Positions 1-64,000 of a DNA stretch of 64,000 nucleotides are shown one piece after another. The translations under genes were made by a program, and so were the position numbers. The notes beneath the pieces were generated by a model. It saw only the letters and a program-made list of their open reading frames with translations. It was not told the DNA's origin and searched no databases. Each line of letters starts with the position of its first letter. Within the stretch, counting starts at the first letter, position 1. Source of the DNA: Sphingomonas jaspsi DSM 18422 (GTDB taxonomy: Bacteria; Pseudomonadota; Alphaproteobacteria; Sphingomonadales; Sphingomonadaceae); NCBI RefSeq assembly GCF_000585415.1, contig NZ_KK073876.1, positions 989,810 through 1,053,809 on the forward strand, read 5' to 3'.

Positions 1-984
1 CTGCGCATCGGTGTAGAAATGCAGGCCGCTGGTGTCCGGCTTGTCGTGGTAGGGCGCTTTCAGCCACGCGCCGCGCGAGCCCAGCGCGCCGTCGGCGTAG
101 AGCTTGGTTCCGACCAGCCGCAGTCGTTCGCCATACATCCAGCCCGTCGCCTTGCCCCCGTTGATGCCCCGCCAGCCGGGCAGCGCGCTGGCGTAGCTGA
201 AGATGCGGACCTTCAGCCCGCCCTTTTCGCCGAGGCGGCGGAAGGTCGCCCAATCGTCCATCGTCGAGCCCATGTCGGCAGCACCGACCAACCCGACGCG
301 CAGCATCAGTTTCTGCGCTTCGGCCAGCGCGCGGTCGCGGGTCGCTTCGTCGGGCTGAGGCACCTTGTCGGCGATCAGCGCGGTGGCGGCGTCGACGAAC
401 AGGCCGTTCTCGATCCGTCCGCCTGCCGGGGCTGCGGTGGCGGCGGTGACGCCCGCCGCGCGCATCGCCGCGCTGTTGGCGACGACGGCGTGACCGTCGA
501 CCCGCTCCAGCATCACCGGCCGGTCGCCGACCACCGCGTCGAGGTCGGCGGCGGTCGGGAAGGCCTTCGTCGGCCACAATTCCTGGTTCCAGCCGCGACC
601 AAGGATCCAGCCGGTGCCGGGATTAGCGTCGGCATAGGCCTTGAGCCGCGCCTTCAGGTCGTCGAGCGACGTCGTGCCGACGAGGTCGAGCTGGATCGCC
701 GAAAAGCCGAGCCCCATGACATGGCCATGGGCGTCGATCAGGCCCGGCAGAACGGTCCTGCCGCCCGCATCGACCACCTTCGTATCGCCGCCCAGCTTCA
801 GCATTTCGCCATGAAGCAGGCGCTTCACCTTGCCGTCGTCGCCGACCAGAATGCCGGTGAACCGTTCGAGCTTGCCCTTTGCATCGACCGTTACGCCGTT
901 GGCATTGGTCACCAGCGTATCGGCAAGGGCCGGGGTGGCGGCGGTGGCAAGGAGGGCGGCGAGGGCGAGGCGCATCTTTGTCAT
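1..984 (-). CDS. Amidohydrolase family protein, YtcJ-like (3' end cut off)
   Basis: Metal-dependent hydrolase of the amidohydrolase superfamily, read leftward; the 3' end lies outside the window, so only about 325 residues are visible. The N-terminus is a signal peptide (hydrophobic stretch LALAALLATAATPALA, then Asp-Thr), so the enzyme should act in the periplasm. The metal-binding signature GLIDAHGHVMG follows at about residue 78, and GWILGRGWNQELWP is typical of YtcJ-type enzymes. The substrate cannot be told from sequence. Two in-frame ATGs (984 and 975) could start it; neither has a clear ribosome-binding site. It is divergent from the threonine ammonia-lyase gene. Confidence 0.8.
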   Translation of the reverse strand, partial: MTKMRLALAALLATAATPALADTLVTNANGVTVDAKGKLERFTGILVGDDGKVKRLLHGEMLKLGGDTKVVDAGGRTVLPGLIDAHGHVMGLGFSAIQLDLVGTTSLDDLKARLKAYADANPGTGWILGRGWNQELWPTKAFPTAADLDAVVGDRPVMLERVDGHAVVANSAAMRAAGVTAATAAPAGGRIENGLFVDAATALIADKVPQPDEATRDRALAEAQKLMLRVGLVGAADMGSTMDDWATFRRLGEKGGLKVRIFSYASALPGWRGINGGKATGWMYGERLRLVGTKLYADGALGSRGAWLKAPYHDKPDTSGLHFYTDAQ

Positions 985-1038
985 GCGGCCCGGCATAGCA
1001 TTGTTTGGACCGCGCGGAAGAGCTAGGCCCTCAAGCCC

Positions 1039-2259
1039 ATGAGCATCACGCGTCCCACCGTCGACGACATCCGCGCCGCCGCCAAGGCGATCGAAGGCGC
1101 CGTCATCCGCACCCCGATCCACCATTGTCGCACGCTGTCCGAGATCATCGGCACCGACCTTTGGCTGAAGTTCGAGAATTTGCAGTTCACCGCCGCCTAC
1201 AAGGAACGCGGCGCGCTCAACAAATTGCTGCAGCTTAGCGCGGAAGAACGGGCCCGCGGCGTGGTCGCGGCGTCGGCAGGAAACCATGCGCAGGCGGTCG
1301 CCTATCACGGCCGGCGGCTCGGCATCCCGGTGACCATCGTCATGCCGGAATCGACGCCGACCATCAAAGTGACCCAGACGGAAGGGCATGGCGCGACCGT
1401 GGTGCTGTTCGGCGAGCGCTTCGACGACGCCTACGCCCACGCCCGCGAGCTTGAGCGGGAGAAGGGTTATGTCTTCGTCCATCCGTTCGACGACCCTGCG
1501 ATCGCGGCCGGGGCGGGGACGATCGGGCTGGAAATGCTGGAGGAGGTGCCCGAGCTTGACGTGCTGGTCGTCCCGATCGGCGGCGGCGGCCTGATCAGCG
1601 GCATCGCGACCGCGGCCAAGGCGATCAAGCCCGACATCGAAATCGTCGGGATCGAGGCCGAGCTCTACCCGTCGATGAAGAATGTCGTCGAAGGCGGGCA
1701 CGGCAAGATCGGTGGCGACACGCTGGCCGAAGGCATCGCGGTCAAGGAACCGGGGATGATGACCCGCGCGATCATCGCCGACCTCGTCGATCGCATCGAC
1801 CTGGTCAGCGAAAAGGACATCGAACATGCCGTCGCGCTGCTGGTCGGCATCGAAAAAACGGTGGTCGAGGGGGCAGGGGCGGCGGGCGTCGCGGCGCTGC
1901 TCGCCAATCCGGAACGCTACAAGGGCAAGAAGGTCGGCACCATCCTGTGCGGCGGCAATATCGACACGCACCTGCTGGCCAATGTGCTAGTGCGCGAACT
2001 GGTCCGCTGCGGCCGCATCGCGCGGCTTCGCATCCACGCGCAGGACCGTCCTGGCGCGCTGGCGGCGATCACCCGCAAATTCTACGAGTGCGGGGTCAAC
2101 ATCATCGAGACCAACCACCATCGCATCTTCACCCGCCTGCCGGCCAAGGACACGATTATCGAGGTCGAATGCGAAGCGCGCGATGCCGAAGCGATCGACG
2201 GACTGGTCAGGCGGCTGGAGGAAGCCGGCTTCCACGTCGACCGCGCCGAACTGGACTGA
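1039..2259 (+). CDS. ilvA: Threonine ammonia-lyase (threonine dehydratase)
   Basis: PLP enzyme that deaminates L-threonine to 2-oxobutanoate, the entry step of isoleucine synthesis. The PLP lysine is Lys55 in AAYKERGALNKL, and the phosphate-binding glycine loop is VVPIGGGGLISG at about residue 186. Residues from about 330 (RLRIHAQDRPGALAAITRKF) form a single ACT-like regulatory domain. At 406 residues it is shorter than E. coli IlvA (about 514) and resembles the short form with one ACT domain, so a catabolic or serine-dehydrating role is not excluded. It stands alone, divergent from the amidohydrolase, with a 131-nt gap to bpt. Confidence 0.9.
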   Translation: MSITRPTVDDIRAAAKAIEGAVIRTPIHHCRTLSEIIGTDLWLKFENLQFTAAYKERGALNKLLQLSAEERARGVVAASAGNHAQAVAYHGRRLGIPVTIVMPESTPTIKVTQTEGHGATVVLFGERFDDAYAHARELEREKGYVFVHPFDDPAIAAGAGTIGLEMLEEVPELDVLVVPIGGGGLISGIATAAKAIKPDIEIVGIEAELYPSMKNVVEGGHGKIGGDTLAEGIAVKEPGMMTRAIIADLVDRIDLVSEKDIEHAVALLVGIEKTVVEGAGAAGVAALLANPERYKGKKVGTILCGGNIDTHLLANVLVRELVRCGRIARLRIHAQDRPGALAAITRKFYECGVNIIETNHHRIFTRLPAKDTIIEVECEARDAEAIDGLVRRLEEAGFHVDRAELD

Positions 2260-2390
2260 TTTGCGGCGCAAAGCGTCCACAAGCGGGACAGGCGCAGCGT
2301 TAACCCTCTTTTTGCGGACCCATCCCCTTTTCAACAGCGTTTCGGTAGCGCATTAATACTTCCGTAACCATGTGAAAGGCCGTCGGGGTT

Positions 2391-3191
2391 TTGAGCGCAC
2401 CGTTTCGCTTTCCGAAGTTCTTCGTGACGAACCCGTCGCCTTGCCCCTACTTGCCCGGCAAGGTCGAACGGAAGGTCTTCACGGAGCTGAACGGCAGCAA
2501 CGCGTCCGAACTCAACGAGGCACTGGGCCGTATCGGTTTTCGCCGCTCGCAATCGGTCGCCTACCGCCCAAGCTGCGTCGACTGCAGCGCCTGCGTGTCG
2601 GTCCGCGTGGTGACCAAGGATTTCGCGCCTAGCGCGACCCAGCGAAAGCTCATTCGCCGCCATGCCGACCTCGAAGTCAGCGCATGCCGCCCGTGGAGCA
2701 CCGAAGAGCAATATGCGCTGTTGCGGCAATATCTGGCGGCGCGACATCCCGGCGGCGGGATGGCCGAAATGGACGAAAGCGATTTTGCCGACATGATCGA
2801 GCAGACGCCCGTCCGCACCTATGTCATCGAATATCGCGAACCCTCGGTCGACGGCAAACCCGGACGGCTCGTCGGCGCATGCCTTAGCGACCAACAGGCC
2901 GACGGCCTGTCGATGATCTACAGCTTTTACGATGTCGGCGAGGGCGCGCGCAAAGGGCTCGGCACCTACATCATCCTCGACCATATCGTTCGCGCCGCGC
3001 GCGCGGGCCTGCCGTACGTCTACCTCGGCTATTGGGTCGAAGGGTCGGACCGCATGGCCTATAAGGCCGGCTTCAGGCCGATGGAACGCCTCGGCCGCGA
3101 TGGCTGGCGGCCGATGGAGCAGCATCACGGCAAGGAAGAAGTGGCGGTTGCGCTCCCCAGCCGGTCGCGGCGCAAGCTGGTCGACGCCTGA
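2391..3191 (+). CDS. bpt: Aspartate/glutamate leucyltransferase (N-end rule)
   Basis: Transfers leucine from Leu-tRNA to proteins with N-terminal Asp or Glu, marking them for ClpS/ClpAP degradation. The N-terminus has the family pattern [17 protein letters not shown], and the Cys cluster [11 protein letters not shown] follows at about residue 62. The C-terminal GNAT-like half includes [22 protein letters not shown] and [17 protein letters not shown]. The length of 266 aa is normal. The start is TTG at 2391: this gives the conserved N-terminus, and the nearest upstream ATG runs straight into a stop. A TTG start with little Shine-Dalgarno suggests low expression. Confidence 0.9.
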
Positions 3192-3247
3192 CGTTTTAAA
3201 CACCGCTCTGCGTTGACCGACCGCGCGCCACGCGTCATGGCGCAGCG

Positions 3248-4108
3248 ATGGCGTTCAGCAACATTTTCGTCCACGTGCCCCTCGCGGCCAACCTCTATTC
3301 GCGACTGCGCGGCGCCAAGCGCGACTGGTCGGACCGGCGCAAGCTGAAAGCGGCAGAGGTCGTCATCGTGTCCTTTCCCAAGTCGGGCCGTACCTATGTG
3401 CGCACGATGCTGGCCCGCCTGTTCAAGGCCGAACATGGCATCGACGACCGCCATGTCCTCAAATTCTCCGAATTGCGCGGCACGCCGCCGGCGGTGCCCA
3501 AGCTGCTGTTTACCCACGACGGCGATGCGATGCGGACCGCTGCCGAGATCAAGGTCGATGCCGCGCTCTACGCCGGCAAGAAGGTCGCGTTGCTCGTACG
3601 CCACCCCGCCGACACGGTCATTTCGCGCTATCATCACCTGCGCGACCGCAGCGAGGACCCGGCGCGGCAACTGCTCGCCCGCCAGCCGCTGGAGGAATTC
3701 GTGTGGACCGAACAGGGCGGCGTGCCCGCCATCGTCGAATATATGAACCAGTGGGGCGCGATCTGTCGCCAGCGCGGCGATATCCATCTCGTGCGATATG
3801 AAGATGTGCTGGCCGATCCCGAACGGCAAATCCAGGCGCTAGCGCGGTTCGTCGGCCTGGAGGCGTCCGACGCGACGGTCGCCGACGCGGTTTCGTTCGG
3901 CAAGATCGACAATCTGAAGCAGCGCGAACGCGAAGGCTATTTCGACTCTTCGCGCTTCGGCGCCGGCCGGAGCGGCGGCGAAGACAGCTTTAAGGTCAGG
4001 TCCGGCAAGGCCGGCGGCTATCGCGCCAAACTGTCGGCGGACAATGTCGAACGGATCGACCGCTACGTCGCCGACCACCTCGATCCGATGTTCGGATATC
4101 ACGGGTAA
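3248..4108 (+). CDS. Sulfotransferase domain protein
   Basis: Predicted PAPS-dependent sulfotransferase of 286 aa. The 5'-phosphosulfate-binding loop is VVIVSFPKSGRTYVRTMLAR at about residues 38-57, and the 3'-phosphate-binding strand and helix are VALLVRHPADTVISRYHHLRDR at about 115. The late segment KVRSGKAGGYRAKLSADNVERIDRY resembles the family's C-terminal RKGxxGxW region. No signal peptide is visible. The acceptor (lipid, glycan or small molecule) is unknown. It is convergent with ctrA, separated by a hairpin. Confidence 0.8.
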   Translation: MAFSNIFVHVPLAANLYSRLRGAKRDWSDRRKLKAAEVVIVSFPKSGRTYVRTMLARLFKAEHGIDDRHVLKFSELRGTPPAVPKLLFTHDGDAMRTAAEIKVDAALYAGKKVALLVRHPADTVISRYHHLRDRSEDPARQLLARQPLEEFVWTEQGGVPAIVEYMNQWGAICRQRGDIHLVRYEDVLADPERQIQALARFVGLEASDATVADAVSFGKIDNLKQREREGYFDSSRFGAGRSGGEDSFKVRSGKAGGYRAKLSADNVERIDRYVADHLDPMFGYHG

Positions 4109-4113
4109 ACGGA

Positions 4114-4141
4114 AACGGCGGAGCATCGCTGCCCCGCCGTT
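4114..4141. terminator. Hairpin between convergent genes
   Basis: Perfect 8-bp inverted repeat AACGGCGG / CCGCCGTT, with an inner AGC / GCT pairing, between the stop codons of the sulfotransferase gene and ctrA. It lacks a clear T-run on either side, so it may be a weak bidirectional terminator or only an mRNA 3' stabiliser. Confidence 0.5.
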
Positions 4142-4165
4142 CGGTTACCCCCGGGTGAAGTTGGG

Positions 4166-4873
4166 TCAGGCGGCGACTTCGGTCGCGCCCGTATCGCCGT
4201 CGGCATCGCGCAGCACATAGCCGCGGCCCCAGACGGTTTCGATGTAGTTTTCGCCGCCGCAGGCCAGCGCCAGTTTCTTGCGCAGCTTGCAGATGAAAAC
4301 GTCGATGATCTTCAGTTCCGGCTCGTCCATCCCGCCATACAGGTGGTTGAGGAACATTTCCTTGGTCAGCGTCGTGCCCTTGCGGAGCGAGAGGAGCTCC
4401 AGCATCGCATATTCCTTGCCGGTCAGGTGCACGCGGGCGCCGTCGACTTCGACCGTCTTGGCGTCGAGGTTTACCGCCAGCTTGCCGGTGCGGATGACCG
4501 ACTGGCTGTGGCCCTTCGAACGGCGGACGATGGCGTGGATACGGGCGACCAGTTCGTCGCGGTGGAACGGCTTGGTGACATAATCGTCGGCGCCGAAGCC
4601 AAGCGCGCGGACCTTGCTGTCCATTTCGCCGATGCCAGACAGGATCAGGACCGGCGTCGACACCTTGGCGGTGCGCAGCTTCTTCAGGACGTCATAGCCG
4701 TGCATGTCCGGCAGGTTGAGGTCGAGAAGGATGATGTCGTAATCGTAGAGCTTTCCGAGATCGAGGCCTTCTTCCCCGAGATCGGTGGTATAGACGTTGA
4801 AGCCTTCGGTGCCGAGCATCAGTTCGATGCTCTTGGCGATCGTCGCTTCATCTTCGATCAGCAGAACCCGCAT
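4166..4873 (-). CDS. ctrA: Cell cycle response regulator CtrA
   Basis: OmpR-type response regulator that controls cell-cycle, motility and envelope genes in alphaproteobacteria. The receiver begins MRVLLIEDE, with the phospho-acceptor Asp51 in ILLDLNLPD. The winged-helix domain ends with [10 protein letters not shown] and [10 protein letters not shown]. The protein ends in Ala-Ala, as in CtrA proteins degraded by ClpXP. I chose ATG 4873 because it gives the canonical N-terminus and has GGGGA 8 nt upstream. In-frame ATG 4882 and GTG 4888 would add a few residues. The upstream region contains TTAA-type half-sites consistent with autoregulation. Confidence 0.95.
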
Positions 4874-4932
4874 ATCTGTCATCCCCACTTAGGCCGCCGA
4901 CCCGATCGCGTTTCCCGAATGGTTTCGCGCTC

Positions 4933-4997
4933 TTAACGACGTCTAATCGTCCATTAACCATGCAGCTTCTCGCTTCAAAAGGTTAATGTTGCGTAAA
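4933..4997. promoter_or_regulatory. Candidate CtrA-binding sites upstream of ctrA
   Basis: The ctrA upstream region holds clustered near-matches to the CtrA box TTAA-N7-TTAA. These are TTAA-N7-TAAT at 4933-4947, CTAA-N7-TTAAC at 4943-4958 and TTAA-N7-TAAA at 4983-4997. Each has about one or two mismatches, and they lie in an AT-richer stretch between divergent genes. CtrA autoregulation is known in Caulobacter; here it is inferred from the motifs only. Confidence 0.5.
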
Positions 4998-5061
4998 GGT
5001 TGGTAAATGCGCGGAATCGTTGCATCGCTGCATCAGTTTGCTTTTGCTGCTGAGAGGCCGC

Positions 5062-5724
5062 ATGGGGCGCGACATGACGCTTGAAGACCGCATCATCTAC
5101 ATCGACGGCGACCTCATCGCGATCGACAAGCCCGCCGGACTGCCGGTCGACGCGCCCAGGCGCGGCGGCGACAGCATCGAAGAGCGGATCGACGAATTGA
5201 AGCTAGGCTTCAAGCGGCCGCCGACCGCGATGCACCGCCTGGACCAGGACACGTCGGGCTGCCTTTTGTTCGCGCGCAACCCGCGGGCGCGGGCGGAAAT
5301 CCAGCAGGCGTTCGAACGCGGCGCGATCGAGAAGCGCTACCTCGCGGTTCTGGGCGGCGAGGTCGACGGCGAGGAGGGGCTGATCGATCTGCCGCTCGAG
5401 AAAGTGTCGAGCGCCGAGGCCGGGTGGCGGATGGTCGGCGATTCCAAGGGCAAGCCGGCGCAGACGCGCTGGCGCAAGATCAAGGTGCACGAGGGCAAGA
5501 CGCTGGTCGAGTTCAAGCCGCTGACCGGGCGCACCCATCAGATCCGCGTCCATGCGCGCGAAGGGCTGGGCCATGGCATCATGGGCGACCGGGTTTACGG
5601 TTATCCGGGCGGGGCGATGCTGCTGCATGCCGCGGGGCTGGTGGTGCCGCGCGTGAAGGGCGATCCGCTGAGCCTCGAAGCGCCGTTGCCCGACCATTTC
5701 CCGGACTGGACCCGTGAGCTTTGA
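5062..5724 (+). CDS. RluA-family pseudouridine synthase
   Basis: Isomerises specific uridines to pseudouridine in rRNA or tRNA. The catalytic motif is MHRLDQDTSGCLLFARN with the active Asp at about residue 57, followed by KRYLAVLGGEV and the C-terminal TGRTHQIRVHARE signature. The short 220-residue form lacks an S4 domain and resembles RluA or a TruC/RluE-like subgroup; the target site cannot be assigned. Start ATG 5062 is preferred over the upstream ATG 5020 because GAGAGG lies just before it and the upstream residues are not family-like. Its end overlaps the arfB start, so the two are probably co-translated. Confidence 0.85.
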   Translation: MGRDMTLEDRIIYIDGDLIAIDKPAGLPVDAPRRGGDSIEERIDELKLGFKRPPTAMHRLDQDTSGCLLFARNPRARAEIQQAFERGAIEKRYLAVLGGEVDGEEGLIDLPLEKVSSAEAGWRMVGDSKGKPAQTRWRKIKVHEGKTLVEFKPLTGRTHQIRVHAREGLGHGIMGDRVYGYPGGAMLLHAAGLVVPRVKGDPLSLEAPLPDHFPDWTREL

Positions 5725-6115
5725 GATTCCGGAAGACGCGCTGAGCGAGAAGTTTCTCGCCGCGACCGGGCCGGGCGGGCAGAACGTCAACAAGGTCGCG
5801 ACCGCCTGCCAGCTGCGCGTCGATGTTTTCAAGCTGGGTCTGAGCCCTCAGGCCTATGCTAAGCTGAAGGTCATTGCGGGTAACAAGATGACGACCGGCG
5901 GCGAACTGGTCATCACCGCGCGCCGCTATCGCACGCAGGAGGCCAATCGCGACGATGCGCGGGCGCGCCTTGCGCAGATGATTGCCGACGCCCATGTGGT
6001 GCAGGCGAAACGCCGCCCGACCAAGCCGAGCAAGGCCGCCAAGGCGCGGCGAGTGGACGCGAAAAAGGGCCGCAGCGCGGTGAAGGCCGGGCGCGGGAAA
6101 GTGAGCTGGGATTAG
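5714..6115 (+). CDS. arfB: Alternative ribosome-rescue factor, peptidyl-tRNA hydrolase ArfB
   Basis: Rescues ribosomes stalled on non-stop mRNA by hydrolysing the peptidyl-tRNA. The release-factor loop is ATGPGGQNVNKVAT (GGQ at about residues 21-23). The basic, disordered tail (KRRPTKPSKAAKARR and onward) is the part that enters the empty mRNA channel in this family. The length of 133 aa is typical. The start is GTG at 5714, overlapping the pseudouridine synthase gene by 11 nt. The next gene starts immediately after its stop. Confidence 0.93.
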   Translation: MSFEIPEDALSEKFLAATGPGGQNVNKVATACQLRVDVFKLGLSPQAYAKLKVIAGNKMTTGGELVITARRYRTQEANRDDARARLAQMIADAHVVQAKRRPTKPSKAAKARRVDAKKGRSAVKAGRGKVSWD

Positions 6116-6595
6116 ATGTACGACTTCAGGATCGACGCGGGCGACAAGGCCGCCATGTATGACGAAATGGCCGCCGCGCTCGAAGCGCTGGTCGCGGGCG
6201 AGCCCGACGGTATCGCCAACATGGCCAATGCCGCCGCGCTGATCTGGGAAACGCTGCCCGACCTCAACTGGGCCGGCTTCTATCGCAACGTTGGTGGCGA
6301 GCTGGTGCTTGGGCCGTTCCAGGGCCGCGCGGCCTGCATCCGAATTCCGTTCGGGAAGGGCGTCTGCGGCGCAGCGGCGGCGAGCCTCGAGACCCAGTTG
6401 GTCGAGGACGTCCACGCCTTCCCCGGACACATCGCCTGCGATGCGGCGTCCAACAGCGAAGTGGTGGTGCCGATCGTGCGCGATGGCCAGCTGCTGGCGG
6501 TGCTCGATCTCGACAGCCCGAAGACCGCGCGCTTCACGAAGGAAGACGCCGAAGGCTGCGAGAAGCTCGCCGCCATCCTTTCGCGGGCGATCTAG
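6116..6595 (+). CDS. msrC: Free methionine-(R)-sulfoxide reductase (GAF domain)
   Basis: GAF-fold enzyme reducing free L-Met-(R)-sulfoxide. It carries the fRMsr signature LGPFQGRAACIRIPFGKGVCG and HIACDAASNSEVVVPI, with the three family cysteines at residues 74, 84 and 108. It is 159 aa, the usual length. Its ATG directly follows the arfB TAG with no gap, making a pseudouridine synthase-arfB-msrC transcription unit. The 3' end overlaps the stop of the small membrane protein on the other strand. Confidence 0.9.
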   Translation: MYDFRIDAGDKAAMYDEMAAALEALVAGEPDGIANMANAAALIWETLPDLNWAGFYRNVGGELVLGPFQGRAACIRIPFGKGVCGAAAASLETQLVEDVHAFPGHIACDAASNSEVVVPIVRDGQLLAVLDLDSPKTARFTKEDAEGCEKLAAILSRAI

Positions 6596-6855
6596 CCGTT
6601 CTGCGCTCGCGGTCGCACTCGTCCGAGGATCCAGTACCCTAGCTTTTGCACGCCAGCGAAAATTGCGGCGAACAGCAAGTTCAACACTGCCGCGACCAGC
6701 AATGCGCCCGCGCCGTGAACGTACTGGCCGTTCCACGTCACCGTATTCGATCCCGCAAAGCCCGCAATGCCGACCAGCACGCAGAATGGGGCGAGCCCAG
6801 CCGCCAAGCTGGCGAAACATTGGTTGTAGGTCGGCATATTATTCGTGTCGGCCAT
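6592..6855 (-). CDS. Small membrane protein, unknown function
   Basis: An 87-residue protein with two predicted membrane segments (CFASLAAGLAPFCVLVGIAG and GALLVAAVLNLLFAAIFAGV) and a basic C-terminus. A GGGGGTGG ribosome-binding site sits just before the ATG at 6855, which supports it as a real gene. I do not recognise a family. It ends inside the stop region of the convergent msrC gene and lies just downstream of the universal stress protein on the same strand. Confidence 0.6.
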   Translation of the reverse strand: MADTNNMPTYNQCFASLAAGLAPFCVLVGIAGFAGSNTVTWNGQYVHGAGALLVAAVLNLLFAAIFAGVQKLGYWILGRVRPRAQNG

Positions 6856-6874
6856 TCCACCCCCTGAATATCGC

Positions 6875-7333
6875 TCAGCTCAGCTTTTCGAGATCGTCGT
6901 CGCTCAGCCCGCCCGGGATGATCATCACCGGGCACGGCAGCTTGCCCGCGTCATGGCCGGTAAAATCGTCGACCAGCGGGCCCGGATTGCCGGACGGTGC
7001 GGCACCCAGCACCAGCGCCGCGATATCGTCGCGCGTGCCGACGTAACCGCGCACCGCCGTCACAGGCTCGCCCTGCTTGACGACGATCTGCGGCATGATG
7101 CCGGCAGCGTCGAAAATTTCGCCGACCGACGCCGCGACGATCGCTTCGATCCGCAAGCGCTGCTCTTCCTCGATCGCCGCCTGGACGCCGCCCCACTGGA
7201 CGAAGTCCTGCGGTTCGACAACCGCCAGCACTTCGACCGACCCACTGGTCTTCGAAGCGCGCCGCGCGGCGAAGCGCAGCGCCACCCGCGCTTCCGGGCT
7301 GTCGTCGATCACCACCAGATAGGTGCGTGCCAT
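6875..7333 (-). CDS. Universal stress protein family
   Basis: Single-domain UspA-like protein of 152 aa beginning [22 protein letters not shown]. The C-terminal segment [30 protein letters not shown] only loosely matches the ATP-binding G-2x-G-9x-G(S/T) pattern, so nucleotide binding is uncertain. The chosen start ATG 7333 has GAGGGG about 9 nt upstream; longer in-frame starts add unrelated residues. It is divergent from pdhC. Confidence 0.85.
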
Positions 7334-7463
7334 GATGAATGTCCCCTCTTGCCGCGGACGCTGCGTCAAGCGGCGCTTTCTGGCAAGCATTTCCCGCTTT
7401 GGCCTTGACCGCAAAGGGTGTTTGGCCTTTGAGACCGACGACTCTATTCAGGTTGGAAGCTCC

Positions 7464-8768
7464 ATGGCCCTCGAACTCAAAATGCCCGCTTTGTCGCCGA
7501 CGATGGAAGAGGGCACGCTCGCCAAATGGCTGGTCAAGGAAGGCGACACCGTGTCGTCGGGCGATATCCTGGCCGAGATCGAGACCGACAAGGCGACGAT
7601 GGAATTCGAAGCCGTCGACGAAGGAACCGTGCTGAAGATCCTTGTCGCCGAAGGCACCGACGGGGTGAAGGTCGGCACGCCGATTGCGATGATCGGCGAG
7701 GAAGGCGAGACGGCGAGCGCTCCGGCTGCCGTACCTGCAGCTAAGGCCGAACCGAAGCCCGAGCCTGAAGTGGCCAAGGCCGCCGACCCCGCGCCGCCCG
7801 CCAAGGGTGGTGGCGAAACGCCGCCGGCGCCGGCTGCGCCGGCCAAGGCGTCGGATGGCGACCGCATCAAGGCGTCGCCGCTCGCGCGCCGCCTCGCCGA
7901 GGCGCAGGGCATCGACCTGTCGACTTTGAGCGGCAGCGGGCCCAATGGCCGCATCGTGCGTGCGGACCTTGGTTCGGCCGCGGGTGGCAAGGCGGCTGGC
8001 GGTGCGGCTGCCGCTCCGCAGGCAGCGGCCAGCGCGCCGGCACTGACCCCGCAGGTCGCGGCGGTCGATCCGGGCGATATCCCGCACGAAGTCGTCAAGC
8101 TTTCGAACATGCGCAAGACGATCGCGCGCCGCCTGTCGGAATCGAAGCAGCAGATCCCGCACATCTACCTCACCGTCGACATCAACCTCGACCGCCTGCT
8201 CAAGCTGCGCGGCGAGCTCAACGACGGCCTCAAGAACCGCGGCGTGAAGCTCAGCGTCAACGACATGCTGATCAAGGCGCTGGCGCTGTCGCTGATCGAA
8301 GTGCCGGAATGCAACGTCAGCTTCGGCGGCGACCAGTTGATCAAATATAGCCGCGCCGACATTTCGGTCGCGGTCAGCATTCCCAACGGCCTCATCACGC
8401 CGATCGTCGCCGGTGCGAACGACAAGACGCTGTCGAAGATTTCGACCGAAATGGGCGAGCTCGCGGGCCGCGCGAAGGAAGGCAAACTGGCGCCGCACGA
8501 ATATCAGGGCGGGACCGCCAGCCTGTCGAACATGGGCATGTTCGGGATCAAGCAGTTCGAAGCGGTCATCAATCCGCCGCAGGCGATGATCATGGCCATC
8601 GGCGCGGGAGAAAAGCGTCCGTTCGTCGTCAACGACAGCCTGCAGATCGCGTCGATCATGTCGGCGACCGGCAGCTTCGACCACCGCGCCATCGACGGGG
8701 CCGACGGCGCGCGCCTGATGAAGGCGTTCCGCGAACTGTGCGAAAGCCCGATGGGGCTGGTGGCCTGA
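7464..8768 (+). CDS. pdhC: Pyruvate dehydrogenase complex E2, dihydrolipoamide acetyltransferase
   Basis: Core subunit of the pyruvate dehydrogenase complex, moving the acetyl group from lipoamide to CoA. The N-terminal lipoyl domain ([11 protein letters not shown] start) carries the lipoylated Lys43 in [15 protein letters not shown]. An Ala/Pro linker follows, then a peripheral subunit-binding domain ([18 protein letters not shown], about 133-165) and the catalytic domain ending in [15 protein letters not shown] with the active His. At 434 aa with one lipoyl domain it fits alphaproteobacterial PdhC. The ATG at 7464 begins the lipoyl domain. The E1 genes are not in the window; E3 (lpdA) is two genes downstream. 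Confidence 0.93.
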
Positions 8769-8770
8769 CG

Positions 8771-9220
8771 ATGCGGATCGCGGGTCTGGCCGGCTTGCTG
8801 CTGGCCATTTCCTCGACGGCCTCGCTCGCCGAATTCGAGCCTGGTTCGCTGGTGCCTTCCAAGCCCGGCGCAGTGATCGACGGCTGGACCGTCGACAACA
8901 CCGGCATGGACAACAACAATGAATTCTACGTCGTGCTGAAAAAGGGCACGGCCTACCGGCTGGCTTGGATCGACCCGCTCGGCAACGTCGCGCAGGGCAC
9001 GGTCGACCAGGTCGCGTTGCTGGCGGTCCAACCGACGGTGCGCCTGAAGGGCGAGGTCGGCGTGGCGGGCCCGGATTGTTCGAAGGGCAGCGAGCAACCG
9101 ATTTTCGCTTTCTACAAGGCGGCGACTGGCAGTGCGCGCGGCTATTTCATCGAGAATGAGAAGATCGTGATGAAGCGCTGGAAGACCAAGCGTGCATTCT
9201 GCCAGAACACGGGCAGCTGA
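8771..9220 (+). CDS. Secreted protein of unknown function
   Basis: A 149-residue protein with a clear signal peptide (MRIAGLAGLLLAISSTASLA, then Glu) and two cysteines in the mature part (PDCSKG and FCQNTG) that could form a disulfide. I recognise no family. It starts 2 nt after pdhC and its stop overlaps the next ATG (TGATG), so it is embedded in the pdhC-lpdA operon although it is exported. A role near the envelope is all that can be inferred. Confidence 0.75.
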   Translation: MRIAGLAGLLLAISSTASLAEFEPGSLVPSKPGAVIDGWTVDNTGMDNNNEFYVVLKKGTAYRLAWIDPLGNVAQGTVDQVALLAVQPTVRLKGEVGVAGPDCSKGSEQPIFAFYKAATGSARGYFIENEKIVMKRWKTKRAFCQNTGS

Positions 9221-9606
9221 TGGCGGAGCGCATCCCCCTGATCCGCGTCACCGCCATGCCGACCGACACCAACCCCTATGGCGGGGTGTTCGGCGGCTGG
9301 CTGATGAGCCAGATGGCGCTGGCGGCGGGGTCGCTCGCCTCGCGCACCGCCAAGGGCAAATGCGTCGTCGTCGCGGCGACAGACCTCAATTTCACTGGCG
9401 CGCCGTCGGTGGGTGACGAAATCTCGGTCTATGCCCATATCGCGCGGCAGGGCCGCAGCAGCATAACCATCAAGGCCGAGGCCGAAGCGCGCGAGCGCGA
9501 CGGCGAGCGGACATTCGACATTGCGGCGGGGGTCTTCACCTTCGTCGCGCTGGACCAGAACGACAGGCCGCGGGCAATCGCGGCGGAGGAAGTGACCCAT
9601 GGCTGA
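9220..9606 (+). CDS. YciA-like hotdog acyl-CoA thioesterase
   Basis: A 128-residue hotdog-fold protein matching the acyl-CoA thioesterase YciA: MPTDTNPYGGVFGGWLMSQM, then VAATDLNFTGAPSVGDEISVYA. Position 33 is Ala (MSQMALAAG), where E. coli YciA has the proposed catalytic Asp (MSQMD), so activity or mechanism may differ. Its ATG overlaps the previous stop, and its end overlaps lpdA by 8 nt. This places CoA-ester turnover in the same transcript as the acetyl-CoA-forming complex. Confidence 0.82.
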   Translation: MAERIPLIRVTAMPTDTNPYGGVFGGWLMSQMALAAGSLASRTAKGKCVVVAATDLNFTGAPSVGDEISVYAHIARQGRSSITIKAEAEARERDGERTFDIAAGVFTFVALDQNDRPRAIAAEEVTHG

Positions 9607-11014
9607 CGCAACCTATGACCTCATCGTCCTCGGCAGTGGACCCGGCGGCTATGTCGCGGCGATCCGCGCCGCGCAGCTCGGCCTCAAGGTGGCGATCGTC
9701 GAACGCGAACTGCTCGGCGGCATCTGCCTCAACTGGGGCTGCATCCCGACCAAGGCGTTGCTGCGCTCGGCCGAAGTGTTCCACAACATGAAGCACGCCG
9801 CCGCCTATGGCCTGAAAGCGGAGAAGATCGAGGCCGATCTCGACGCGGTGGTGAAGCGCAGCCGCGGCGTCGCCAAGCAGCTCAATCAGGGCGTCACGCA
9901 CCTGATGAAAAAGAACAAGATCACCGTGCACATGGGCACCGGTTTCCTGACCGCGCCGGGCAAGATCGATGTCACCAGCGAAAAGGGCAAGGAAAGCCTC
10001 ACCGCCAAGCATATCATCGTCGCCACCGGCGCGCGGGCCCGCGACCTGCCGTTCGCGCCTGCCGACGGCAAGCGCATCTGGACCTATCGCCATGCCATGG
10101 TGCCGGCCGAAATGCCGACCGAATTGCTGGTCATCGGGTCGGGCGCGATCGGGATCGAGTTCGCCTCCTTCTACAACGACATGGGCGCCAAGGTGACCGT
10201 GGTCGAAATGATGGACCGCATCGTGCCGGTCGAGGACGCCGATGTCTCGGCCTTCCTCGAAAAGTCGCTGACCAAGCAGGGCCTGACGATCATGACCGGT
10301 GCCGGGATCGAAGGGCTGACGAGCGATGCCAAGGGCGTCACCGCCAAGATCAAAGGCAAGGATGGCAAGATTGCCGAGCAGAAGTTCAGCCATGCCATCG
10401 TCGCCATCGGCATCGTCCCCAACACCGAAAATATCGGGCTGGAACCGCTCGGCGTGAAAATGGAGCGCGGGATCATCGCCACCGACGGCCTGATGCGCAC
10501 CAACGTGCCCGGCATCTGGGCGATCGGCGACGTGACCCCCGGCCCGTGGCTGGCGCACAAGGCGAGCCACGAAGGCGTCATCGCGGCCGAAGCGATCGCG
10601 CAGGCGCTCGGCAACAAGGATGTCCATCCCCACGCGATGGACAAGTCGAATATCCCGGGCTGCACCTACTGCCACCCGCAGGTCGCCAGCGTCGGCCTGA
10701 CCGAGGCCAAGGCCAAAGAAGCGGGATACTCCGTCAAGGCTGGCACCTTCCCCTTTATTGGCAACGGCAAGGCGATCGCGCTGGGCGAGGCCGAAGGCTT
10801 CATCAAGACGGTGTTCGACGCCAAGACCGGCGAGCTTCTGGGCGCGCACATGGTCGGCGCGGAAGTCACCGAGCTGATCCAGGGCTACACCATCGGAAAG
10901 CAGGCCGAGCTGGTCGAGCAGGACTTCATGCAGACCGTTTTCCCGCACCCGACATTGAGCGAAATGATGCACGAAAGCGTGCTGGGCGCCTACGGACGCG
11001 CACTGCACATTTGA
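9599..11014 (+). CDS. lpdA: Dihydrolipoamide dehydrogenase (E3)
   Basis: FAD disulfide oxidoreductase that reoxidises dihydrolipoamide in 2-oxoacid dehydrogenase complexes. The FAD-binding motif is LIVLGSGPGGYVAAIRA, the redox-active pair Cys43/Cys48 is in GGICLNWGCIPTKALL, the NAD motif is LLVIGSGAIGIEFA, and the interface His is in FPHPTLSEMMHE near the C-terminus. It is 471 aa, full length. It overlaps the thioesterase gene and ends the pdhC operon. Some sphingomonads carry several lpd genes; pairing with PdhC is inferred from position. Confidence 0.95.
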   Translation: MADATYDLIVLGSGPGGYVAAIRAAQLGLKVAIVERELLGGICLNWGCIPTKALLRSAEVFHNMKHAAAYGLKAEKIEADLDAVVKRSRGVAKQLNQGVTHLMKKNKITVHMGTGFLTAPGKIDVTSEKGKESLTAKHIIVATGARARDLPFAPADGKRIWTYRHAMVPAEMPTELLVIGSGAIGIEFASFYNDMGAKVTVVEMMDRIVPVEDADVSAFLEKSLTKQGLTIMTGAGIEGLTSDAKGVTAKIKGKDGKIAEQKFSHAIVAIGIVPNTENIGLEPLGVKMERGIIATDGLMRTNVPGIWAIGDVTPGPWLAHKASHEGVIAAEAIAQALGNKDVHPHAMDKSNIPGCTYCHPQVASVGLTEAKAKEAGYSVKAGTFPFIGNGKAIALGEAEGFIKTVFDAKTGELLGAHMVGAEVTELIQGYTIGKQAELVEQDFMQTVFPHPTLSEMMHESVLGAYGRALHI

Positions 11015-11024
11015 TGTTAACCTG

Positions 11025-11053
11025 TTGATTAATGAAGTTTCTGTGCGAATAGT
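11025..11053 (+). promoter_or_regulatory. Candidate promoter for the 11109 gene
   Basis: TTGATT (11025-11030) is separated by 17 nt from AATAGT (11048-11053), a fair sigma-70-type arrangement in the AT-rich gap after lpdA. It sits about 55 nt before the next start codon, which also has a strong GAGGGAGGA ribosome-binding site. Confidence 0.4.
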
Positions 11054-11108
11054 CCGATCCTCGGCCTTTCCGTTGTAGAGGAATGGCCATCGTTCGAGGG
11101 AGGATCGC

Positions 11109-11846
11109 ATGAACCGAGTTCGACTAGCGTTTGCCGCAGCCTTGATGATCCCGCTGTCCGCACCTTTGTGGGCGCAGGCGGTGGTGCCAGTCCGCTTTCC
11201 GGCGGGACAAACCGGCACCGTCGTGACCGACCGCATCGTCGGTCGGCAGTTCAAGGATTATCGAGTCAATCTTCGCGCTGGCCAGATGCTCAGCGTCAAT
11301 ATGGCGACTGTCCGCGGCGCTCCCTATTTCAACGTCATTGAGCCTGGTGCGGGCGATGTGGCTGTCTTTGTCGGGTCGACCAGCGGTTCGAATTTTGAAA
11401 TCCGAACCCGCATGAGCGGCGGATACACGGTTCGCGTTTATCAGATGCGGGCCGACGAACGTCGCGGCGCGATCGCGGCCTATCGTCTGTCGATCCGTGC
11501 TACCGGCGGCGCGGCGGCGCACCCGACCGCTCCGGCCCATCATCCCGCCGACGCCTTGGTCGCAGGCACGCCCTATCACGCGACGTCGATCATCCGCTGT
11601 CGGGCTTCTGCCGGCGCCGCGATGGGCCAATGCAAGGCGGGGGTGATCCGCCGTCCGGGTTCGGCCACGGTCCATCTCGACACGCCGGATGGCGGTGAAC
11701 GAACCATCAACTTCCGCGACGGTCGCGCCGTATCGAGCGACGCGTCGGTGGCGATCCGTGTCACGCGGCAGGGCGACACCAGCGTCATCCGCATTGGCCA
11801 GTATGAATATTACGAAATCCCCGACGCGCTGCCGTTCGGCGGTTGA
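11109..11846 (+). CDS. Secreted protein, unknown function
   Basis: A 245-residue protein with a signal peptide (MNRVRLAFAAALMIPLSAPLWAQA). The mature part has two beta-rich segments separated by a His/Pro/Ala linker (AAAHPTAPAHHPA). The first, about 27-132, resembles pre-peptidase-like or inhibitor-like beta domains (DYRVNLRAGQMLSVNM, YTVRVYQMRADERRGAIAAY). The second has two cysteines (IIRCRA and GQCKAG). No enzyme motif is visible. The strong ribosome-binding site suggests good expression. Confidence 0.75.
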   Translation: MNRVRLAFAAALMIPLSAPLWAQAVVPVRFPAGQTGTVVTDRIVGRQFKDYRVNLRAGQMLSVNMATVRGAPYFNVIEPGAGDVAVFVGSTSGSNFEIRTRMSGGYTVRVYQMRADERRGAIAAYRLSIRATGGAAAHPTAPAHHPADALVAGTPYHATSIIRCRASAGAAMGQCKAGVIRRPGSATVHLDTPDGGERTINFRDGRAVSSDASVAIRVTRQGDTSVIRIGQYEYYEIPDALPFGG

Positions 11847-11886
11847 CGCTGGACAGCCCCGCCGATGCCGCTAGGCATTGGCGGGG

Positions 11887-12813
11887 ATGAGCCAGCAAGG
11901 ACACGACAACCGAACCCTTTGGATCGCCTTCGCGGCGAATCTTGGCATTGCCGTGTCGAAGTTCGTCGCGGCGGCGATTACCGGATCCTCGGCAATGCTG
12001 ACCGAGGGCGTCCACAGCGTCGTCGATTCGTCTAACCAACTGCTGCTGCTTTGGGGGCGAAAGGCATCGCGCCGCCCGCCCGACAAGCTCCACCCCTTCG
12101 GCTATGGCCGCGAACTTTATTTCTGGAGCTTCGTCGTCGCCGTGCTGGTGTTCGCGCTCGGCGCCGGCGTCTCGGTCTACGAAGGCATCGTGCATATTTC
12201 GAACCCCGAACCCGCAGTGTCGCCGATCATCGCGTTCGGGGTGCTCGGCATCGCCTTCCTGCTCGAAGGCGGGTCGACGGTCAGCGCGTTCAAGGATTTT
12301 CGCGCTGCCAAGGGACAACTCGGCTGGCTCCAGGCGGTACAGCGTTCGAAGGACCCGCCCGGCTTCATCGTCCTGCTCGAAAATGGCGCGGCGATGTTCG
12401 GCATCGTCGTCGCGGCGATCGGGCTCGGCATTTCCCTCGTCACCGGCGATCCGCGCTTCGACGGCGCGGCGTCGGTCGTCATCGGCCTGATCCTGGGCGT
12501 CACTGCTTTCCTGCTGGCCTATGAATCGAAGGCGCTGCTGATCGGCGAGGCGGCGGACCCGGAGATGGTCGATGCGCTGCGCGAGATGATCGAGCAGCGG
12601 CCCGGCGTTACCGCGGTCGGCGAAGTGCTGACCGTCCACTCTTCGCCCGACCAAGTGACCGCGATGGTGTCGGTCGATTTCGACGACGGCCAGTCGGCGC
12701 GCGACGTCGAACAACTGGTCTGGTCGATCGAGCGCGAGGCGGCGAACCGCTTCCCGTTGATCAAGCGCCTGTACCTCCGCCCCCGCGGCCACCCGCACGG
12801 CCTCGACGAATAG
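11887..12813 (+). CDS. Cation diffusion facilitator (CDF) metal transporter
   Basis: Inner-membrane exporter of divalent metal ions such as Zn2+ or Fe2+. It has the CDF layout of about six membrane segments. TM2 metal-site residues lie in EGVHSVVDSSNQ, the conserved cytoplasmic KLHPFGYGRELYFWSF follows, and the C-terminal ferredoxin-like domain ends at RLYLRPRG. About 309 aa. ATG 11887 is chosen; an upstream in-frame TTG at 11878 adds only three residues. Metal specificity cannot be read from sequence. Confidence 0.88.
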   Translation: MSQQGHDNRTLWIAFAANLGIAVSKFVAAAITGSSAMLTEGVHSVVDSSNQLLLLWGRKASRRPPDKLHPFGYGRELYFWSFVVAVLVFALGAGVSVYEGIVHISNPEPAVSPIIAFGVLGIAFLLEGGSTVSAFKDFRAAKGQLGWLQAVQRSKDPPGFIVLLENGAAMFGIVVAAIGLGISLVTGDPRFDGAASVVIGLILGVTAFLLAYESKALLIGEAADPEMVDALREMIEQRPGVTAVGEVLTVHSSPDQVTAMVSVDFDDGQSARDVEQLVWSIEREAANRFPLIKRLYLRPRGHPHGLDE

Positions 12814-12848
12814 CTAGACTTCGCGCGGCGGCGCGCTAGCGTCGGGTC

Positions 12849-13781
12849 GTGACCCACGCCACCGGCACCCACCATTTCGTCCCGGACCCGCGCAACGCGG
12901 ATGTGCTGATCGACATCAATGGAACGCACGTGCCGCGCCCGCAGGCGACGGTCAGCGTGTTCGACAGCGGTTTCATGCTGGGGGACGGGGTGTGGGAAGG
13001 GGTGCGCGTTCATCGCGGCAAGATCGCCTTCCTCGATCGACATCTCGACCGGCTGTGGCGCGGGGCCAAGGCGATCGCGATGGATGTCGGGATCACACGC
13101 AAGGAAATGGTGCGGCGACTCTATGCCGTGCTCGATGCCAACAAGATGGATGGCGACGGGGTTCACATTCGCCTGATGGTGACGCGCGGGATTCGTTCGA
13201 CCCCTTACCAGGACCCGCGCGTGGTGATCTCGCCGGCGACCATCGTCATCATCCCCGAATGGAAGGCGCCGACGCCAGAAACGGCGACGCGCCTGCTGAA
13301 GCTGTTTACCGTCCACGTCCGCCGCGGCTATCCCGATGTGCAGGACCCCAAGCTCAATTCGCATTCGAAGCTCAACTGCATCACCGCCTGCATCCAGGCG
13401 GCGGAGGCGGGGGCGGACGAGGCGTTGATGCTCGACCCGCACGGTTTCGTCGCGACCTGCAATTCGGCGCATTTCTTCATCGTCCGCGGCGGCGAAATCT
13501 GGACGTCGAGCGGCGATTACTGCCTCGACGGGATCACCCGCGGGATGGTGATCGAGATTGCGCGCGAGGCGGGCATCCCGGTGTTCGAGCGCAACTTCAG
13601 CCTGACCGACGTCTATGGTGCGGACGAAGCGTTCACGACGGGCACCTTTGCCGGGGTGGCGCCGGTTGGCACGATCGACGGACGCCTGATCTCTTCGACG
13701 CGCGGGCCGATGGTCGAGCGGTTGCAGCAGCTCTATCTGGCGCGGCTGGAGCGCGACGTGGCGGAAGCCGACCGCCCTTGA
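12849..13781 (+). CDS. Class IV PLP aminotransferase
   Basis: Fold-type IV aminotransferase (branched-chain, D-amino-acid or 4-amino-4-deoxychorismate lyase superfamily) of 310 aa. Family motifs are VSVFDSGFMLGDGVWEGVRVHRG near the N-terminus (given in part), the Lys-containing LNSHSKLNCITACIQA, ALMLDPHGFVATCNSAHFF, and DEAFTTGTFAGVAPVG near the C-terminus. The start is GTG 12849. Its TGA overlaps the TTG start of the sulfotransferase-like gene. The substrate is uncertain; a branched-chain or non-standard amino acid is likely. Confidence 0.82.
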   Translation: MTHATGTHHFVPDPRNADVLIDINGTHVPRPQATVSVFDSGFMLGDGVWEGVRVHRGKIAFLDRHLDRLWRGAKAIAMDVGITRKEMVRRLYAVLDANKMDGDGVHIRLMVTRGIRSTPYQDPRVVISPATIVIIPEWKAPTPETATRLLKLFTVHVRRGYPDVQDPKLNSHSKLNCITACIQAAEAGADEALMLDPHGFVATCNSAHFFIVRGGEIWTSSGDYCLDGITRGMVIEIAREAGIPVFERNFSLTDVYGADEAFTTGTFAGVAPVGTIDGRLISSTRGPMVERLQQLYLARLERDVAEADRP

Positions 13782-14512
13782 CCATCCGCATCGCCATGTG
13801 GTCCGGGCCGCGCAACCTGTCGACCGCGATGATGCGCAGCTTCGGAAGCCGCGCCGACACGGTGGTCAGCGACGAGCCCTTCTACGGCGCGTACCTCCGC
13901 ACCACCGGCGACCCCCAGCCGATGGCCGACGAGGTGATGGCCTCGATGGATACCGACTGGCGGTCGGTGGCCGAGGCGATGGCTGGCCCACCGCCGGGCG
14001 ATGCGCCGATCTGGTACCAGAAGCATATGGCGCATCATATGGAAGGCCCGGTGGGCCTTGGCGACATGCCCGGACTGACCAACTCCTTCCTGATCCGCGA
14101 TCCAGCGCGGGTCGTCGCCAGCTACGCTGCCAAGCGGGTGAAGGTGCGGCCCGACCACCTCGGCACCGCGCGCCAGGTCGACTATTTCGAGCGCGAGGCC
14201 GACCGGCTGGGCAAGGCACCGCCGGTGATCGACAGCGCCGATGTGCTGCGCGATCCGGAAGGCACGCTGTCGCGCTTGTGCGAGGCACTCGGCATCCCGT
14301 TCGACCGCGCCATGCTGCGCTGGGAGCCGGGATACCGGCCGAGCGACGGCATCTGGGCGACGCACTGGTACGATTCGGTGATCGCATCGACCGGTTTCGG
14401 CCCGCCCGACGAGCGGCCGGTCGACCTCGATGACGAAGCCAAGGCAGTGGCCGATGCCTGCCGCGCCGACTATGAACATCTGTCCCGATTTGCCCTGAGG
14501 AGAACCGCATGA
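13778..14512 (+). CDS. Sulfotransferase-like P-loop protein
   Basis: A 244-residue protein starting MTIRIAMWSGPRNLSTAMMR, a P-loop of the sulfotransferase superfamily. It continues with VVSDEPFYGAYL, PIWYQKHMAHHM, SFLIRDPARVVASYAAKR and VIDSADVLRDPEGTLSRLCEALGIPF, which match the family's 3'-phosphate region and C-terminal helix. The probable start is TTG 13778 overlapping the aminotransferase stop (TTGA); ATG 13796 is the alternative. It ends ATGA with the amidohydrolase. The link to an aminotransferase is conserved enough in overlap to suggest a shared pathway, which I cannot name. Confidence 0.75.
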   Translation: MTIRIAMWSGPRNLSTAMMRSFGSRADTVVSDEPFYGAYLRTTGDPQPMADEVMASMDTDWRSVAEAMAGPPPGDAPIWYQKHMAHHMEGPVGLGDMPGLTNSFLIRDPARVVASYAAKRVKVRPDHLGTARQVDYFEREADRLGKAPPVIDSADVLRDPEGTLSRLCEALGIPFDRAMLRWEPGYRPSDGIWATHWYDSVIASTGFGPPDERPVDLDDEAKAVADACRADYEHLSRFALRRTA

Positions 14513-15795
14513 CCGCTCGCCTGCTTGTTGCCGCCGTGTCGGCGATCGCCCTTGCCGCGCCGGCGATGGCGGAAAAGGTGGTGGTCACCGCGGACCGCTA
14601 CCTCGACGTCCAGACCGGAAAATATGTCGAGCATCCGGCGATCTTCATCGGCGACGATGGACACATCACCTCGATCGCCGATGCGCGGACCGTCCGGTGG
14701 GGCGCCGACGTCCGGCAGATCGACCTTGGCGGCAAGACGCTCGTCCCCGGCCTGATCGACATGCACACGCACCTTGGGCCGGCCGACATCGGCGGCTATC
14801 GCTTCCTCGAATATACCGACAGCTTCTGGCCGATCGCGGCGGTGGGCACGGCACGCCAGATGCTTGACGGCGGGTTCACCACCATCCGCGTGGTGGGGTC
14901 GAGCGATTGGGAGGACGTCGGGCTGAAGCAGGCGATCGACAACGGCTATGCGGTCGGTCCGCGCATCGTCCCGGCTGGCCATGCGCTGGGCGCGACCGGC
15001 GGGCATTGCGACGACACCTATCTGCCGCCCAGCCTGCAGAAAAAGGGCAAGGAAGAAGGGATCGGCGACAGCCCCGAAGAGCTGAAATATCAGGTTCGCC
15101 GCCAGCGCAAGTTCGGGGCGGAGGTGATCAAGGTCTGCGCCACCGGCGGCGTCTTTTCGCGCGGCGACACGCCGGGCCAGCAGCAGCTGACGGTCGAAGA
15201 GCTTAAGGCGATCGCCGATGAAGCCCATATGCAGGGGCTGCGCGTCGCGGCCCACGCCCATGGCGCCAGCGGCATCCGCGCCGCGATCGAAGGCGGTATC
15301 GACACGATCGAACATGCCAGCCTGGTCGACGACGAAGGCATCCGCATGGCGCTGGCGCGCAAGCGCCCGGTCTGGTTTTCGATGGATATCAAGAACACCG
15401 ACTACACCCAGGCCGAGGGCAGGAAGAACGGCGAGCTTGAGGAGAATATCCGCAAGGACCGCGAGATCGGGCAAATCCAGCGCGACAATTTCCGCAAGGC
15501 GACGAGGGCGGGCGTGCGCATGGTGTTCGGGTCGGACGCGGGGGTGATGCCGCACTGGATGGTGGGGCAGCAGTTCGCGACGATGGTCGAATATGGGATG
15601 ACGCCGCTGCAGGCGATCCAGGCCGCGACCCGCAATGCCGCCGAAGCCCTGGGCCGCGACGATGTCGGCGTCATCGCCGTGGGACGGTATGGCGACCTCG
15701 TCGCGGTGACCGGCGATCCGACCGCCAACGTCCGCCTGCTCGAAAAACCGGACGCGGTAGTGAAGGGCGGCGCGCTGGTCGACAAGGCGCGCTAA
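14509..15795 (+). CDS. Secreted amidohydrolase (imidazolonepropionase-like)
   Basis: Metal-dependent amidohydrolase of 428 aa with a signal peptide (MTARLLVAAVSAIALAAPAMA). Metal ligands include His86 and His88 in GLIDMHTHLGP, a probable carbamylated Lys region in EVIKVCATGGVFSRGD, AAHAHG at about 247, IEHASLVDD and the late Asp in VFGSDAGVMPH. This set is typical of the periplasmic Xaa-Pro/Xaa-Arg dipeptidase-like group. The ATG overlaps the upstream stop, completing a three-gene aminotransferase, sulfotransferase-like and amidohydrolase chain. Confidence 0.87.
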   Translation: MTARLLVAAVSAIALAAPAMAEKVVVTADRYLDVQTGKYVEHPAIFIGDDGHITSIADARTVRWGADVRQIDLGGKTLVPGLIDMHTHLGPADIGGYRFLEYTDSFWPIAAVGTARQMLDGGFTTIRVVGSSDWEDVGLKQAIDNGYAVGPRIVPAGHALGATGGHCDDTYLPPSLQKKGKEEGIGDSPEELKYQVRRQRKFGAEVIKVCATGGVFSRGDTPGQQQLTVEELKAIADEAHMQGLRVAAHAHGASGIRAAIEGGIDTIEHASLVDDEGIRMALARKRPVWFSMDIKNTDYTQAEGRKNGELEENIRKDREIGQIQRDNFRKATRAGVRMVFGSDAGVMPHWMVGQQFATMVEYGMTPLQAIQAATRNAAEALGRDDVGVIAVGRYGDLVAVTGDPTANVRLLEKPDAVVKGGALVDKAR

Positions 15796-15807
15796 CGGCG
15801 CAGCGCG

Positions 15808-16056
15808 TCAGGCGATGACGCGCACGCCTTCCTTGGCCCATTCGCGGTCGACGTCGACGTCCCAGTCGGCCCATTGCTTGCGCGTGTGGCATTGTACGCG
15901 CTCGATCCGGGTGCCGGTCACCGCTTCGACCTTCAGGCAGTAGAGCGCCTGCTCGCTCGCCGGGGGCGCCCCCGCGTCAGTCGTCGGGGCGGGTTTCGAC
16001 GCAGCGGCCGCGGTCGCCACGATCAGGGTTGCGGCAAGGACGATATTCCAGCGCAT
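15808..16056 (-). CDS. Small secreted protein, unknown function
   Basis: An 82-residue protein with a signal peptide (MRWNIVLAATLIVATAAAA). The mature part has a cysteine in ALYCLKVEAVTGTRIERVQC and a second one at that segment's end, a likely disulfide, followed by RKQWADWDVDVDREWAKEGVRV. The pattern is common in small sphingomonad periplasmic proteins, but I know no function. It is convergent with the amidohydrolase gene. Confidence 0.65.
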   Translation of the reverse strand: MRWNIVLAATLIVATAAAASKPAPTTDAGAPPASEQALYCLKVEAVTGTRIERVQCHTRKQWADWDVDVDREWAKEGVRVIA

Positions 16057-16201
16057 GTGCCAGCTCCTTCGCAGTCAGGGTGATGCGACTATAGCTGACG
16101 ATTGTTCTGGTTGCGAGCAGAGCCGGTCGTTCGTCGAAATCACACCGCCATCGGCATTGCGGCGGATGACCCGCATCGCGGTACGGTATATACTGGCGAC
16201 C

Positions 16202-17101
16202 ATGCGGAACCGGGCATCTCTTTCCATCGCGCCGCTGGCGATCTGCCTGGCGATGCCGGCTTATGCCCAGGCCGATCCGGAGCCCGATTCGTCCAACGCG
16301 ATCACCGTCGAGGGCAAACGCCAGACCATCGACCGTCAGGTCAAGGAAATGGCAAAGTCGATCGGCGAGCGGCCGCGGGCGGGAAAGCCGCTGGCCAAAT
16401 TCTACGGCGAGCTGTGCATGGCGGTCTACGGCCTGCGCCGCGACGTCGCACTCGACTTCATCGACCGCGTCAATGCCAATGCGCAGCAGCTTGGCATCAA
16501 GGTCGGCGGCAAGGGCTGCACCGTCAACAGCTTCGTCGGCTTCGCCCGCGACAGCCGCTCGGCGCTTGGAGAGCTCAAGAGGAGCCATAGCTGGCTGTTC
16601 GACCAGCTGTACCGCTACGAGCAGAAACGCATCGGGCTTGGCAGCGGCGCGGTCCAAGCGTGGCATATCACGGAAGAAGTCGGCGAAAACGGACGGGCGA
16701 TGGGTGTCGGACGCGACGACGCGATGCGAGAATTCAAGGTCAACACCGGTTATCGGGCGACGCGGCAGGGGCAGGCGATCCGCATCGAGCTTTCGGGCTC
16801 CATCGTCCTCATCGACAATCGCGTCGTGCCTGGCAAGACCGTGCAGCAGCTGGCCGACTATGCGTCGATGCGGATTTTCGCCTCGATCCGCGACCTCGAC
16901 GAAGCCCCGGCCGGGTCGGTGGACACGATCCTGTCGCTGTTCGCCGACGATGCGCCGCCGCCCGGGCTGACGACCTTCGACCGGGCCTATCTCAATGGCC
17001 TCTACCGCCTGCCGGAATCGGCACAGAGCGGGGCCATCGGCGATGCGACGCGCGCGGCCTTCTGGCGTGAAAGGGACCAGCCGCAGGCTGACGGACAGTA
17101 G
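16202..17101 (+). CDS. Secreted protein, unknown function
   Basis: A 299-residue protein with a signal peptide (MRNRASLSIAPLAICLAMPAYAQA). A basic helical N-terminal part (KRQTIDRQVKEMAKSIGERP) precedes a segment with two cysteines (GELCMAVYG and GKGCTVNSF). The C-terminal part resembles secreted proteins ending LTxFDxAYLxxLYRLP (here LTTFDRAYLNGLYRLPESA). No catalytic motif is recognised. Start ATG 16202 is taken because it begins the signal peptide; longer in-frame starts lack one. Confidence 0.7.
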   Translation: MRNRASLSIAPLAICLAMPAYAQADPEPDSSNAITVEGKRQTIDRQVKEMAKSIGERPRAGKPLAKFYGELCMAVYGLRRDVALDFIDRVNANAQQLGIKVGGKGCTVNSFVGFARDSRSALGELKRSHSWLFDQLYRYEQKRIGLGSGAVQAWHITEEVGENGRAMGVGRDDAMREFKVNTGYRATRQGQAIRIELSGSIVLIDNRVVPGKTVQQLADYASMRIFASIRDLDEAPAGSVDTILSLFADDAPPPGLTTFDRAYLNGLYRLPESAQSGAIGDATRAAFWRERDQPQADGQ

Positions 17102-17343
17102 CGGCCTGTCAGGATCGGCTGCAGCCCGAATAGGGGTCGCGGAAAAGTTGACGCAAGGCGCGCCAACCCGTAAGGGGCCGCTCGTCCGAGACGGCAGCGA
17201 TTCTCGCCTCGTGCCGGACAAGAGCTGAACATTGCTCAGGCGAACGCGAAGGCCGGTGACCCAAGGGTCGTCCGGATTTCGCGCTTTTGCCTTGGGCAAA
17301 AGTAACCGCCGGGGGCTTCCCGGCAAGGAAAGGTGAAGGCTTC
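17102..17343 (+). promoter_or_regulatory. Promoter and leader of the str operon
   Basis: The 242-nt gap before rpsL holds a TTGACG element at 17148-17153 with no good -10 at 17 nt (TAAGGG). Nearer the gene are two perfect hairpins: CTTTTGCC / GGCAAAAG at 17284-17302 (3-nt loop) and GCCGGG / CCCGGC at 17308-17324. An AAGGAAAGGTGAAGG ribosome-binding region follows. The paired hairpins just before the start are candidate autoregulatory mRNA structures. Confidence 0.5.
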
Positions 17344-17715
17344 ATGCCGACGATTAACCAGCTGATCCGCAAGGGTCGCGACCCGCAGAAGGCCAAGTCG
17401 AAGGTCCCTGCGATGGAACAGAACCCGCAAAAGCGCGGCGTTTGCACTCGCGTTTACACCACCACCCCGAAGAAGCCGAACTCGGCGCTTCGCAAGGTTG
17501 CCAAGGTCCGCCTGACCAACCAGCGCGAAGTCATTTCGTACATTCCGGGTGAAGGCCACAACCTGCAGGAGCACTCGGTTGTGCTCATCCGCGGCGGCCG
17601 TGTGCGCGACCTTCCGGGCGTGCGTTACCACGTGCTGCGCGGCGTCCTCGACACGCAGGGCGTGAAGGACCGCAAGCAGTCCCGTTCGAAGTACGGCGCC
17701 AAGCGTCCGAAGTAA
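17344..17715 (+). CDS. rpsL: 30S ribosomal protein S12
   Basis: Decoding-centre protein of the small subunit, 123 aa, first gene of the str operon. The conserved loop [20 protein letters not shown] includes Lys43 (counting Met), so the wild-type streptomycin-sensitive residue is kept. The second loop, about residues 85-95, is [16 protein letters not shown]. Start ATG 17344 ([11 protein letters not shown]) is conserved; an upstream in-frame ATG is not family-like. Confidence 0.98.
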
Positions 17716-17777
17716 GCTGGTTTCGTCGGTCGCGCCGCGAGAACACGCGAAGCGCGCCGCTCTGAAAGGAATAGAAT

Positions 17778-18248
17778 ATGTCCCGTCGTCGTCGCCCAGA
17801 AAAGCGCGTCATCCTGCCGGATCCCAAGTTCGGCGATATCGTCCTGTCGAAGTTCATGAACAACATCATGCTCGACGGTAAGAAGTCGGTCGCGGAATCG
17901 ATCGTCTACACCGCCCTCGACAATGTCGAAGCGCGCCTGAAGAAGGACCCGCTCGCGGTGTTCCACGAAGCGCTCGCCAACGTGAAGCCGGGTATCGAAG
18001 TCCGCAGCCGCCGCGTCGGCGGTGCGACCTACCAGGTCCCGGTCGAAGTCCGCGACGTCCGCGCCCAGGCGCTGGCCATCCGCTGGCTGATCTCGGCCGC
18101 TCGCGCTCGCAGCGAAAAGACCATGGCCGGCCGTCTGTCGGGCGAACTGATGGACGCCTCGCAGAACCGCGGCAACGCGGTGAAGAAGCGCGAAGACACG
18201 CACCGCATGGCGGAAGCGAACCGCGCCTTCTCGCACTACCGCTGGTAA
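17778..18248 (+). CDS. rpsG: 30S ribosomal protein S7
   Basis: Primary 16S rRNA-binding protein that nucleates the 30S head, 156 aa. It begins [20 protein letters not shown] and contains the RNA-binding [15 protein letters not shown] segment. The preceding 62-nt gap contains AAAGGAA before the ATG. In E. coli S7 regulates translation of this operon; a comparable site here is not proven. Confidence 0.98.
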
Positions 18249-18265
18249 AAAACGTCACTATATTC

Positions 18266-18294
18266 AGGGGGATCGGCACTGGGCCGGTCCTCCT
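18266..18294 (+). promoter_or_regulatory. Intercistronic hairpin between rpsG and fusA
   Basis: A 12-bp stem (5' arm 18266-18277, 3' arm 18283-18294, two G-U pairs) closes a 5-nt loop, ending 23 nt before the fusA start codon. No T-run follows, so it is more likely a translation or mRNA-processing element than a terminator. Confidence 0.55.
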
Positions 18295-18317
18295 ACAGAC
18301 TTAAGGAAGCTCCTGAC

Positions 18318-20411
<2,094 letters not shown>

Positions 20412-20429
20412 CCGGAAAAACAAGGCTAA

Positions 20430-20459
20430 GGGCGCGTCCGCGAGGGCGGACGCAAGCCC
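20430..20459 (+). promoter_or_regulatory. Intercistronic hairpin between fusA and tuf
   Basis: An 8-bp perfect stem GCGTCCGC / GCGGACGC (20434-20453, 4-nt loop) is extended by GGGC / GCCC with a 2-nt bulge. It lies 27 nt before the tuf start. Possible roles are differential stability or partial termination that adjusts EF-Tu levels relative to EF-G. Confidence 0.5.
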
Positions 20460-20486
20460 GAGAATCAAGAGAAGAAGAGGCGTAAA

Positions 20487-21677
<1,191 letters not shown>

Positions 21678-21687
21678 TATAGGGCGC

Positions 21688-21739
21688 GGGCCGCGCGATT
21701 CTCTCGGGAATTGCGCGGCCCTCGCTTTACGAGTTTTTT
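21688..21739 (+). terminator. Rho-independent terminator after tuf
   Basis: A long hairpin with perfect outer stem GGGCCGCGC / GCGCGGCCC (21688-21696 with 21713-21721) and inner ATTC / GAAT pairing. A second small stem CTCG / CGAG follows, directly before TTTTTT (21734-21739). It separates the str operon from rpsJ and the S10 block. Confidence 0.85.
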
Positions 21740-21851
21740 GGGTAAGCCGGCGTTCAGGCCGAAAGGTCTAGAGGCAGCCGACTTGCTCGTTTTTGTTTGT
21801 CCGATCCGCGTGAGCGGTGACGACTTGGCTCTTTCGCATCGGTAAGTGGAC

Positions 21852-22163
21852 ATGGAAACGCAGAACATCCGGATTCGTCTCAAGGCTTTTGACCATCGTG
21901 TGCTCGATCAGGCCACCGGGGACATCGCCGACACCGCTCGCCGGACGGGTGCTCTCATTCGCGGCCCCATTCCGCTGCCGACGCGCATCGAGAAGTTCAC
22001 CGTCAACCGTTCGCCGCACGTCGACAAGAAGTCGCGCGAACAGTTCGAGGTCCGCACCTACAAGCGCCTGCTGGACATCGTTCAGCCGACCCCGCAGACG
22101 GTCGACGCGCTGATGAAGCTCGACCTCGCAGCAGGGGTGGACGTAGAGATCAAGCTGGCCTAA
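21852..22163 (+). CDS. rpsJ: 30S ribosomal protein S10
   Basis: 30S head protein, also known as NusE in antitermination complexes; 103 aa. It begins [20 protein letters not shown], and the conserved loop [20 protein letters not shown] is intact. ATG 21852 is taken over the in-frame GTG 21846 because it gives the standard length. It follows the tuf terminator, so it needs its own promoter in the 112-nt gap upstream. A 288-nt folded spacer separates it from rplC. Confidence 0.96.
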
Positions 22164-22451
22164 GGGGCTGGCACCGCAGCGGTTCTGGAGATTCGCTGCA
22201 CCGACCTTCGGGTCAAAGTTTCGGTCCCAACGGCAACGGGACCTGTCCTTTAAGGACTGATCGCCGCGCTCATGCGTCGCGGCATCGGATCAAGGGATAC
22301 CGCGGAGCGCCTTCACGGGCACTCCGGCCTGCGTCCCCCGCATCCCGCCTTACAGCGGGAATGGCCCAAGCGGGGGCACGCATCACATTTCGGGCCGGCA
22401 CGCCCCAAGCCGTCGCAAGGCGGGGAGGGGCCTCTGTTGGGAGTGTAGATC
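22164..22451 (+). promoter_or_regulatory. Structured spacer between rpsJ and rplC
   Basis: This 288-nt non-coding interval folds extensively. Stems seen are GCAGCG/CGCTGC (22176-22199), GACC-TTCG-GGTC with a UUCG tetraloop (22203-22214), GGTCCC/GGGACC (22223-22243), GTCC/GGAC (22245-22257), and TGATC-GCCGCG paired with CGCGGC-GATCA (22258-22292). Last is a compound hairpin CCCCCGC/GCGGGGG (22335-22341 with 22370-22376) enclosing TCCCGC/GCGGGA (22343-22360) and flanked by GCGT/ACGC. It may be a ribosomal-protein leader that controls rplC and the genes after it; no ORF is evident. Confidence 0.6.
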
Positions 22452-23201
22452 ATGCGCACTGGCGTGATCGCTAAGAAAATGGGGATGACCCGCATCTTCC
22501 AGGCGGACGGACGGCATGTGCCGGTCACCGTTCTGCAGCTGGAAGACGTCCAGGTCGTCGCCCGCCGCGAACAAGACAAGGACGGCTACACCGCCGTCGC
22601 TCTGGGTGCAGGCACTGCGAAGGCGAAGAATGTCGCCAAGCCGCAGCGCGCCGCCTTCGGCAAGGCCGAAGTCGAGCCCAAGGCCAAGGTGGTTGAATTC
22701 CGCGTCGCCGAGGATGCTCTCCTCGACGTCGGCGCGACCATCACCGCCGATCACTTCGTTGCCGGCCAGCTGGTCGATATCCAGGGCGTGACCCAGGGTA
22801 AGGGCTTTGCCGGCGCCATGAAGCGCTGGGGCTTCGGTGGTCTTCGCGCTACCCACGGCGTCTCCGTCTCGCACCGTTCGCACGGTTCGACCGGTAACCG
22901 CCAGGATCCGGGCCGCGTCTTCAAGAACAAGAAGATGGCCGGTCACATGGGCGCCCGCAACCGCACCCAGCAGAACCTCGAAATCGTGCGCACCGACGCC
23001 GAGCGCGGCCTGCTGTTCGTCAAGGGCTCGGTGCCCGGCTCGAAGGGTGGCTGGCTGACCGTCCAGGACGCCGTCAAGCTGCCGCGCCACGCGGACGCTC
23101 CTTATCCGGCCGGTCTCAAGACCGCCGGCAACAACAACGCTTCGGAAGAGCCGCAGGTCGAAACGACCGCGCCGGCCACCGACGAAAGCACGGAAGGCTA
23201 A
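22452..23201 (+). CDS. rplC: 50S ribosomal protein L3
   Basis: Early-assembly 23S rRNA-binding protein near the peptidyl-transferase centre. It has the extended-loop motif [20 protein letters not shown] and [20 protein letters not shown]. At 249 aa it is longer than E. coli L3 (209) because of an acidic Asn/Glu/Thr-rich C-terminal tail from about residue 222 ([20 protein letters not shown]). It starts the run of tightly packed genes. Confidence 0.97.
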
Positions 23202-23204
23202 GCG

Positions 23205-23834
23205 ATGAAGGTCAAGGTTCAGACCCTCGACGCCAAGGCTGGCGGCGACATCCAGCTCGACGAAACCGTGTTCGGTGTCGAGCCGCGCGCCGACATCCTG
23301 CACCGCGTCGTCACCTGGCAGCTCATCAACCGTCGCGCCCCGGCGCGTGCGGCTCGCGAGCGCAGCGACGTTGCCCGCACCGGCAAGAAGTTCGGTCGCC
23401 AGAAGGGCGGCGGTACGGCTCGTCACGGCGATCGCCGCGCACCGATCTTCATCGGCGGCGGTAAGGCGCACGGCCCGCGTGCCCGCGTCTTCACCTCGAG
23501 CCTCAACAAGAAGGTTCGCGCGCTCGGTCTCAAGATGGCGCTCTCGGCGAAGGCCAAGGGTGGCAATCTGATCGTGCTCGAAGACCTCGACATGGGCAAG
23601 GAAGCCAAGACCAAGGCGCTTCAGGCCAAGCTGGGCAAGCTCGGCTTCGGCAAGACCGCGCTGGTCATCGATGGTGACGCGCTCAACGTCGGTTTCGCCC
23701 GCGCTTCGTCGAACCTGGAAGGTCTCAACCTTCTGCCGGCGATCGGTGCGAACGTTTACGACATCATGCGCCACGAGACGCTGGTCCTGACCCGCGCCGC
23801 GGTTGAAAAGCTGGAGGCCCGGTTCAATGGCTAA
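23205..23834 (+). CDS. rplD: 50S ribosomal protein L4
   Basis: Exit-tunnel protein, 209 aa; the tunnel loop contains [20 protein letters not shown]. In E. coli L4 represses its own operon at transcription and translation, so it is the natural candidate ligand for the structured spacer upstream of rplC. It begins 3 nt after rplC and overlaps rplW by 8 nt. Confidence 0.97.
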
Positions 23835-24144
23835 GAAGCCTGCCACTCAGGCGGTTGAAAACCGTCACTACGACGTGCTGGTCGCCCCGCACATCACCGA
23901 AAAGACGACCATGGCGTCGGAATTCAATGCGGTGGTGTTCAAGGTTGCCGGTACGGCGTCGAAGCCGCAGATCAAGGCCGCGGTCGAAGCGATCTATGGC
24001 GTCACCGTCAAGAACGTGAACACGCTGGTCGCCAAGGGCAAGACCAAGCGCTGGAAGGGTGCTCCCTACAAGCGTTCGGACGTCAAGAAAGCGATCGTCA
24101 CGCTGGCCGAAGGCCAGTCGATCGACATCACGAGCGGGATCTAA
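23827..24144 (+). CDS. rplW: 50S ribosomal protein L23
   Basis: Protein at the tunnel exit that docks trigger factor and SRP; 105 aa. Features are [19 protein letters not shown] near the N-terminus and [20 protein letters not shown]. The ATG overlaps the rplD end, the usual arrangement; an upstream in-frame ATG belongs to the rplD reading region. Confidence 0.96.
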
Positions 24145-24147
24145 CCG

Positions 24148-24984
24148 ATGGCACTCAAGCAATATAAGCCGACGAGCCCGGCCCGCCGTGGCCTGGTCCT
24201 CGTCGACAAGTCGTCGCTCTGGAAGGGCAAGCCCGTCAAGGCGCTGACCGAAGGCAAGCGCAAGACCGGTGGCCGTAACAACAAGGGCCATGTGACCTCG
24301 CGCGGTATCGCCGGCGGTCACAAGCAGAAGTACCGGATCATCGACTTCAAGCGTCGCACCTGGGACGTGACCGGCACGGTCGAACGTCTCGAGTATGACC
24401 CGAACCGTTCGGCGTTCATCGCGCTCATCACCTACGAAGGTGGCGAACAGGCCTACATCATCGCGCCGCAGCGTCTCGCTCCGGGCGACAAGGTCGTCGC
24501 CGGCAAGAAGGTCGACGTGAAGCCGGGCAATGCGATGGAAATCGGTCAGATGCCGGTCGGCACGATCGTCCACAACGTGGAAATGAAGCCGGGCAAAGGC
24601 GGCCAGATCGCTCGCGCCGCCGGCACCTACGTCCAGGTTGTCGGTCGCGACAAGGGCATGGTGATCGTTCGCCTGAACTCGGGCGAGCAGCGCTACATCC
24701 GCTCCGACTGCATGGCCACCGTCGGCGCCGTGTCGAACCCCGACAACGGCAACCAGACGCTGGCCAAGGCCGGTCGCAATCGCTGGCTCGGCCGTCGTCC
24801 GCTCACCCGCGGCGTCGCCAAGAACCCGGTCGACCACCCGCACGGCGGTGGTGAAGGCCGCACCTCGGGCGGCCGTCACCCGGTCACCCCGTGGGGCAAG
24901 CCGACCAAGGGCGCCCGCACTCGTCACAACAAGGCAACGGACAAGTTCATCATCCGTAGCCGTCACGCCAAGAAGAAGGGCTAA
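24148..24984 (+). CDS. rplB: 50S ribosomal protein L2
   Basis: Central large-subunit protein needed for subunit association and peptidyl transfer; 278 aa. It has the conserved [20 protein letters not shown] region carrying the functionally important His at about residue 231, and the N-terminal [20 protein letters not shown]. It begins 3 nt after rplW. Confidence 0.98.
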
Positions 24985-24989
24985 TCGAG

Positions 24990-25265
24990 ATGGCTCGTTC
25001 CGTTTGGAAAGGTCCGTTCGTCGAGCTGTCGCTGCTGAAGAAGGCGGAAGCCGCTCAGGAAGCCGGTGGCCGCGCGCCGATCAAGACCTGGTCGCGCCGC
25101 TCGACCATCCTGCCGCAGTTCGTCGGCCTGACCTTCAATGTCTACAACGGCCGCAAGTTCGTGCCGGTGTCGGTCAACGAAGAAATGGTCGGCATGAAGC
25201 TTGGTGAATTTGCGCCGACGCGCTTCTTCCCGGGCCACGCCGCCGACAAGAAGGGTAAGCGCTAA
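24990..25265 (+). CDS. rpsS: 30S ribosomal protein S19
   Basis: 30S head protein, 91 aa, with [18 protein letters not shown] at the N-terminus and the family segment [20 protein letters not shown] followed by [15 protein letters not shown]. Its stop overlaps the rplV start by one nucleotide (TAATG), indicating coupled translation. Confidence 0.97.
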
Positions 25266-25642
25266 TGAGCAAGCCTAAGAGCCCCCGCAAGGTCGGCGAA
25301 AAGGAAGCGCTGGCGACCGGAACCATGATCCGTGGTTCGGCCCGCAAGCTCAACCTGGTTGCCGGTCTGATCCGCGGCCGCAAGGTCGAAGAGGCCCTGA
25401 ACATCCTCAAGTTCAGCCCGAAGGGCATGAGCGAAGATGTCTACAAGGTCCTCGCCTCGGCCGTCGCCAATGCCGAAAACAACCACAACCTCGACGTCGA
25501 CAGCCTGGTCGTCGCCGAAGCGTCGGTCGGCAAGTCGATCACCATGAAGCGTTTCGCGACCCGCGCCCGCGGCCGCTCGACCCGTATCGAGAAGCCGTTC
25601 AGCCGCCTTCGCGTCGTCGTTCGCGAGCAGGAAGAAGCGTAA
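25265..25642 (+). CDS. rplV: 50S ribosomal protein L22
   Basis: Exit-tunnel constriction protein, 125 aa. It contains [20 protein letters not shown] and the tunnel-loop region [20 protein letters not shown]. It is joined to its neighbours by TAATG overlaps on both sides. Confidence 0.97.
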
Positions 25643-26349
25643 TGGGTCAGAAGTCGTCTCCCGTCGGTCTGCGCCTGCAGATCAACCGCACCTGGGACAG
25701 CCGCTGGTTCGCTGAAGGCCAGGACTATGGCAAGCAGCTGCTCGAGGATCTCAAGATCCGCCAGTTCATCATCAAGTCGCTGCCGCAGGCCGCGATTTCG
25801 AAGGTGGTCATCGAGCGTCCGGCCAAGCTGTGCCGCGTGTCGATCTATGCCGCCCGCCCGGGCGTCATCATCGGCAAGAAGGGTTCGGACATCGAAAAGC
25901 TGAAGAAGCAGCTGGCCAAGATGACCGGCGCTGATGTCAGCCTCAACATCGTCGAAATCCGCAAGCCGGAAATCGACGCTCGCCTCGTCGCTCAGGGCGT
26001 GGCCGACCAGCTGGAGCGCCGCGTGGCGTTCCGCCGCGCCATGAAGCGTGCGGTGCAGTCGGCTCTCCGTCTTGGTGCGGAAGGCATTCGTATCACCTGC
26101 TCGGGCCGTCTGGGTGGCGCGGAAATCGCGCGCACCGAATGGTACCGCGAGGGTCGCGTTCCGCTGCACACGCTGCGTGGTAACGTCGATTACGCCGAAG
26201 CGCAGGCGCACACCGCTTACGGTGTCTGCGGCGTGAAGGTGTGGGTCTTCAAGGGCGAAATCCTTGGTCATGACCCGCTCGCGCAGGATCGTTTGATGAT
26301 GGAAGCGCAGACCTCGGGCGTTCGCCCGATGCGCGACGATCGCCGCTAA
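25642..26349 (+). CDS. rpsC: 30S ribosomal protein S3
   Basis: mRNA-entry and helicase-associated 30S protein, 235 aa. The KH domain has [20 protein letters not shown], and the C-terminal domain has [20 protein letters not shown]. It begins [20 protein letters not shown]. It overlaps the rplV stop and is followed after 12 nt by rplP. Confidence 0.98.
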
Positions 26350-26361
26350 GGAACACTTGAG

Positions 26362-26793
26362 ATGCTGCAACCGAAACGCACCAAGTTCCGCAAGGCCTTC
26401 AAGGGTCGCATCCACGGCAATGCCAAGGGTGGCACGGAGCTCAACTTCGGCGCCTTTGGCCTCAAGGCCATGGAGCCGGAGCGGATCACCGCCCGCCAGA
26501 TCGAAGCGGCCCGCCGCGCGATCACCCGCCACATCCGCCGTCAGGGCCGTTTGTGGATCCGCATTTTCCCGGACGTGCCCGTCTCGTCGAAGCCGGCCGA
26601 AGTCCGCATGGGCTCGGGTAAGGGTTCGCCGGAATTCTGGGTCGCCCGCGTGAAGCCGGGTCGTATCCTGTTCGAGCTGGACGGCGTTCCCGGCCCGCTC
26701 GCCAAGACCGCCTTCGAACGCGCCGCTGAAAAGCTGCCGATCAAGGTCAAGGTCGTCGCCCGCCTGGGTGAAACGCTGGTTGAAGAGGACTAA
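26362..26793 (+). CDS. rplP: 50S ribosomal protein L16
   Basis: Protein of the A-site tRNA-binding region of the 50S subunit, 143 aa. It begins [20 protein letters not shown]. The conserved basic segment [20 protein letters not shown] and the loop [19 protein letters not shown] are intact, including the Arg that is hydroxylated in some bacteria. AAGGAA precedes the ATG. Confidence 0.97.
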
Positions 26794-26796
26794 GTC

Positions 26797-27003
26797 ATGG
26801 CCAAGAAAGACGATCTGAAGGTCAAGACCGACGACCAGCTCGCTACGCAGCTCTCCGAGCTGAAGCGCGAGCAGTTCAACCTGCGCTTCCAGGCTGCCAC
26901 CAACCAGCTCGAGAAGCCGAGCCGCGTGCGCGAAGTTCGTCGCACGATCGCCCGGATCAAGACGCTGCAGACCGCTCGCACCAGCGACGCGGCCAAGGCG
27001 TAA
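26797..27003 (+). CDS. rpmC: 50S ribosomal protein L29
   Basis: Small helical protein at the tunnel exit, 68 aa. It has the conserved QLSELKREQFNLRFQAATNQ and VREVRRTIARIKTL helices. It begins 3 nt after rplP and is followed by rpsQ after a 12-nt gap with AAGGAG. Confidence 0.95.
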   Translation: MAKKDDLKVKTDDQLATQLSELKREQFNLRFQAATNQLEKPSRVREVRRTIARIKTLQTARTSDAAKA

Positions 27004-27015
27004 GGAGTATTTGAG

Positions 27016-27285
27016 ATGCCGAAGCGCGTCCTCACTGGCACCGTGGTGTCGGACAAGGGTGACAAGACGGTTGTGGTCCGTGTCGAACGTCGGGTGAAGC
27101 ACCCGCTGTACGGCAAGATCATCAAGCTGTCGAAGAAGTATCACGCTCATGACGCGGACAACCAGTTCCGTGAAGGTGAGCAGGTTCGCATTCAGGAATG
27201 CGCGCCGATTTCGAAGAAGAAGAGCTGGACGGTTGTCGAGCGCATCGGTGCTGCCCCCGCGGCAGTCGCCGAAGCCGACGCTTAA
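27016..27285 (+). CDS. rpsQ: 30S ribosomal protein S17
   Basis: OB-fold 16S rRNA-binding protein, 89 aa. It begins [20 protein letters not shown], and [20 protein letters not shown] follows. The last residues ([11 protein letters not shown]) form a short Ala-rich tail. AAGGAG lies before the ATG. Confidence 0.96.
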
Positions 27286-27316
27286 CAGCGCTGTTGGGTA
27301 AGAAGGGACTACTGCC

Positions 27317-27685
27317 ATGATCCAAATGCAGTCGAACCTCGACGTTGCCGACAACAGCGGCGCGAAGCGTGTCCAGTGCATCAAGGTACTGGGCGGCTCC
27401 AAGCGCCGCACTGCCGGCGTCGGCGACATCATCGTCGTCAGCGTCAAGGAAGCCGCTCCGCGCGGCCGCGTGAAGAAGGGTGACGTTCACCGTGCGGTGA
27501 TCGTTCGTACCGCCAAGGACATTCGTCGTCCGGACGGTACGGTCATCCGTTTCGACACCAATGCGGCCGTGCTGGTGAACAAGAACGAAGAACCGATCGG
27601 CACCCGTATTTTCGGCCCGGTGGTTCGTGAGCTGCGCGCGAAGAAGCACATGAAGATCATCTCGCTCGCGCCGGAGGTGCTGTAA
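27317..27685 (+). CDS. rplN: 50S ribosomal protein L14
   Basis: Large-subunit protein at the intersubunit bridge and the RsfS docking site, 122 aa. Family features are [20 protein letters not shown], the ATVKEAxPRGxVKKG-type strand ([20 protein letters not shown]) and [11 protein letters not shown]. Its stop overlaps the rplX start (TAATG). Confidence 0.97.
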
Positions 27686-28005
27686 TGTCGGCCGCCAAGA
27701 TCAAGAAGGGTGACAAGGTCATCGTCCTGTCCGGCAAGGACAAGGGCAAGACCGGCGACGTCGCCAAGGTCCTGGTCAAGGACTCCAAGGTTGTCGTGTC
27801 GGGCGTGAACATCGCGACCCGCCACAAGAAGCCGAACCAGCTCCAGCAGGGCGGTCTCGAGCGTACCGAAGCGCCGCTGCACATCTCGAACGTCGCGCTT
27901 GTCGACCCGAAGGATGGCAAGGCGACCCGCGTCCGCTTCGAAACCTCGAAGGACGGCAAGAAGGTTCGCGTTTCGGCGCGCACCGGGGAGAAGATCGATG
28001 GCTGA
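27685..28005 (+). CDS. rplX: 50S ribosomal protein L24
   Basis: Assembly-initiator protein of the 50S subunit, 106 aa. The KOW motif is [20 protein letters not shown], followed by [12 protein letters not shown]. It overlaps rplN by one and rplE by eight nucleotides. Confidence 0.97.
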
Positions 28006-28579
28006 CGCGAAGAAGTACACTCCGCGCCTCAAGAAGGACTATGACGAGCGCATCGCCAAGGCGATGACCGAAAAGTTCGGCTACAAGAACTCGCTTGAAG
28101 TTCCGAAGCTGGAAAAGATCGTCATCAACATGGGCGTTGGTGAAGCGACCCAGGACAAGAAGAAGGTCGAACAGGCCGCTGCCGAAATGGAAAAGATCGC
28201 TGGCCAGAAGCCGGTGATCACCAAGGCGAAGAAGTCGATCGCGCAGTTCAAGCTGCGTGAAGGCATGCCGATCGGTTGCAAGGTCACGCTCCGTCGTGAA
28301 CGCATGTTCGAATTCCTCGACCGCTTGGTGACCATTGCGTTGCCGCGCGTTCGCGACTTCCGTGGCCTCAACCCGAAGTCGTTCGACGGCCGTGGCAACT
28401 ATGCCATGGGCCTGAAGGAACAGATCGTGTTCCCGGAAATCAACTATGACCAGATCGACAAGGTCCGGGGCATGGACATCATCATCACCACGACCGCGAA
28501 GACGGACGAAGAAGCGCGCGAACTGCTGCGTCTCTTCAACTTCCCGTTCCCGGCCGAGGCCCAGAAGGAAGCCGCGTAA
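27998..28579 (+). CDS. rplE: 50S ribosomal protein L5
   Basis: 5S rRNA-binding protein of the central protuberance, 193 aa. Conserved stretches are [40 protein letters not shown] and [23 protein letters not shown] 27998 lies inside the rplX end, and upstream in-frame codons are not L5-like. Confidence 0.97.
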
Positions 28580-28601
28580 GCGGCGTTGGAGAACTTAAGT
28601 C

Positions 28602-28907
28602 ATGGCGAAACTGAGTTCCGTGAACAAGAACGAGCGTCGCAAGAAGCTCGTCGAAAAGACCCAGGCCAAGCGCGAAAAGCTGCTGGCCAAGGCAAACGAT
28701 AAGTCGCTCGACGAAACCGAGCGCCTGATCGCGCGCCTCAAGATGGCGGAGCTGCCGCGCAACGGCAATCCGACCCGTATTCGCAACCGTTGTGAGCTGA
28801 CCGGCCGTTCGCGCGGCTACTATCGCAAGTTCCGCCTGTCGCGGATCATGCTTCGGGAATTGGGCAATAAGGGCCTGATCCCGGGTCTCACGAAGTCGAG
28901 CTGGTAA
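28602..28907 (+). CDS. rpsN: 30S ribosomal protein S14
   Basis: 30S head protein, 101 aa. It is the long, zinc-free type: the C-terminal [20 protein letters not shown] has lost the CxxC pairs of the short zinc form. It begins [24 protein letters not shown] precedes the start. Confidence 0.97.
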
Positions 28908-28917
28908 GGGCACGCAT

Positions 28918-29313
28918 ATGCCGATGACCGATCCCCTGGGTGATATGCTCACCCGCATCCGCAATGGCCAGCAGGCGCGCAAGGATTCGATCCTGACGCC
29001 GGCTTCGAAGCTGCGTGCCCACGTCCTCGACGTGCTCCAGCGCGAAGGCTATATCCGCGGTTATTCCGAAGAAGAGCTTGCCGGCCAGAAGGGCCTGCGC
29101 ATCGAGCTCAAATATTTTGAAGGCCAGCCGGCGATCCAGCATCTGGTTCGCGTGTCGAAGCCGGGCCGTCGAGTCTATTCGGGCTCGAAGGAACTCCCGC
29201 GCATTCGCAACGGCCTCGGCATCACCATCGTCTCGACGCCGCGCGGCGTTCTCAGCGACACTGAGGCCCGCGACCAGAACGTCGGCGGCGAAGTGCTGGC
29301 GGAGGTGTTCTAA
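28918..29313 (+). CDS. rpsH: 30S ribosomal protein S8
   Basis: Central-domain assembly protein, 131 aa. It begins [20 protein letters not shown] and ends with [20 protein letters not shown]. In E. coli S8 represses the spc operon by binding mRNA near rplE. It overlaps rplF by one nucleotide. Confidence 0.97.
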
Positions 29314-29849
29314 TGAGCCGCATTGGTAAAAAGCCGGTCGCGATCCCGTCGGGCGTCACCGCCACGATCGAGGGCTCGACCCTGACCGTGAAGGGTCCGA
29401 AGGGCACCCTCAGCATGGCGCTGATGGATGACCTCGTTTCCTACAAGGTCGAAGACGGCCAGATCAGCGTGCAGCCGATCGTTCCCGCGCAGCGCAACCG
29501 CGCCGCTTGGGGCATGCAGCGCACCAACGTCCAGAACCTGGTCACCGGCGTGACCGAGGGCTTCTCGAAGGTCCTCGAAATCACCGGCGTCGGCTACCGC
29601 GCTCAGGCCCAGGGCAAGACCCTGAAGCTGCAGCTCGGCTACAGCCACGACGTGAACGTCACGGTGCCCGAAGGTCTTGAGGTCAAGACCCCGGACAACA
29701 CCACCGTCGAAATCAGCGGCATCGATCGCCAGAAGGTTGGCCAGCTGGCCGCCGAGATCCGCCGTTGGCGCAAGCCGGAGCCCTACAAGGGCAAGGGTAT
29801 CAAGTATCGCGGCGAGTATATCTTCCGCAAAGAAGGCAAGAAGAAGTAA
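29313..29849 (+). CDS. rplF: 50S ribosomal protein L6
   Basis: Two-domain protein near the factor-binding site, 178 aa. The domain 2 signature is [20 protein letters not shown], and the first domain starts [20 protein letters not shown]. It starts on the last base of the rpsH stop and is followed 3 nt later by rplR. Confidence 0.97.
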
Positions 29850-29852
29850 GCC

Positions 29853-30206
29853 ATGGCGAAACTCTCTCTCTTCGATCGCCGCAAGCGCCGTGTCCGCACC
29901 GCGCTTCGTGCGCGCGCTGCCGGCAAGCCCCGCCTGTCGGTTCACCGTTCGGGCAAGCACATCTATGCCCAGGTCATCGACGATGCCGCCGGCAAGACGC
30001 TGGCCGCCGCTTCGACCCTGGACAAGGACGTGAAGGCCAAGACCGGCGCGACCTCCGAGGCCGCTGCGGCTGTTGGCAAGGCGCTTGCCGCCAAGGCCAA
30101 GAAGGCCGGCGTGTCGGCCGTCGTGTTCGACCGCGGTGGCTTCCTTTTCCATGGCCGCGTCAAGGCGCTGGCCGATGCTGCCCGCGAAGGCGGACTGGAG
30201 TTCTAA
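29853..30206 (+). CDS. rplR: 50S ribosomal protein L18
   Basis: 5S rRNA-binding protein, 117 aa, with [20 protein letters not shown] and the C-terminal [20 protein letters not shown]. Its stop codon abuts the rpsE start directly. Confidence 0.97.
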
Positions 30207-30941
30207 ATGGCTGAGAACGAAACCCCGCAGGTGGAAGAGACCACCGCAGCTCCGGCCGAGAACGCCGAAGTCCAGGCAGACGCCGGTCAGACCGAAGGTC
30301 GCGGTCCGCGCGGCCGTGGTCGTGGCGGCCGTGACGGCGGCCGTGGCGGACGTGACGGTGGCCGTGGCCGCCGCGACGATCGCCGTGGCAACCGCGAAGA
30401 AGAAGGCGAAGAGCTGATCGAGAAGCTGGTTCACATCAACCGCGTCTCGAAGACCGTCAAGGGCGGTAAGCGCTTCGGTTTCGCCGCGCTGGTCGTGGTT
30501 GGCGACGGCAAGGGCCGCGCCGGCTTCGGTCACGGCAAGGCTCGCGAAGTGCCGGAAGCCATTTCGAAGGCGACCGCGGCGGCCAAGAAGGCCATGATCC
30601 GCGTTCCGCTGAAGGATGGCCGTACGCTTCACCATGACGGCAAGGGCCACTTCGGCGCCGGCAAGGTGACCGTTCGTACCGCCCCGTCGGGTACCGGCAT
30701 CATCGCCGGCGGTCCGATGCGCGCCGTGTTCGAAAGCCTTGGCGTCCATGACGTGGTCACCAAGTCGGTCGGCACCTCGAACCCGTACAACATGATCCGC
30801 GCGACGTTCGAAGCGCTCAAGGATCAGACCAGCCCGCGCTCGGTCGCCCAGCGCCGTGGCAAGAAGGTCGCTGACCTTCTCGGCCGTGGTGGCATGGACA
30901 AGGCCGAAGCCGAAGCGACCGCCGACGCGGTCACGGAGTAA
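30207..30941 (+). CDS. rpsE: 30S ribosomal protein S5 with RGG-rich N-terminal extension
   Basis: 30S protein acting in decoding fidelity, 244 aa against 166 in E. coli. The core starts at about residue 70 ([20 protein letters not shown]) and contains [20 protein letters not shown]. Before it lies an acidic Glu/Ala segment and then an Arg/Gly/Asp repeat region (residues about 32-62, units such as [11 protein letters not shown]). The extension is encoded in frame with no gap after rplR, so it is genuine. RGG-type segments often bind RNA, but a role here is inference. Confidence 0.96.
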
Positions 30942-30946
30942 TCATC

Positions 30947-31123
30947 ATGGCGAAGATTAAGATCACGCAGACCGGTTCGCCGATCCGCCGCCACAAGACC
31001 CAGCGGGCGACCCTCGTCGGCCTGGGCCTCAACAAGATGCACCGCACGGTTGAGGTCGAAGCCACGCCGGAAGTGCTCGGCCAGGTGCGCAAGGTCGCGC
31101 ACCTGCTCAAGGTCGAAGACTAA
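30947..31123 (+). CDS. rpmD: 50S ribosomal protein L30
   Basis: Short large-subunit protein, 58 aa, in its standard place between rpsE and rplO. The translation begins [20 protein letters not shown], continues [20 protein letters not shown] and ends with HLLKVED, the usual L30 pattern. Start ATG 30947 lies 5 nt after the rpsE stop. Confidence 0.95.
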
Positions 31124-31198
31124 TCAACTGAGTATTGAGGCCGGGGACGCAGCGCGTTCCCGGCTTCATGCGCGACAAAAGCGAAAGCGAGTGCACAC

Positions 31199-31741
31199 AT
31201 GACCATCAAGATCAACGAACTCCGCGACAACGACGGCGCCCGCAAGGGTCGCGTTCGCGTCGGCCGTGGTATCGGTTCGGGCGTCGGCAAGACCGCCGGC
31301 CGCGGCCAGAAGGGCCAGAAGAGCCGTTCAGGCGTTTCCATCAAGGGCTTCGAAGGCGGCCAGATGCCGCTGCACATGCGCCTGCCGAAGCGCGGCTTCA
31401 ACAACATCTTCGCCAAGGATTATGCCGAGGTGAACCTGGGCGCGATCCAGAAGATGATCGACGCCAAGAAGCTCGACACCAAGGGCGTGCTCGACCATGA
31501 CGCGCTGAAGGCCGCTGGCCTGGCCCGCGGTGGCAAGGACGGCGTCCGCCTGCTCGGCAAGGGTGAGCTCAAGACCAAGGTCAGCTTCAAGGTCGCCGGC
31601 GCGTCGAAGGGCGCGATCGAAGCGGTCGAAAAGGCCGGTGGCAAGGTCGAGATCCTCGAAAAGAAGGATCCGGCTGCGCTGGCCGCTGCCAAGAAGGGCA
31701 AGACCCGCGACGCCAAGCTGGCCGCCAAGGCCGCGAAGTAA
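31199..31741 (+). CDS. rplO: 50S ribosomal protein L15
   Basis: Late-assembly 50S protein, 180 aa. The glycine-rich N-terminus is [20 protein letters not shown], followed by [17 protein letters not shown]. The C-terminus has a Lys/Ala-rich tail ([19 protein letters not shown]), making it longer than E. coli L15 (144). A 75-nt gap separates it from rpmD. Confidence 0.97.
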
Positions 31742-31796
31742 GCTACGGCTTTTCGCGCCAAGGGGGCTTCGCAACAGGCTTCCAGTGACTATATCG

Positions 31797-31828
31797 GGCG
31801 GCGGGGGGCTAAACAGCCCGTCGCCGCC
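31797..31828 (+). promoter_or_regulatory. Strong hairpin between rplO and secY
   Basis: Outer stem GGCGGCG / CGCCGCC (31797-31803 with 31822-31828) and inner stem GGGCT / AGCCC (31806-31819, AAAC loop), separated by a symmetrical 2-nt internal loop. Only a broken pyrimidine tract follows, so it may be a partial terminator or mRNA-stability element that separates secY and adk expression from the ribosomal genes. Confidence 0.5.
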
Positions 31829-31850
31829 TGTTACTTTCTAGGGAATATCG

Positions 31851-33221
31851 ATGGCATCCGCAGCCGAACAACTGGCTTCCAACATTTCGCTGGCAAGCTT
31901 CACCAAGGCGACCGAGCTGAAGAAGCGGCTCTGGTTCACCCTTGGTGCCCTCATCCTGTTCCGCCTGCTGTCCCACGTTCCCATCCCGGGCATCGATCCG
32001 CGCGCGCTGGCCAACCTGTTCCAGACGCAGCAGGGCGGCGTGCTCGACTTCTTCAACACCTTCTCGGGCGGCAGCCTGTCGCGCATGTCGATCATTGCGC
32101 TCGGCGTCATGCCCTACATCACGGCCTCGATCGTCGTTCAGCTGGCCGGTTCGCTCTACGAGCCGTGGAAGCAGCTGAAGAAGGAAGGTGAGACCGGCCG
32201 CAAGAAGCTGAACCAGTACACCCGTTACCTGACGGTGCTCCTGACCACGGTGCAGGGCTATTTCATCGCCCGCGGGCTTGAAGGCCTTGCCGCCACGCAG
32301 GGCATTGCCGCAGTGGTCGAACCGGGCATGCTATTCCGGGTGACCGCGACCATCAGCCTCGTCGGCGGCACGCTGTTCCTGATGTGGATCGGCGAACAGA
32401 TCACCAGCCGCGGCATCGGCAACGGCGTCTCGCTGATCATCATGGCCGGCATCGTCGCCTCGCTGCCGCTGCACCTTGCGCAGCTGTTCGAAGGCGGCCG
32501 CAGCGGCACCATGGATCCGCTGCTCGTGTTCGGCATCGTCATCGGCGTCATCGCGCTGGTGCTGTTCATCTGCTTCATGGAGCGCGCCCAGCGCCGCGTC
32601 CTGATCCAGTATCCCAAGCGCGCCACCGCGCGCGGCATGATGCAGCAGGACCGCAGCCACCTTCCGCTCAAGCTCAACACCGCCGGCGTCATCCCGCCGA
32701 TCTTCGCCTCGTCGCTGCTGCTGATGCCGCTGACGGTGCTGCAGTTCGCGGGTGGCAATTCGGCCAATCCGGGTGCGGGCGGCAGCGAATGGCTGATCAC
32801 CATCAGCACCTACCTGCGTCACGGCGCGCCGCTCTACCTCGCGCTCTACGCGTTCGGCATCATCTTCTTCTGCTTCTTCTACACCGCGGTGCAGTTCAAT
32901 TCGGAAGAAACGGCCGAAAACCTCAAGCGCCATGGCGGCTTCATTCCGGGCGTCCGTCCGGGCAAGGCGACCGAGGAATATTTCGATTCGCTGCTGAACC
33001 GCATCACCGTCATCGGTGCGGCCTATCTCACCACCATCTGCCTCATCCCGGAAATCGCGCTGAGCCAGGCGGGCGTGCCTTTCTACCTTGGTGGCACCAG
33101 CCTGCTGATCGTCGTCAACGTGACGATGGATACGGTCAGCCAGATCCAGAGCCACTTGATCGCGCACCAATATGGCGATTTGATCAAGAAGGCGAAGTTG
33201 AAGGGCGGCCGCCGCGGCTAA
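31851..33221 (+). CDS. secY: Protein translocase subunit SecY
   Basis: Channel-forming core of the Sec translocon, 456 aa with ten predicted membrane helices. Family motifs are LSHVPIPGIDPRAL before the plug, SIIALGVMPYITASIVVQL in TM2, GNGVSLIIMAGI, and the cytosolic loop FIPGVRPGKATEEYFDSLLN. It is placed at the end of the spc block, as in most proteobacteria. Confidence 0.97.
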   Translation: MASAAEQLASNISLASFTKATELKKRLWFTLGALILFRLLSHVPIPGIDPRALANLFQTQQGGVLDFFNTFSGGSLSRMSIIALGVMPYITASIVVQLAGSLYEPWKQLKKEGETGRKKLNQYTRYLTVLLTTVQGYFIARGLEGLAATQGIAAVVEPGMLFRVTATISLVGGTLFLMWIGEQITSRGIGNGVSLIIMAGIVASLPLHLAQLFEGGRSGTMDPLLVFGIVIGVIALVLFICFMERAQRRVLIQYPKRATARGMMQQDRSHLPLKLNTAGVIPPIFASSLLLMPLTVLQFAGGNSANPGAGGSEWLITISTYLRHGAPLYLALYAFGIIFFCFFYTAVQFNSEETAENLKRHGGFIPGVRPGKATEEYFDSLLNRITVIGAAYLTTICLIPEIALSQAGVPFYLGGTSLLIVVNVTMDTVSQIQSHLIAHQYGDLIKKAKLKGGRRG

Positions 33222-33251
33222 GCGGCGCCACCGACCGGGGGAGTAAGACAC

Positions 33252-33896
33252 GTGGACATCATCCTTCTGGGCCCTCCGGGGGCAGGCAAGGGCACCCAGG
33301 CGCAGCGGCTCGTCGAGACGCGCGGGATGGTGCAACTGTCGACCGGCGACATGCTGCGCGAAGCGGTCGCCAAGGGCACCCCGACGGGCCTCAAGGCCAA
33401 GGCGATCATGGCCGCCGGCGAACTCGTCAGCGACGCAATCGTGTCGGCCCTGATCAGCGAACGGCTCGACGCCTCCAGCGACAAGGGCGCCATCTTCGAC
33501 GGCTTTCCGCGTACCGGTCATCAGGCGGCGGCGCTGGAGATCCTGCTCGACGAACGGGGACGCAAGCTCGACCATGTGATCGAACTGGTGGTCGACGAAG
33601 AAGCGCTGGTCGAACGCATCACCGGCCGCTTCACCTGCGCCAACTGCGGCGCGGGCTACCACGACAAGTTCAAGCTGCCCAAGGTCGAGGGCACCTGCGA
33701 CGTTTGCGGCAGCCACGACTTCAAGCGCCGCCCGGACGACAACGAACAGACCGTCCGCACCCGCATGGCCGAATATCGGGCCAAGACCGCACCGATCCTT
33801 CCCGTCTACGAGGAAAAGGGGCTGGTCCGCCGGGTCGATGGCATGGGTACGGTCGACGAAGTCGCAGCGGCGATCGACGCGATCCTCGACAGCTAG
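33252..33896 (+). CDS. adk: Adenylate kinase
   Basis: Catalyses ATP + AMP = 2 ADP; 214 aa. The P-loop is IILLGPPGAGKGTQAQRLVE, the AMP site includes LSTGDMLREAV and FDGFPRT. The LID carries two Cys pairs (FTCANCGAGYHD and GTCDVCGSHDF), so it is the zinc-binding long-LID type. The start is GTG 33252. The gene is in its usual place after secY. Confidence 0.96.
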   Translation: MDIILLGPPGAGKGTQAQRLVETRGMVQLSTGDMLREAVAKGTPTGLKAKAIMAAGELVSDAIVSALISERLDASSDKGAIFDGFPRTGHQAAALEILLDERGRKLDHVIELVVDEEALVERITGRFTCANCGAGYHDKFKLPKVEGTCDVCGSHDFKRRPDDNEQTVRTRMAEYRAKTAPILPVYEEKGLVRRVDGMGTVDEVAAAIDAILDS

Positions 33897-33942
33897 GTCG
33901 AATTGACGCACTCTCGTCCCGCTCGTTGTTGAGGGGAACCGG

Positions 33943-34485
33943 ATGCGTATTTCAGCCTCGATCCTGTGCATGGCACCAATGCTGGCCGCCGCGCCGGCAA
34001 CCGCCGCGGTTCTGTCCGCCGGCGATCATGGCTTCGAGGTGCAGCACAGCGTCAACCTCGTCGTCCCGCCGGCCGAGGCCTATTCCGCCTTCGCCCAGAT
34101 CGGCGGATGGTGGGACAACCAGCACAGCTATTCGGGCGAGGCCAAGCGGCTGACGCTCAACCTTCGTCCCGGCGGTTGCTTTTGCGAAACGCTCGATGAC
34201 GGGGGCGGTGTCGAACACATGCGCGTCGCCTATGTCCAACCGGGCGAGCGCGTGGTGCTGACCGGCAGCCTGGGTCCGATGCTTTACGAGGCGACGTCCG
34301 GTGTGATGGACGTCAAGTTCGAACGCATCGCCGGCGGCACCAAGGTCAGCCTGTCGTACCGGGTTGCCGGTTTCGCCAAGGGCGGCGCGGCGGCCATGGC
34401 GCCGGTCGTCGACCAGGTGCTCGGAACGCAGATGAAGCGCTACCGCAGCTTCGCCGCGGCGGGCGGGGAAAAGCCTAAGCTCTGA
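33943..34485 (+). CDS. Secreted START/SRPBCC-like protein
   Basis: A 180-residue protein with a signal peptide (MRISASILCMAPMLAAAPATAA) and an SRPBCC-type helix-grip domain: VNLVVPPAEAYSAFAQIGGWWD at the start, FCETLDDGGGVEHMRV in the middle, and a long C-terminal helix ending VLGTQMKRYRSFAA. The family binds hydrophobic ligands; the ligand is unknown. AGGGGAACC precedes the ATG. Its last 11 nt overlap the convergent folA. Confidence 0.75.
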   Translation: MRISASILCMAPMLAAAPATAAVLSAGDHGFEVQHSVNLVVPPAEAYSAFAQIGGWWDNQHSYSGEAKRLTLNLRPGGCFCETLDDGGGVEHMRVAYVQPGERVVLTGSLGPMLYEATSGVMDVKFERIAGGTKVSLSYRVAGFAKGGAAAMAPVVDQVLGTQMKRYRSFAAAGGEKPKL

Positions 34486-34966
34486 CCAGCGTGACCGTTC
34501 GCCAGCCCGGGACCGTGCCGCTCGGCAGGTGATCCTCACTGGCGATTTCGCGCCATTGCTCGCTGGAGCGTAGGTCGGGCATCGTAACGTCGCCCTCGAC
34601 CTCGGCGAGCACCTCGGTCAGCTCGATCCTGTCGGCAATGGGTTCGAACAGCTGGAACACCGCCGCGCCGCCGATGACCGAGATCGGATCGTTCCCAGCC
34701 CTCGCGATCGCGCTGTTGAGGTCGTGAACTACCTCGACCCCTTCCGCCGCCCAGTCGCGATCGCGGGTCATCACGATGTGGCGACGGCCCGGCAAGATGC
34801 CCGGCAGGCTGTCGAACGTCTTGCGCCCCATGATCATCGCGCTGCCCATGGTCAGCGCCTTGAAGCGTTTCAGGTCGCCGGGAATATGCCAGGGCAGGTC
34901 ATTGTCCTTGCCGATGACGCCGTTGATGGCGCGCGCCAGCACGATGGTGATGGGGGGACGGTTCAT
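34475..34966 (-). CDS. folA: Dihydrofolate reductase
   Basis: NADPH-dependent reduction of dihydrofolate; target of trimethoprim; 163 aa. Family motifs are IVLARAINGVIGKDNDLPWH (with the Asp/Trp active-site region), MGRKTFDSLP, GRRHIVMTRD and VIGGAAVFQLF. It is read leftward, divergent from the FAD-linked oxidase. Confidence 0.94.
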   Translation of the reverse strand: MNRPPITIVLARAINGVIGKDNDLPWHIPGDLKRFKALTMGSAMIMGRKTFDSLPGILPGRRHIVMTRDRDWAAEGVEVVHDLNSAIARAGNDPISVIGGAAVFQLFEPIADRIELTEVLAEVEGDVTMPDLRSSEQWREIASEDHLPSGTVPGWRTVTLVRA

Positions 34967-35017
34967 GTCTCCCTCCTACGCTTGCGGGGCGGGGTCGGGC
35001 AAGCGTAGGGGTGGGGC

Positions 35018-36436
35018 ATGACGCCCGCGCAGCAGCAACTGGTCGATACCATCCGGGACCGCTTGGGCGACAAGAGCGTCGTGACCGACGCTGACGACCT
35101 TGCCCCGTGGCTGACCGACTGGCGGGGGCGCTGGAATGGCGACGCGCCGGCCATGCTTCAGCCCGCGTCGACCGACGAGGTGGCGGCGATGGTCGAGCTT
35201 GCCGCGGAGCTGGGTGTTCCGCTGGTGCCGCAGGGTGGCAACACGTCGATGGTGGGCGGCGCTACCCCTCCGGCGGACGGATCGGCCGTCATCCTGTCGA
35301 CGCGGCGGATGAACCGCATCCGCTCGATCGACGTCGCGAGCCAAAGCTGCGTCGCCGAAGCCGGCGTGATCCTGCAGACGCTGCACGAGGCGGTGGAGCG
35401 CGAAGGGCTGCGCTTCCCGCTCACGCTCGGCTCGCGGGGCAGCGCAACGATCGGCGGCCTGACGTCGACCAATGCCGGGGGGACGCAGGTGCTGCGCTTC
35501 GGCCCGATGCGCGCGCTGGTGCAGGGGATAGAGGCGGTGCTTCCGGACGGCACCATCCACCACGGACTCACCGGTCTCAAGAAGGACAATCGCGGCAGCA
35601 GCATCGACCAGCTGCTGGTCGCGGCCGAAGGGACGCTGGGGATTATCACTGCGGTCCGGTTGAAGCTCGTTCCTGCCATCCGCTCGCGCGCGGTGGCGTG
35701 GCTCGGCGTCGCCAGCCCGCAGGCCGCGCTTGATGTGTTGCGCGCGTTGGAAGCCGAGACGGGCCAGGTAGAGGGCTTCGAAATCCTGCCGCGGGAGTCG
35801 CTCGAGGCCGCGCTCGCACAAATCCCCGGACTGCGCCGCCCGCTGGAAGGCGAGCACGACTGGCATGTGCTGGTCGAAGCAGTCGCGCACGATGCAGCGG
35901 ACGAGGAACCTGAAGCGCTACTTGCTCGGCTGCTGGCGCCGTTGATGGAGCGGGGTTCGGTCGAGGATGCGACCATCTCCAACTCCGACGCGCAGGCTGA
36001 TGCGTTCTGGCACATTCGCGACAGCCTGTCGGAAGCGGAGAAGAAGCAGTTCGGTCCCGCTACCCAGCACGATATCAGCGTGCCCGTCGACGACATGCCG
36101 CGCTTCATGGGTGAGGCGGCGCGCGCGGTCGAGGCCGCATTCCCGGGAACTCACGCTTCGGGCTTCGGCCATCTTGGCGACGGAAATGTCCACTTCCACG
36201 TCCGCGCCGGATCGCGCGGCGGGTCGGACTGGCTGGCGCGCGAAGGGGAGGCGGTGACCCGCTTCGTCCACGACCTCGTCGTCGCGGCGGGCGGGTCGAT
36301 CAGCGCCGAACATGGTATCGGCCAGATGAAACGCGACGAGCTTGCGCGCCTGTCGCCCGAGCGGGTCGCGACGCTAAGAGCACTGAAGGCCGCGCTCGAC
36401 CCCAAGGGCCTGTTCAACCCCGGCAAGCTGGTCTGA
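35018..36436 (+). CDS. FAD-binding oxidoreductase (GlcD / D-2-hydroxyglutarate dehydrogenase family)
   Basis: Flavoprotein of the VAO/FAD_binding_4 type, 472 aa. The FAD domain has VPLVPQGGNTSMVGGATPPA, LGSRGSATIGGLTSTNAGGT and AAEGTLGIITAVRLKLVP. The C-terminal cap has FGHLGDGNVHFHVRAG and SAEHGIGQMKRDELARLSPE, which hold the metal and catalytic His residues in this family. The likely substrate is a D-2-hydroxy acid (D-2-hydroxyglutarate, D-lactate or glycolate). It abuts the convergent sugar dehydrogenase with no gap. Confidence 0.85.
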   Translation: MTPAQQQLVDTIRDRLGDKSVVTDADDLAPWLTDWRGRWNGDAPAMLQPASTDEVAAMVELAAELGVPLVPQGGNTSMVGGATPPADGSAVILSTRRMNRIRSIDVASQSCVAEAGVILQTLHEAVEREGLRFPLTLGSRGSATIGGLTSTNAGGTQVLRFGPMRALVQGIEAVLPDGTIHHGLTGLKKDNRGSSIDQLLVAAEGTLGIITAVRLKLVPAIRSRAVAWLGVASPQAALDVLRALEAETGQVEGFEILPRESLEAALAQIPGLRRPLEGEHDWHVLVEAVAHDAADEEPEALLARLLAPLMERGSVEDATISNSDAQADAFWHIRDSLSEAEKKQFGPATQHDISVPVDDMPRFMGEAARAVEAAFPGTHASGFGHLGDGNVHFHVRAGSRGGSDWLAREGEAVTRFVHDLVVAAGGSISAEHGIGQMKRDELARLSPERVATLRALKAALDPKGLFNPGKLV

Positions 36437-37723
36437 TCAAAGGCTCCAGATCGTCAGGTCGTCGCGCACCGCGGCGGGATCCAGCCTGGCGCGGACATCG
36501 ACGATGACCCCGCCTTTCGCCACCATCGCCGAATAGGCCGCGGCGTCCCACGGTTCATAGTCGCGGTGCGGCACCGCGACGATCAGCGCGTGGAGGTCGG
36601 CGAACGCGTCCAGCGAGGTGAGCGAAACGCCATATTCGCGGGCCAGCGCCGCCGCGTCGGCCAGCGGATCGTGGATCAGCGGCTCGATCCCGAACGACTG
36701 CAATTCGCGGACGATGTCGATGACCTTGCTGTTGCGGATGTCGGGGACATTTTCCTTGAAGGTGAATCCGAGGATGCCGACCCGCATGTCCTTGAGCGGC
36801 AGCGGCAGGCGGGCGAGCAGCTTGGTGGTTTTTTGCGCGATATGGGCACCCATGCCGTCGTTGATGCGGCGGCCCGACAGGATGACTTCGGGGCGATAAC
36901 CAAGCTCTTCGGCCTTGGCCGTAAGATAATAGGGATCGACCCCGATGCAGTGGCCGCCGACCAGGCCGGGATGGAAGTTGAGGAAATTCCACTTGGTCCC
37001 CGCCGCGGCCAGCACGTCGGCGGTGCGGATATCCATCAGGTCGCAGATTTTGGAAACTTCATTCATCAGCGCGATGTTGAGGTCGCGCTGGCTGTTTTCG
37101 ATGACCTTGGCGGCTTCGGCGACCTTGATGGAGGGGGCGCGGTGGATGCCCGCTTCGATGATCGAGCCGTAGAGGTTGGCGAGCGCATCGAGCGTCGCGG
37201 CGTCTTGCCCGGCGACCACCTTGACGATCTTCTCCAGCGGCCGCGCCTTGTCGCCGGGGTTGATGCGTTCGGGGCTGTAGCCGAGCGTGAAGTCGCGGCC
37301 CGCCACCAACCCGGACGCCCGCTCCAGCGCTGGGCCGCAAATCTCTTCGGTCACGCCCGGGTAGACCGTGCTTTCGAACACGATGATTGCGCCCTTGGGC
37401 ATGATCGCGCCGACCGTTTCGCAAGCCCCCAGCAGCGCACGGAAATCGGGTCGATTGGCCTGGTCAATCGGGGTCGGAACGGTGACGATGAAGATGTTGG
37501 CATCGGCCAGATCGCCGCGATCGGCGGTCAGGCCCAGCGAACTGGACAACAACGCGGCAGCATCGACCTCGCCAGTCGCATCGTCACCCCTTTTGAGCGA
37601 AGCGACGCGGCGCTCGTCGATGTCGAACCCCACCACGTGATGGTGCCGCGCAAGGACGACGCTAAGCGGCAGCCCGACATAACCCAGGCCGATGACGGCA
37701 ACCTTCCGGTCCTTGCTGCTCAC
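36437..37723 (-). CDS. Nucleotide-sugar (UDP-sugar) dehydrogenase, TviB/WecC type
   Basis: NAD-dependent two-step oxidation of a UDP-hexose or UDP-N-acetylhexosamine to the uronic acid, for surface polysaccharide. The N-terminal Rossmann motif is VAVIGLGYVGLPLSVVLARH, and the catalytic Cys is in FHPGLVGGHCIGVDPYYLTA. The C-terminal domain has ILGFTFKENVPDIRNSKVID. Its 428 aa match the TviB/WbpA-like subgroup that oxidises UDP-GlcNAc or UDP-GalNAc more than UDP-Glc dehydrogenase. The start is GTG 37723. No other polysaccharide gene adjoins it. Confidence 0.85.
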   Translation of the reverse strand: MSSKDRKVAVIGLGYVGLPLSVVLARHHHVVGFDIDERRVASLKRGDDATGEVDAAALLSSSLGLTADRGDLADANIFIVTVPTPIDQANRPDFRALLGACETVGAIMPKGAIIVFESTVYPGVTEEICGPALERASGLVAGRDFTLGYSPERINPGDKARPLEKIVKVVAGQDAATLDALANLYGSIIEAGIHRAPSIKVAEAAKVIENSQRDLNIALMNEVSKICDLMDIRTADVLAAAGTKWNFLNFHPGLVGGHCIGVDPYYLTAKAEELGYRPEVILSGRRINDGMGAHIAQKTTKLLARLPLPLKDMRVGILGFTFKENVPDIRNSKVIDIVRELQSFGIEPLIHDPLADAAALAREYGVSLTSLDAFADLHALIVAVPHRDYEPWDAAAYSAMVAKGGVIVDVRARLDPAAVRDDLTIWSL

Positions 37724-37801
37724 GCGCGATCACACTCCTTGTTACCGCACCTGCTTGGGGCAGCGGACCCGCTCGGCGCAAGCGCCAACTTGGCGGTCGG
37801 C

Positions 37802-38602
37802 TCAGGCCTCGACCGGCGCCAGTCGCGTCGCGGCCTTCATCGCGCTTGCGAAATCGGCCAGCGCATCGGGTCCCTCGCGGTGGAGCAGGTCGACGATGGC
37901 CGAACCGCAAACGGCGCCCGCCGCGCCTTCGCGAACCGCGGCGGCGACGCTGAGCGGCGAGGAAATGCCGAAGCCGAGGATCGGCGGCGGCGCCTCGGCG
38001 GCAGCAAGTTCTTCGAACAGGCCGCGATGGTCGAAATTCTGCGTGTCGCGGCCGGTGACCCCGGCGCGAGCGACGCAATAGGTGAAGCCCGACGACAAAT
38101 CGGCGATGCGGCGCAGCGTTTCCTTTGGCGTGTTGGTCGCGGCGATCATCACCCAGTCGAGCCCGGCGGCCTTCGCGGCGTCGGCATAGGGCGCGGCCTC
38201 GACGCTGGGGATGTCGGCGACCAGCAGGCTGTCCGCGCCCGCCGCCGCCAGGTCGCGCACAAAGTCATCGAACCCGCGGGCGATGGCGATATTGGCGTAG
38301 GTGAGGATGCCGATCGGGACGTCGGGGTGACGGGCGCGGATTCGGGAGATCAGGTCGAGGCAGTCGGCGGTCCGCACCCCTGCCGCAAGTGCACGCTGCG
38401 CGGCGGCCTGGATGATCGATCCGTCGGCGACGGGATCGCTGAAGGGGATGCCGAGCTCGAGGAAGTCGACCCCGCCCGCGACCAGCGCATCGGCGGCGGC
38501 GAGCGATCCCTCAAAACTCGGGTCGCCGAGCGTCAGGAAGCCGCCGAACGCGCCTTCCCCGGCGGCGCGGCAGCGCTCGAACATGGCGGCGTAGCGGCTC
38601 AT
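37802..38602 (-). CDS. trpA: Tryptophan synthase alpha chain
   Basis: Cleaves indole-3-glycerol phosphate to indole and glyceraldehyde 3-phosphate; last gene of the trp operon, 266 aa. Catalytic Glu is in [20 protein letters not shown], catalytic Asp in [11 protein letters not shown], and the phosphate-binding end is [11 protein letters not shown] with [12 protein letters not shown]. Its ATG overlaps the trpB stop (ATGA). Confidence 0.96.
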
Positions 38603-39786
38603 GCGGCGGCCCTCGCAAGGCGTCCACCCAAGACATGCTGCGCTTGCACCATATCCTTGTCGCCGCGCCCTGACAGGTTGACCAACAGCACGCGGTCCTT
38701 TCCGTCTTCGGCCAGCTTCATGGCGTATGACAAAGCGTGGCAGCTTTCGAACGCGCCGACGATGCCTTCACCCCGCGCCAGCGCCACGAAAGCATCGAGC
38801 GCCTCGGTGTCGGTCGCCCCAACATAGGTCGCGCGGCCGATGTCCTTGAGGTGCGAATGCTCGGGTCCGACGGCGGGATAATCGAGTCCTGCCGACACAG
38901 ACCAAGTATCGTCGACCTGTCCGTCCTCGTCCTGCAGCAGCAGCGTTTCCGCGCCGTGGAGGATGCCGGGCCGACCTTTAAGGATCGTCGCGCCATGCTC
39001 GCGGCCCGACAGGCCCTTGCCCGCCGCTTCGACGCCGATCAGTTCGACGTCCTTATCCGCGACGAAATCGCTAAAGATGCCCATGGCGTTGGATCCACCG
39101 CCGACGCAGGCGATGACCGCGTCGGGCAGGCGGCCTTCGATGTCGAGGATCTGCTCGCGCGCTTCCTTGCCGATCACACGCTGGAACTCGCGCACCATCA
39201 GCGGGAAGGGGTGCGGCCCGGCGACGGTGCCGAGCAGGTAATGCGTGTCGGCGAAGCTCGCGGTCCAGTCGCGCAGCGCCTCATTGACGGCGTCCTTCAG
39301 CGTCCGCCCGCCGCTGGTGACGGGGACAACTTCGGCGCCCATCAATTCCATGCGGAACACGTTGAGCTGCTGCCGTTCGACATCGTCGGCGCCCATGTAG
39401 ATGCGGGTCTTGAGGCCGAACAGTGCCCCGGCCAGCGCGGTCGCGACGCCATGCTGGCCCGCGCCGGTTTCGGCGATCAGGCGCGGCTTGCCCATGCGCT
39501 TGGCCAGAAGTGCCTGCGCCAGCACCTGGTTGGTCTTGTGCGCCCCGCCGTGGAGCAAATCCTCGCGCTTCAGGTAGATGCGCGTTCCGCCCTTCGACAG
39601 GTTGCGGCAGCGGGTCAGCGGCGTGGGGCGTCCGGCATAGGTCGACAGCAAGTCGGCCAGTTCGGCATTAAACGCCGGGTCCTGCTGCGCGTCGAGAAAG
39701 GCAGCCTCAAGCTGTTCCAGCGCCGGCACTAGGATTTCCGGCACAAAGGCGCCGCCGAAGCGCCCGAACCGTCCAGACTGTCTCAC
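38599..39786 (-). CDS. trpB: Tryptophan synthase beta chain
   Basis: PLP enzyme joining indole and serine, 395 aa. The PLP lysine is in [20 protein letters not shown], the phosphate-binding GGGSNA in [18 protein letters not shown], and the N-terminus is [20 protein letters not shown]. The start is GTG 39786, overlapping the trpCF stop (GTGA); the stop overlaps trpA. Confidence 0.97.
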
Positions 39787-41153
39787 TTGTCACCTCTCGT
39801 CTTGGGGCGCAGCGCCGCAAACAGCGCGCGCACCTTGGTTTCATCCTTGATCCCCGGAGCCGCTTCGACACGCGACGACACGTCGATCGCGTAAGCGCCA
39901 AGCTGCGCTGCCTCGGCGGCATTGTCCGGACCGATTCCACCCGCAACGATGGAAGCGGACAAATTGGCCACGCCCTTTAAAACATCCCAGTCGAACGTCG
40001 ATCCGGTGCCGCCGCTGGCACCTTTAACCGCCGTATCGAACAGGGTGCGGTCGGCTGCCCGGGCCTGGTCCACGGACTTTCCGTCCACACCCCGCACGGC
40101 CCAGATTTCGGTGCCGTGGTGGAGCAATTCCCGCAAGCCTTGAATGTCCCTTTCGCTTTCGCGGCCATGCATTTGGACGGCGTCGAGACCGATGTCGTTG
40201 GCGACGGCTGCGACGGTGTCGACCGGCGCATCCCGAAACACACCGACGGCCTTCAGCCCTTGCCGGTGCGCATGATCGGCAAGCAACCTCGCCTGCGCCG
40301 CGTCCACCTCGCGCGGCGTGCCCGGGACCATGATGAGGCCAGCGTGGGTCGCGCCCGCGGCCGCGGCAAGCGCGACATCCTCGGCCCGCGTCAGGCCGCA
40401 TAGCTTGACCCGCCCGAAGACCAGCGCACGCGCCGCCTCGGCGATATCGTCCGCCGCCATCAGCGACGACCCGACCAGGAAAGCGTCGACGATCGGCGCC
40501 AATCGCTCGACATCGCGCCGCGCCGCGATCCCGGATTCGGAAATCAGAAGCACATGATCGGGCACCACCGCGGCCAGCCGTTCGGTCACCGCCAGGTCGG
40601 TCTTCAAGGTCTTGAGGTCGCGATTGTTGATGCCGACGATCTCCGCGCCAAGTTCCAGCGCGCGGGCCAGCTCGGCCTCGTCATGGACCTCGACGATGGC
40701 GTCCATCGCCAATCGCCGCGCGGCAGCCAGCACCTGGGCCGCGGTGCGGTCGTCGAGGACCGACATCATCACCAGCACGGCGTCGGCGCCGGCGGCGCGC
40801 GCCTCGCTCACCTGATTGGCGTCGACCACGAAATCCTTGGCCAGGATCGGTCCGTCGAACCGCTCGCGTACGAAGCGCAGGTCGTCGAGCGAGCCGCCGA
40901 AGTCGGCGCCGTCGGTCAAGACGCTAATCGCGTCGGCGATCGGGGCATAGGCGGTGACGGCCTGTTCGACGCTGTGCTTACCCCGGTGGCCTGACGGCGA
41001 TTTGCGTTTCACCTCCATGATGAAGCGGGCACCGGGCCGGGCCAGCGCGGCCTTGAGCGATCGGGTCGTCGGAACCGCCGGGACCGGGTCCGGCAGCCGC
41101 TCGGCCACCTCCAGCCGCTTGCGCTCGACGATGCGGGCGAGGACGTCAGCCAT
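39783..41153 (-). CDS. trpCF: Bifunctional indole-3-glycerol-phosphate synthase / phosphoribosylanthranilate isomerase
   Basis: Fusion of two consecutive tryptophan enzymes, 456 aa, almost the length of E. coli TrpCF (453). Residues 1 to about 245 are Trp[37 protein letters not shown] and GINNRDLKT. Residues from about 248 are Trp[16 protein letters not shown] with catalytic Cys252, VGVFRD, VQMHG, and Asp373 in [19 protein letters not shown]. Start ATG 41153 ([13 protein letters not shown]) is the standard TrpC start; longer in-frame codons lie inside trpD. Confidence 0.95.
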
Positions 41154-42225
41154 TGCTCGCCTCGATATAGGCGTCGAGCACCCGGCCCGCCGCCCCGCTG
41201 GCCAGCGCATCGCGGGCAAGATCGGCGGCGGCGGCAAGGTCGTCGGCGATGCCGGCGGTCATGAGCAGCGCGGCGGTGTTGAGGGTCACGATGTCGCGCT
41301 CGGCCGCGCTCCCGCCACCATCGAGCAAGGCGCGGAGGCGGGCGGCATTTTCGGACGCGTCGCCGCCGGTGATGACGTCGATCGGGGCGCGGGCCAGCCC
41401 CGCGTCCTCGGGCGTGATCTCAATGTCGCTGAGCGTGCCATGGTCGAGCCGGACTGCCTTGGTCGGGCCATGCAGCGCGACCTCGTCCAGTCCGTCGCCA
41501 TGCACGACCAGCGCGCGCTCGACCCCCATCGCGTCGAGCACCCTGGCGATGTGGCGCAGCTTGGCCGGATCGGCGACGCCGAGCAGCTGCACCCGCGGCC
41601 GCGCGGGGTTCACGCAGGGGCCGAGCATGTTCATCACCGTCCGCACCGCTAGCTGGCGGCGAACCGGCGCAGCGTGCTTCATCCCCGGGTGGTAGGCGGG
41701 CGCGAACAGGAAGCAGAAGCCGGTGTCATCGAGCAGCTGGCGCGCCTTTGCCGCATCGACGTCGATCTTCGCGCCCAGCGCTTCGAGCACGTCGGCCGAT
41801 CCGCACTGGCTGCTGACCGAGCGGTTGCCATGCTTGGCGACCGGAAGCCCGCAGGCCGCGGCGACGAAGGCGGTGGCGGTCGACACGTTGATCAGCCCCG
41901 ACCCGTCGCCCCCGGTGCCGCAGCAGTCGGCATAGAGATAGTCGGGCCGGTCGAACGGCTGGGCCGCGTTGGCCAGCGCCTTGGCCGCGCCGATCATCTC
42001 GTCGGCGGTCTCACCCTTCATCCGCAGCGCGACCAGCATCCCACCGATCTCGCCCGGCTCGAGCTTGCCCAGCACCAGCCGTTCGAACAGGTGCAGCGAT
42101 TCCTCGATCGCCAGGTCGTGTCCGTCGAGCAAGCGCGGCATCGGGTTGGGCACCGGGCCGAGATCGGGCGGCAGCGTCTGGCTAGGCGTGGCGGTCGTCG
42201 TTTCAAGCATCGAACATTCTTTCAT
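41146..42225 (-). CDS. trpD: Anthranilate phosphoribosyltransferase
   Basis: Transfers phosphoribosyl from PRPP to anthranilate. Family motifs are CCGTGGDGSGLINVSTATAF (PRPP loop), VAKHGNRSVSSQCGSADVLE, FAPAYHPGMKHAAPVRRQLA and FNMLGP-like VMNMLGPCVNPARP. I give ATG 42225, which overlaps the trpG stop (TGATG); ATG 42210 is an equally possible start that removes five residues. The 3' end overlaps the trpCF start by 8 nt. Confidence 0.94.
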   Translation of the reverse strand: MKECSMLETTTATPSQTLPPDLGPVPNPMPRLLDGHDLAIEESLHLFERLVLGKLEPGEIGGMLVALRMKGETADEMIGAAKALANAAQPFDRPDYLYADCCGTGGDGSGLINVSTATAFVAAACGLPVAKHGNRSVSSQCGSADVLEALGAKIDVDAAKARQLLDDTGFCFLFAPAYHPGMKHAAPVRRQLAVRTVMNMLGPCVNPARPRVQLLGVADPAKLRHIARVLDAMGVERALVVHGDGLDEVALHGPTKAVRLDHGTLSDIEITPEDAGLARAPIDVITGGDASENAARLRALLDGGGSAAERDIVTLNTAALLMTAGIADDLAAAADLARDALASGAAGRVLDAYIEASNG

Positions 42226-42839
42226 CAGGCGGCGGCAAGTGCGGCGGCGAAGTGGGTCTGGCGCTCGCGCGCCCAGTTCAGCATCGCCGCCACCAGTCGA
42301 TCGCCCTTGGGCGTCAGGATGGATTCGGGGTGGAATTGCAGGCCTAGCTGGCCGGCATCGTCGTCGCGGATCGCCATCGCCATGCCTTCCAGTTCGGCAT
42401 CGACGGTCAGCCGCGGTGGCAGGTCGGCAACCGGCGTGCATAGCGAATGATAGCGGCCGATGGTCAAGGGGTTCGGCAACCCTTCGAACGGGCCGCTTCC
42501 CTGATGGTCGAGGGCCGAACATTTGCCATGAAAAGGCTCGGCGGCGCGTTTAACGGTACCGCCCGCTTCGGCGACGATCGCCTGATGGCCAAGGCAGATG
42601 CCGACCAGTGGCACCAGTCCCTTGGCAAGGCGGATGAGGTCGAGGCAGCATCCGGCGTCTTGCGGCGCACCGGGGCCGGGGGAGAGCAGCAGCGCGGCGC
42701 GATGGTCGATCGCCCGTTCCAGCGCAGCGGCGGCGGCGATGTCGTTGCGCACCACGTTGACCGTGGCCCCCGCCGTGCGGAACGCGTCGGCAAGGTTGAA
42801 GGTGAAGCTGTCGCGATTGTCGATCAGCAGGACGTTCAT
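42225..42839 (-). CDS. trpG: Anthranilate synthase component II (glutamine amidotransferase)
   Basis: Supplies ammonia from glutamine to TrpE. Class I amidotransferase with the oxyanion strand LLLSPGPGAPQDAGCCLDLI, nucleophile Cys in PLVGICLGHQAIVAEAGG and His/Glu in LQFHPESILTPKGD. It is 204 aa, separate from TrpE, unlike the fused TrpEG of many rhizobia. It may also serve folate synthesis as PabA; only one copy is in view. Confidence 0.94.
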   Translation of the reverse strand: MNVLLIDNRDSFTFNLADAFRTAGATVNVVRNDIAAAAALERAIDHRAALLLSPGPGAPQDAGCCLDLIRLAKGLVPLVGICLGHQAIVAEAGGTVKRAAEPFHGKCSALDHQGSGPFEGLPNPLTIGRYHSLCTPVADLPPRLTVDAELEGMAMAIRDDDAGQLGLQFHPESILTPKGDRLVAAMLNWARERQTHFAAALAAA

Positions 42840-44347
42840 GCCGCGGCTCCCAGCGCGGCCAGCACCGCGCTCGCCTTGGCGCGCGTTTCGGCGGCTTCGC
42901 TCAGCGGATCGCTGTCGGCGACGACCCCGGCCCCGGCGCGAACCTCGGCGACCCCGTCGCGTACCAGCGCCGAACGGATGACGACGGCGGTGTCCATCGT
43001 CCCGTCGCCGGTAAGATAGCCGATCGCGCCGCCGTACGGCCCGCGCGCGCTCGGCTCGACAGAGCGGATCAGTTCGATCGCCTTCAGCTTGGGTGCGCCG
43101 GACAGGGTCCCGACATTCATGCAGGTGCGGATGACGTCGACCGCGTCGGTGTCGTCGGCAAGCTCGCCCTCGACGGTCGATTCAAGGTGCATGACCCGGG
43201 CGAAGCGCAGCGTGTCGAGCAGGCGCGCGACGCGGCGGGTGCCCGGCTTGGCGACCCGCGCGACGTCGTTCCGCGCCAGGTCGACCAGCATCATATGTTC
43301 GGCGACTTCCTTGCGGTCGAGGCGCAGGTCCGCCTCGTTACGGTCGTCTTCGTCCGCTGTCGCACCGCGCGGCCGGGTGCCGGCGATCGGCCGGACGACG
43401 GCAAAGCGCTTCGATCCGTCGCGGCGGATTTCGACCGCGGTTTCTGGCGATGCACCGAACAGCACGCCATGACCGCTGTCGAAGCGGAAATTATAGGCGC
43501 TGGGGTCGGCGGCCATAAGTCGCCGGAACGCCGCACCGCTGTCGTCGCACGGCGCGGTGAAGCGGCGGCTGGGCACGGCCTGGAAGATATCGCCCGCGGC
43601 CACATGCTCCTTCAGCCGCGCGACCGTGGCGGCGAACGCATCGTCGTCGAGGTCGGTGCTCGCCGATACCGGCCTCGCCGCTTCGATGATCCGGGCATCG
43701 CGGCGGGATTCGCAGCGTTCGACCGCCTTGACCAGCCGTTCGGCCGCCAGATGGTGCTGGCGATGGGCGAGGGACGGGTCGTCGCTCCCCACTGCCATCG
43801 CCAGCACCCGCGCCGACCCGTTGGGTTCGACCACGACCATGGTCTCAGGCAGCTGGAACAGGAGGTCGGGGAAATGACCGCCCGGGCGAGGGGGCAGCGC
43901 CTCCAGCATGTCCACATGGTCGAAGCCGATGACCCCCATCAGGGTCAGCGCGAAAGGTTCGTCGCCGTCCTGCGGGCGAAACGTCGCAAGGACGCCGCGC
44001 AGCAGGTCGAGCGCGGTCGACGAGGCCGCGCGCACCGCCTCGTCCGGGTCGGTGCAAAGATCGAAGGTGAAGGTCGCGCCCGTTGCGGTGTCGCTGGCGA
44101 CATGGCCGGACAGGCGTTCGGCCAAGGCCGCGAGGAGGAGCGCGCCGCCTTCGCTGATCGCATCCACCCGGGCGGCTTGTCCGGTCGCTTCGATCGTCAG
44201 CGCGGTGTCGACCAGGATCAGGCTGCGGCCGCCCATGCGCCGGAAGAAGGAGGGCGATTCGAGCGCGCCCGCCAGTTCGACCGGATCGAACTGGCCGGTC
44301 AGGCGCCGCGCGACGACCGCGACCTCACCCTTGCCGGCGTGGCTCAC
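42836..44347 (-). CDS. trpE: Anthranilate synthase component I
   Basis: Converts chorismate to anthranilate using TrpG ammonia, 503 aa. The chorismate-binding domain has IFQAVPSRRF, YNFRFDSGHGVLFGASPETA, RPIAGTRPRG, LMLVDLARNDVARVAKPGT-type MLVDLARNDVARVAKPGTRR, and GAPKLKAIELI. The start is GTG 44347, overlapping the aroF stop (GTGA). As a TrpE it is expected to be feedback-inhibited by tryptophan. Confidence 0.94.
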   Translation of the reverse strand: MSHAGKGEVAVVARRLTGQFDPVELAGALESPSFFRRMGGRSLILVDTALTIEATGQAARVDAISEGGALLLAALAERLSGHVASDTATGATFTFDLCTDPDEAVRAASSTALDLLRGVLATFRPQDGDEPFALTLMGVIGFDHVDMLEALPPRPGGHFPDLLFQLPETMVVVEPNGSARVLAMAVGSDDPSLAHRQHHLAAERLVKAVERCESRRDARIIEAARPVSASTDLDDDAFAATVARLKEHVAAGDIFQAVPSRRFTAPCDDSGAAFRRLMAADPSAYNFRFDSGHGVLFGASPETAVEIRRDGSKRFAVVRPIAGTRPRGATADEDDRNEADLRLDRKEVAEHMMLVDLARNDVARVAKPGTRRVARLLDTLRFARVMHLESTVEGELADDTDAVDVIRTCMNVGTLSGAPKLKAIELIRSVEPSARGPYGGAIGYLTGDGTMDTAVVIRSALVRDGVAEVRAGAGVVADSDPLSEAAETRAKASAVLAALGAAA

Positions 44348-45357
44348 AGCGAGCGGCCTACCACCGGCAGCAGGGCTTCGAGCTGCTTTCCAAGCGCCAG
44401 CAACTGTTCGGGATAGAGCGATTGCGGGCCATCGCTCAGCGCCTTGGCGGGGTCGATATGGACCTCGATCATCAAGCCGTCGGCGCCCGCCGCCGCGCCC
44501 GCCAACGCCATCGGCGCAACCAGGTCGCGCTTACCCGTGCCGTGGCTGGGGTCGACGACGACCGGCAGGTGGCTCTTCTGTTTCAGCACCGGGACGGCGG
44601 CGAGGTCGAGCGTGTTGCGGGTCGCGGTTTCGAAGGTACGGATACCGCGTTCGCACAGGATCACCTGGTCGTTGCCGGCGGCTAGAATATACTCGGCTGC
44701 CAGCAGCAGGTCCTCGACCTTGGCCGACATGCCGCGCTTCAGCACGACCGGCTTGCCTGCCCGTCCGACCGCCTTCAGCAGCGCGAAATTCTGCATGTTG
44801 CGCGCCCCGACCTGCAGTGCATCGGCATGGCGCGCGACCAGTTCCACATCGCCGGTTTCGATCACTTCGGTGACCACCGGCAGGCCGACTTCGCGCCCGA
44901 CTTCTTCGAGCAGGACAAGGCCATCGGGCCCATGCCCCTGAAAGCTGTAGGGGGAGGTGCGCGGCTTGTACGCCCCGGCGCGCAGCACCCTCGCGCCGGC
45001 GGCCTTGGCGGCCTTGGCGCTGGCCAGAAGTTGGGTTTCATTCTCGACCGCGCAGGGACCGGCGATGAGGCCGAAGCGGCCGCCGCCGAAACTGGCATCA
45101 CCGATCTTCACGATGGTGTCGTGGGGGTGCATGTCGCGGCTGACCAGCTTGTAGGGCGACAGGATCGGCTTCACCGATTCCACCTGCGGATCGGCCTCGA
45201 GCTGCAGTTCCGCCAGCACCCGCTCGTCGCCTAGCGCGCCGAGCACAACCCGCTCGCTACCCGGCATGTGCAGCGGCGTCAGCCCCTTGTCGGCGATGCG
45301 GGCGAGCAGGGCGTCGACATGGTCCTTGCTGGCCTCGGGCTTCATCACGATGATCAT
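44344..45357 (-). CDS. aroF: 3-deoxy-7-phosphoheptulonate (DAHP) synthase, type I-beta
   Basis: First step of the shikimate pathway, joining phosphoenolpyruvate and erythrose 4-phosphate; 337 aa. An N-terminal ferredoxin-like regulatory domain (about 1-70, MIIVMKPEASKDHVDALLAR) precedes the TIM barrel with LIAGPCAVENETQLLASAKA, RAGAYKPRTSPYSFQGHG and VVVDPSHGTGKRDLVAPMA. Heading the trp operon behind the trp attenuator, it ties chorismate supply to tryptophan need. Other DAHP synthase genes may exist elsewhere. Confidence 0.93.
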   Translation of the reverse strand: MIIVMKPEASKDHVDALLARIADKGLTPLHMPGSERVVLGALGDERVLAELQLEADPQVESVKPILSPYKLVSRDMHPHDTIVKIGDASFGGGRFGLIAGPCAVENETQLLASAKAAKAAGARVLRAGAYKPRTSPYSFQGHGPDGLVLLEEVGREVGLPVVTEVIETGDVELVARHADALQVGARNMQNFALLKAVGRAGKPVVLKRGMSAKVEDLLLAAEYILAAGNDQVILCERGIRTFETATRNTLDLAAVPVLKQKSHLPVVVDPSHGTGKRDLVAPMALAGAAAGADGLMIEVHIDPAKALSDGPQSLYPEQLLALGKQLEALLPVVGRSL

Positions 45358-45381
45358 TTTCTGAACTTTCGAAAGGGGTGG

Positions 45382-45413
45382 AAAAACAAAAAGGCCCGCT
45401 CGGATGGCGGGCC
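45382..45413 (-). terminator. trp attenuator terminator
   Basis: Read leftward, GGCCCGC / GCGGGCC (45407-45413 with 45393-45399) closes a 7-nt loop and is followed by TTTTTGTTTTT (45392-45382). It sits between the Trp-rich leader peptide and aroF, where read-through would be controlled by ribosome stalling on the leader Trp codons. Confidence 0.85.
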
Positions 45414-45442
45414 CTTGGGTCAGATTTGCCTGGTATCAGGAA

Positions 45443-45541
45443 TCAGCCGCGCGCGCGCCATCGTTCGGGCGAGCGCCACCACCAACCCTGCGACGCGGTC
45501 GCATGGTTCGGGGTCAGGGCAAGGCGCTGAAGGTCACGCAT
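45443..45541 (-). CDS. trpL: trp operon leader peptide
   Basis: A 32-residue reading frame starting ATG 45541, with three tandem Trp codons at residues 20-22 (45484-45476, SQGWWWRSPERW) and a fourth Trp at residue 28. It ends at TGA 45443, 30 nt before the attenuator stem. AAAGG lies just before the ATG. Tandem Trp codons followed by a terminator and then the aroF-trp genes are the hallmark of transcription attenuation. The minus-strand TTGACA at 45577-45572 may be the -35 element, but no good -10 is seen. Confidence 0.85.
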   Translation of the reverse strand: MRDLQRLALTPNHATASQGWWWRSPERWRARG

Positions 45542-45587
45542 GGCCTTTAGGGGACCAAAAGGGCGGGGGACTGTCAAGCGGGAAAAT

Positions 45588-45628
45588 TTGGCTTGCCAAC
45601 CGGACGGGTGGAACCTAGAGGCGTTCCA
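45588..45628. promoter_or_regulatory. Candidate operator region between trp and his operons
   Basis: The intergenic region shared by the divergent trpL and yerC holds two inverted repeats: TTGGC-TT-GCCAA (45588-45599) and TGGAAC-N8-GTTCCA (45609-45628). The second contains GAACCTAG, which resembles the GAACTAG half of the E. coli TrpR operator. They are candidate sites for the adjacent TrpR-like protein. Confidence 0.5.
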
Positions 45629-45651
45629 TTGTTTTATCACGCTGTAACAAA

Positions 45652-45966
45652 ATGACCGACGCACCCACACTTTCCGCGGCCCGAGCCGCCCTTGCCGACG
45701 AGCTGGCCGAGGCGCTCGTCCGGCTCAACGACAAGGCCGAAGCCCGCGCCCTGCTGGCCGACCTTTGCACCCCGGCAGAGATCCACACGCTCGCCGAACG
45801 CTGGCATGTCGCCAAGCTGCTCGATGCGGGCGAACTCACCTATCGCGAGATCCACGATGCCACGGGGGTCAGCACGACGACGATCGTCCGCGTGGCCCGC
45901 TTCCTGCGGCAGGAAGAAAATGGCGGATATCGCATCCTGCTCGACCGCATGGGAGCGGCGCGATGA
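45652..45966 (+). CDS. YerC/YecD family TrpR-related regulator
   Basis: A 104-residue helical protein of the Trp repressor fold. LLADLCTPAEIHTLAERWHV and the helix-turn-helix segment LTYREIHDATGVSTTTIVRV are typical of the YerC group. It is divergent from trpL and starts the his operon, with ATGA overlap into hisG. No ribosome-binding site precedes ATG 45652, so it may be leaderless or poorly translated. Whether it senses tryptophan or histidine is unknown. Confidence 0.85.
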   Translation: MTDAPTLSAARAALADELAEALVRLNDKAEARALLADLCTPAEIHTLAERWHVAKLLDAGELTYREIHDATGVSTTTIVRVARFLRQEENGGYRILLDRMGAAR

Positions 45967-46856
45967 GCCCTGACCGCAACCGCCTGCACATGGCGATCCA
46001 GAAGTCGGGGCGGCTCAGCGACCAGTCGCGCCAGCTGCTCAAGGACGCCGGCCTGCGGCTGGCGCAAGGCGGGAAGAACAACCTCAGCGCGCGCGCCGAG
46101 AATTTCCCGCTCGACCTGATGTTCGTGCGTGATGACGACATCCCCACCTTCGTGGCGGACGGGGTGTGCGAACTAGGCGTCGTCGGCCAGAATGTGCTCG
46201 AGGAATATACGCTCGGCCTCACCGAACCCCGGATCGAGGAGGTCGCGCGGCTCGGCTTCGGCAAGTGCAGCCTCAAGATCGCCGCACCCGACAGCCTTAC
46301 CTACTTCAACCTGAAGATGCTCGCTGGCCAGCGCATCGCCACCAGCTACCCGCGCCTCCTTGCGCGCTTCCTCGACAACAATGGCATCGAGGCGGACATC
46401 GTCACCATGCGCGGCGCGGTCGAACTGGCGCCGCGACTGGGGATCGCCCGCTTCATCTGCGACCTCGTTTCGACCGGGGCGACGCTCGAAGCCAACGGGC
46501 TGGCGCCGGTTGCCGACGTGTTCGACAGCGAGGCGGTGCTCGTGCGCACGCTGAAGCCGGTCGACGGGCCGCACAGCGAAAAGGTCGCCGCCTTGCTGAC
46601 CCGCATCGACGGCGTCATCGCGACCGCGGAAAGCAAATATATCGTCCTCAACGCGCCCGAAGAGGCGTTGCCGGCCATCACCGAAATCCTGCCGGGCGCC
46701 GAAGCGCCCACCGTCGTGCCGCTGATCGGCCGGCCCGGTCACGTCGCGGTCCAGGCGGTATGCCAGGAATCGGTGTTCTGGGAGACGCTGGAAAAGCTGA
46801 AGCGCGCCGGTGCGTCGGCGATCCTCGTCATGCCGATCGAAAAGATGATGATGTGA
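45963..46856 (+). CDS. hisG: ATP phosphoribosyltransferase (long form)
   Basis: First and feedback-controlled step of histidine synthesis. It is 297 aa, the long HisG with its own C-terminal ACT-like regulatory domain (from about 225, KYIVLNAPEEALPAITEILP), so no HisZ partner is needed. Catalytic-part motifs are LHMAIQKSGRLSDQSRQLLK, VRDDDIPTFVADGVCELGVV, the PRPP-site DLVSTGATLEANG and SEAVLVR. The ATG overlaps the yerC stop (ATGA), and the stop overlaps hisD (TGATG). Confidence 0.95.
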   Translation: MSPDRNRLHMAIQKSGRLSDQSRQLLKDAGLRLAQGGKNNLSARAENFPLDLMFVRDDDIPTFVADGVCELGVVGQNVLEEYTLGLTEPRIEEVARLGFGKCSLKIAAPDSLTYFNLKMLAGQRIATSYPRLLARFLDNNGIEADIVTMRGAVELAPRLGIARFICDLVSTGATLEANGLAPVADVFDSEAVLVRTLKPVDGPHSEKVAALLTRIDGVIATAESKYIVLNAPEEALPAITEILPGAEAPTVVPLIGRPGHVAVQAVCQESVFWETLEKLKRAGASAILVMPIEKMMM

Positions 46857-48118
46857 TGCGGTACGATTGGTCCGACGACGATCGCCGCGCGGAGGCGCTG
46901 GCACGACCGCGTGGCCGCGACGATGGGGCCATGCTGGCTTCGGTACGTGACATCGTCAACGACGTCCGTGTCCGCGGCTGGGACGGCCTCGTCGATCAGG
47001 CGCGGCGGATCGACCGAGCCGAGCCGCGGCGGCTGGCGGTCGCCCCCTTTGCCGCATTGGCCCGCGACATGATGCCCGCCGCGACCCAGGCCGCCATCCG
47101 GCTCGCGGCCCGGCACATCGAGACGTTCCACCGCCAGACCATGCCGACCGATACCGAGGTCATCACCTACCCGGGCCTTAGCGTCGCCAAGGAATGGCGG
47201 CCGATCCGGCGCGCCGGCCTCTATGTGCCGGGCGGCAAGGCACCGCTTTTTTCCACCTTGCTGATGCTGGCGATCCCGGCGCGCGTGGCGGGGGTTGACG
47301 AACTGGTGGTGGTGACGCCGCCGCGGCCGGATTGCACGCTCGATCCCGCCATCGCGCTGGCGGCGGAGATTTGCGGGATAGAGCATATCTGGATCTTGGG
47401 CGGTGCGCAGGCGATCGCTGCCTTGGCGTTCGGCGCGGGCGACATTCCTGCCGTCGACCGCATCTGCGGGCCGGGCAACGCCTGGGTGGCGGCGGCCAAG
47501 GCACTGGTGTCCGCCATGCCCGGCGGCCCCGGGATCGACCTGCCTGCAGGGCCGAGCGAGTTGCTGGTGATCGCCGACGACAGCGCCGACCCCGCGACCG
47601 TCGCTGCCGACCTGCTCAGCCAAGCCGAGCATGATATGGAGGCGCAGGTGCTGCTGGTGTCGCCGTCGGCCGCGCTGATCGATACGGTCGATCGCGAAGT
47701 GACGGCGCAGTCCACGGCGATGGGCGGGAACCATGCGCCGACGCGGTTCATCCGCTGCCGCGACTTGGCAGAGGCGACCGAGATCGCCAATGCCTATGCG
47801 CCGGAACATCTGACGCTGGCGTGCGAGAACGCATCGGCGATGGTCCGTGACATCCGCAACGCCGGGGCGATCTTCGTCGGCCACAAAGCCGCGGAAAGCT
47901 TCGGGGATTACCTTGCCGGGTCGAGCCATGTTTTGCCGACCGACGGCGCTGCGCGGTTTACCGGCGGCGTGTCGACATTGACCTTCATGAAGGCGGTAAC
48001 CGTGCAGCGGATCACCCCGCGCGCTGCCGCCGCGCTGGCCGCGCCGGCCGCCGCGCTCGCGCGGTTGGAGGGGCTGGAAGCCCATGCCCGCGCGGCCGAG
48101 GCGAGGGCGGAGGCATGA
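46856..48118 (+). CDS. hisD: Histidinol dehydrogenase
   Basis: Zinc enzyme that oxidises histidinol to histidine in two steps, 420 aa. Motifs are RRAGLYVPGGKAPLFSTLLM, VDRICGPGNAWVAAAKALVS, DLPAGPSELLVIADDSADP with LLSQAEHDMEAQ, and the C-terminal NAGAIFVGHKAAESFGDYLA. It starts in the hisG stop and ends overlapping the hisCB start (ATGA). Confidence 0.96.
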   Translation: MRYDWSDDDRRAEALARPRGRDDGAMLASVRDIVNDVRVRGWDGLVDQARRIDRAEPRRLAVAPFAALARDMMPAATQAAIRLAARHIETFHRQTMPTDTEVITYPGLSVAKEWRPIRRAGLYVPGGKAPLFSTLLMLAIPARVAGVDELVVVTPPRPDCTLDPAIALAAEICGIEHIWILGGAQAIAALAFGAGDIPAVDRICGPGNAWVAAAKALVSAMPGGPGIDLPAGPSELLVIADDSADPATVAADLLSQAEHDMEAQVLLVSPSAALIDTVDREVTAQSTAMGGNHAPTRFIRCRDLAEATEIANAYAPEHLTLACENASAMVRDIRNAGAIFVGHKAAESFGDYLAGSSHVLPTDGAARFTGGVSTLTFMKAVTVQRITPRAAAALAAPAAALARLEGLEAHARAAEARAEA

Positions 48119-49743
48119 GTATCGTCCAACGCCTTGCGCGCCCTGCGATCCTTGCGCTGCCGCCGGTCGACATCGCCGGTGCACCCGTGCCCGGCACCGT
48201 CCGGCTCGACGCCAACGAAAATCCCTACCTGCCGCTGGTCCAGGGGCAGCCGGGGATCAATCGCTATCCCGATCCGCAACCCCTGTCGCTGCGTCGCCGG
48301 ATGGCCGACCTTTATGGCGTGACCGCCGACCGGCTGTGGGTGACGCGTGGCAGCGATGACGCGATCGACCTGCTCATCCGCGCATTTTGCGAAGCGGGGC
48401 GGGACAGCATCGCCATCGTCGAGCCGACCTTTTCCGCCTATGCCCAGTTCGCACGGGTGCAGGGGGCGGACGTTGTGAGGGCGCGCCTCACCGACGACTT
48501 CCGCTTCGATGCCGATGCGGTGATCGCGGCGTGCCGGGACGCTAGGCCGAAGCTGCTGTTCCTGTGCACGCCCAACAACCCGACCGGCACGCCGGTCGAT
48601 CCGGCCGACGTTCGCCGCATCGCGGGCGCACTGCCCGATACGCTGGTCATCGCCGACGAGGCCTATGGCGAATTTTCGGACCAGCCCAGCCTGGCTGCCG
48701 AAGCCGAGGGCAATGTGGCCGTGCTGCGCACCCTGTCCAAGGCCTATGGCCTCGCCGGCGCGCGCATCGGATGCCTCATCGGATCGCCCGAACTGGTCGA
48801 CCTGGTATCGCGCGTGTCGCCGCCTTATCCGCTGCCCGGCCCGAGCATCGCCGCGGCCCTCGACGCGCTGGGCCCCGAACGGATGCCGATCCACCGCCAG
48901 CGGGTCGCCGATCTGTTGGCCGAGCGCGCGCGACTGGCCGGGGCGCTGCGCGGGGTCGATGAGATCCGGAGCGTTCGCGAGGGCGGCAATTTTCTTTTCC
49001 TTGAGGTGGCCGATCCGGAGGATTTGGCGCGACGGCTGGCTGCCGCCGCCGTCCGCGTCCGCTTCCGCCCCAACGCGGCGCCGGGCGGCGTCCGGATTAC
49101 GGTCGGTACAGCGGAGGAAAATGCAGCCGTCCTCGGCGTGTTCGGTCTTGCCGCCGACCGGCCCGGCCGCCGAGCGTCCGTCGTTCGCGATACCAAGGAA
49201 ACGCGGATCGCGCTTGCCATCGACCTCGACCGCGACGGGCCGCGGCAGATCGACAGCGGCGTTCCCTTCTTCGACCATATGCTCGACCAGGTCGCGGCGC
49301 ATGGCGGGTTCGCGCTGACGCTGGCCTGCGACGGCGACACCGACATCGACCCACACCACAGCGTCGAAGATGTCGCGATCGCGTTGGGCACCGCGCTGAA
49401 CCGGGCGCTTGGCGACAAGCGCGGCATCGGCCGCTTCGGCTTCGCCCTGCCGATGGACGAAACCGAAGCGCAGGTGCTTATCGACTTGTCGGGCCGACCC
49501 TTTGCCCGGTTCGACGGCAGCTTCGCGACCCCTGCCGTCGGCGACCTGCCGACGCAAATGGTGCCGCATATATTCCGTAGCATCGCCGACAGCCTTGGTG
49601 CGGCGATCCACGTTCGCGTGTCCGGCGAGAATGATCATCACAAGGTCGAAGCCTGCTTCAAGGCGTTCGGCCGCGCGCTTCGGCAAGGGCTGGCGATCGA
49701 AGGCAGGGGCGACGCGCTCCCATCGACCAAGGGCATGCTGTGA
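48115..49743 (+). CDS. hisCB: Fused histidinol-phosphate aminotransferase / imidazoleglycerol-phosphate dehydratase
   Basis: One continuous 542-residue frame holding two histidine enzymes. Residues 1 to about 345 are HisC: VRLDANENPYLPL, CTPNNPTGTPVD and the PLP Lys209 in RTLSKAYGLAGARIG. Residues from about 353 are the HisB dehydratase: VVRDTKETRIALAIDLDRDG, SGVPFFDHMLDQVAAHGG, and both metal motifs, HH414-415 (PHHSVEDV) and HH508-509 (NDHHKVEAC). The linker is only a few residues. No phosphatase domain is present. The hisH start overlaps its stop (GTGA). These enzymes are usually separate proteins, so the fusion is notable. Confidence 0.93.
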   Translation: MSIVQRLARPAILALPPVDIAGAPVPGTVRLDANENPYLPLVQGQPGINRYPDPQPLSLRRRMADLYGVTADRLWVTRGSDDAIDLLIRAFCEAGRDSIAIVEPTFSAYAQFARVQGADVVRARLTDDFRFDADAVIAACRDARPKLLFLCTPNNPTGTPVDPADVRRIAGALPDTLVIADEAYGEFSDQPSLAAEAEGNVAVLRTLSKAYGLAGARIGCLIGSPELVDLVSRVSPPYPLPGPSIAAALDALGPERMPIHRQRVADLLAERARLAGALRGVDEIRSVREGGNFLFLEVADPEDLARRLAAAAVRVRFRPNAAPGGVRITVGTAEENAAVLGVFGLAADRPGRRASVVRDTKETRIALAIDLDRDGPRQIDSGVPFFDHMLDQVAAHGGFALTLACDGDTDIDPHHSVEDVAIALGTALNRALGDKRGIGRFGFALPMDETEAQVLIDLSGRPFARFDGSFATPAVGDLPTQMVPHIFRSIADSLGAAIHVRVSGENDHHKVEACFKAFGRALRQGLAIEGRGDALPSTKGML

Positions 49744-50330
49744 CCGCGCTTGCCATCCTCGACCTTGGCTATGGCAATACGCGTTCGATCGCGCTGGCGT
49801 TCGAACGACTGGGAGCCGATCCCCGGCTGACCGACGACCCGGCCGTAGCTGCGGGGGCAGGGCGGCTGGTGCTGCCGGGTGTCGGAGCGGCAGGAACGGC
49901 GATGCAACGGCTGCGCGAGACCGGTCTCGACGAGACCCTGGCGACGCGAACCCGGCCGACGCTCGGCATCTGCCTAGGGATGCAATTGCTGTTTGAGCGC
50001 AGCGAGGAAGATGGCGGGATCGATCTGCTCGGCATTCTTCCGGGCGAGGTTCGCGCACTTGCGCCAAAGCCCGGCTTTCCCGTTCCGCACATGGGCTGGA
50101 GCCGGATCGAAGCCGCCACCGACGGTACCGGCGTCGATGCGGGCGACTATGTCTATTTCGCCCACGGCTATGTCTGCCCCGACGGGACGGCGACGTCGGC
50201 AACAAGCATGTATGGCGACGCGACGGTGCCGGCCGCGATCCGGCTGGGCCACCTCTGGGCCGCGCAGTTCCACCCTGAACGCTCGTCGTCGCCGGGCGCC
50301 AATTTCCTGAAAGCTTTCTTGCGCTCATGA
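49740..50330 (+). CDS. hisH: Imidazole glycerol phosphate synthase, glutaminase subunit
   Basis: Class I amidotransferase feeding ammonia to HisF, 196 aa. It has LAILDLGYGNTRSIALAFER, LVLPGVGAAGTAMQ, nucleophile Cys in PTLGICLGMQLLFERSEED and the His/Glu dyad in LWAAQFHPERSSSPG. The start is GTG 49740 within the hisCB stop; it overlaps hisA by 4 nt. Confidence 0.95.
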   Translation: MTALAILDLGYGNTRSIALAFERLGADPRLTDDPAVAAGAGRLVLPGVGAAGTAMQRLRETGLDETLATRTRPTLGICLGMQLLFERSEEDGGIDLLGILPGEVRALAPKPGFPVPHMGWSRIEAATDGTGVDAGDYVYFAHGYVCPDGTATSATSMYGDATVPAAIRLGHLWAAQFHPERSSSPGANFLKAFLRS

Positions 50331-51055
50331 AACTCCTTCCCGCCATCGACCTTATCGGCGGCCGCTGCGTGCGGCTCGAACAGGGCGACTTCGATCGTGA
50401 GACGACCTACGACGACGACCCCGCGGCCGCGCTTGCCGGGTTCGTCGAGGGCGGCGCGGAGGAAGCCCATCTCGTCGATCTGGACGGCGCGAAGGCGCGC
50501 GAGCCGCGCCAGCATGGCCTGTTCGTCGACCTCGCCATGGCCTCGCCGCTGAAGCTGCAGGTCGCGGGCGGCTTCCGCACCCATGCGCAGGTCGAACGGG
50601 TGCTGCTGAACGGCGTCAACCGCGTGGTCATCGGCAGTCTCGCGCTCGACGATCCCGCGCTGTTCAGCGCGATGCTGGCCGATTTCGGGCCCGACCGGCT
50701 GACACTCGCGCTCGACGTGCGGGTTGAAAACGGTGTCCCGATGGTCGCGACCCATGGCTGGCTGACGGGGTCCGGGCGTACGCTGGATGCGGTGCTGAAA
50801 GACTTTCCGCTGGTCCGCCACCTGCTGGTCACCGACATCGCCCGCGACGGCATGCTGTCAGGGCCCAACGCCCACCTGATGCAGGATATCGCCGAGCGCT
50901 TCCCGACCATCGAACTGCAGGCATCGGGCGGGGTCGGCGGTCTCGACGATCTCACCGTGCTGCGCGCGACCGGCGCGCGTCGGGCGATCGTCGGCAAGGC
51001 CATCTGGGAGCGACGGTTCAGTGTCGCCGAAGGGATAGCACATGCCCGCGGCTAG
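50327..51055 (+). CDS. hisA: ProFAR isomerase
   Basis: TIM-barrel isomerase of the fourth histidine step, 242 aa. Catalytic Asp residues are in [20 protein letters not shown] and [17 protein letters not shown], and the phosphate sites are LQVAGGFRT and [13 protein letters not shown]. It overlaps hisF by 14 nt. Confidence 0.95.
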
Positions 51056-51809
51056 GATCATTCCCTGCCTGGACGTGGCCGACGGGCAGGTGGTGAAGGG
51101 TGTCCAGTTTCGCGACCATCGCGTCATCGGCGATATCGTCGAACACGCACTACGTTACCGCGACGAAGGGGCCGACGAGCTGGTCTTCTACGACATCACG
51201 GCCAGCGCCGACCGGCGCAGCGTCGATCCGGCCTGGGTCGAGCGCGTCGCGGCGGTGATCGACATTCCCTTCAGCGTCGCCGGCGGGATCGGCGATGTCG
51301 ATACCGCCCGCACCATCCTGTCGGCCGGTGCCGACAAGGTCAGCGTCAACTCGCCCGCGCTCGACCGGCCCGACCTCCTCGCAGAACTCGCCGCCGCCTT
51401 CGGCCGCCAATGCGTCGTGCTGGGAATCGACAGCTTGGTCGGCGACGACGGGACGCTACAGGTCAAGCAATTTACCGGTCGCCCCGACGCAACCCGCGAC
51501 AGCGGTCGCGACACGATCGGTTGGGCGCGGCAGGCCGTCACGCTGGGCGCAGGAGAAATCGTGCTGAACTGCATGGATCGCGACGGCGTGCGCCGCGGCT
51601 ACGACCTCGACCAGCTCGGCGCCTTGGTCGCGGCGGTGGACGTACCGGTCATCATCTCGGGCGGCGCGGGCGAACCGCAGCACTTTGCCGACGCCTTCCG
51701 CGCTGGGGCGAGCGGCGCGCTCGCGGCGTCGGTCTTTCACGACCGCCGCATCGCGATCGCCGACCTCAAGGACTATCTCGCGAGCCAGGGACTGGAGGTT
51801 CGGCCATGA
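51042..51809 (+). CDS. hisF: Imidazole glycerol phosphate synthase, cyclase subunit
   Basis: TIM-barrel cyclase partner of HisH, 255 aa. Catalytic Asp residues are in [20 protein letters not shown] and [20 protein letters not shown], with [20 protein letters not shown] and [20 protein letters not shown] forming phosphate sites. Its start lies inside hisA, and its stop overlaps the hisIE ATG. Confidence 0.96.
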
Positions 51810-52405
51810 TCGATCCCGACACGCTGGCTTGGGACAAGATGGGCGGCCTCATCCCCGTTATCGTTCAGGACCGCAGCGACGGCGCGGTGAGGATGGTTGG
51901 CTATGTGAACCGCGATGCGCTGGCGGCGACGATCGACAGCGGGTTCGTGACATTTTTCAGCCGATCCAAGCAGCGGCTCTGGACCAAGGGCGAAATCAGC
52001 GGCAACCGGCTGCGGCTGGTGGCGGCGCGCGCCGATTGCGACGGTGACGCACTATTGCTGACCGTTGATGCCGAAGGTCCGACCTGCCACTTGGGCACGC
52101 CCAGCTGTTTCGGCGATATCGAAGCGAATCCGCACTTCCTCGACGCTCTTGCTGACCGCGTGCGCGACCGGGCGTCGGCCGACCCAAGCGACAGCTATAC
52201 TGCAAGGCTGCTGTCACAAGGGGTGAAACGCATTGCCCAGAAAGTCGGGGAAGAGGGCGTCGAAACCGCCCTCGCTGCCACGGCCGGCGACCGTGACGAG
52301 CTCATCAGCGAAGCTGCCGATCTCATCTATCATCTCACCGTTCTGCTGCAGGCAAAGGATATCGGCTGGGACTCGGTCGCGGCGGAACTTGAGCAGCGTA
52401 AGTAA
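51806..52405 (+). CDS. hisIE: Bifunctional phosphoribosyl-AMP cyclohydrolase / phosphoribosyl-ATP pyrophosphatase
   Basis: Performs steps two and three of histidine synthesis, 199 aa. HisI domain (about 1-105): [37 protein letters not shown], and metal sites in [20 protein letters not shown] with CHLGTPSCF. HisE domain (about 110-199): [20 protein letters not shown] and [20 protein letters not shown]. It ends the his operon. No histidinol phosphatase (hisN or hisB-N) is encoded in the operon. Confidence 0.93.
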
Positions 52406-52647
52406 TGTCGTTTAGAGACCGTTATGTTGCGCCTTAATAACAGCTAATTACTTGATGTAAGTTGATAATTTTCGCAATTGTGGGTAAGTCCATTTTGCGA
52501 CTCGCTTCATTGGCGAGGTATCGGGGATCATGACAGTTTTTCGATAGCGTGGCGTCGGCCGCGCCTCTTTTAGCTGTGCTATTCGATCTCCGCCTCCCGC
52601 CGTCTTGCGCAGTCCGCGACGCTGCTCGGGGAGGAGGCTGCCGCAAG
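52406..52647. other. AT-richer non-coding gap before the accessory cluster
   Basis: A 242-nt interval after hisIE. The first 100 nt are clearly more AT-rich than the flanks (around TTAATAACAGCTAATTA and TTGATAATTTTCGCAATTG) and probably hold the promoter of the regulator gene. I could not fix -35 and -10 boxes. I see no terminator hairpin for the his operon and no RNA gene. Confidence 0.5.
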
Positions 52648-53523
52648 ATGCCGGCATGGAGCGTTCGCCTGTTTGGTGCGGAAGAATTGCGCTTCCACCA
52701 ACACCCCATCCAGTCCTTGCCAGATATATGGTGGCCGATGTTCTCGGCATTGCTGGCGGCCCCGCGCGCCTCATTATCCCGCTCGCGGTTGGCTGGCGGC
52801 TTGTGGCCCGAGCGCGATGAAGGTGCGGCGCGACACTGCCTGTCCACGGCCCTGTGGCGGATCCGAAGCAAGCTGCCGCCGGACCAGGCGTTGATCGACG
52901 TCCACGACGAAACCATCAGCCTCAACCTCGCCCATTGCTGGATCGATGCGCCGGTGATGGTCCGACGGGCGCAGCGCATTACGATCGAACCCGCGTTGCT
53001 CGATGTCGCCAATGAGCGGGACCGGCTGGGTCGCGCGCTGGCGCTTTATCGCGGCAGTTTCATGCCCGAGCGCAACTATGAGTGGATCGCCCTAGAGCGC
53101 GAACGGATGCGGACCCTGTTCCTCGATGCCATGTATCAGCTTGCCGTGGCGGAACTGGCGGCTGGCCGCATCGACCGCGCCCGCAACAGTGCGCAGCGGC
53201 TGTGCGAGGTCGAACCCTTCCGCGAAGATGCGCAGCGGTTGCTGATGACGGCGCACGACCGGTCCGGCAGTCGCGGCATGGCACTGGCGCAATATCGCGA
53301 CCTGCGCGAGCTGCTGAAGTGCGAATTGGGGATCGAACCGATGCCGGAGACAGTCCGGCTGGCGGAACGCATCGCGTCCGGTCGACCTGATATGTTCGAC
53401 CCTGCGCCGGCAGCGCGGCCGGTGCCGAAGCGCCGACCCGATCGCGATCGCGCGCTCCTTCTCGCTGCGCGCGACCTGCTGTCGCAATCGCTCGCGCTGA
53501 TCGACCAGACGATCGATCGCTAG
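52648..53523 (+). CDS. SARP/BTAD-type transcriptional regulator
   Basis: Predicted DNA-binding activator of 291 aa with a SARP-like layout. The N-terminal winged helix includes SRSRLAGGLWPERDEGAARH and CLSTALWRIRSKLPPDQALI. The bacterial transcriptional activation domain (about 98-250) has LYRGSFMPERNYEWIALERE, the TPR-like LAVAELAAGRIDRARNSAQR and LLKCELGIEPMPETVRLAER. ATG 52648 is chosen because GGAGG lies 10 nt upstream and the winged helix follows. It precedes a set of 11-bp direct repeats and the unknown-function cluster, so it probably activates that cluster. Confidence 0.8.
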   Translation: MPAWSVRLFGAEELRFHQHPIQSLPDIWWPMFSALLAAPRASLSRSRLAGGLWPERDEGAARHCLSTALWRIRSKLPPDQALIDVHDETISLNLAHCWIDAPVMVRRAQRITIEPALLDVANERDRLGRALALYRGSFMPERNYEWIALERERMRTLFLDAMYQLAVAELAAGRIDRARNSAQRLCEVEPFREDAQRLLMTAHDRSGSRGMALAQYRDLRELLKCELGIEPMPETVRLAERIASGRPDMFDPAPAARPVPKRRPDRDRALLLAARDLLSQSLALIDQTIDR

Positions 53524-53537
53524 AAAATTTTTTCATC

Positions 53538-53579
53538 GGTGATGGCACGGTGATGGCCGTGTGACGCTCCGGTGGCGGA
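53538..53579 (+). promoter_or_regulatory. Four 11-bp-spaced direct repeats (candidate SARP operator)
   Basis: Units begin at 53538 (GGTGATGGC), 53549 (GGTGATGGC), 53560 (TGTGACGCT) and 53571 (GGTGGCGGA), each exactly 11 bp apart; the first two are identical. Known SARP activators bind heptamer direct repeats at 11-bp spacing next to the promoter. Lying between the regulator gene and the first gene of the cluster, this is a strong operator candidate. Confidence 0.6.
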
Positions 53580-53628
53580 CGGCTGCCACTCCCCTCCGGT
53601 GCGCATGATCGTGCGACCGGAGGAGAGC

Positions 53629-53871
53629 GTGAATGTGGCTGCCACCGACAAGAAAGACAGGCCGGCCCGTCCAAGCCGGACCAGCACGATCATCATCCGC
53701 TGGCTGCGCGAAGACTGCGCCGATGCCGATCCCGACACGTCCCCGCTGCGCGGCACCGTCCTCGACCTCGCGGGTCATACGCTGGGCCATTTTGCCGGCC
53801 GCGATGCCCTGTTCGATCTCGTCGGATCGATCGTCGATCCGCCTGAACGCCATTCCCAACGCTCGGTCTGA
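53629..53871 (+). CDS. Small protein, unknown function
   Basis: About 80 residues starting at GTG 53629, which follows GGAGGAG by a few bases; in-frame ATG 53605 and GTG 53635 are alternatives. The sequence has a basic lead (TDKKDRPARPSRTSTIIIRW), an acidic LREDCADADPDTSPLRGTVL segment and GHTLGHFAGRDALFDLVGSI. It has no signal peptide or membrane segment, and I recognise no family. It is the first gene after the repeat array, 15 nt ahead of the Gly-rich protein, so it should belong to the cluster. Confidence 0.6.
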   Translation: MNVAATDKKDRPARPSRTSTIIIRWLREDCADADPDTSPLRGTVLDLAGHTLGHFAGRDALFDLVGSIVDPPERHSQRSV

Positions 53872-53886
53872 AACCCGGAGGCTGTC

Positions 53887-55137
53887 ATGAATTACCCGCT
53901 CCAGTCGGATCCCTACGCCCATCTTCGTCAGATCGTCGATCCGCGGTTCGCCATGCTCCCGGCGGCGCAGCTTCGCGCACAGATCGACGGCAGTTTCGGT
54001 GAAGGATCCGCCGACGCGATGGAGGCCGATTTCGAAAATATCTTCGGCAGCATCGGCCATGCGATCTCGTCGGCCGCGCGCGACGTCGGCCACTTCGCCC
54101 AGCGCAACGCGGGCGGCCTCGCCCAGATCGGCGGCGGCGTGATCCAGGGCGCTATGGCGGGTTCGGCCGCGGGCTTGCCAGGCATCATTGCGGGCGCGGC
54201 GCTAGGCGGTACCGGCGCGGGACTGCGAACCTATGGCAGCGGCGCGGCGCGCGACGTCGGCAATGCCCTCGGCACCGTCACCAACCTTGCCGGACAATTC
54301 TCGCCGCTCGGACGCGTCGGCGCGACGCTCGGCCCGGCAGTCGGGAATATCGGCGGCGCGTTCGCTACCGGCGGCGGCCGTGGCGGCGTCGCAGCGCTCG
54401 GCCAGGCACTGCCCGGCCTCGTGTCGGGCATCGCCGGCGGGATCGGCGGCGGCGGAATGGGCGGACGTCTCGGGTCGGGCCTGGGTGCGCTCGGCGGATT
54501 GATGGGTGGCGGTCAGCAAGGCCGTGCACCCGGCGGAATGGGCGGTGTCGCTTCCGGTCTGCTCGGCGCAGCTCCGCAAATCGCAGGCGCATTGTCCGGG
54601 CTGTTCGGCGGCAACAGCGCGGCCGGGCAACTCGCCAGCGCCATGAACCGACCCGAAATCCAGCAGGCGCTGGGGGCGATGCGGCTGGGCCCGATGGGTC
54701 GTCCGACCATCCCCGTCGGATCGGCCCAGACGCCTGTCCCGACCGGCCAGTTCGCCCAGCTGCTGAGCCAATTGATGGGCGTAGCGGCGCACGAATGGGC
54801 CGAAAGCGCGGGCGCCGAGGCGGAGGCTGCAGAAGTCAGCTTCATGACCGACAGTGCCGACAATTTCTTCGGCGATCCCGCCAACCCGGCGGACCGCGCC
54901 GCGCATCTGTGGGCGCTCCTCAATGCGGCCCAGAGCGAACGGTTCGCCGACGCGATAGAAGCGGTAGGCTGGGAGGCGCAGTACGATGGCGCAGTTAGCG
55001 ACTTTTACGCCGCGTCCGAAGCGGACAGCTACGACGCCGACGCGCTTTACTGGGACAGCATCGACCAGGCCGAAGCCGATGCGCTGAACGAACAACTCGA
55101 CAGCGACTATGCGCTGGAAGGCATGGAATATGCCTGA
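53887..55137 (+). CDS. Glycine-rich protein with acidic C-terminus, unknown function
   Basis: A 416-residue protein in three parts. Residues 1-70 are a charged helical head (ADAMEADFENIFGSIGHAIS). Residues about 75-245 are strongly Gly/Ala-rich with glycine-zipper spacing (GGVIQGAMAGSAAGLPGIIA, GGIGGGGMGGRLGSGLGALG). Residues 290-416 are acidic and aromatic (SEADSYDADALYWDSIDQAE). There is no signal peptide. The glycine-zipper core could insert in a membrane or self-assemble; both are inference. CGGAGG lies 5 nt before the ATG. The end overlaps the next gene. Confidence 0.75.
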   Translation: MNYPLQSDPYAHLRQIVDPRFAMLPAAQLRAQIDGSFGEGSADAMEADFENIFGSIGHAISSAARDVGHFAQRNAGGLAQIGGGVIQGAMAGSAAGLPGIIAGAALGGTGAGLRTYGSGAARDVGNALGTVTNLAGQFSPLGRVGATLGPAVGNIGGAFATGGGRGGVAALGQALPGLVSGIAGGIGGGGMGGRLGSGLGALGGLMGGGQQGRAPGGMGGVASGLLGAAPQIAGALSGLFGGNSAAGQLASAMNRPEIQQALGAMRLGPMGRPTIPVGSAQTPVPTGQFAQLLSQLMGVAAHEWAESAGAEAEAAEVSFMTDSADNFFGDPANPADRAAHLWALLNAAQSERFADAIEAVGWEAQYDGAVSDFYAASEADSYDADALYWDSIDQAEADALNEQLDSDYALEGMEYA

Positions 55138-55717
55138 GCGCGATCTCGACGACGAGCCCGTGCTCGATCTCGGCCTCGACCCGCAGCCGGCCAAGGCAGC
55201 GATGTCGGCCAATACCATCCTCGACCTCGTCACCGGCGGCGGGTCACCCCAGTCGCTGCTTGGCGCGCTGTCGGGGCAGCTGGGCGGAGGACCCGAACTC
55301 GACATGCTGGTCAAGCTGATGAAGGACAATGGCGCCAACGAAGAGCAGATGCGCCAGCAGATCCGCGAGGAAATGGCGGCCCAGCATCGTGAGATCGTCG
55401 ACGAACTCGGCGACCTGTCGGAGCGGCTGCTCGAAGAGAATCGCGCGCATTGCCGCCGCCTGGAACGGCTCGCGGCGGCGCTGGGGGCCTGTCCGAACTG
55501 CTTCGGCGAGGACCTTCTCTGTGACCAATGCGACGGTCGCGGCCGACCCGGCTCGGACCTGCCCGACCCCGCAGAATTCAATCAGTTCGTCAGCCCCGCG
55601 CTCGACCGGGTGAAAGCGGAAATCTTCCGCCCGACCCGCGGCAGGCCGGTGCCTCGAACCCGCTCGGCCGGGATCGCCGAGACTTTTCGTTCAAGCATTG
55701 CAGGAGTGAGACCATGA
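55130..55717 (+). CDS. Coiled-coil protein with paired CxxC motifs, unknown function
   Basis: A 195-residue protein, co-translated with its neighbours: its ATG lies inside the previous gene's end and its stop overlaps the next ATG. Residues about 60-120 are helical and charged (EEQMRQQIREEMAAQHREIV, DLSERLLEENRAHCRRLERL), a likely coiled coil. Then comes CPNCFGEDLLCDQCDGRGRP, two CxxC pairs resembling half of a DnaJ-type zinc module. No known family is assigned. Confidence 0.75.
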   Translation: MPERDLDDEPVLDLGLDPQPAKAAMSANTILDLVTGGGSPQSLLGALSGQLGGGPELDMLVKLMKDNGANEEQMRQQIREEMAAQHREIVDELGDLSERLLEENRAHCRRLERLAAALGACPNCFGEDLLCDQCDGRGRPGSDLPDPAEFNQFVSPALDRVKAEIFRPTRGRPVPRTRSAGIAETFRSSIAGVRP

Positions 55718-56298
55718 GCATCTATGACGTAGACGTCGGCGAACTGGAAAGCGTCGACAGCTTCCTGTTCCGCGACGGTGAATCGAGCGATTACGACAGT
55801 GCCGACGCGTGGGAACGCAATCGTCCGCGCCCGCGCCCGGTACCGACGGCCCAAGGGCGGCCGCTGTCGCCGTCGCGGCCCGGTGGGGGCGGTGCGACCG
55901 GCAATTATGTGACCCAGGCCCAGCTCGACGCCGCGCTGGCGCGGGCGCGCAGCGAAATCAGCGCCAATGCCAAGGCGATCAAGACCGTCGACGGCCGCGT
56001 CCGCACCTCCATCGCCGACATGCAGCGGCTGCAGTCGATCACCCGCAAGGACATGGACAAGCTGCAGGGCGACCTTCGCACCACGCAGACGCTGTCGGCG
56101 CTGGTGCCGATGCTGACCGCCAACGCCAGTCCGAAGGTGCAGAAGCTGGCGCCGCTGGTCCACCTGCTTCCGTCCGGGACGCTCGGCGGGACGGGATCCT
56201 CCTCCGGCGGCAGCAGCACCAACTCGCTTCTCGGCGGCAGCAACAACAACCTGATCGCGATCGCCGCGATCGCCTTCGCTGCCAAGGCCTTCGACTAG
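55714..56298 (+). CDS. Cluster protein with acidic head and helical middle, unknown function
   Basis: A 194-residue protein. The acidic N-terminus (MSIYDVDVGELESVDSFLFR, DGESSDYDSADAWE) is followed by a Pro/Arg linker (RNRPRPRPVPTAQGRPLSP). A helical segment follows (AQLDAALARARSEISANAKA, MQRLQSITRKDMDKLQGDLR), then a Gly/Ser linker and a short hydrophobic tail (NNNLIAIAAIAFAAKAFD) that could be a membrane or interface helix. ATG overlaps the previous stop (ATGA). Function unknown. Confidence 0.75.
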   Translation: MSIYDVDVGELESVDSFLFRDGESSDYDSADAWERNRPRPRPVPTAQGRPLSPSRPGGGGATGNYVTQAQLDAALARARSEISANAKAIKTVDGRVRTSIADMQRLQSITRKDMDKLQGDLRTTQTLSALVPMLTANASPKVQKLAPLVHLLPSGTLGGTGSSSGGSSTNSLLGGSNNNLIAIAAIAFAAKAFD

Positions 56299-56340
56299 GC
56301 CAGGCGCCGATCATGACGTCCTCCAACGGGGAGACTTACG

Positions 56341-56925
56341 ATGTCCACCAATCCCAATGACTTGTTGCGCGACCCCGCGGTGAGGGCACTGATTGCCACC
56401 GCGATGGTCAGCGACGCACGTGACGATCTGCGCGTGCCCTGCGTCGTGGCCGCATGGGCGCTCGAAGGTCCGCTGTCGATCGTGCCCGCGGCAGTGGCTT
56501 CGGCGCAGCCGGACGATCGGCCGACGTTCGTGGGGAAAGAGCGGTCGACGCTCGCCGACCGGCAGCGCCGGGACCGTGAAGACTTCGAGCAGATGCAGGC
56601 CGACGAGCGCGAGGCCGAGCGGATGGCCGAAGGAAAGTTGCGCGCGCAGGACCGCCTCAATCGCTGTGCCGAGGCCTTCCTCGACGCGGTCAAGCAGTTC
56701 GAGCCAGCCGAAGAAGAGGAGGACCGCGACCTCAAGGCCAATCTGACGGCGATCGCCGCCTGGCTGCGGGAACAGGGTTCGTCCAGCGCGAAGGAGGCGG
56801 CAACGGCGGCGGCCGATGCCGCGGCGGCGGTGCCCGACACACCGACCCAATCGAGCCAGGCCAGTCAATCCGTCGAGCAGACCGGCGCAGCGGCGGTGAA
56901 GCCGTCCACCAAGAAGCCGACATAA
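56341..56925 (+). CDS. Charged helical cluster protein, unknown function
   Basis: A 194-residue protein with GGGGAG about 8 nt before the ATG. Residues 1-55 form a mixed helical head (LLRDPAVRALIATAMVSDAR). Residues 68-135 are a long highly charged helix (DRQRRDREDFEQMQADEREA, RMAEGKLRAQDRLNRCAEAF), a probable coiled coil. The tail is low-complexity Ala/Ser/Thr. No family or catalytic motif is recognised. It ends 12 nt before the giant gene. Confidence 0.72.
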   Translation: MSTNPNDLLRDPAVRALIATAMVSDARDDLRVPCVVAAWALEGPLSIVPAAVASAQPDDRPTFVGKERSTLADRQRRDREDFEQMQADEREAERMAEGKLRAQDRLNRCAEAFLDAVKQFEPAEEEEDRDLKANLTAIAAWLREQGSSSAKEAATAAADAAAAVPDTPTQSSQASQSVEQTGAAAVKPSTKKPT

Positions 56926-56937
56926 TGGGGGCGGGCC

Positions 56938-59900
56938 GTGGAAAGCGCTCTGGTCGAACTGTTCCATGAAGGCGCACCGGATGATGTCGTACCGGTCATC
57001 ATCCGGCTGCACCCGGGACAGCAGATGCCGGCGGCGGTTCGCGCCGTCGCCAGCTTCGGCCTGATCCACACGGCCCGCATCCTGCGCAGCGACATTTTCG
57101 CGGTCCGCGACCTCGTCGCCAGCATGAAAAAGCCGCAGGATTATACGGCCGCCACGGCGGGCGATGAGGAAGAAGTCGGGTTCGACGACCTGACGGTGCT
57201 GACGTCCGACCACCGCCGATCGCCCGACATGCCGACCGGGCGCGGGGTGGTGCTCTGCCATCTCGACTGGGGCCTGGACTTCACCCACCCTGCCTTTCGC
57301 AACTCGGACGGCAGCACCCGCCTCGTCGCCTTGTGGGACCAGGCGGGTCGATACGATCCGGCGCGGCCCAACATTTACGGCTTCGGGCGGATCCACAGCC
57401 GCGCCGACATCAACGCGGCGCTGGCGACGCCCGATCCGTTTCGCGCGCTCGGCTATCGCTGGTGGAGTTCGGACAGCGGTCGCGGCAGCCACGGCACCCA
57501 CACGCTCGGCATCGCCGGCGGCTCGGCGCTGCCCGACATCCCGGCAGGCTACGCGCCCGGCGCCGACCTGTTGTTCGTCGACCTGTCGACCCGCACCCCG
57601 GCCGGCCCGCAGCCGCTGGGCAACTCCACCGACCTGCTGGAAGGCATCGATTTCGCCGACCGGTGTGCCGGCGATCGCTGCCTCGTGGTCAATGCCAGCC
57701 TGGGCCGCCAGGCCGGCCAGCATGACGGGCTGACGCTGACCGAACAGGCGCTGGACTATTTCCTCACCCGCCGCACAGGCCGGGCGATGACGATGAGTTG
57801 CGGCAACTACCGCAACAAGCATGCCCACACCCACCTGCTCATGACGCCGGGCGAACGGCGCAGCCTCACCCTCCAGCTGGCAGCAGGGCAGCGCAAGGCG
57901 GAACTCGACATCTGGTATTCGCGCAATGACCGGTTGCGGATCGGCTGCACGGGGCCTGACGGGCTGGCGACGACACCGCTTGACCCGGGCGGAACGTCCG
58001 ACCTCACCAATGGCCATCGAATCGTTGGCCGGCTGTACCATCGCGGCGACGACCCCAACAACGGCGACCGGCAAGTGTCGCTGTTCCTTCATGGCGATGC
58101 GCCCGCCGGAGCCTACACCATGACGTTCGAAGCGCTGTCGATCGGCGATGGCCGGGTCCACGCCTGGGTAGAACGCGATCCCGCGGGGGCCGCGCGGCTG
58201 CGCTTTTCCGATTCCGACGACGACCCCCGCAGCACGGTCGGCACGATCTGCAACGGGTTCGCGACGATTGCGGTTGCGGCCTATGACGCGCACCAGCCGG
58301 ACCGGCCTCCCGGGCCTTTTTCCAGCCAGAGCCCGACGCGCGACGGGCGCACGTCGACGCCGCGCGTGGCGGCACCCGGCGTCAAGGTGCTCGGCCCCCG
58401 ATCGACACCGCACAGCGGCGGCGCAGCGCCTTCGGCGACACGCATGTCGGGAACCAGCATGGCCGCACCGGCCGTCGCCGGGACCATCGCCATGCTGTTC
58501 GATTGCGCGGGCCGACCGCTCAGCATCGATGATGTCAGTGCGCTGGTGGTCGAGACCGCCGATCCGGTCGCGGAATCCGACCGCGAACGGCTCGGCGCCG
58601 GATATCTCAATCCCGCGGCCGCCATCGCCGCCTGCCGGTCGCTGCCGGTCCGCGCGGCCCTTCCCATCCCGCGGCAGCCGCCGCTCAGTCCCCGCCCGCA
58701 ATTCCGGGTGCCCCACATGCAGGAGGCCATCATGTCCAGCCAGGAAGAATTCGAGCAGACCGGCGAAGGCCATGTTTGCGACAGCGACAGCGAACTGGAG
58801 ATGGCCGACGACGAACAATTCGCCACCGACGAAGAATTTTTCGCGACCATGGAGGGAGACGAAGCCGAACTCGACGAAGCGGAATCGCTCGCCGAAGGCA
58901 GTGACGCGTTAGGCGACGGCTACCGCCGACGGGGCGGGTGGGGCGGCGGCCTGCCGTTCCAGTTCCAGATCCCCATCGGCGGATCGGGCGGCCTGGGCAT
59001 CGGCGTCCCCATCGGCGGGCGCAACAGCCCCTTCTCGATCGGCATACCGCTCGGCGGAACCACCCCGCCCGCGCCGGCGGCAGGGCCCACCACGATCGTC
59101 AACCCCGGCCAGGTGGTCGTCCAGCCCGGCGCACCGGGAACCGTCGTGACCATGCCGACGCCTCTCGACCAGCCGATCGTGACCGCGCTCGACCTGCCGC
59201 AGGACCCCGTGTCGACCGCCACCGAACTGGCCGTCGCCGAGGCCGAGCTGGGCGAGGATGCGGATTTCGACACCGATGCAGAACAAGCCGATGCCGAAGC
59301 CGACGCGGCAATGCTGGAAGAGGCCGGGCGGATCGCGGCGCTGCAGCAGGAATGGGCACTCGACGACTATCGCGAGGTCGACGCGCGCTACGAGGCCGAA
59401 CAGCTGATCCAGGCGGCGGAAAGCCTGGAGGCCGTGCCCGAAGGCAGCGATGCGCTCTGCCGCATGCTGGGCGAGCGTGTCGGCACCGGCAATGCCGAGA
59501 GCGAGGGCGAAGCGTCGACCTCGCTTTACGAGCTCTTCTCGCGCGTTCGGCACGGCGAGGAATCCGGCCTGCGCCTGCTCGGCCGGGCGGCGCGGATCAT
59601 CCTGTCGCCGGGCGCGGCGCTCGACGAACGTCGCCCGCGGCGCGGCGACATCATGCTGCGCATGTTCCCGGGGCAACGCTTCGTCCAGCTATCGGTGGTG
59701 GCTAGCCCCGAACTGATCAGTCTCGACCGACTCGGCCAGCGTGGCTTGCAGCCTGAAGGCCGGGGCGACCCGCTACCGGGACGCTACGTCCAGGTGGTCG
59801 AGGCGTGGCCGATGCGGCGGACCCAGGACGAAGGATTTGCCCGGCGGCTGACCAATGCCGCTGACATCGTGTCGCTCGACACGATGATCCTGCGGCTGAT

Positions 59901-62900
59901 GCCGGAAGGCTATGTCGGCGGGGACAGCGACGGCGAAGACGACCCGGCCCACCCCCGCCTCGCGCCCGGAGCGCACGGGCCCGACGTCGTCGCGCTGCAA
60001 CGGCGACTGAACGAACTTCACCAGCGGCGCGAAGCGGCCGGCATGCCCGGCCTTGCCAACATGCCGCTGGCCGAGGACGGCCAATATGGCCCGCGGCTGC
60101 AGGCGGCGGTCCAGTCGATGCAGCGGCTTGCGCCGCCGGCAATGGTGCCAAGCCCGAGCGGGATCATGGACGAAGGAAGCTGGCGCGCGCTGGCCTTCCT
60201 GGAGGCCGCCCAGTCGATCGCCAGCGTTGCGGGACAGGTCCGCAGCCAGGCAAGGAATGTGGCTCGTGCGGTCGGCATCCCGACCGGGACCAGCGCCGGA
60301 CAGGAAACGGTCGAACATGTGCCGCTGCTGGCATCGCACCGGGGAACGTCGCCCGACCTGCTGTTGCGCTGGAACGACATGCCGGCGGGCACCAGCCGGG
60401 TCGACGTGGTGGTGCACCTCCATGGCTTTTCGGGTCATGGCGCGGCGATGCGGATCGACCGCGACAAGTTGCCGATCAGCGGACTCGATTTCTTCGATCC
60501 CGATCACCCTGGCTCTACCGGGCGCACGGCGCCGACGCTCTGCATCATGCCGCGCGGCAATTATTACGGCGGGCGAACCCACATGGGCTATGATTTTCCC
60601 GCGCTGTTCGCGAGCGGGGCGTTCAATGCGCTGATCCGCTTCGCGCTCGAACGGTTCGCGGCGTCCGCAGGTATCGCCAATGCACAGCCGGGGCGGGTGA
60701 TCCTGACCGGGCATTCGGGCGGCGGCGCGGCGATCATGCGGCTGCTGGCCGAGAATGACCCGGACGAGATTTACTGCTTCGACGCGCTCTACAACAATCC
60801 CGCGCCGCTGATCCGCTGGGCGCAGGATCGGCTGTCGTCCGGGCGGGGCGCGACGTCGGCGTTGCGCATCATGTTCCGCGAAGGCGAAGGCACCGCGCGA
60901 AACAGTCACGCGGTGGCGGCGGCGATTGCGCCGGCGCTGGCCGGACACCCCGATCTCGCGGCGCGTTTCCGTGCTGAGCCGGTGCCGGTCCAGCACAACG
61001 ACATTCCGCGCCGGTTCGGCTGGCGATTGTTGGCCGATGCTACCGCCGATCTCGGCCTCGGCCAGCCTCGCGCGCCGCGCCGCCAGACGCCGCATGACGC
61101 GGCCGACGGCGGGTTCGAATTTGACATGGATACGGACGGCCCCTCGGAAGGCCTGGCCCAGGCCGAGGTCGACCGGCTGGCGCGCTGCACCTTCAGCGAC
61201 AGCGCGGGTCTGGAGCGATTTTTCACACAGGCCGGCGGCTTTGCCGACTGGTTCAACCGCACCTTGTCCGGCCATGGACCGTTCGTGCGGCCGGGCCGGG
61301 GCGGCGTCCTGCGCGTGCCGACCGGGGACGAGGCGAGGGAGCGCTTCCGCCGCTTCTGGGACCGGCTCGACCTCGCCTATCGCCAGCCGTCGATCAGCCT
61401 GCTCGAGTTCGCATCCCTGATGGCGATCGTGCTGAACGAGACCGACGGTAACTTCGCCGGCCGCACCGAATCCAGCGGGCGCGGTGGCGGGGGGCGAACC
61501 GATTCACGCGGCCATCATCGCGGACTGGCCTATTTCTTCGATCGCATCGAACTGCGTCCGGGCCACTTCAAGGCCAGCTACAATCGGCTGAGCGGCGGGC
61601 GCACCGCGGGGTCGTTGTTCAACGATCCGGTCTACATCCGCGCCCATGGCTCGCTCGGCGGCGCAGATCGCTTCGCGCATCACGGCGACGACGACAACGG
61701 CGTGTGGAACGGCGACCAATATCCGGCCGACCATGTGCCGACCGACGAGCATGTTGCCGACACCGCCTTCATCCGCGAAGCCGACTTCTACAAGTTCCGC
61801 GGCCGCGGGATCATCCAGACGACCGGCAGGCCGGCCTATCTGCGGCTGGTCCAGACGGTGAAGACCTACCGTGGCAGCAATCCCGTGCTGACGGCGCTGG
61901 CGTCGGCGTGGGCCGCTATGTCCGATCAGGACGCCTGCACCGCCAGCACCAATGCCCAGTGGGAACAGTTGTTCGCGCTGCCCGAAACGCTGGGCATGGC
62001 TTTTGCCCTCCATTCCCCCGGCTACCGCATCATGAGCCGGCAGGCCGACATCCTCAATGCCGTCCCAGCGCCCGGCCATCGCGGGCAGGCCGGTTCGATC
62101 TTCCTCATGGGGCGGCGGATCAGCGGTAGCGCCGACTATGGCGCACACCTCTATCGCGACCGGGTAGTCGGCCTGCTCCGCGGGATGCTGCAGCTACCGC
62201 TCGACGCGTCGGCAAGCGCCGCGCCGCCGACGGTTCCTGCCCGGCCCTCGTCTCAGGAAAGGCCGAGGCAGGAAACCGATCCGCAGCCCGCAACGAGTGC
62301 TGCGCGACCGGGACATCGCCTCGCCAGCGTCAGGCCGCAAGGACGTGCGACACCGCCCGACGAAGCGACAGCACGCAGCCAATGGGATGCCCATCCGCGG
62401 GTCCATCACCATTTCCACAACCAGTTCGACACCTATTTCGACATGGCGCCGAAATTCGCCGCGCGCGGGGTGGCGGATGCCGCGGCCTACCTCGCCGACA
62501 ATATGACAGAACTGAATTTCATGGGGCATCGGACGCCGGGCCACCGTGGCTTCGTCGCGCCGCTTGCCGAGGCGGAGGCGATGCTGCGCGGACATCAGGT
62601 GACGCCGCCCGTGACCTCCTTCTGGTCATTGAACGTGCGCACCATGCGCGACAACGCCTCGCTCAGCCTGCATTCGTTGGGCTTGGCGTTCGACATCAAC
62701 CCTCGCACCAACCCGCACATCCAAAGGGCGTGGCACGACGAATTCGCCGTCATCCATGCGGTGACCGGCGTCGACCTGTTGCGCACCCGCGATCCGGCGC
62801 GACTGCGCGCGGCAAGCGACCAGTTCAGCCGCGACTTCAACAGCCAGTGGGTAGCGACGCAGACCGATCCCGCGATCGTCCGCGCCCTGCGCAACCGTCG

Positions 62901-63045
62901 CACGCTCGAACGGCTGCAGGGCTGGGCCACCACCGGCCTGTGCACGCTCGACCTTGCCCTGATCGAAGCCTTCCTCGCGGTCGGGCTTCGGTGGGGCGGT
63001 CAGTGGAACCAGTCGAAAGACTTCATGCACTTCGAACTGCCTTGA
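56938..63045 (+). CDS. Giant multidomain protein: S8 protease, PG-binding-like, alpha/beta hydrolase, GH19-like, M15 peptidase
   Basis: A 2,035-residue protein from GTG 56938 without a signal peptide. Residues about 100-565 are a subtilisin-like protease with Asp110 (CHLDWGLDF), His185 (GSHGTHTLGIAGG), Asn290 (SCGN) and Ser507 (MSGTSMAAPAVAG). A very acidic and Gly/Pro-rich linker spans 600-800. Residues about 1005-1065 resemble a peptidoglycan-binding repeat (PGAHGPDVVALQRRLNELHQ). Residues 1150-1370 look like an alpha/beta hydrolase with VVVHLHGFSGHG and Ser1260 in ILTGHSGGGAA. Residues 1480-1750 resemble GH19 chitinase/lysozyme (Glu1501 in VLNETDGNF; KFRGRGIIQTTGR). Residues 1810-2035 are an M15-type murein peptidase (SLHSLGLAFDIN, His1912/Asp1919; WGGQWNQSKDFMHFE, His2031). 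An internal AGGAGG-ATG at 58721-58734 could start a separate 1,437-residue product. Confidence 0.85.
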   Translation: MESALVELFHEGAPDDVVPVIIRLHPGQQMPAAVRAVASFGLIHTARILRSDIFAVRDLVASMKKPQDYTAATAGDEEEVGFDDLTVLTSDHRRSPDMPTGRGVVLCHLDWGLDFTHPAFRNSDGSTRLVALWDQAGRYDPARPNIYGFGRIHSRADINAALATPDPFRALGYRWWSSDSGRGSHGTHTLGIAGGSALPDIPAGYAPGADLLFVDLSTRTPAGPQPLGNSTDLLEGIDFADRCAGDRCLVVNASLGRQAGQHDGLTLTEQALDYFLTRRTGRAMTMSCGNYRNKHAHTHLLMTPGERRSLTLQLAAGQRKAELDIWYSRNDRLRIGCTGPDGLATTPLDPGGTSDLTNGHRIVGRLYHRGDDPNNGDRQVSLFLHGDAPAGAYTMTFEALSIGDGRVHAWVERDPAGAARLRFSDSDDDPRSTVGTICNGFATIAVAAYDAHQPDRPPGPFSSQSPTRDGRTSTPRVAAPGVKVLGPRSTPHSGGAAPSATRMSGTSMAAPAVAGTIAMLFDCAGRPLSIDDVSALVVETADPVAESDRERLGAGYLNPAAAIAACRSLPVRAALPIPRQPPLSPRPQFRVPHMQEAIMSSQEEFEQTGEGHVCDSDSELEMADDEQFATDEEFFATMEGDEAELDEAESLAEGSDALGDGYRRRGGWGGGLPFQFQIPIGGSGGLGIGVPIGGRNSPFSIGIPLGGTTPPAPAAGPTTIVNPGQVVVQPGAPGTVVTMPTPLDQPIVTALDLPQDPVSTATELAVAEAELGEDADFDTDAEQADAEADAAMLEEAGRIAALQQEWALDDYREVDARYEAEQLIQAAESLEAVPEGSDALCRMLGERVGTGNAESEGEASTSLYELFSRVRHGEESGLRLLGRAARIILSPGAALDERRPRRGDIMLRMFPGQRFVQLSVVASPELISLDRLGQRGLQPEGRGDPLPGRYVQVVEAWPMRRTQDEGFARRLTNAADIVSLDTMILRLMPEGYVGGDSDGEDDPAHPRLAPGAHGPDVVALQRRLNELHQRREAAGMPGLANMPLAEDGQYGPRLQAAVQSMQRLAPPAMVPSPSGIMDEGSWRALAFLEAAQSIASVAGQVRSQARNVARAVGIPTGTSAGQETVEHVPLLASHRGTSPDLLLRWNDMPAGTSRVDVVVHLHGFSGHGAAMRIDRDKLPISGLDFFDPDHPGSTGRTAPTLCIMPRGNYYGGRTHMGYDFPALFASGAFNALIRFALERFAASAGIANAQPGRVILTGHSGGGAAIMRLLAENDPDEIYCFDALYNNPAPLIRWAQDRLSSGRGATSALRIMFREGEGTARNSHAVAAAIAPALAGHPDLAARFRAEPVPVQHNDIPRRFGWRLLADATADLGLGQPRAPRRQTPHDAADGGFEFDMDTDGPSEGLAQAEVDRLARCTFSDSAGLERFFTQAGGFADWFNRTLSGHGPFVRPGRGGVLRVPTGDEARERFRRFWDRLDLAYRQPSISLLEFASLMAIVLNETDGNFAGRTESSGRGGGGRTDSRGHHRGLAYFFDRIELRPGHFKASYNRLSGGRTAGSLFNDPVYIRAHGSLGGADRFAHHGDDDNGVWNGDQYPADHVPTDEHVADTAFIREADFYKFRGRGIIQTTGRPAYLRLVQTVKTYRGSNPVLTALASAWAAMSDQDACTASTNAQWEQLFALPETLGMAFALHSPGYRIMSRQADILNAVPAPGHRGQAGSIFLMGRRISGSADYGAHLYRDRVVGLLRGMLQLPLDASASAAPPTVPARPSSQERPRQETDPQPATSAARPGHRLASVRPQGRATPPDEATARSQWDAHPRVHHHFHNQFDTYFDMAPKFAARGVADAAAYLADNMTELNFMGHRTPGHRGFVAPLAEAEAMLRGHQVTPPVTSFWSLNVRTMRDNASLSLHSLGLAFDINPRTNPHIQRAWHDEFAVIHAVTGVDLLRTRDPARLRAASDQFSRDFNSQWVATQTDPAIVRALRNRRTLERLQGWATTGLCTLDLALIEAFLAVGLRWGGQWNQSKDFMHFELP
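58721..58734 (+). promoter_or_regulatory. Internal ribosome-binding site and start in the giant gene
   Basis: AGGAGG (58721-58726), five bases, then ATG at 58732, in frame at residue 599. It lies exactly after the S8 protease domain and before the acidic segment SSQEEFEQTGEGHVCDSDSE, which resembles the N-termini of other cluster proteins. It would yield a 1,437-residue product lacking the protease. Confidence 0.65.
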
Positions 63046-63069
63046 TCGCCCATCCGAGGAGGAACAACC

Positions 63070-64000
63070 ATGGCCATGATTAGCGAAATCCTCCGCCCCT
63101 ATCTGACGCCGCTGGCGCAGACGGGCCAAGGCGGCGATGCGGCGGCGAACATTCGCTGGCTGCAGAGCGCGCTCAACCGGGTCAGCAATGCCGGGTTGAC
63201 CGTCGACGGCGTCGCCGGACCGCGCACGCGTGCCGCGGTACAGGCCTTTCAGCGCGAACAGGGGCTGACCCCCGACGGTGTTGCCGGTCCTTTGACGATG
63301 GCGGCATTACGCAGGGCCTTGGAAGGACAGCCGCAGGACCGTCCGCCGTCGCTGCCGGACGGTGGCCCACCGGCCTGCCGCGGCCTGCCGAAGCGTCAGG
63401 AACTGGACGGCTTCGCTTTCGGCCAGGCGCGCCTTGAACCGCAGCACCTGCCGGTGATCGACCAGATTGCGGCCTGCCTGGTCGCAAGCCTTGCGAGCTC
63501 GACCCCGGTAACCCGGCTGACCGTGATCGGTCATACCGATCCGGTCGGCGACGACCAGGCCAACGACGCGCTGGGCCTGCGCCGGGCGACGGCGGTCGCC
63601 GACGCGATCAGGGCGCGCATGACGCAATGGGGCGCACCCGCGACGGCCGTCGCGTTCGAGGTTTCAAGTCGGGGCGAGCGTGAGCAGGTGCCGGGCGATC
63701 CCGCGCACAACCGCCGGGTCGAGGTCGTCGCCCCGTTTGCTTATCCGCAAGTCCAGCCGATCCCGCCAATTCCACCGATCTGGCCGATCCCGCCGATCCC
63801 GCCGGTTCCGCCGTTCCGATCGCTGCTCGATCCGCCGCGCTGGGGGCCGCTGCTGGCCCGCGCCTTCGACGCCAGTACCGTCATCCGCACCGGCAATGCC
63901 GTTCGCCACCTGGTCGACGCGGAAAATCCGGCGCACGCCGCGCTGGCCGGCTACGACGCGATGGTCGCCGCGATCCGATCGGCAAGCGGGGGCGACGCGT
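63070..64000 (+). CDS. Peptidoglycan-binding / OmpA-like protein (3' end cut off)
   Basis: At least 310 residues, open to the window end. Residues about 25-85 are a PG_binding_1 domain (NIRWLQSALNRVSNAGLTVD, GPRTRAAVQAFQREQGLTPD). Residues about 108-222 match the OmpA C-terminal domain (LTVIGHTDPVGDDQANDALG, LRRATAVADAIR and NRRVEVV), which binds diaminopimelate. A Pro-rich run (PIPPIPPIWPIPPIPPVPPF) follows, then a new domain starts (SLLDPPRWGPLLARAFDAST). GAGGAGG precedes ATG 63070. No signal peptide or membrane anchor is seen, unusual for an OmpA-like protein. Confidence 0.8.
   Translation, partial: MAMISEILRPYLTPLAQTGQGGDAAANIRWLQSALNRVSNAGLTVDGVAGPRTRAAVQAFQREQGLTPDGVAGPLTMAALRRALEGQPQDRPPSLPDGGPPACRGLPKRQELDGFAFGQARLEPQHLPVIDQIAACLVASLASSTPVTRLTVIGHTDPVGDDQANDALGLRRATAVADAIRARMTQWGAPATAVAFEVSSRGEREQVPGDPAHNRRVEVVAPFAYPQVQPIPPIPPIWPIPPIPPVPPFRSLLDPPRWGPLLARAFDASTVIRTGNAVRHLVDAENPAHAALAGYDAMVAAIRSASGGDA

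What the first reader, a model, noticed from the sequence alone, without database searches (positions are those of the whole stretch)
56938..63045. A 2,035-residue chain of a subtilase and at least three cell-wall or ester hydrolase-like domains
The frame shows intact catalytic signatures for an S8 protease (Asp110, His185, Asn290, Ser507), an alpha/beta-hydrolase nucleophile (GHSGGG, Ser1260), a GH19-like domain (NETDGNF, FRGRGIIQTTGR) and an M15 peptidase (SLHSLGLAFDIN, DFMHFE), plus a peptidoglycan-binding-like repeat. I know of no described protein with this order. A protease and several murein-active domains in one chain, with no signal peptide, suggest a processed effector polyprotein or a lysis/export machine. 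The protease may cut the others free.
Basis: partly seen in the sequence, partly recalled or inferred. Interest (0 to 1): 0.88.

Follow-up and report, generated by a model that had tools for sequence, protein, structure and literature searches.

The report
Protease-headed lytic enzyme chain cassette
A bacterium carries a single giant protein that joins a protein-cutting enzyme to ester- and cell-wall-cutting enzyme domains, and it turns out to be one interchangeable version of an apparently undescribed gene cassette found in distantly related bacteria.

Summary
In detail: 56938-63045 is one open frame of 2035 codons with intact S8, alpha/beta-hydrolase and M15 sites; the GH19 part rests on a lysozyme-type motif only. 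The order is not unique: 28 other database proteins share it (43-67% identity), and catalytic residues are kept almost without exception.

The larger finding is the setting. The gene is the main enzyme gene of a conserved cassette: BTAD regulator, small ORF, g1 (glycine-zipper), g2 (zinc-ribbon), g3 (coiled-coil-like), g4 (hydrophobic hairpin), S8 protein, PG-binding/OmpA/phospholipase D. Profiles of g1, g2 and g3 find them in order before the S8 gene in seven other loci, among them Microvirga, Ramlibacter, Roseateles, Cupriavidus, Gemmatirosa and Streptomyces. Across 87 relatives, 77 have the S8 head, in eleven module combinations. Twelve same-genus genomes lack the protein.

My reading: a constant-head/variable-cargo lytic system, spread sporadically. 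A Csp-type protease (Csp proteases serve activation of a murein hydrolase) is fused to its cargo and probably matures it; bacterial envelopes are the likely target. Architecture, conservation and linkage are shown. Cleavage, export route and target are inferred. Six searches of an open-licence library listed no description that I could find.

The parts
52549..53523 (+). BTAD/SARP-type transcription regulator (324 aa as called; a start at 52648 is also possible)
   Evidence: Pfam BTAD E 1.6e-28; BLAST relatives upstream of g1 in L004 (opposite strand, 30% identity), L005, L006, L007; a BTAD gene on the opposite strand is annotated in Streptomyces canus L011
53629..53871 (+). small ORF, about 80 aa, unnamed; short ORFs of similar length lie near this place in L005, L007 and L004 (there on the minus strand)
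   Evidence: the similarity is weak and was not tested statistically
53887..55137 (+). g1: 416 aa, folded N-terminal helical domain, glycine-zipper segment, folded part at about 240-360, acidic tail; no Pfam match
   Evidence: 146 relatives, 120 listed, none of those with a Pfam domain; alignments A2, A6; model mean pLDDT 67.3 with two confident parts
55130..55717 (+). g2: 195 aa, zinc-ribbon-like CPxCFGED..CxxCxGxGxPGS
   Evidence: alignment A4, four Cys invariant in 5 of 5; profile hits in seven other loci
55714..56298 (+). g3: 194 aa, acidic N-terminus, coiled-coil-like middle, hydrophobic C-terminus
   Evidence: alignment A3; profile hits in seven other loci
56341..56925 (+). g4: 194 aa, hydrophobic N-terminal hairpin then a charged region; matched to the short gene in other loci by position; that gene has a PASTA domain in L004 and L005
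   Evidence: sequences and hydropathy; PASTA in the two scanned; own g4 has no PASTA
56938..63045 (+). the 2035-residue S8-headed multi-enzyme protein
56938..57162 (+). residues 1-75: presumed S8 prodomain
   Evidence: conserved in the alignment; the prodomain role is inferred from position, as matches to solved Csp proteases start at residue 95-101
57232..58647 (+). residues 99-570: S8 protease with a Csp-like insertion between the catalytic Asn and Ser
   Evidence: D110 H185 N290 S507 invariant
58951..59073 (+). residues 672-712: LPFQFQIPIGG..GLGIGVPIGG..SPFSIGIPLGG, a three-fold motif in an otherwise variable linker
   Evidence: conservation 0.83 at 676-700 against 0.40-0.57 in the other windows of 576-875; strict pattern in 41 of 87 proteins, spaced repeats in 47 of 87, spacing 13 most often
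59515..59937 (+). residues 860-1000: 'GDLLLR' domain, common second module of the group, no Pfam match
   Evidence: home-made profile found it in 74 sequences of the pooled set
59950..60207 (+). residues 1005-1090: peptidoglycan-binding domain
   Evidence: PG_binding_1 in 17 of 17 alignment members
60289..61053 (+). residues 1118-1372: alpha/beta-hydrolase (esterase-type)
   Evidence: model and fold search; S1260, D1282, H1353 invariant in 17, kept in 58 of 59
61135..62232 (+). residues 1400-1765: GH19/lysozyme-like domain
   Evidence: motif-level matches to endolysins; E1501, R1621, Q1627 kept in 38 of 38
62350..63045 (+). residues 1805-2035: M15 (VanY-type) metallopeptidase, and the stop codon
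   Evidence: PF13539 E 2.5e-13; H1912 D1919 H2031
63070..64000 (+). start of a 774-aa protein: PG-binding + OmpA + phospholipase D (runs off the window; whole in L003:380-2704)
   Evidence: Pfam; neighbour of the giant, 62-65% identical, in L004 and L005

Best explanation
This is the main enzyme of a sporadically distributed, probably regulator-controlled cassette that makes a constant-head/variable-cargo lytic polyprotein. Shown: (1) a run of genes from a BTAD regulator through g1-g4 to the S8 protein and, in several loci, a phospholipase D; (2) a constant head (Csp-type S8 protease, in most relatives followed by the GDLLLR domain and a peptidoglycan-binding domain) joined to changing enzymes; (3) catalytic sites kept almost without exception. 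Inferred: the chain is made without Sec export, leaves the producer by a route that involves g1-g4 (glycine-zipper and hydrophobic-hairpin proteins) or by lysis, is held on murein by the PG-binding domain, and the protease, after cutting off its own prodomain, cuts the disordered linkers or partner proteins so that esterase, muramidase-like, M15-peptidase and phospholipase parts act together on a bacterial envelope. The most likely target is other bacteria.
For: g1, g2 and g3 profiles hit in order before the S8 gene in 8 of the 12 loci examined, own included. Eighteen contig lengths, own included, are shared exactly between the g1 list and the S8 list, against a mean of 0.15 (at most 2) when lengths are shifted. 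77 of 87 proteins carry the S8 head, in eleven module combinations; precomputed domains show further changing cargo. PLD, OmpA and hemopexin/amidase modules are fused to the S8 head in some relatives and separate in others. Active sites intact. Csp relationship with the CspB/SleC precedent (PMC3567191, passages). The giant is absent from 12 of 12 same-genus and 8 of 8 same-order genomes; g1 is in 1 of 142 class genomes, the own one, while the same model finds it in 7 of 7 cassette genomes or records.
Against: No cleavage site stands out in the variable linkers, so processing between domains is unproven. One genome probably carries the modules on two proteins (P0044, P0033), so cis cleavage is not essential. 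No immunity gene was recognised. Cargo in relatives includes domains that I recall as chitosanase, arginine deiminase, tyrosinase and carboxypeptidase, wider than bacterial envelopes. No export route was found, and the own genome has no T6SS sheath or Baseplate_J match. Two of the three cassette plasmids are typed non-mobilizable and one mobilizable, and no empty site could be shown, so mobility rests on sporadic distribution. g1 matched no solved fold (low-confidence model). The Streptomyces S8 protein lacks a GDLLLR profile hit.
Confidence: 0.45

Rival explanations
1. Self-lysis device: the cassette is expressed by a few cells, g1/g3/g4 open the inner membrane as a holin would, and the enzyme chain digests the producer's own wall and lipids, releasing common goods.
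For: No visible signal peptide, small proteins with hydrophobic parts next to murein-hydrolase domains, closely packed genes, no immunity gene seen, Csp proteases act in the cell's own cortex lysis (PMC3567191, passages).
Against: No match of g1, g3 or the C-terminal enzymes in 50,697 phage records, where lysis modules are common; cargo variation in relatives is more than self-lysis needs; no transmembrane-grade stretch in own g1 or g3 by hydropathy (own g4 and L006 g3 have one).
Confidence: 0.25
2. Extracellular or vesicle-borne digestive enzyme set for nutrients (dead microbes, fungi), not a weapon; the variable cargo tracks the food source.
For: Cargo in relatives covers proteins, polysaccharides, lipids and murein (domain names partly recalled).
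Against: No secretion signal found on the own enzymes by hydropathy; a dedicated set of g1-g4 with a regulator is unusual for plain digestive enzymes (judgement).
Confidence: 0.17
3. The fusion is a passive gene fusion with no coordinated function: neighbouring hydrolase genes lost their stops.
For: Domains are mostly known kinds and separated by variable linkers.
Against: Same order kept in 29 of 87 proteins down to 43% identity; conserved linker motif; same gene order in Actinomycetota and Gemmatimonadota.
Confidence: 0.03

Closest known systems
Csp germination proteases (CspB, CspBA of Clostridium) and SleC activation
   Same: Closest solved relatives of the protease over residues 100-522, with catalytic set and the insertion between Asn and Ser aligned; a subtilase tied to a murein hydrolase.
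   Different: Protease and hydrolases in one chain; further enzymes and cassette genes that Csp loci lack (recalled for the Csp side).
Polymorphic toxin systems (PMC3482391, passages)
   Same: Constant N-terminal part with changing C-terminal effectors; processing proteases, subtilisin among them, are listed there.
   Different: No recognised trafficking leader or immunity partner; several enzymes per chain; the constant part is itself the protease; companion proteins g1-g4 without known family.
NTP-dependent conflict systems with peptidases and murein-active effectors (PMC7159879, passages)
   Same: Peptidase plus peptidoglycan-acting effector logic; in some chains there a trypsin and a subtilisin domain flank a nuclease.
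   Different: No NTPase, EAD, vWA/MoxR or nuclease family over its cut-off in the own cassette genes.
Phage endolysins of GH19 and M15 type
   Same: Domain kinds of the C-terminal half.
   Different: No match to the C-terminal 918 residues in the phage records; in IMG/VR only one contig, over residues 1850-1925 at 33%.

Membership tests
Csp-type subtilase (S8) | Catalytic Asp/His/Asn/Ser in subtilase context | tested here: met
Csp-type subtilase (S8) | Domain inserted between catalytic Asn and Ser (jelly roll in CspB) | tested here: inconclusive
   The insertion is aligned through with CspB; fold not modelled
Csp-type subtilase (S8) | Retained, self-cleaved N-terminal prodomain | not testable with these tools
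   A conserved N-terminal region exists; cleavage needs an experiment
Csp-type subtilase (S8) | Needed for cleavage of a murein hydrolase zymogen | not testable with these tools
   Hydrolase domains are in the same chain; cleavage untested
Polymorphic toxin | Constant N-terminus with variable C-terminal effectors | tested here: met
   77 of 87 proteins with the S8 head in eleven module combinations, further cargo by precomputed Pfam
Polymorphic toxin | Recognised trafficking leader or secretion signature | tested here: inconclusive
   None found by Pfam, NCBIfam or hydropathy; an unknown leader is not excluded
Polymorphic toxin | Immunity gene next to the toxin | tested here: inconclusive
   No recognised immunity family among the own cassette genes; g1-g4 have no known function
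T6SS or eCIS effector | Sheath or baseplate machinery in the same genome | tested here: not met
   VipB and Baseplate_J absent from the own genome; of the five cassette genomes searched VipB is in 2 and Baseplate_J in 1, so delivery of that kind is not excluded elsewhere
Phage lysis module | Homologues in phage genomes | tested here: not met
   No match for g1, g3 or the C-terminal enzymes in phage records; no g1 and one short M15-region match in IMG/VR; the S8 part matches 6 records at 25-31%; g2 and g4 not searched
GH19 / lysozyme superfamily (residues 1400-1765) | GH19 fold and catalytic Glu | tested here: inconclusive
   Motif-level match E 0.0019, Glu1501 kept in 38 of 38; low-confidence model
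M15 peptidase (residues 1805-2035) | SxHxxGxAxD and a C-terminal His zinc ligand | tested here: met
Alpha/beta-hydrolase (residues 1118-1372) | Fold and Ser nucleophile with His | tested here: met
   the model is of modest confidence

The most novel reading that the evidence does not exclude
The cassette is a previously undescribed interbacterial weapon or lysis system of its own kind: g1-g4 form a dedicated carrier or membrane passage, the three-fold LPFQFQIPIGG/VPIGG/VPLGG motif and the GDLLLR domain are the loading tags, and the Csp-type protease is the built-in trigger that frees whichever enzymes happen to be fused or co-encoded.
Probability: 0.3. Interest if true: 0.9.

Novelty: new variant of a known kind. 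Interest (0 to 1): 0.72.

Why it matters
If right, a widely scattered set of 'S8 family serine peptidase' and 'hypothetical protein' entries becomes one modular system with swappable enzymes, and gives a direct test of protease-triggered murein lysis outside spores. It would also give the unnamed proteins g1-g4 a common role, and reveal a constant head into which nature plugs very different enzymes.

Tried and rejected
Unique or chance architecture: rejected (29 of 87 proteins). Fusion or assembly artefact: rejected, as relatives in other assemblies keep the order. T6SS or baseplate-type delivery in this host: no VipB or Baseplate_J match in the own genome. Phage origin: (see membership test). 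S8 loci on plasmids of Rhizobium (L012), Acaryochloris (L013), Sphingobium (L015) and Paenibacillus (L017) have the S8 head but no g1, g2 or g3 profile hit, so the S8 head also exists without the cassette; of 32 plasmid records with an S8 match seven were opened.

Empty-site test: hisF and the acetyl-CoA synthetase gene flank the islet here, but in the ten same-genus genomes searched their best matches lie far apart or on different contigs (hisF not found in one), so no clean empty site could be shown. Composition does not mark the islet as foreign. Promoter scan gave 1 site against 1.4 in shuffles, terminator-like sites 13 against 6.6. PADLOC gave only partial matches: a subtilase model, a MukB-like one for g4, and DrmC, MotB-like and ZacB ones for the PLD protein. 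The model of residues 1120-2035 was too weak for the GH19 and M15 parts; in the fold second look only model residues 1-252 were really tested. The g1 model gave no solved match (best E 4.4); at this confidence that says nothing about a new fold.

Scans of genome contigs: none with the single protein, six loci with the alignment; two of these, L008 and L009, match only the M15 end and were not used. That scan missed known carriers (for example P0021), so it does not measure frequency.

Papers: searches found none; one search found 45 papers, 15 listed, of which I looked at passages of three (PMC7159879, PMC3482391, PMC12419801); two searches listed two each, of which one was PMC7159879 and the others were not opened. 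None of what I saw describes the cassette or the fusion. One search was for Csp (PMC3567191, passages). The library holds open-licence papers only.

Dropped before counts: the Cupriavidus S8 protein was translated in a wrong frame and so fell out; only the 120 listed of 146 g1 proteins and 25 of 91 proteins of the PLD search were compared. Module calls use BLAST at 1e-4 and can miss diverged domains, by profile, finds the GDLLLR domain in more. All candidate lists are capped at about 8000 scored.
Full report
OBSERVATION. The frame 56938-63045 on the plus strand is an uninterrupted ORF of 2035 codons from GTG to stop. It is the only match in the window's own genome, a 2.55-Mb contig. It starts 12 bases after the stop of the gene before it, and the next gene starts 24 bases after its stop. 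Pfam places S8, PG_binding_1 and M15_4.

RELATIVES. A search of about 5.8 billion proteins returned 87 relatives, own included, with lengths 0.55-1.75 times the query (only the 7986 candidates sharing most words were scored). By BLAST of six modules, 29 of 87 have the full order S8 - GDLLLR - PGB - hydrolase - GH19-like - M15; 77 of 87 have the S8 head, in eleven combinations, 56 of the 77 with the GDLLLR domain and 49 with the PG-binding domain; 10 lack the head. Precomputed Pfam lists add PLD, M23, amidase, OmpA and hemopexin (names given), and others whose names I recall from accession numbers only: chitosanase GH46, GH25, S10 carboxypeptidase, arginine deiminase, tyrosinase, LCAT, glucosaminidase. 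Active sites are kept: S8 81 of 84, alpha/beta-hydrolase 58 of 59, GH19-like 38 of 38, M15 42 of 43; the exceptions are alignment gaps at a site. So the enzymes look selected as enzymes.

THE CASSETTE. Around the giant lie a BTAD regulator, a small ORF, g1, g2, g3, g4 and, after it, a PG-binding/OmpA/PLD protein of 774 aa. In Microvirga (L004) and an alphaproteobacterial MAG (L005) BLAST finds the regulator, g1, g2, g3, giant and PLD gene in this order, the L004 regulator on the opposite strand; in Ramlibacter (L006) and Roseateles (L007) all but a separate PLD gene, and there the PG-binding and OmpA parts are fused to the S8 protein. Profiles of g1, g2 and g3 also hit, in order before the S8 gene, on plasmids of Cupriavidus oxalaticus (L010), Streptomyces canus (L011) and Gemmatirosa (L014); in all, 8 of the 12 loci examined have the three (own included) and 4 have the S8 head alone. 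The Streptomyces locus has a BTAD gene annotated on the opposite strand and an M4 metallopeptidase downstream, and its S8 protein gives no GDLLLR hit; the Gemmatirosa locus has, before g1, a reading frame that looks like a response regulator by eye. g4 is matched by position: a short gene between g3 and the S8 gene, with a PASTA domain in the two scanned (L004, L005) and none in the own one. A g1 search returns 146 proteins, none of the 120 shown with a Pfam domain. Eighteen contig lengths, own included, occur in both the g1 list and the S8 list; shifting the lengths by 1 to 200 gives a mean of 0.15 and at most 2. This is co-residence, not proof of adjacency, though many of these contigs are short.

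DISTRIBUTION. None of 12 same-genus and 8 same-order genomes has the giant. g1 occurs in 1 of 142 class genomes, the own one; the same model finds it in 7 of 7 cassette genomes or records. Three relatives sit on plasmids, one typed mobilizable and two non-mobilizable. A clean empty site could not be shown. So the cassette is accessory; horizontal spread is likely but inferred.

MECHANISM. Precedent: CspB processes itself, stayed bound to its prodomain on purification, and its activity is needed for efficient SleC cleavage; Csp proteases cut SleC at a single site (PMC3567191, passages seen). Here the same type of protease is fused to murein-hydrolase domains. The simplest reading is a self-maturing lytic chain held on murein by its PG-binding domain. 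That g1-g4 serve export is inferred from their constant presence, the glycine-zipper and hydrophobic segments, and the lack of a visible signal peptide; nothing shows it. Against cis cleavage as an essential step, P0044 (S8-GDLLLR-PGB, with PLD domains) and P0033 (GDLLLR-PGB-hydrolase-GH19-M15) report contigs of equal length, as does the g1 protein P0167, so one genome probably carries the modules on two chains.

COMPARISON AND NOVELTY. It works like a polymorphic toxin in its constant-head/variable-cargo layout, but two defining features (leader, immunity) were not found, so I do not file it as a member. It does not look like a phage lysis module, nor like a T6SS/eCIS effector in this host. 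One PLD relative (P0253) carries PF13699, which I recall as the eCIS-linked DUF4157; that is a lead only. Six paper searches for the cassette or the fusion listed no description that I could find; I read passages, not whole papers. I rate it a new variant of a known kind, with a 0.3 chance that it is a system of its own.

Noticed in passing
window 58951-59073: A three-fold LPFQFQIPIGG/VPIGG/VPLGG motif with mostly 13-residue spacing, strongly conserved inside a variable linker; a similar IPIGG stretch opens the gene in the g4 position of Gemmatirosa (L014 8089-8748).
   Followed up: partly
window 59515-59937: A ~160-residue domain without a Pfam match (RPGDLLLR...WGHVAVVAS...YVxVVE...FARRL) that follows the S8 head in most relatives; by eye it recalls an inactive papain/NlpC-type fold (not tested).
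   Followed up: partly
L010 3105-3611 and 6122-7291: Two g1-like genes on opposite strands of the Cupriavidus plasmid; the first is short, possibly a remnant.
   Followed up: no
L012 (Rhizobium leguminosarum plasmid) 1-12470: A different run of caspase, serine protease, S53 peptidase, S8 peptidase and phospholipase D genes without g1-g3; possibly an analogous hydrolase set.
   Followed up: partly
P0253: A PLD relative with PG-binding and PF13699, recalled as the eCIS-linked DUF4157 domain.
   Followed up: no
window 49740-52405: Reading frames that look like histidine biosynthesis genes (hisH/hisA/hisF/hisIE type, by eye) lie directly before the cassette; an acetyl-CoA synthetase-like gene follows it (L003 2711-4675).
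   Followed up: partly
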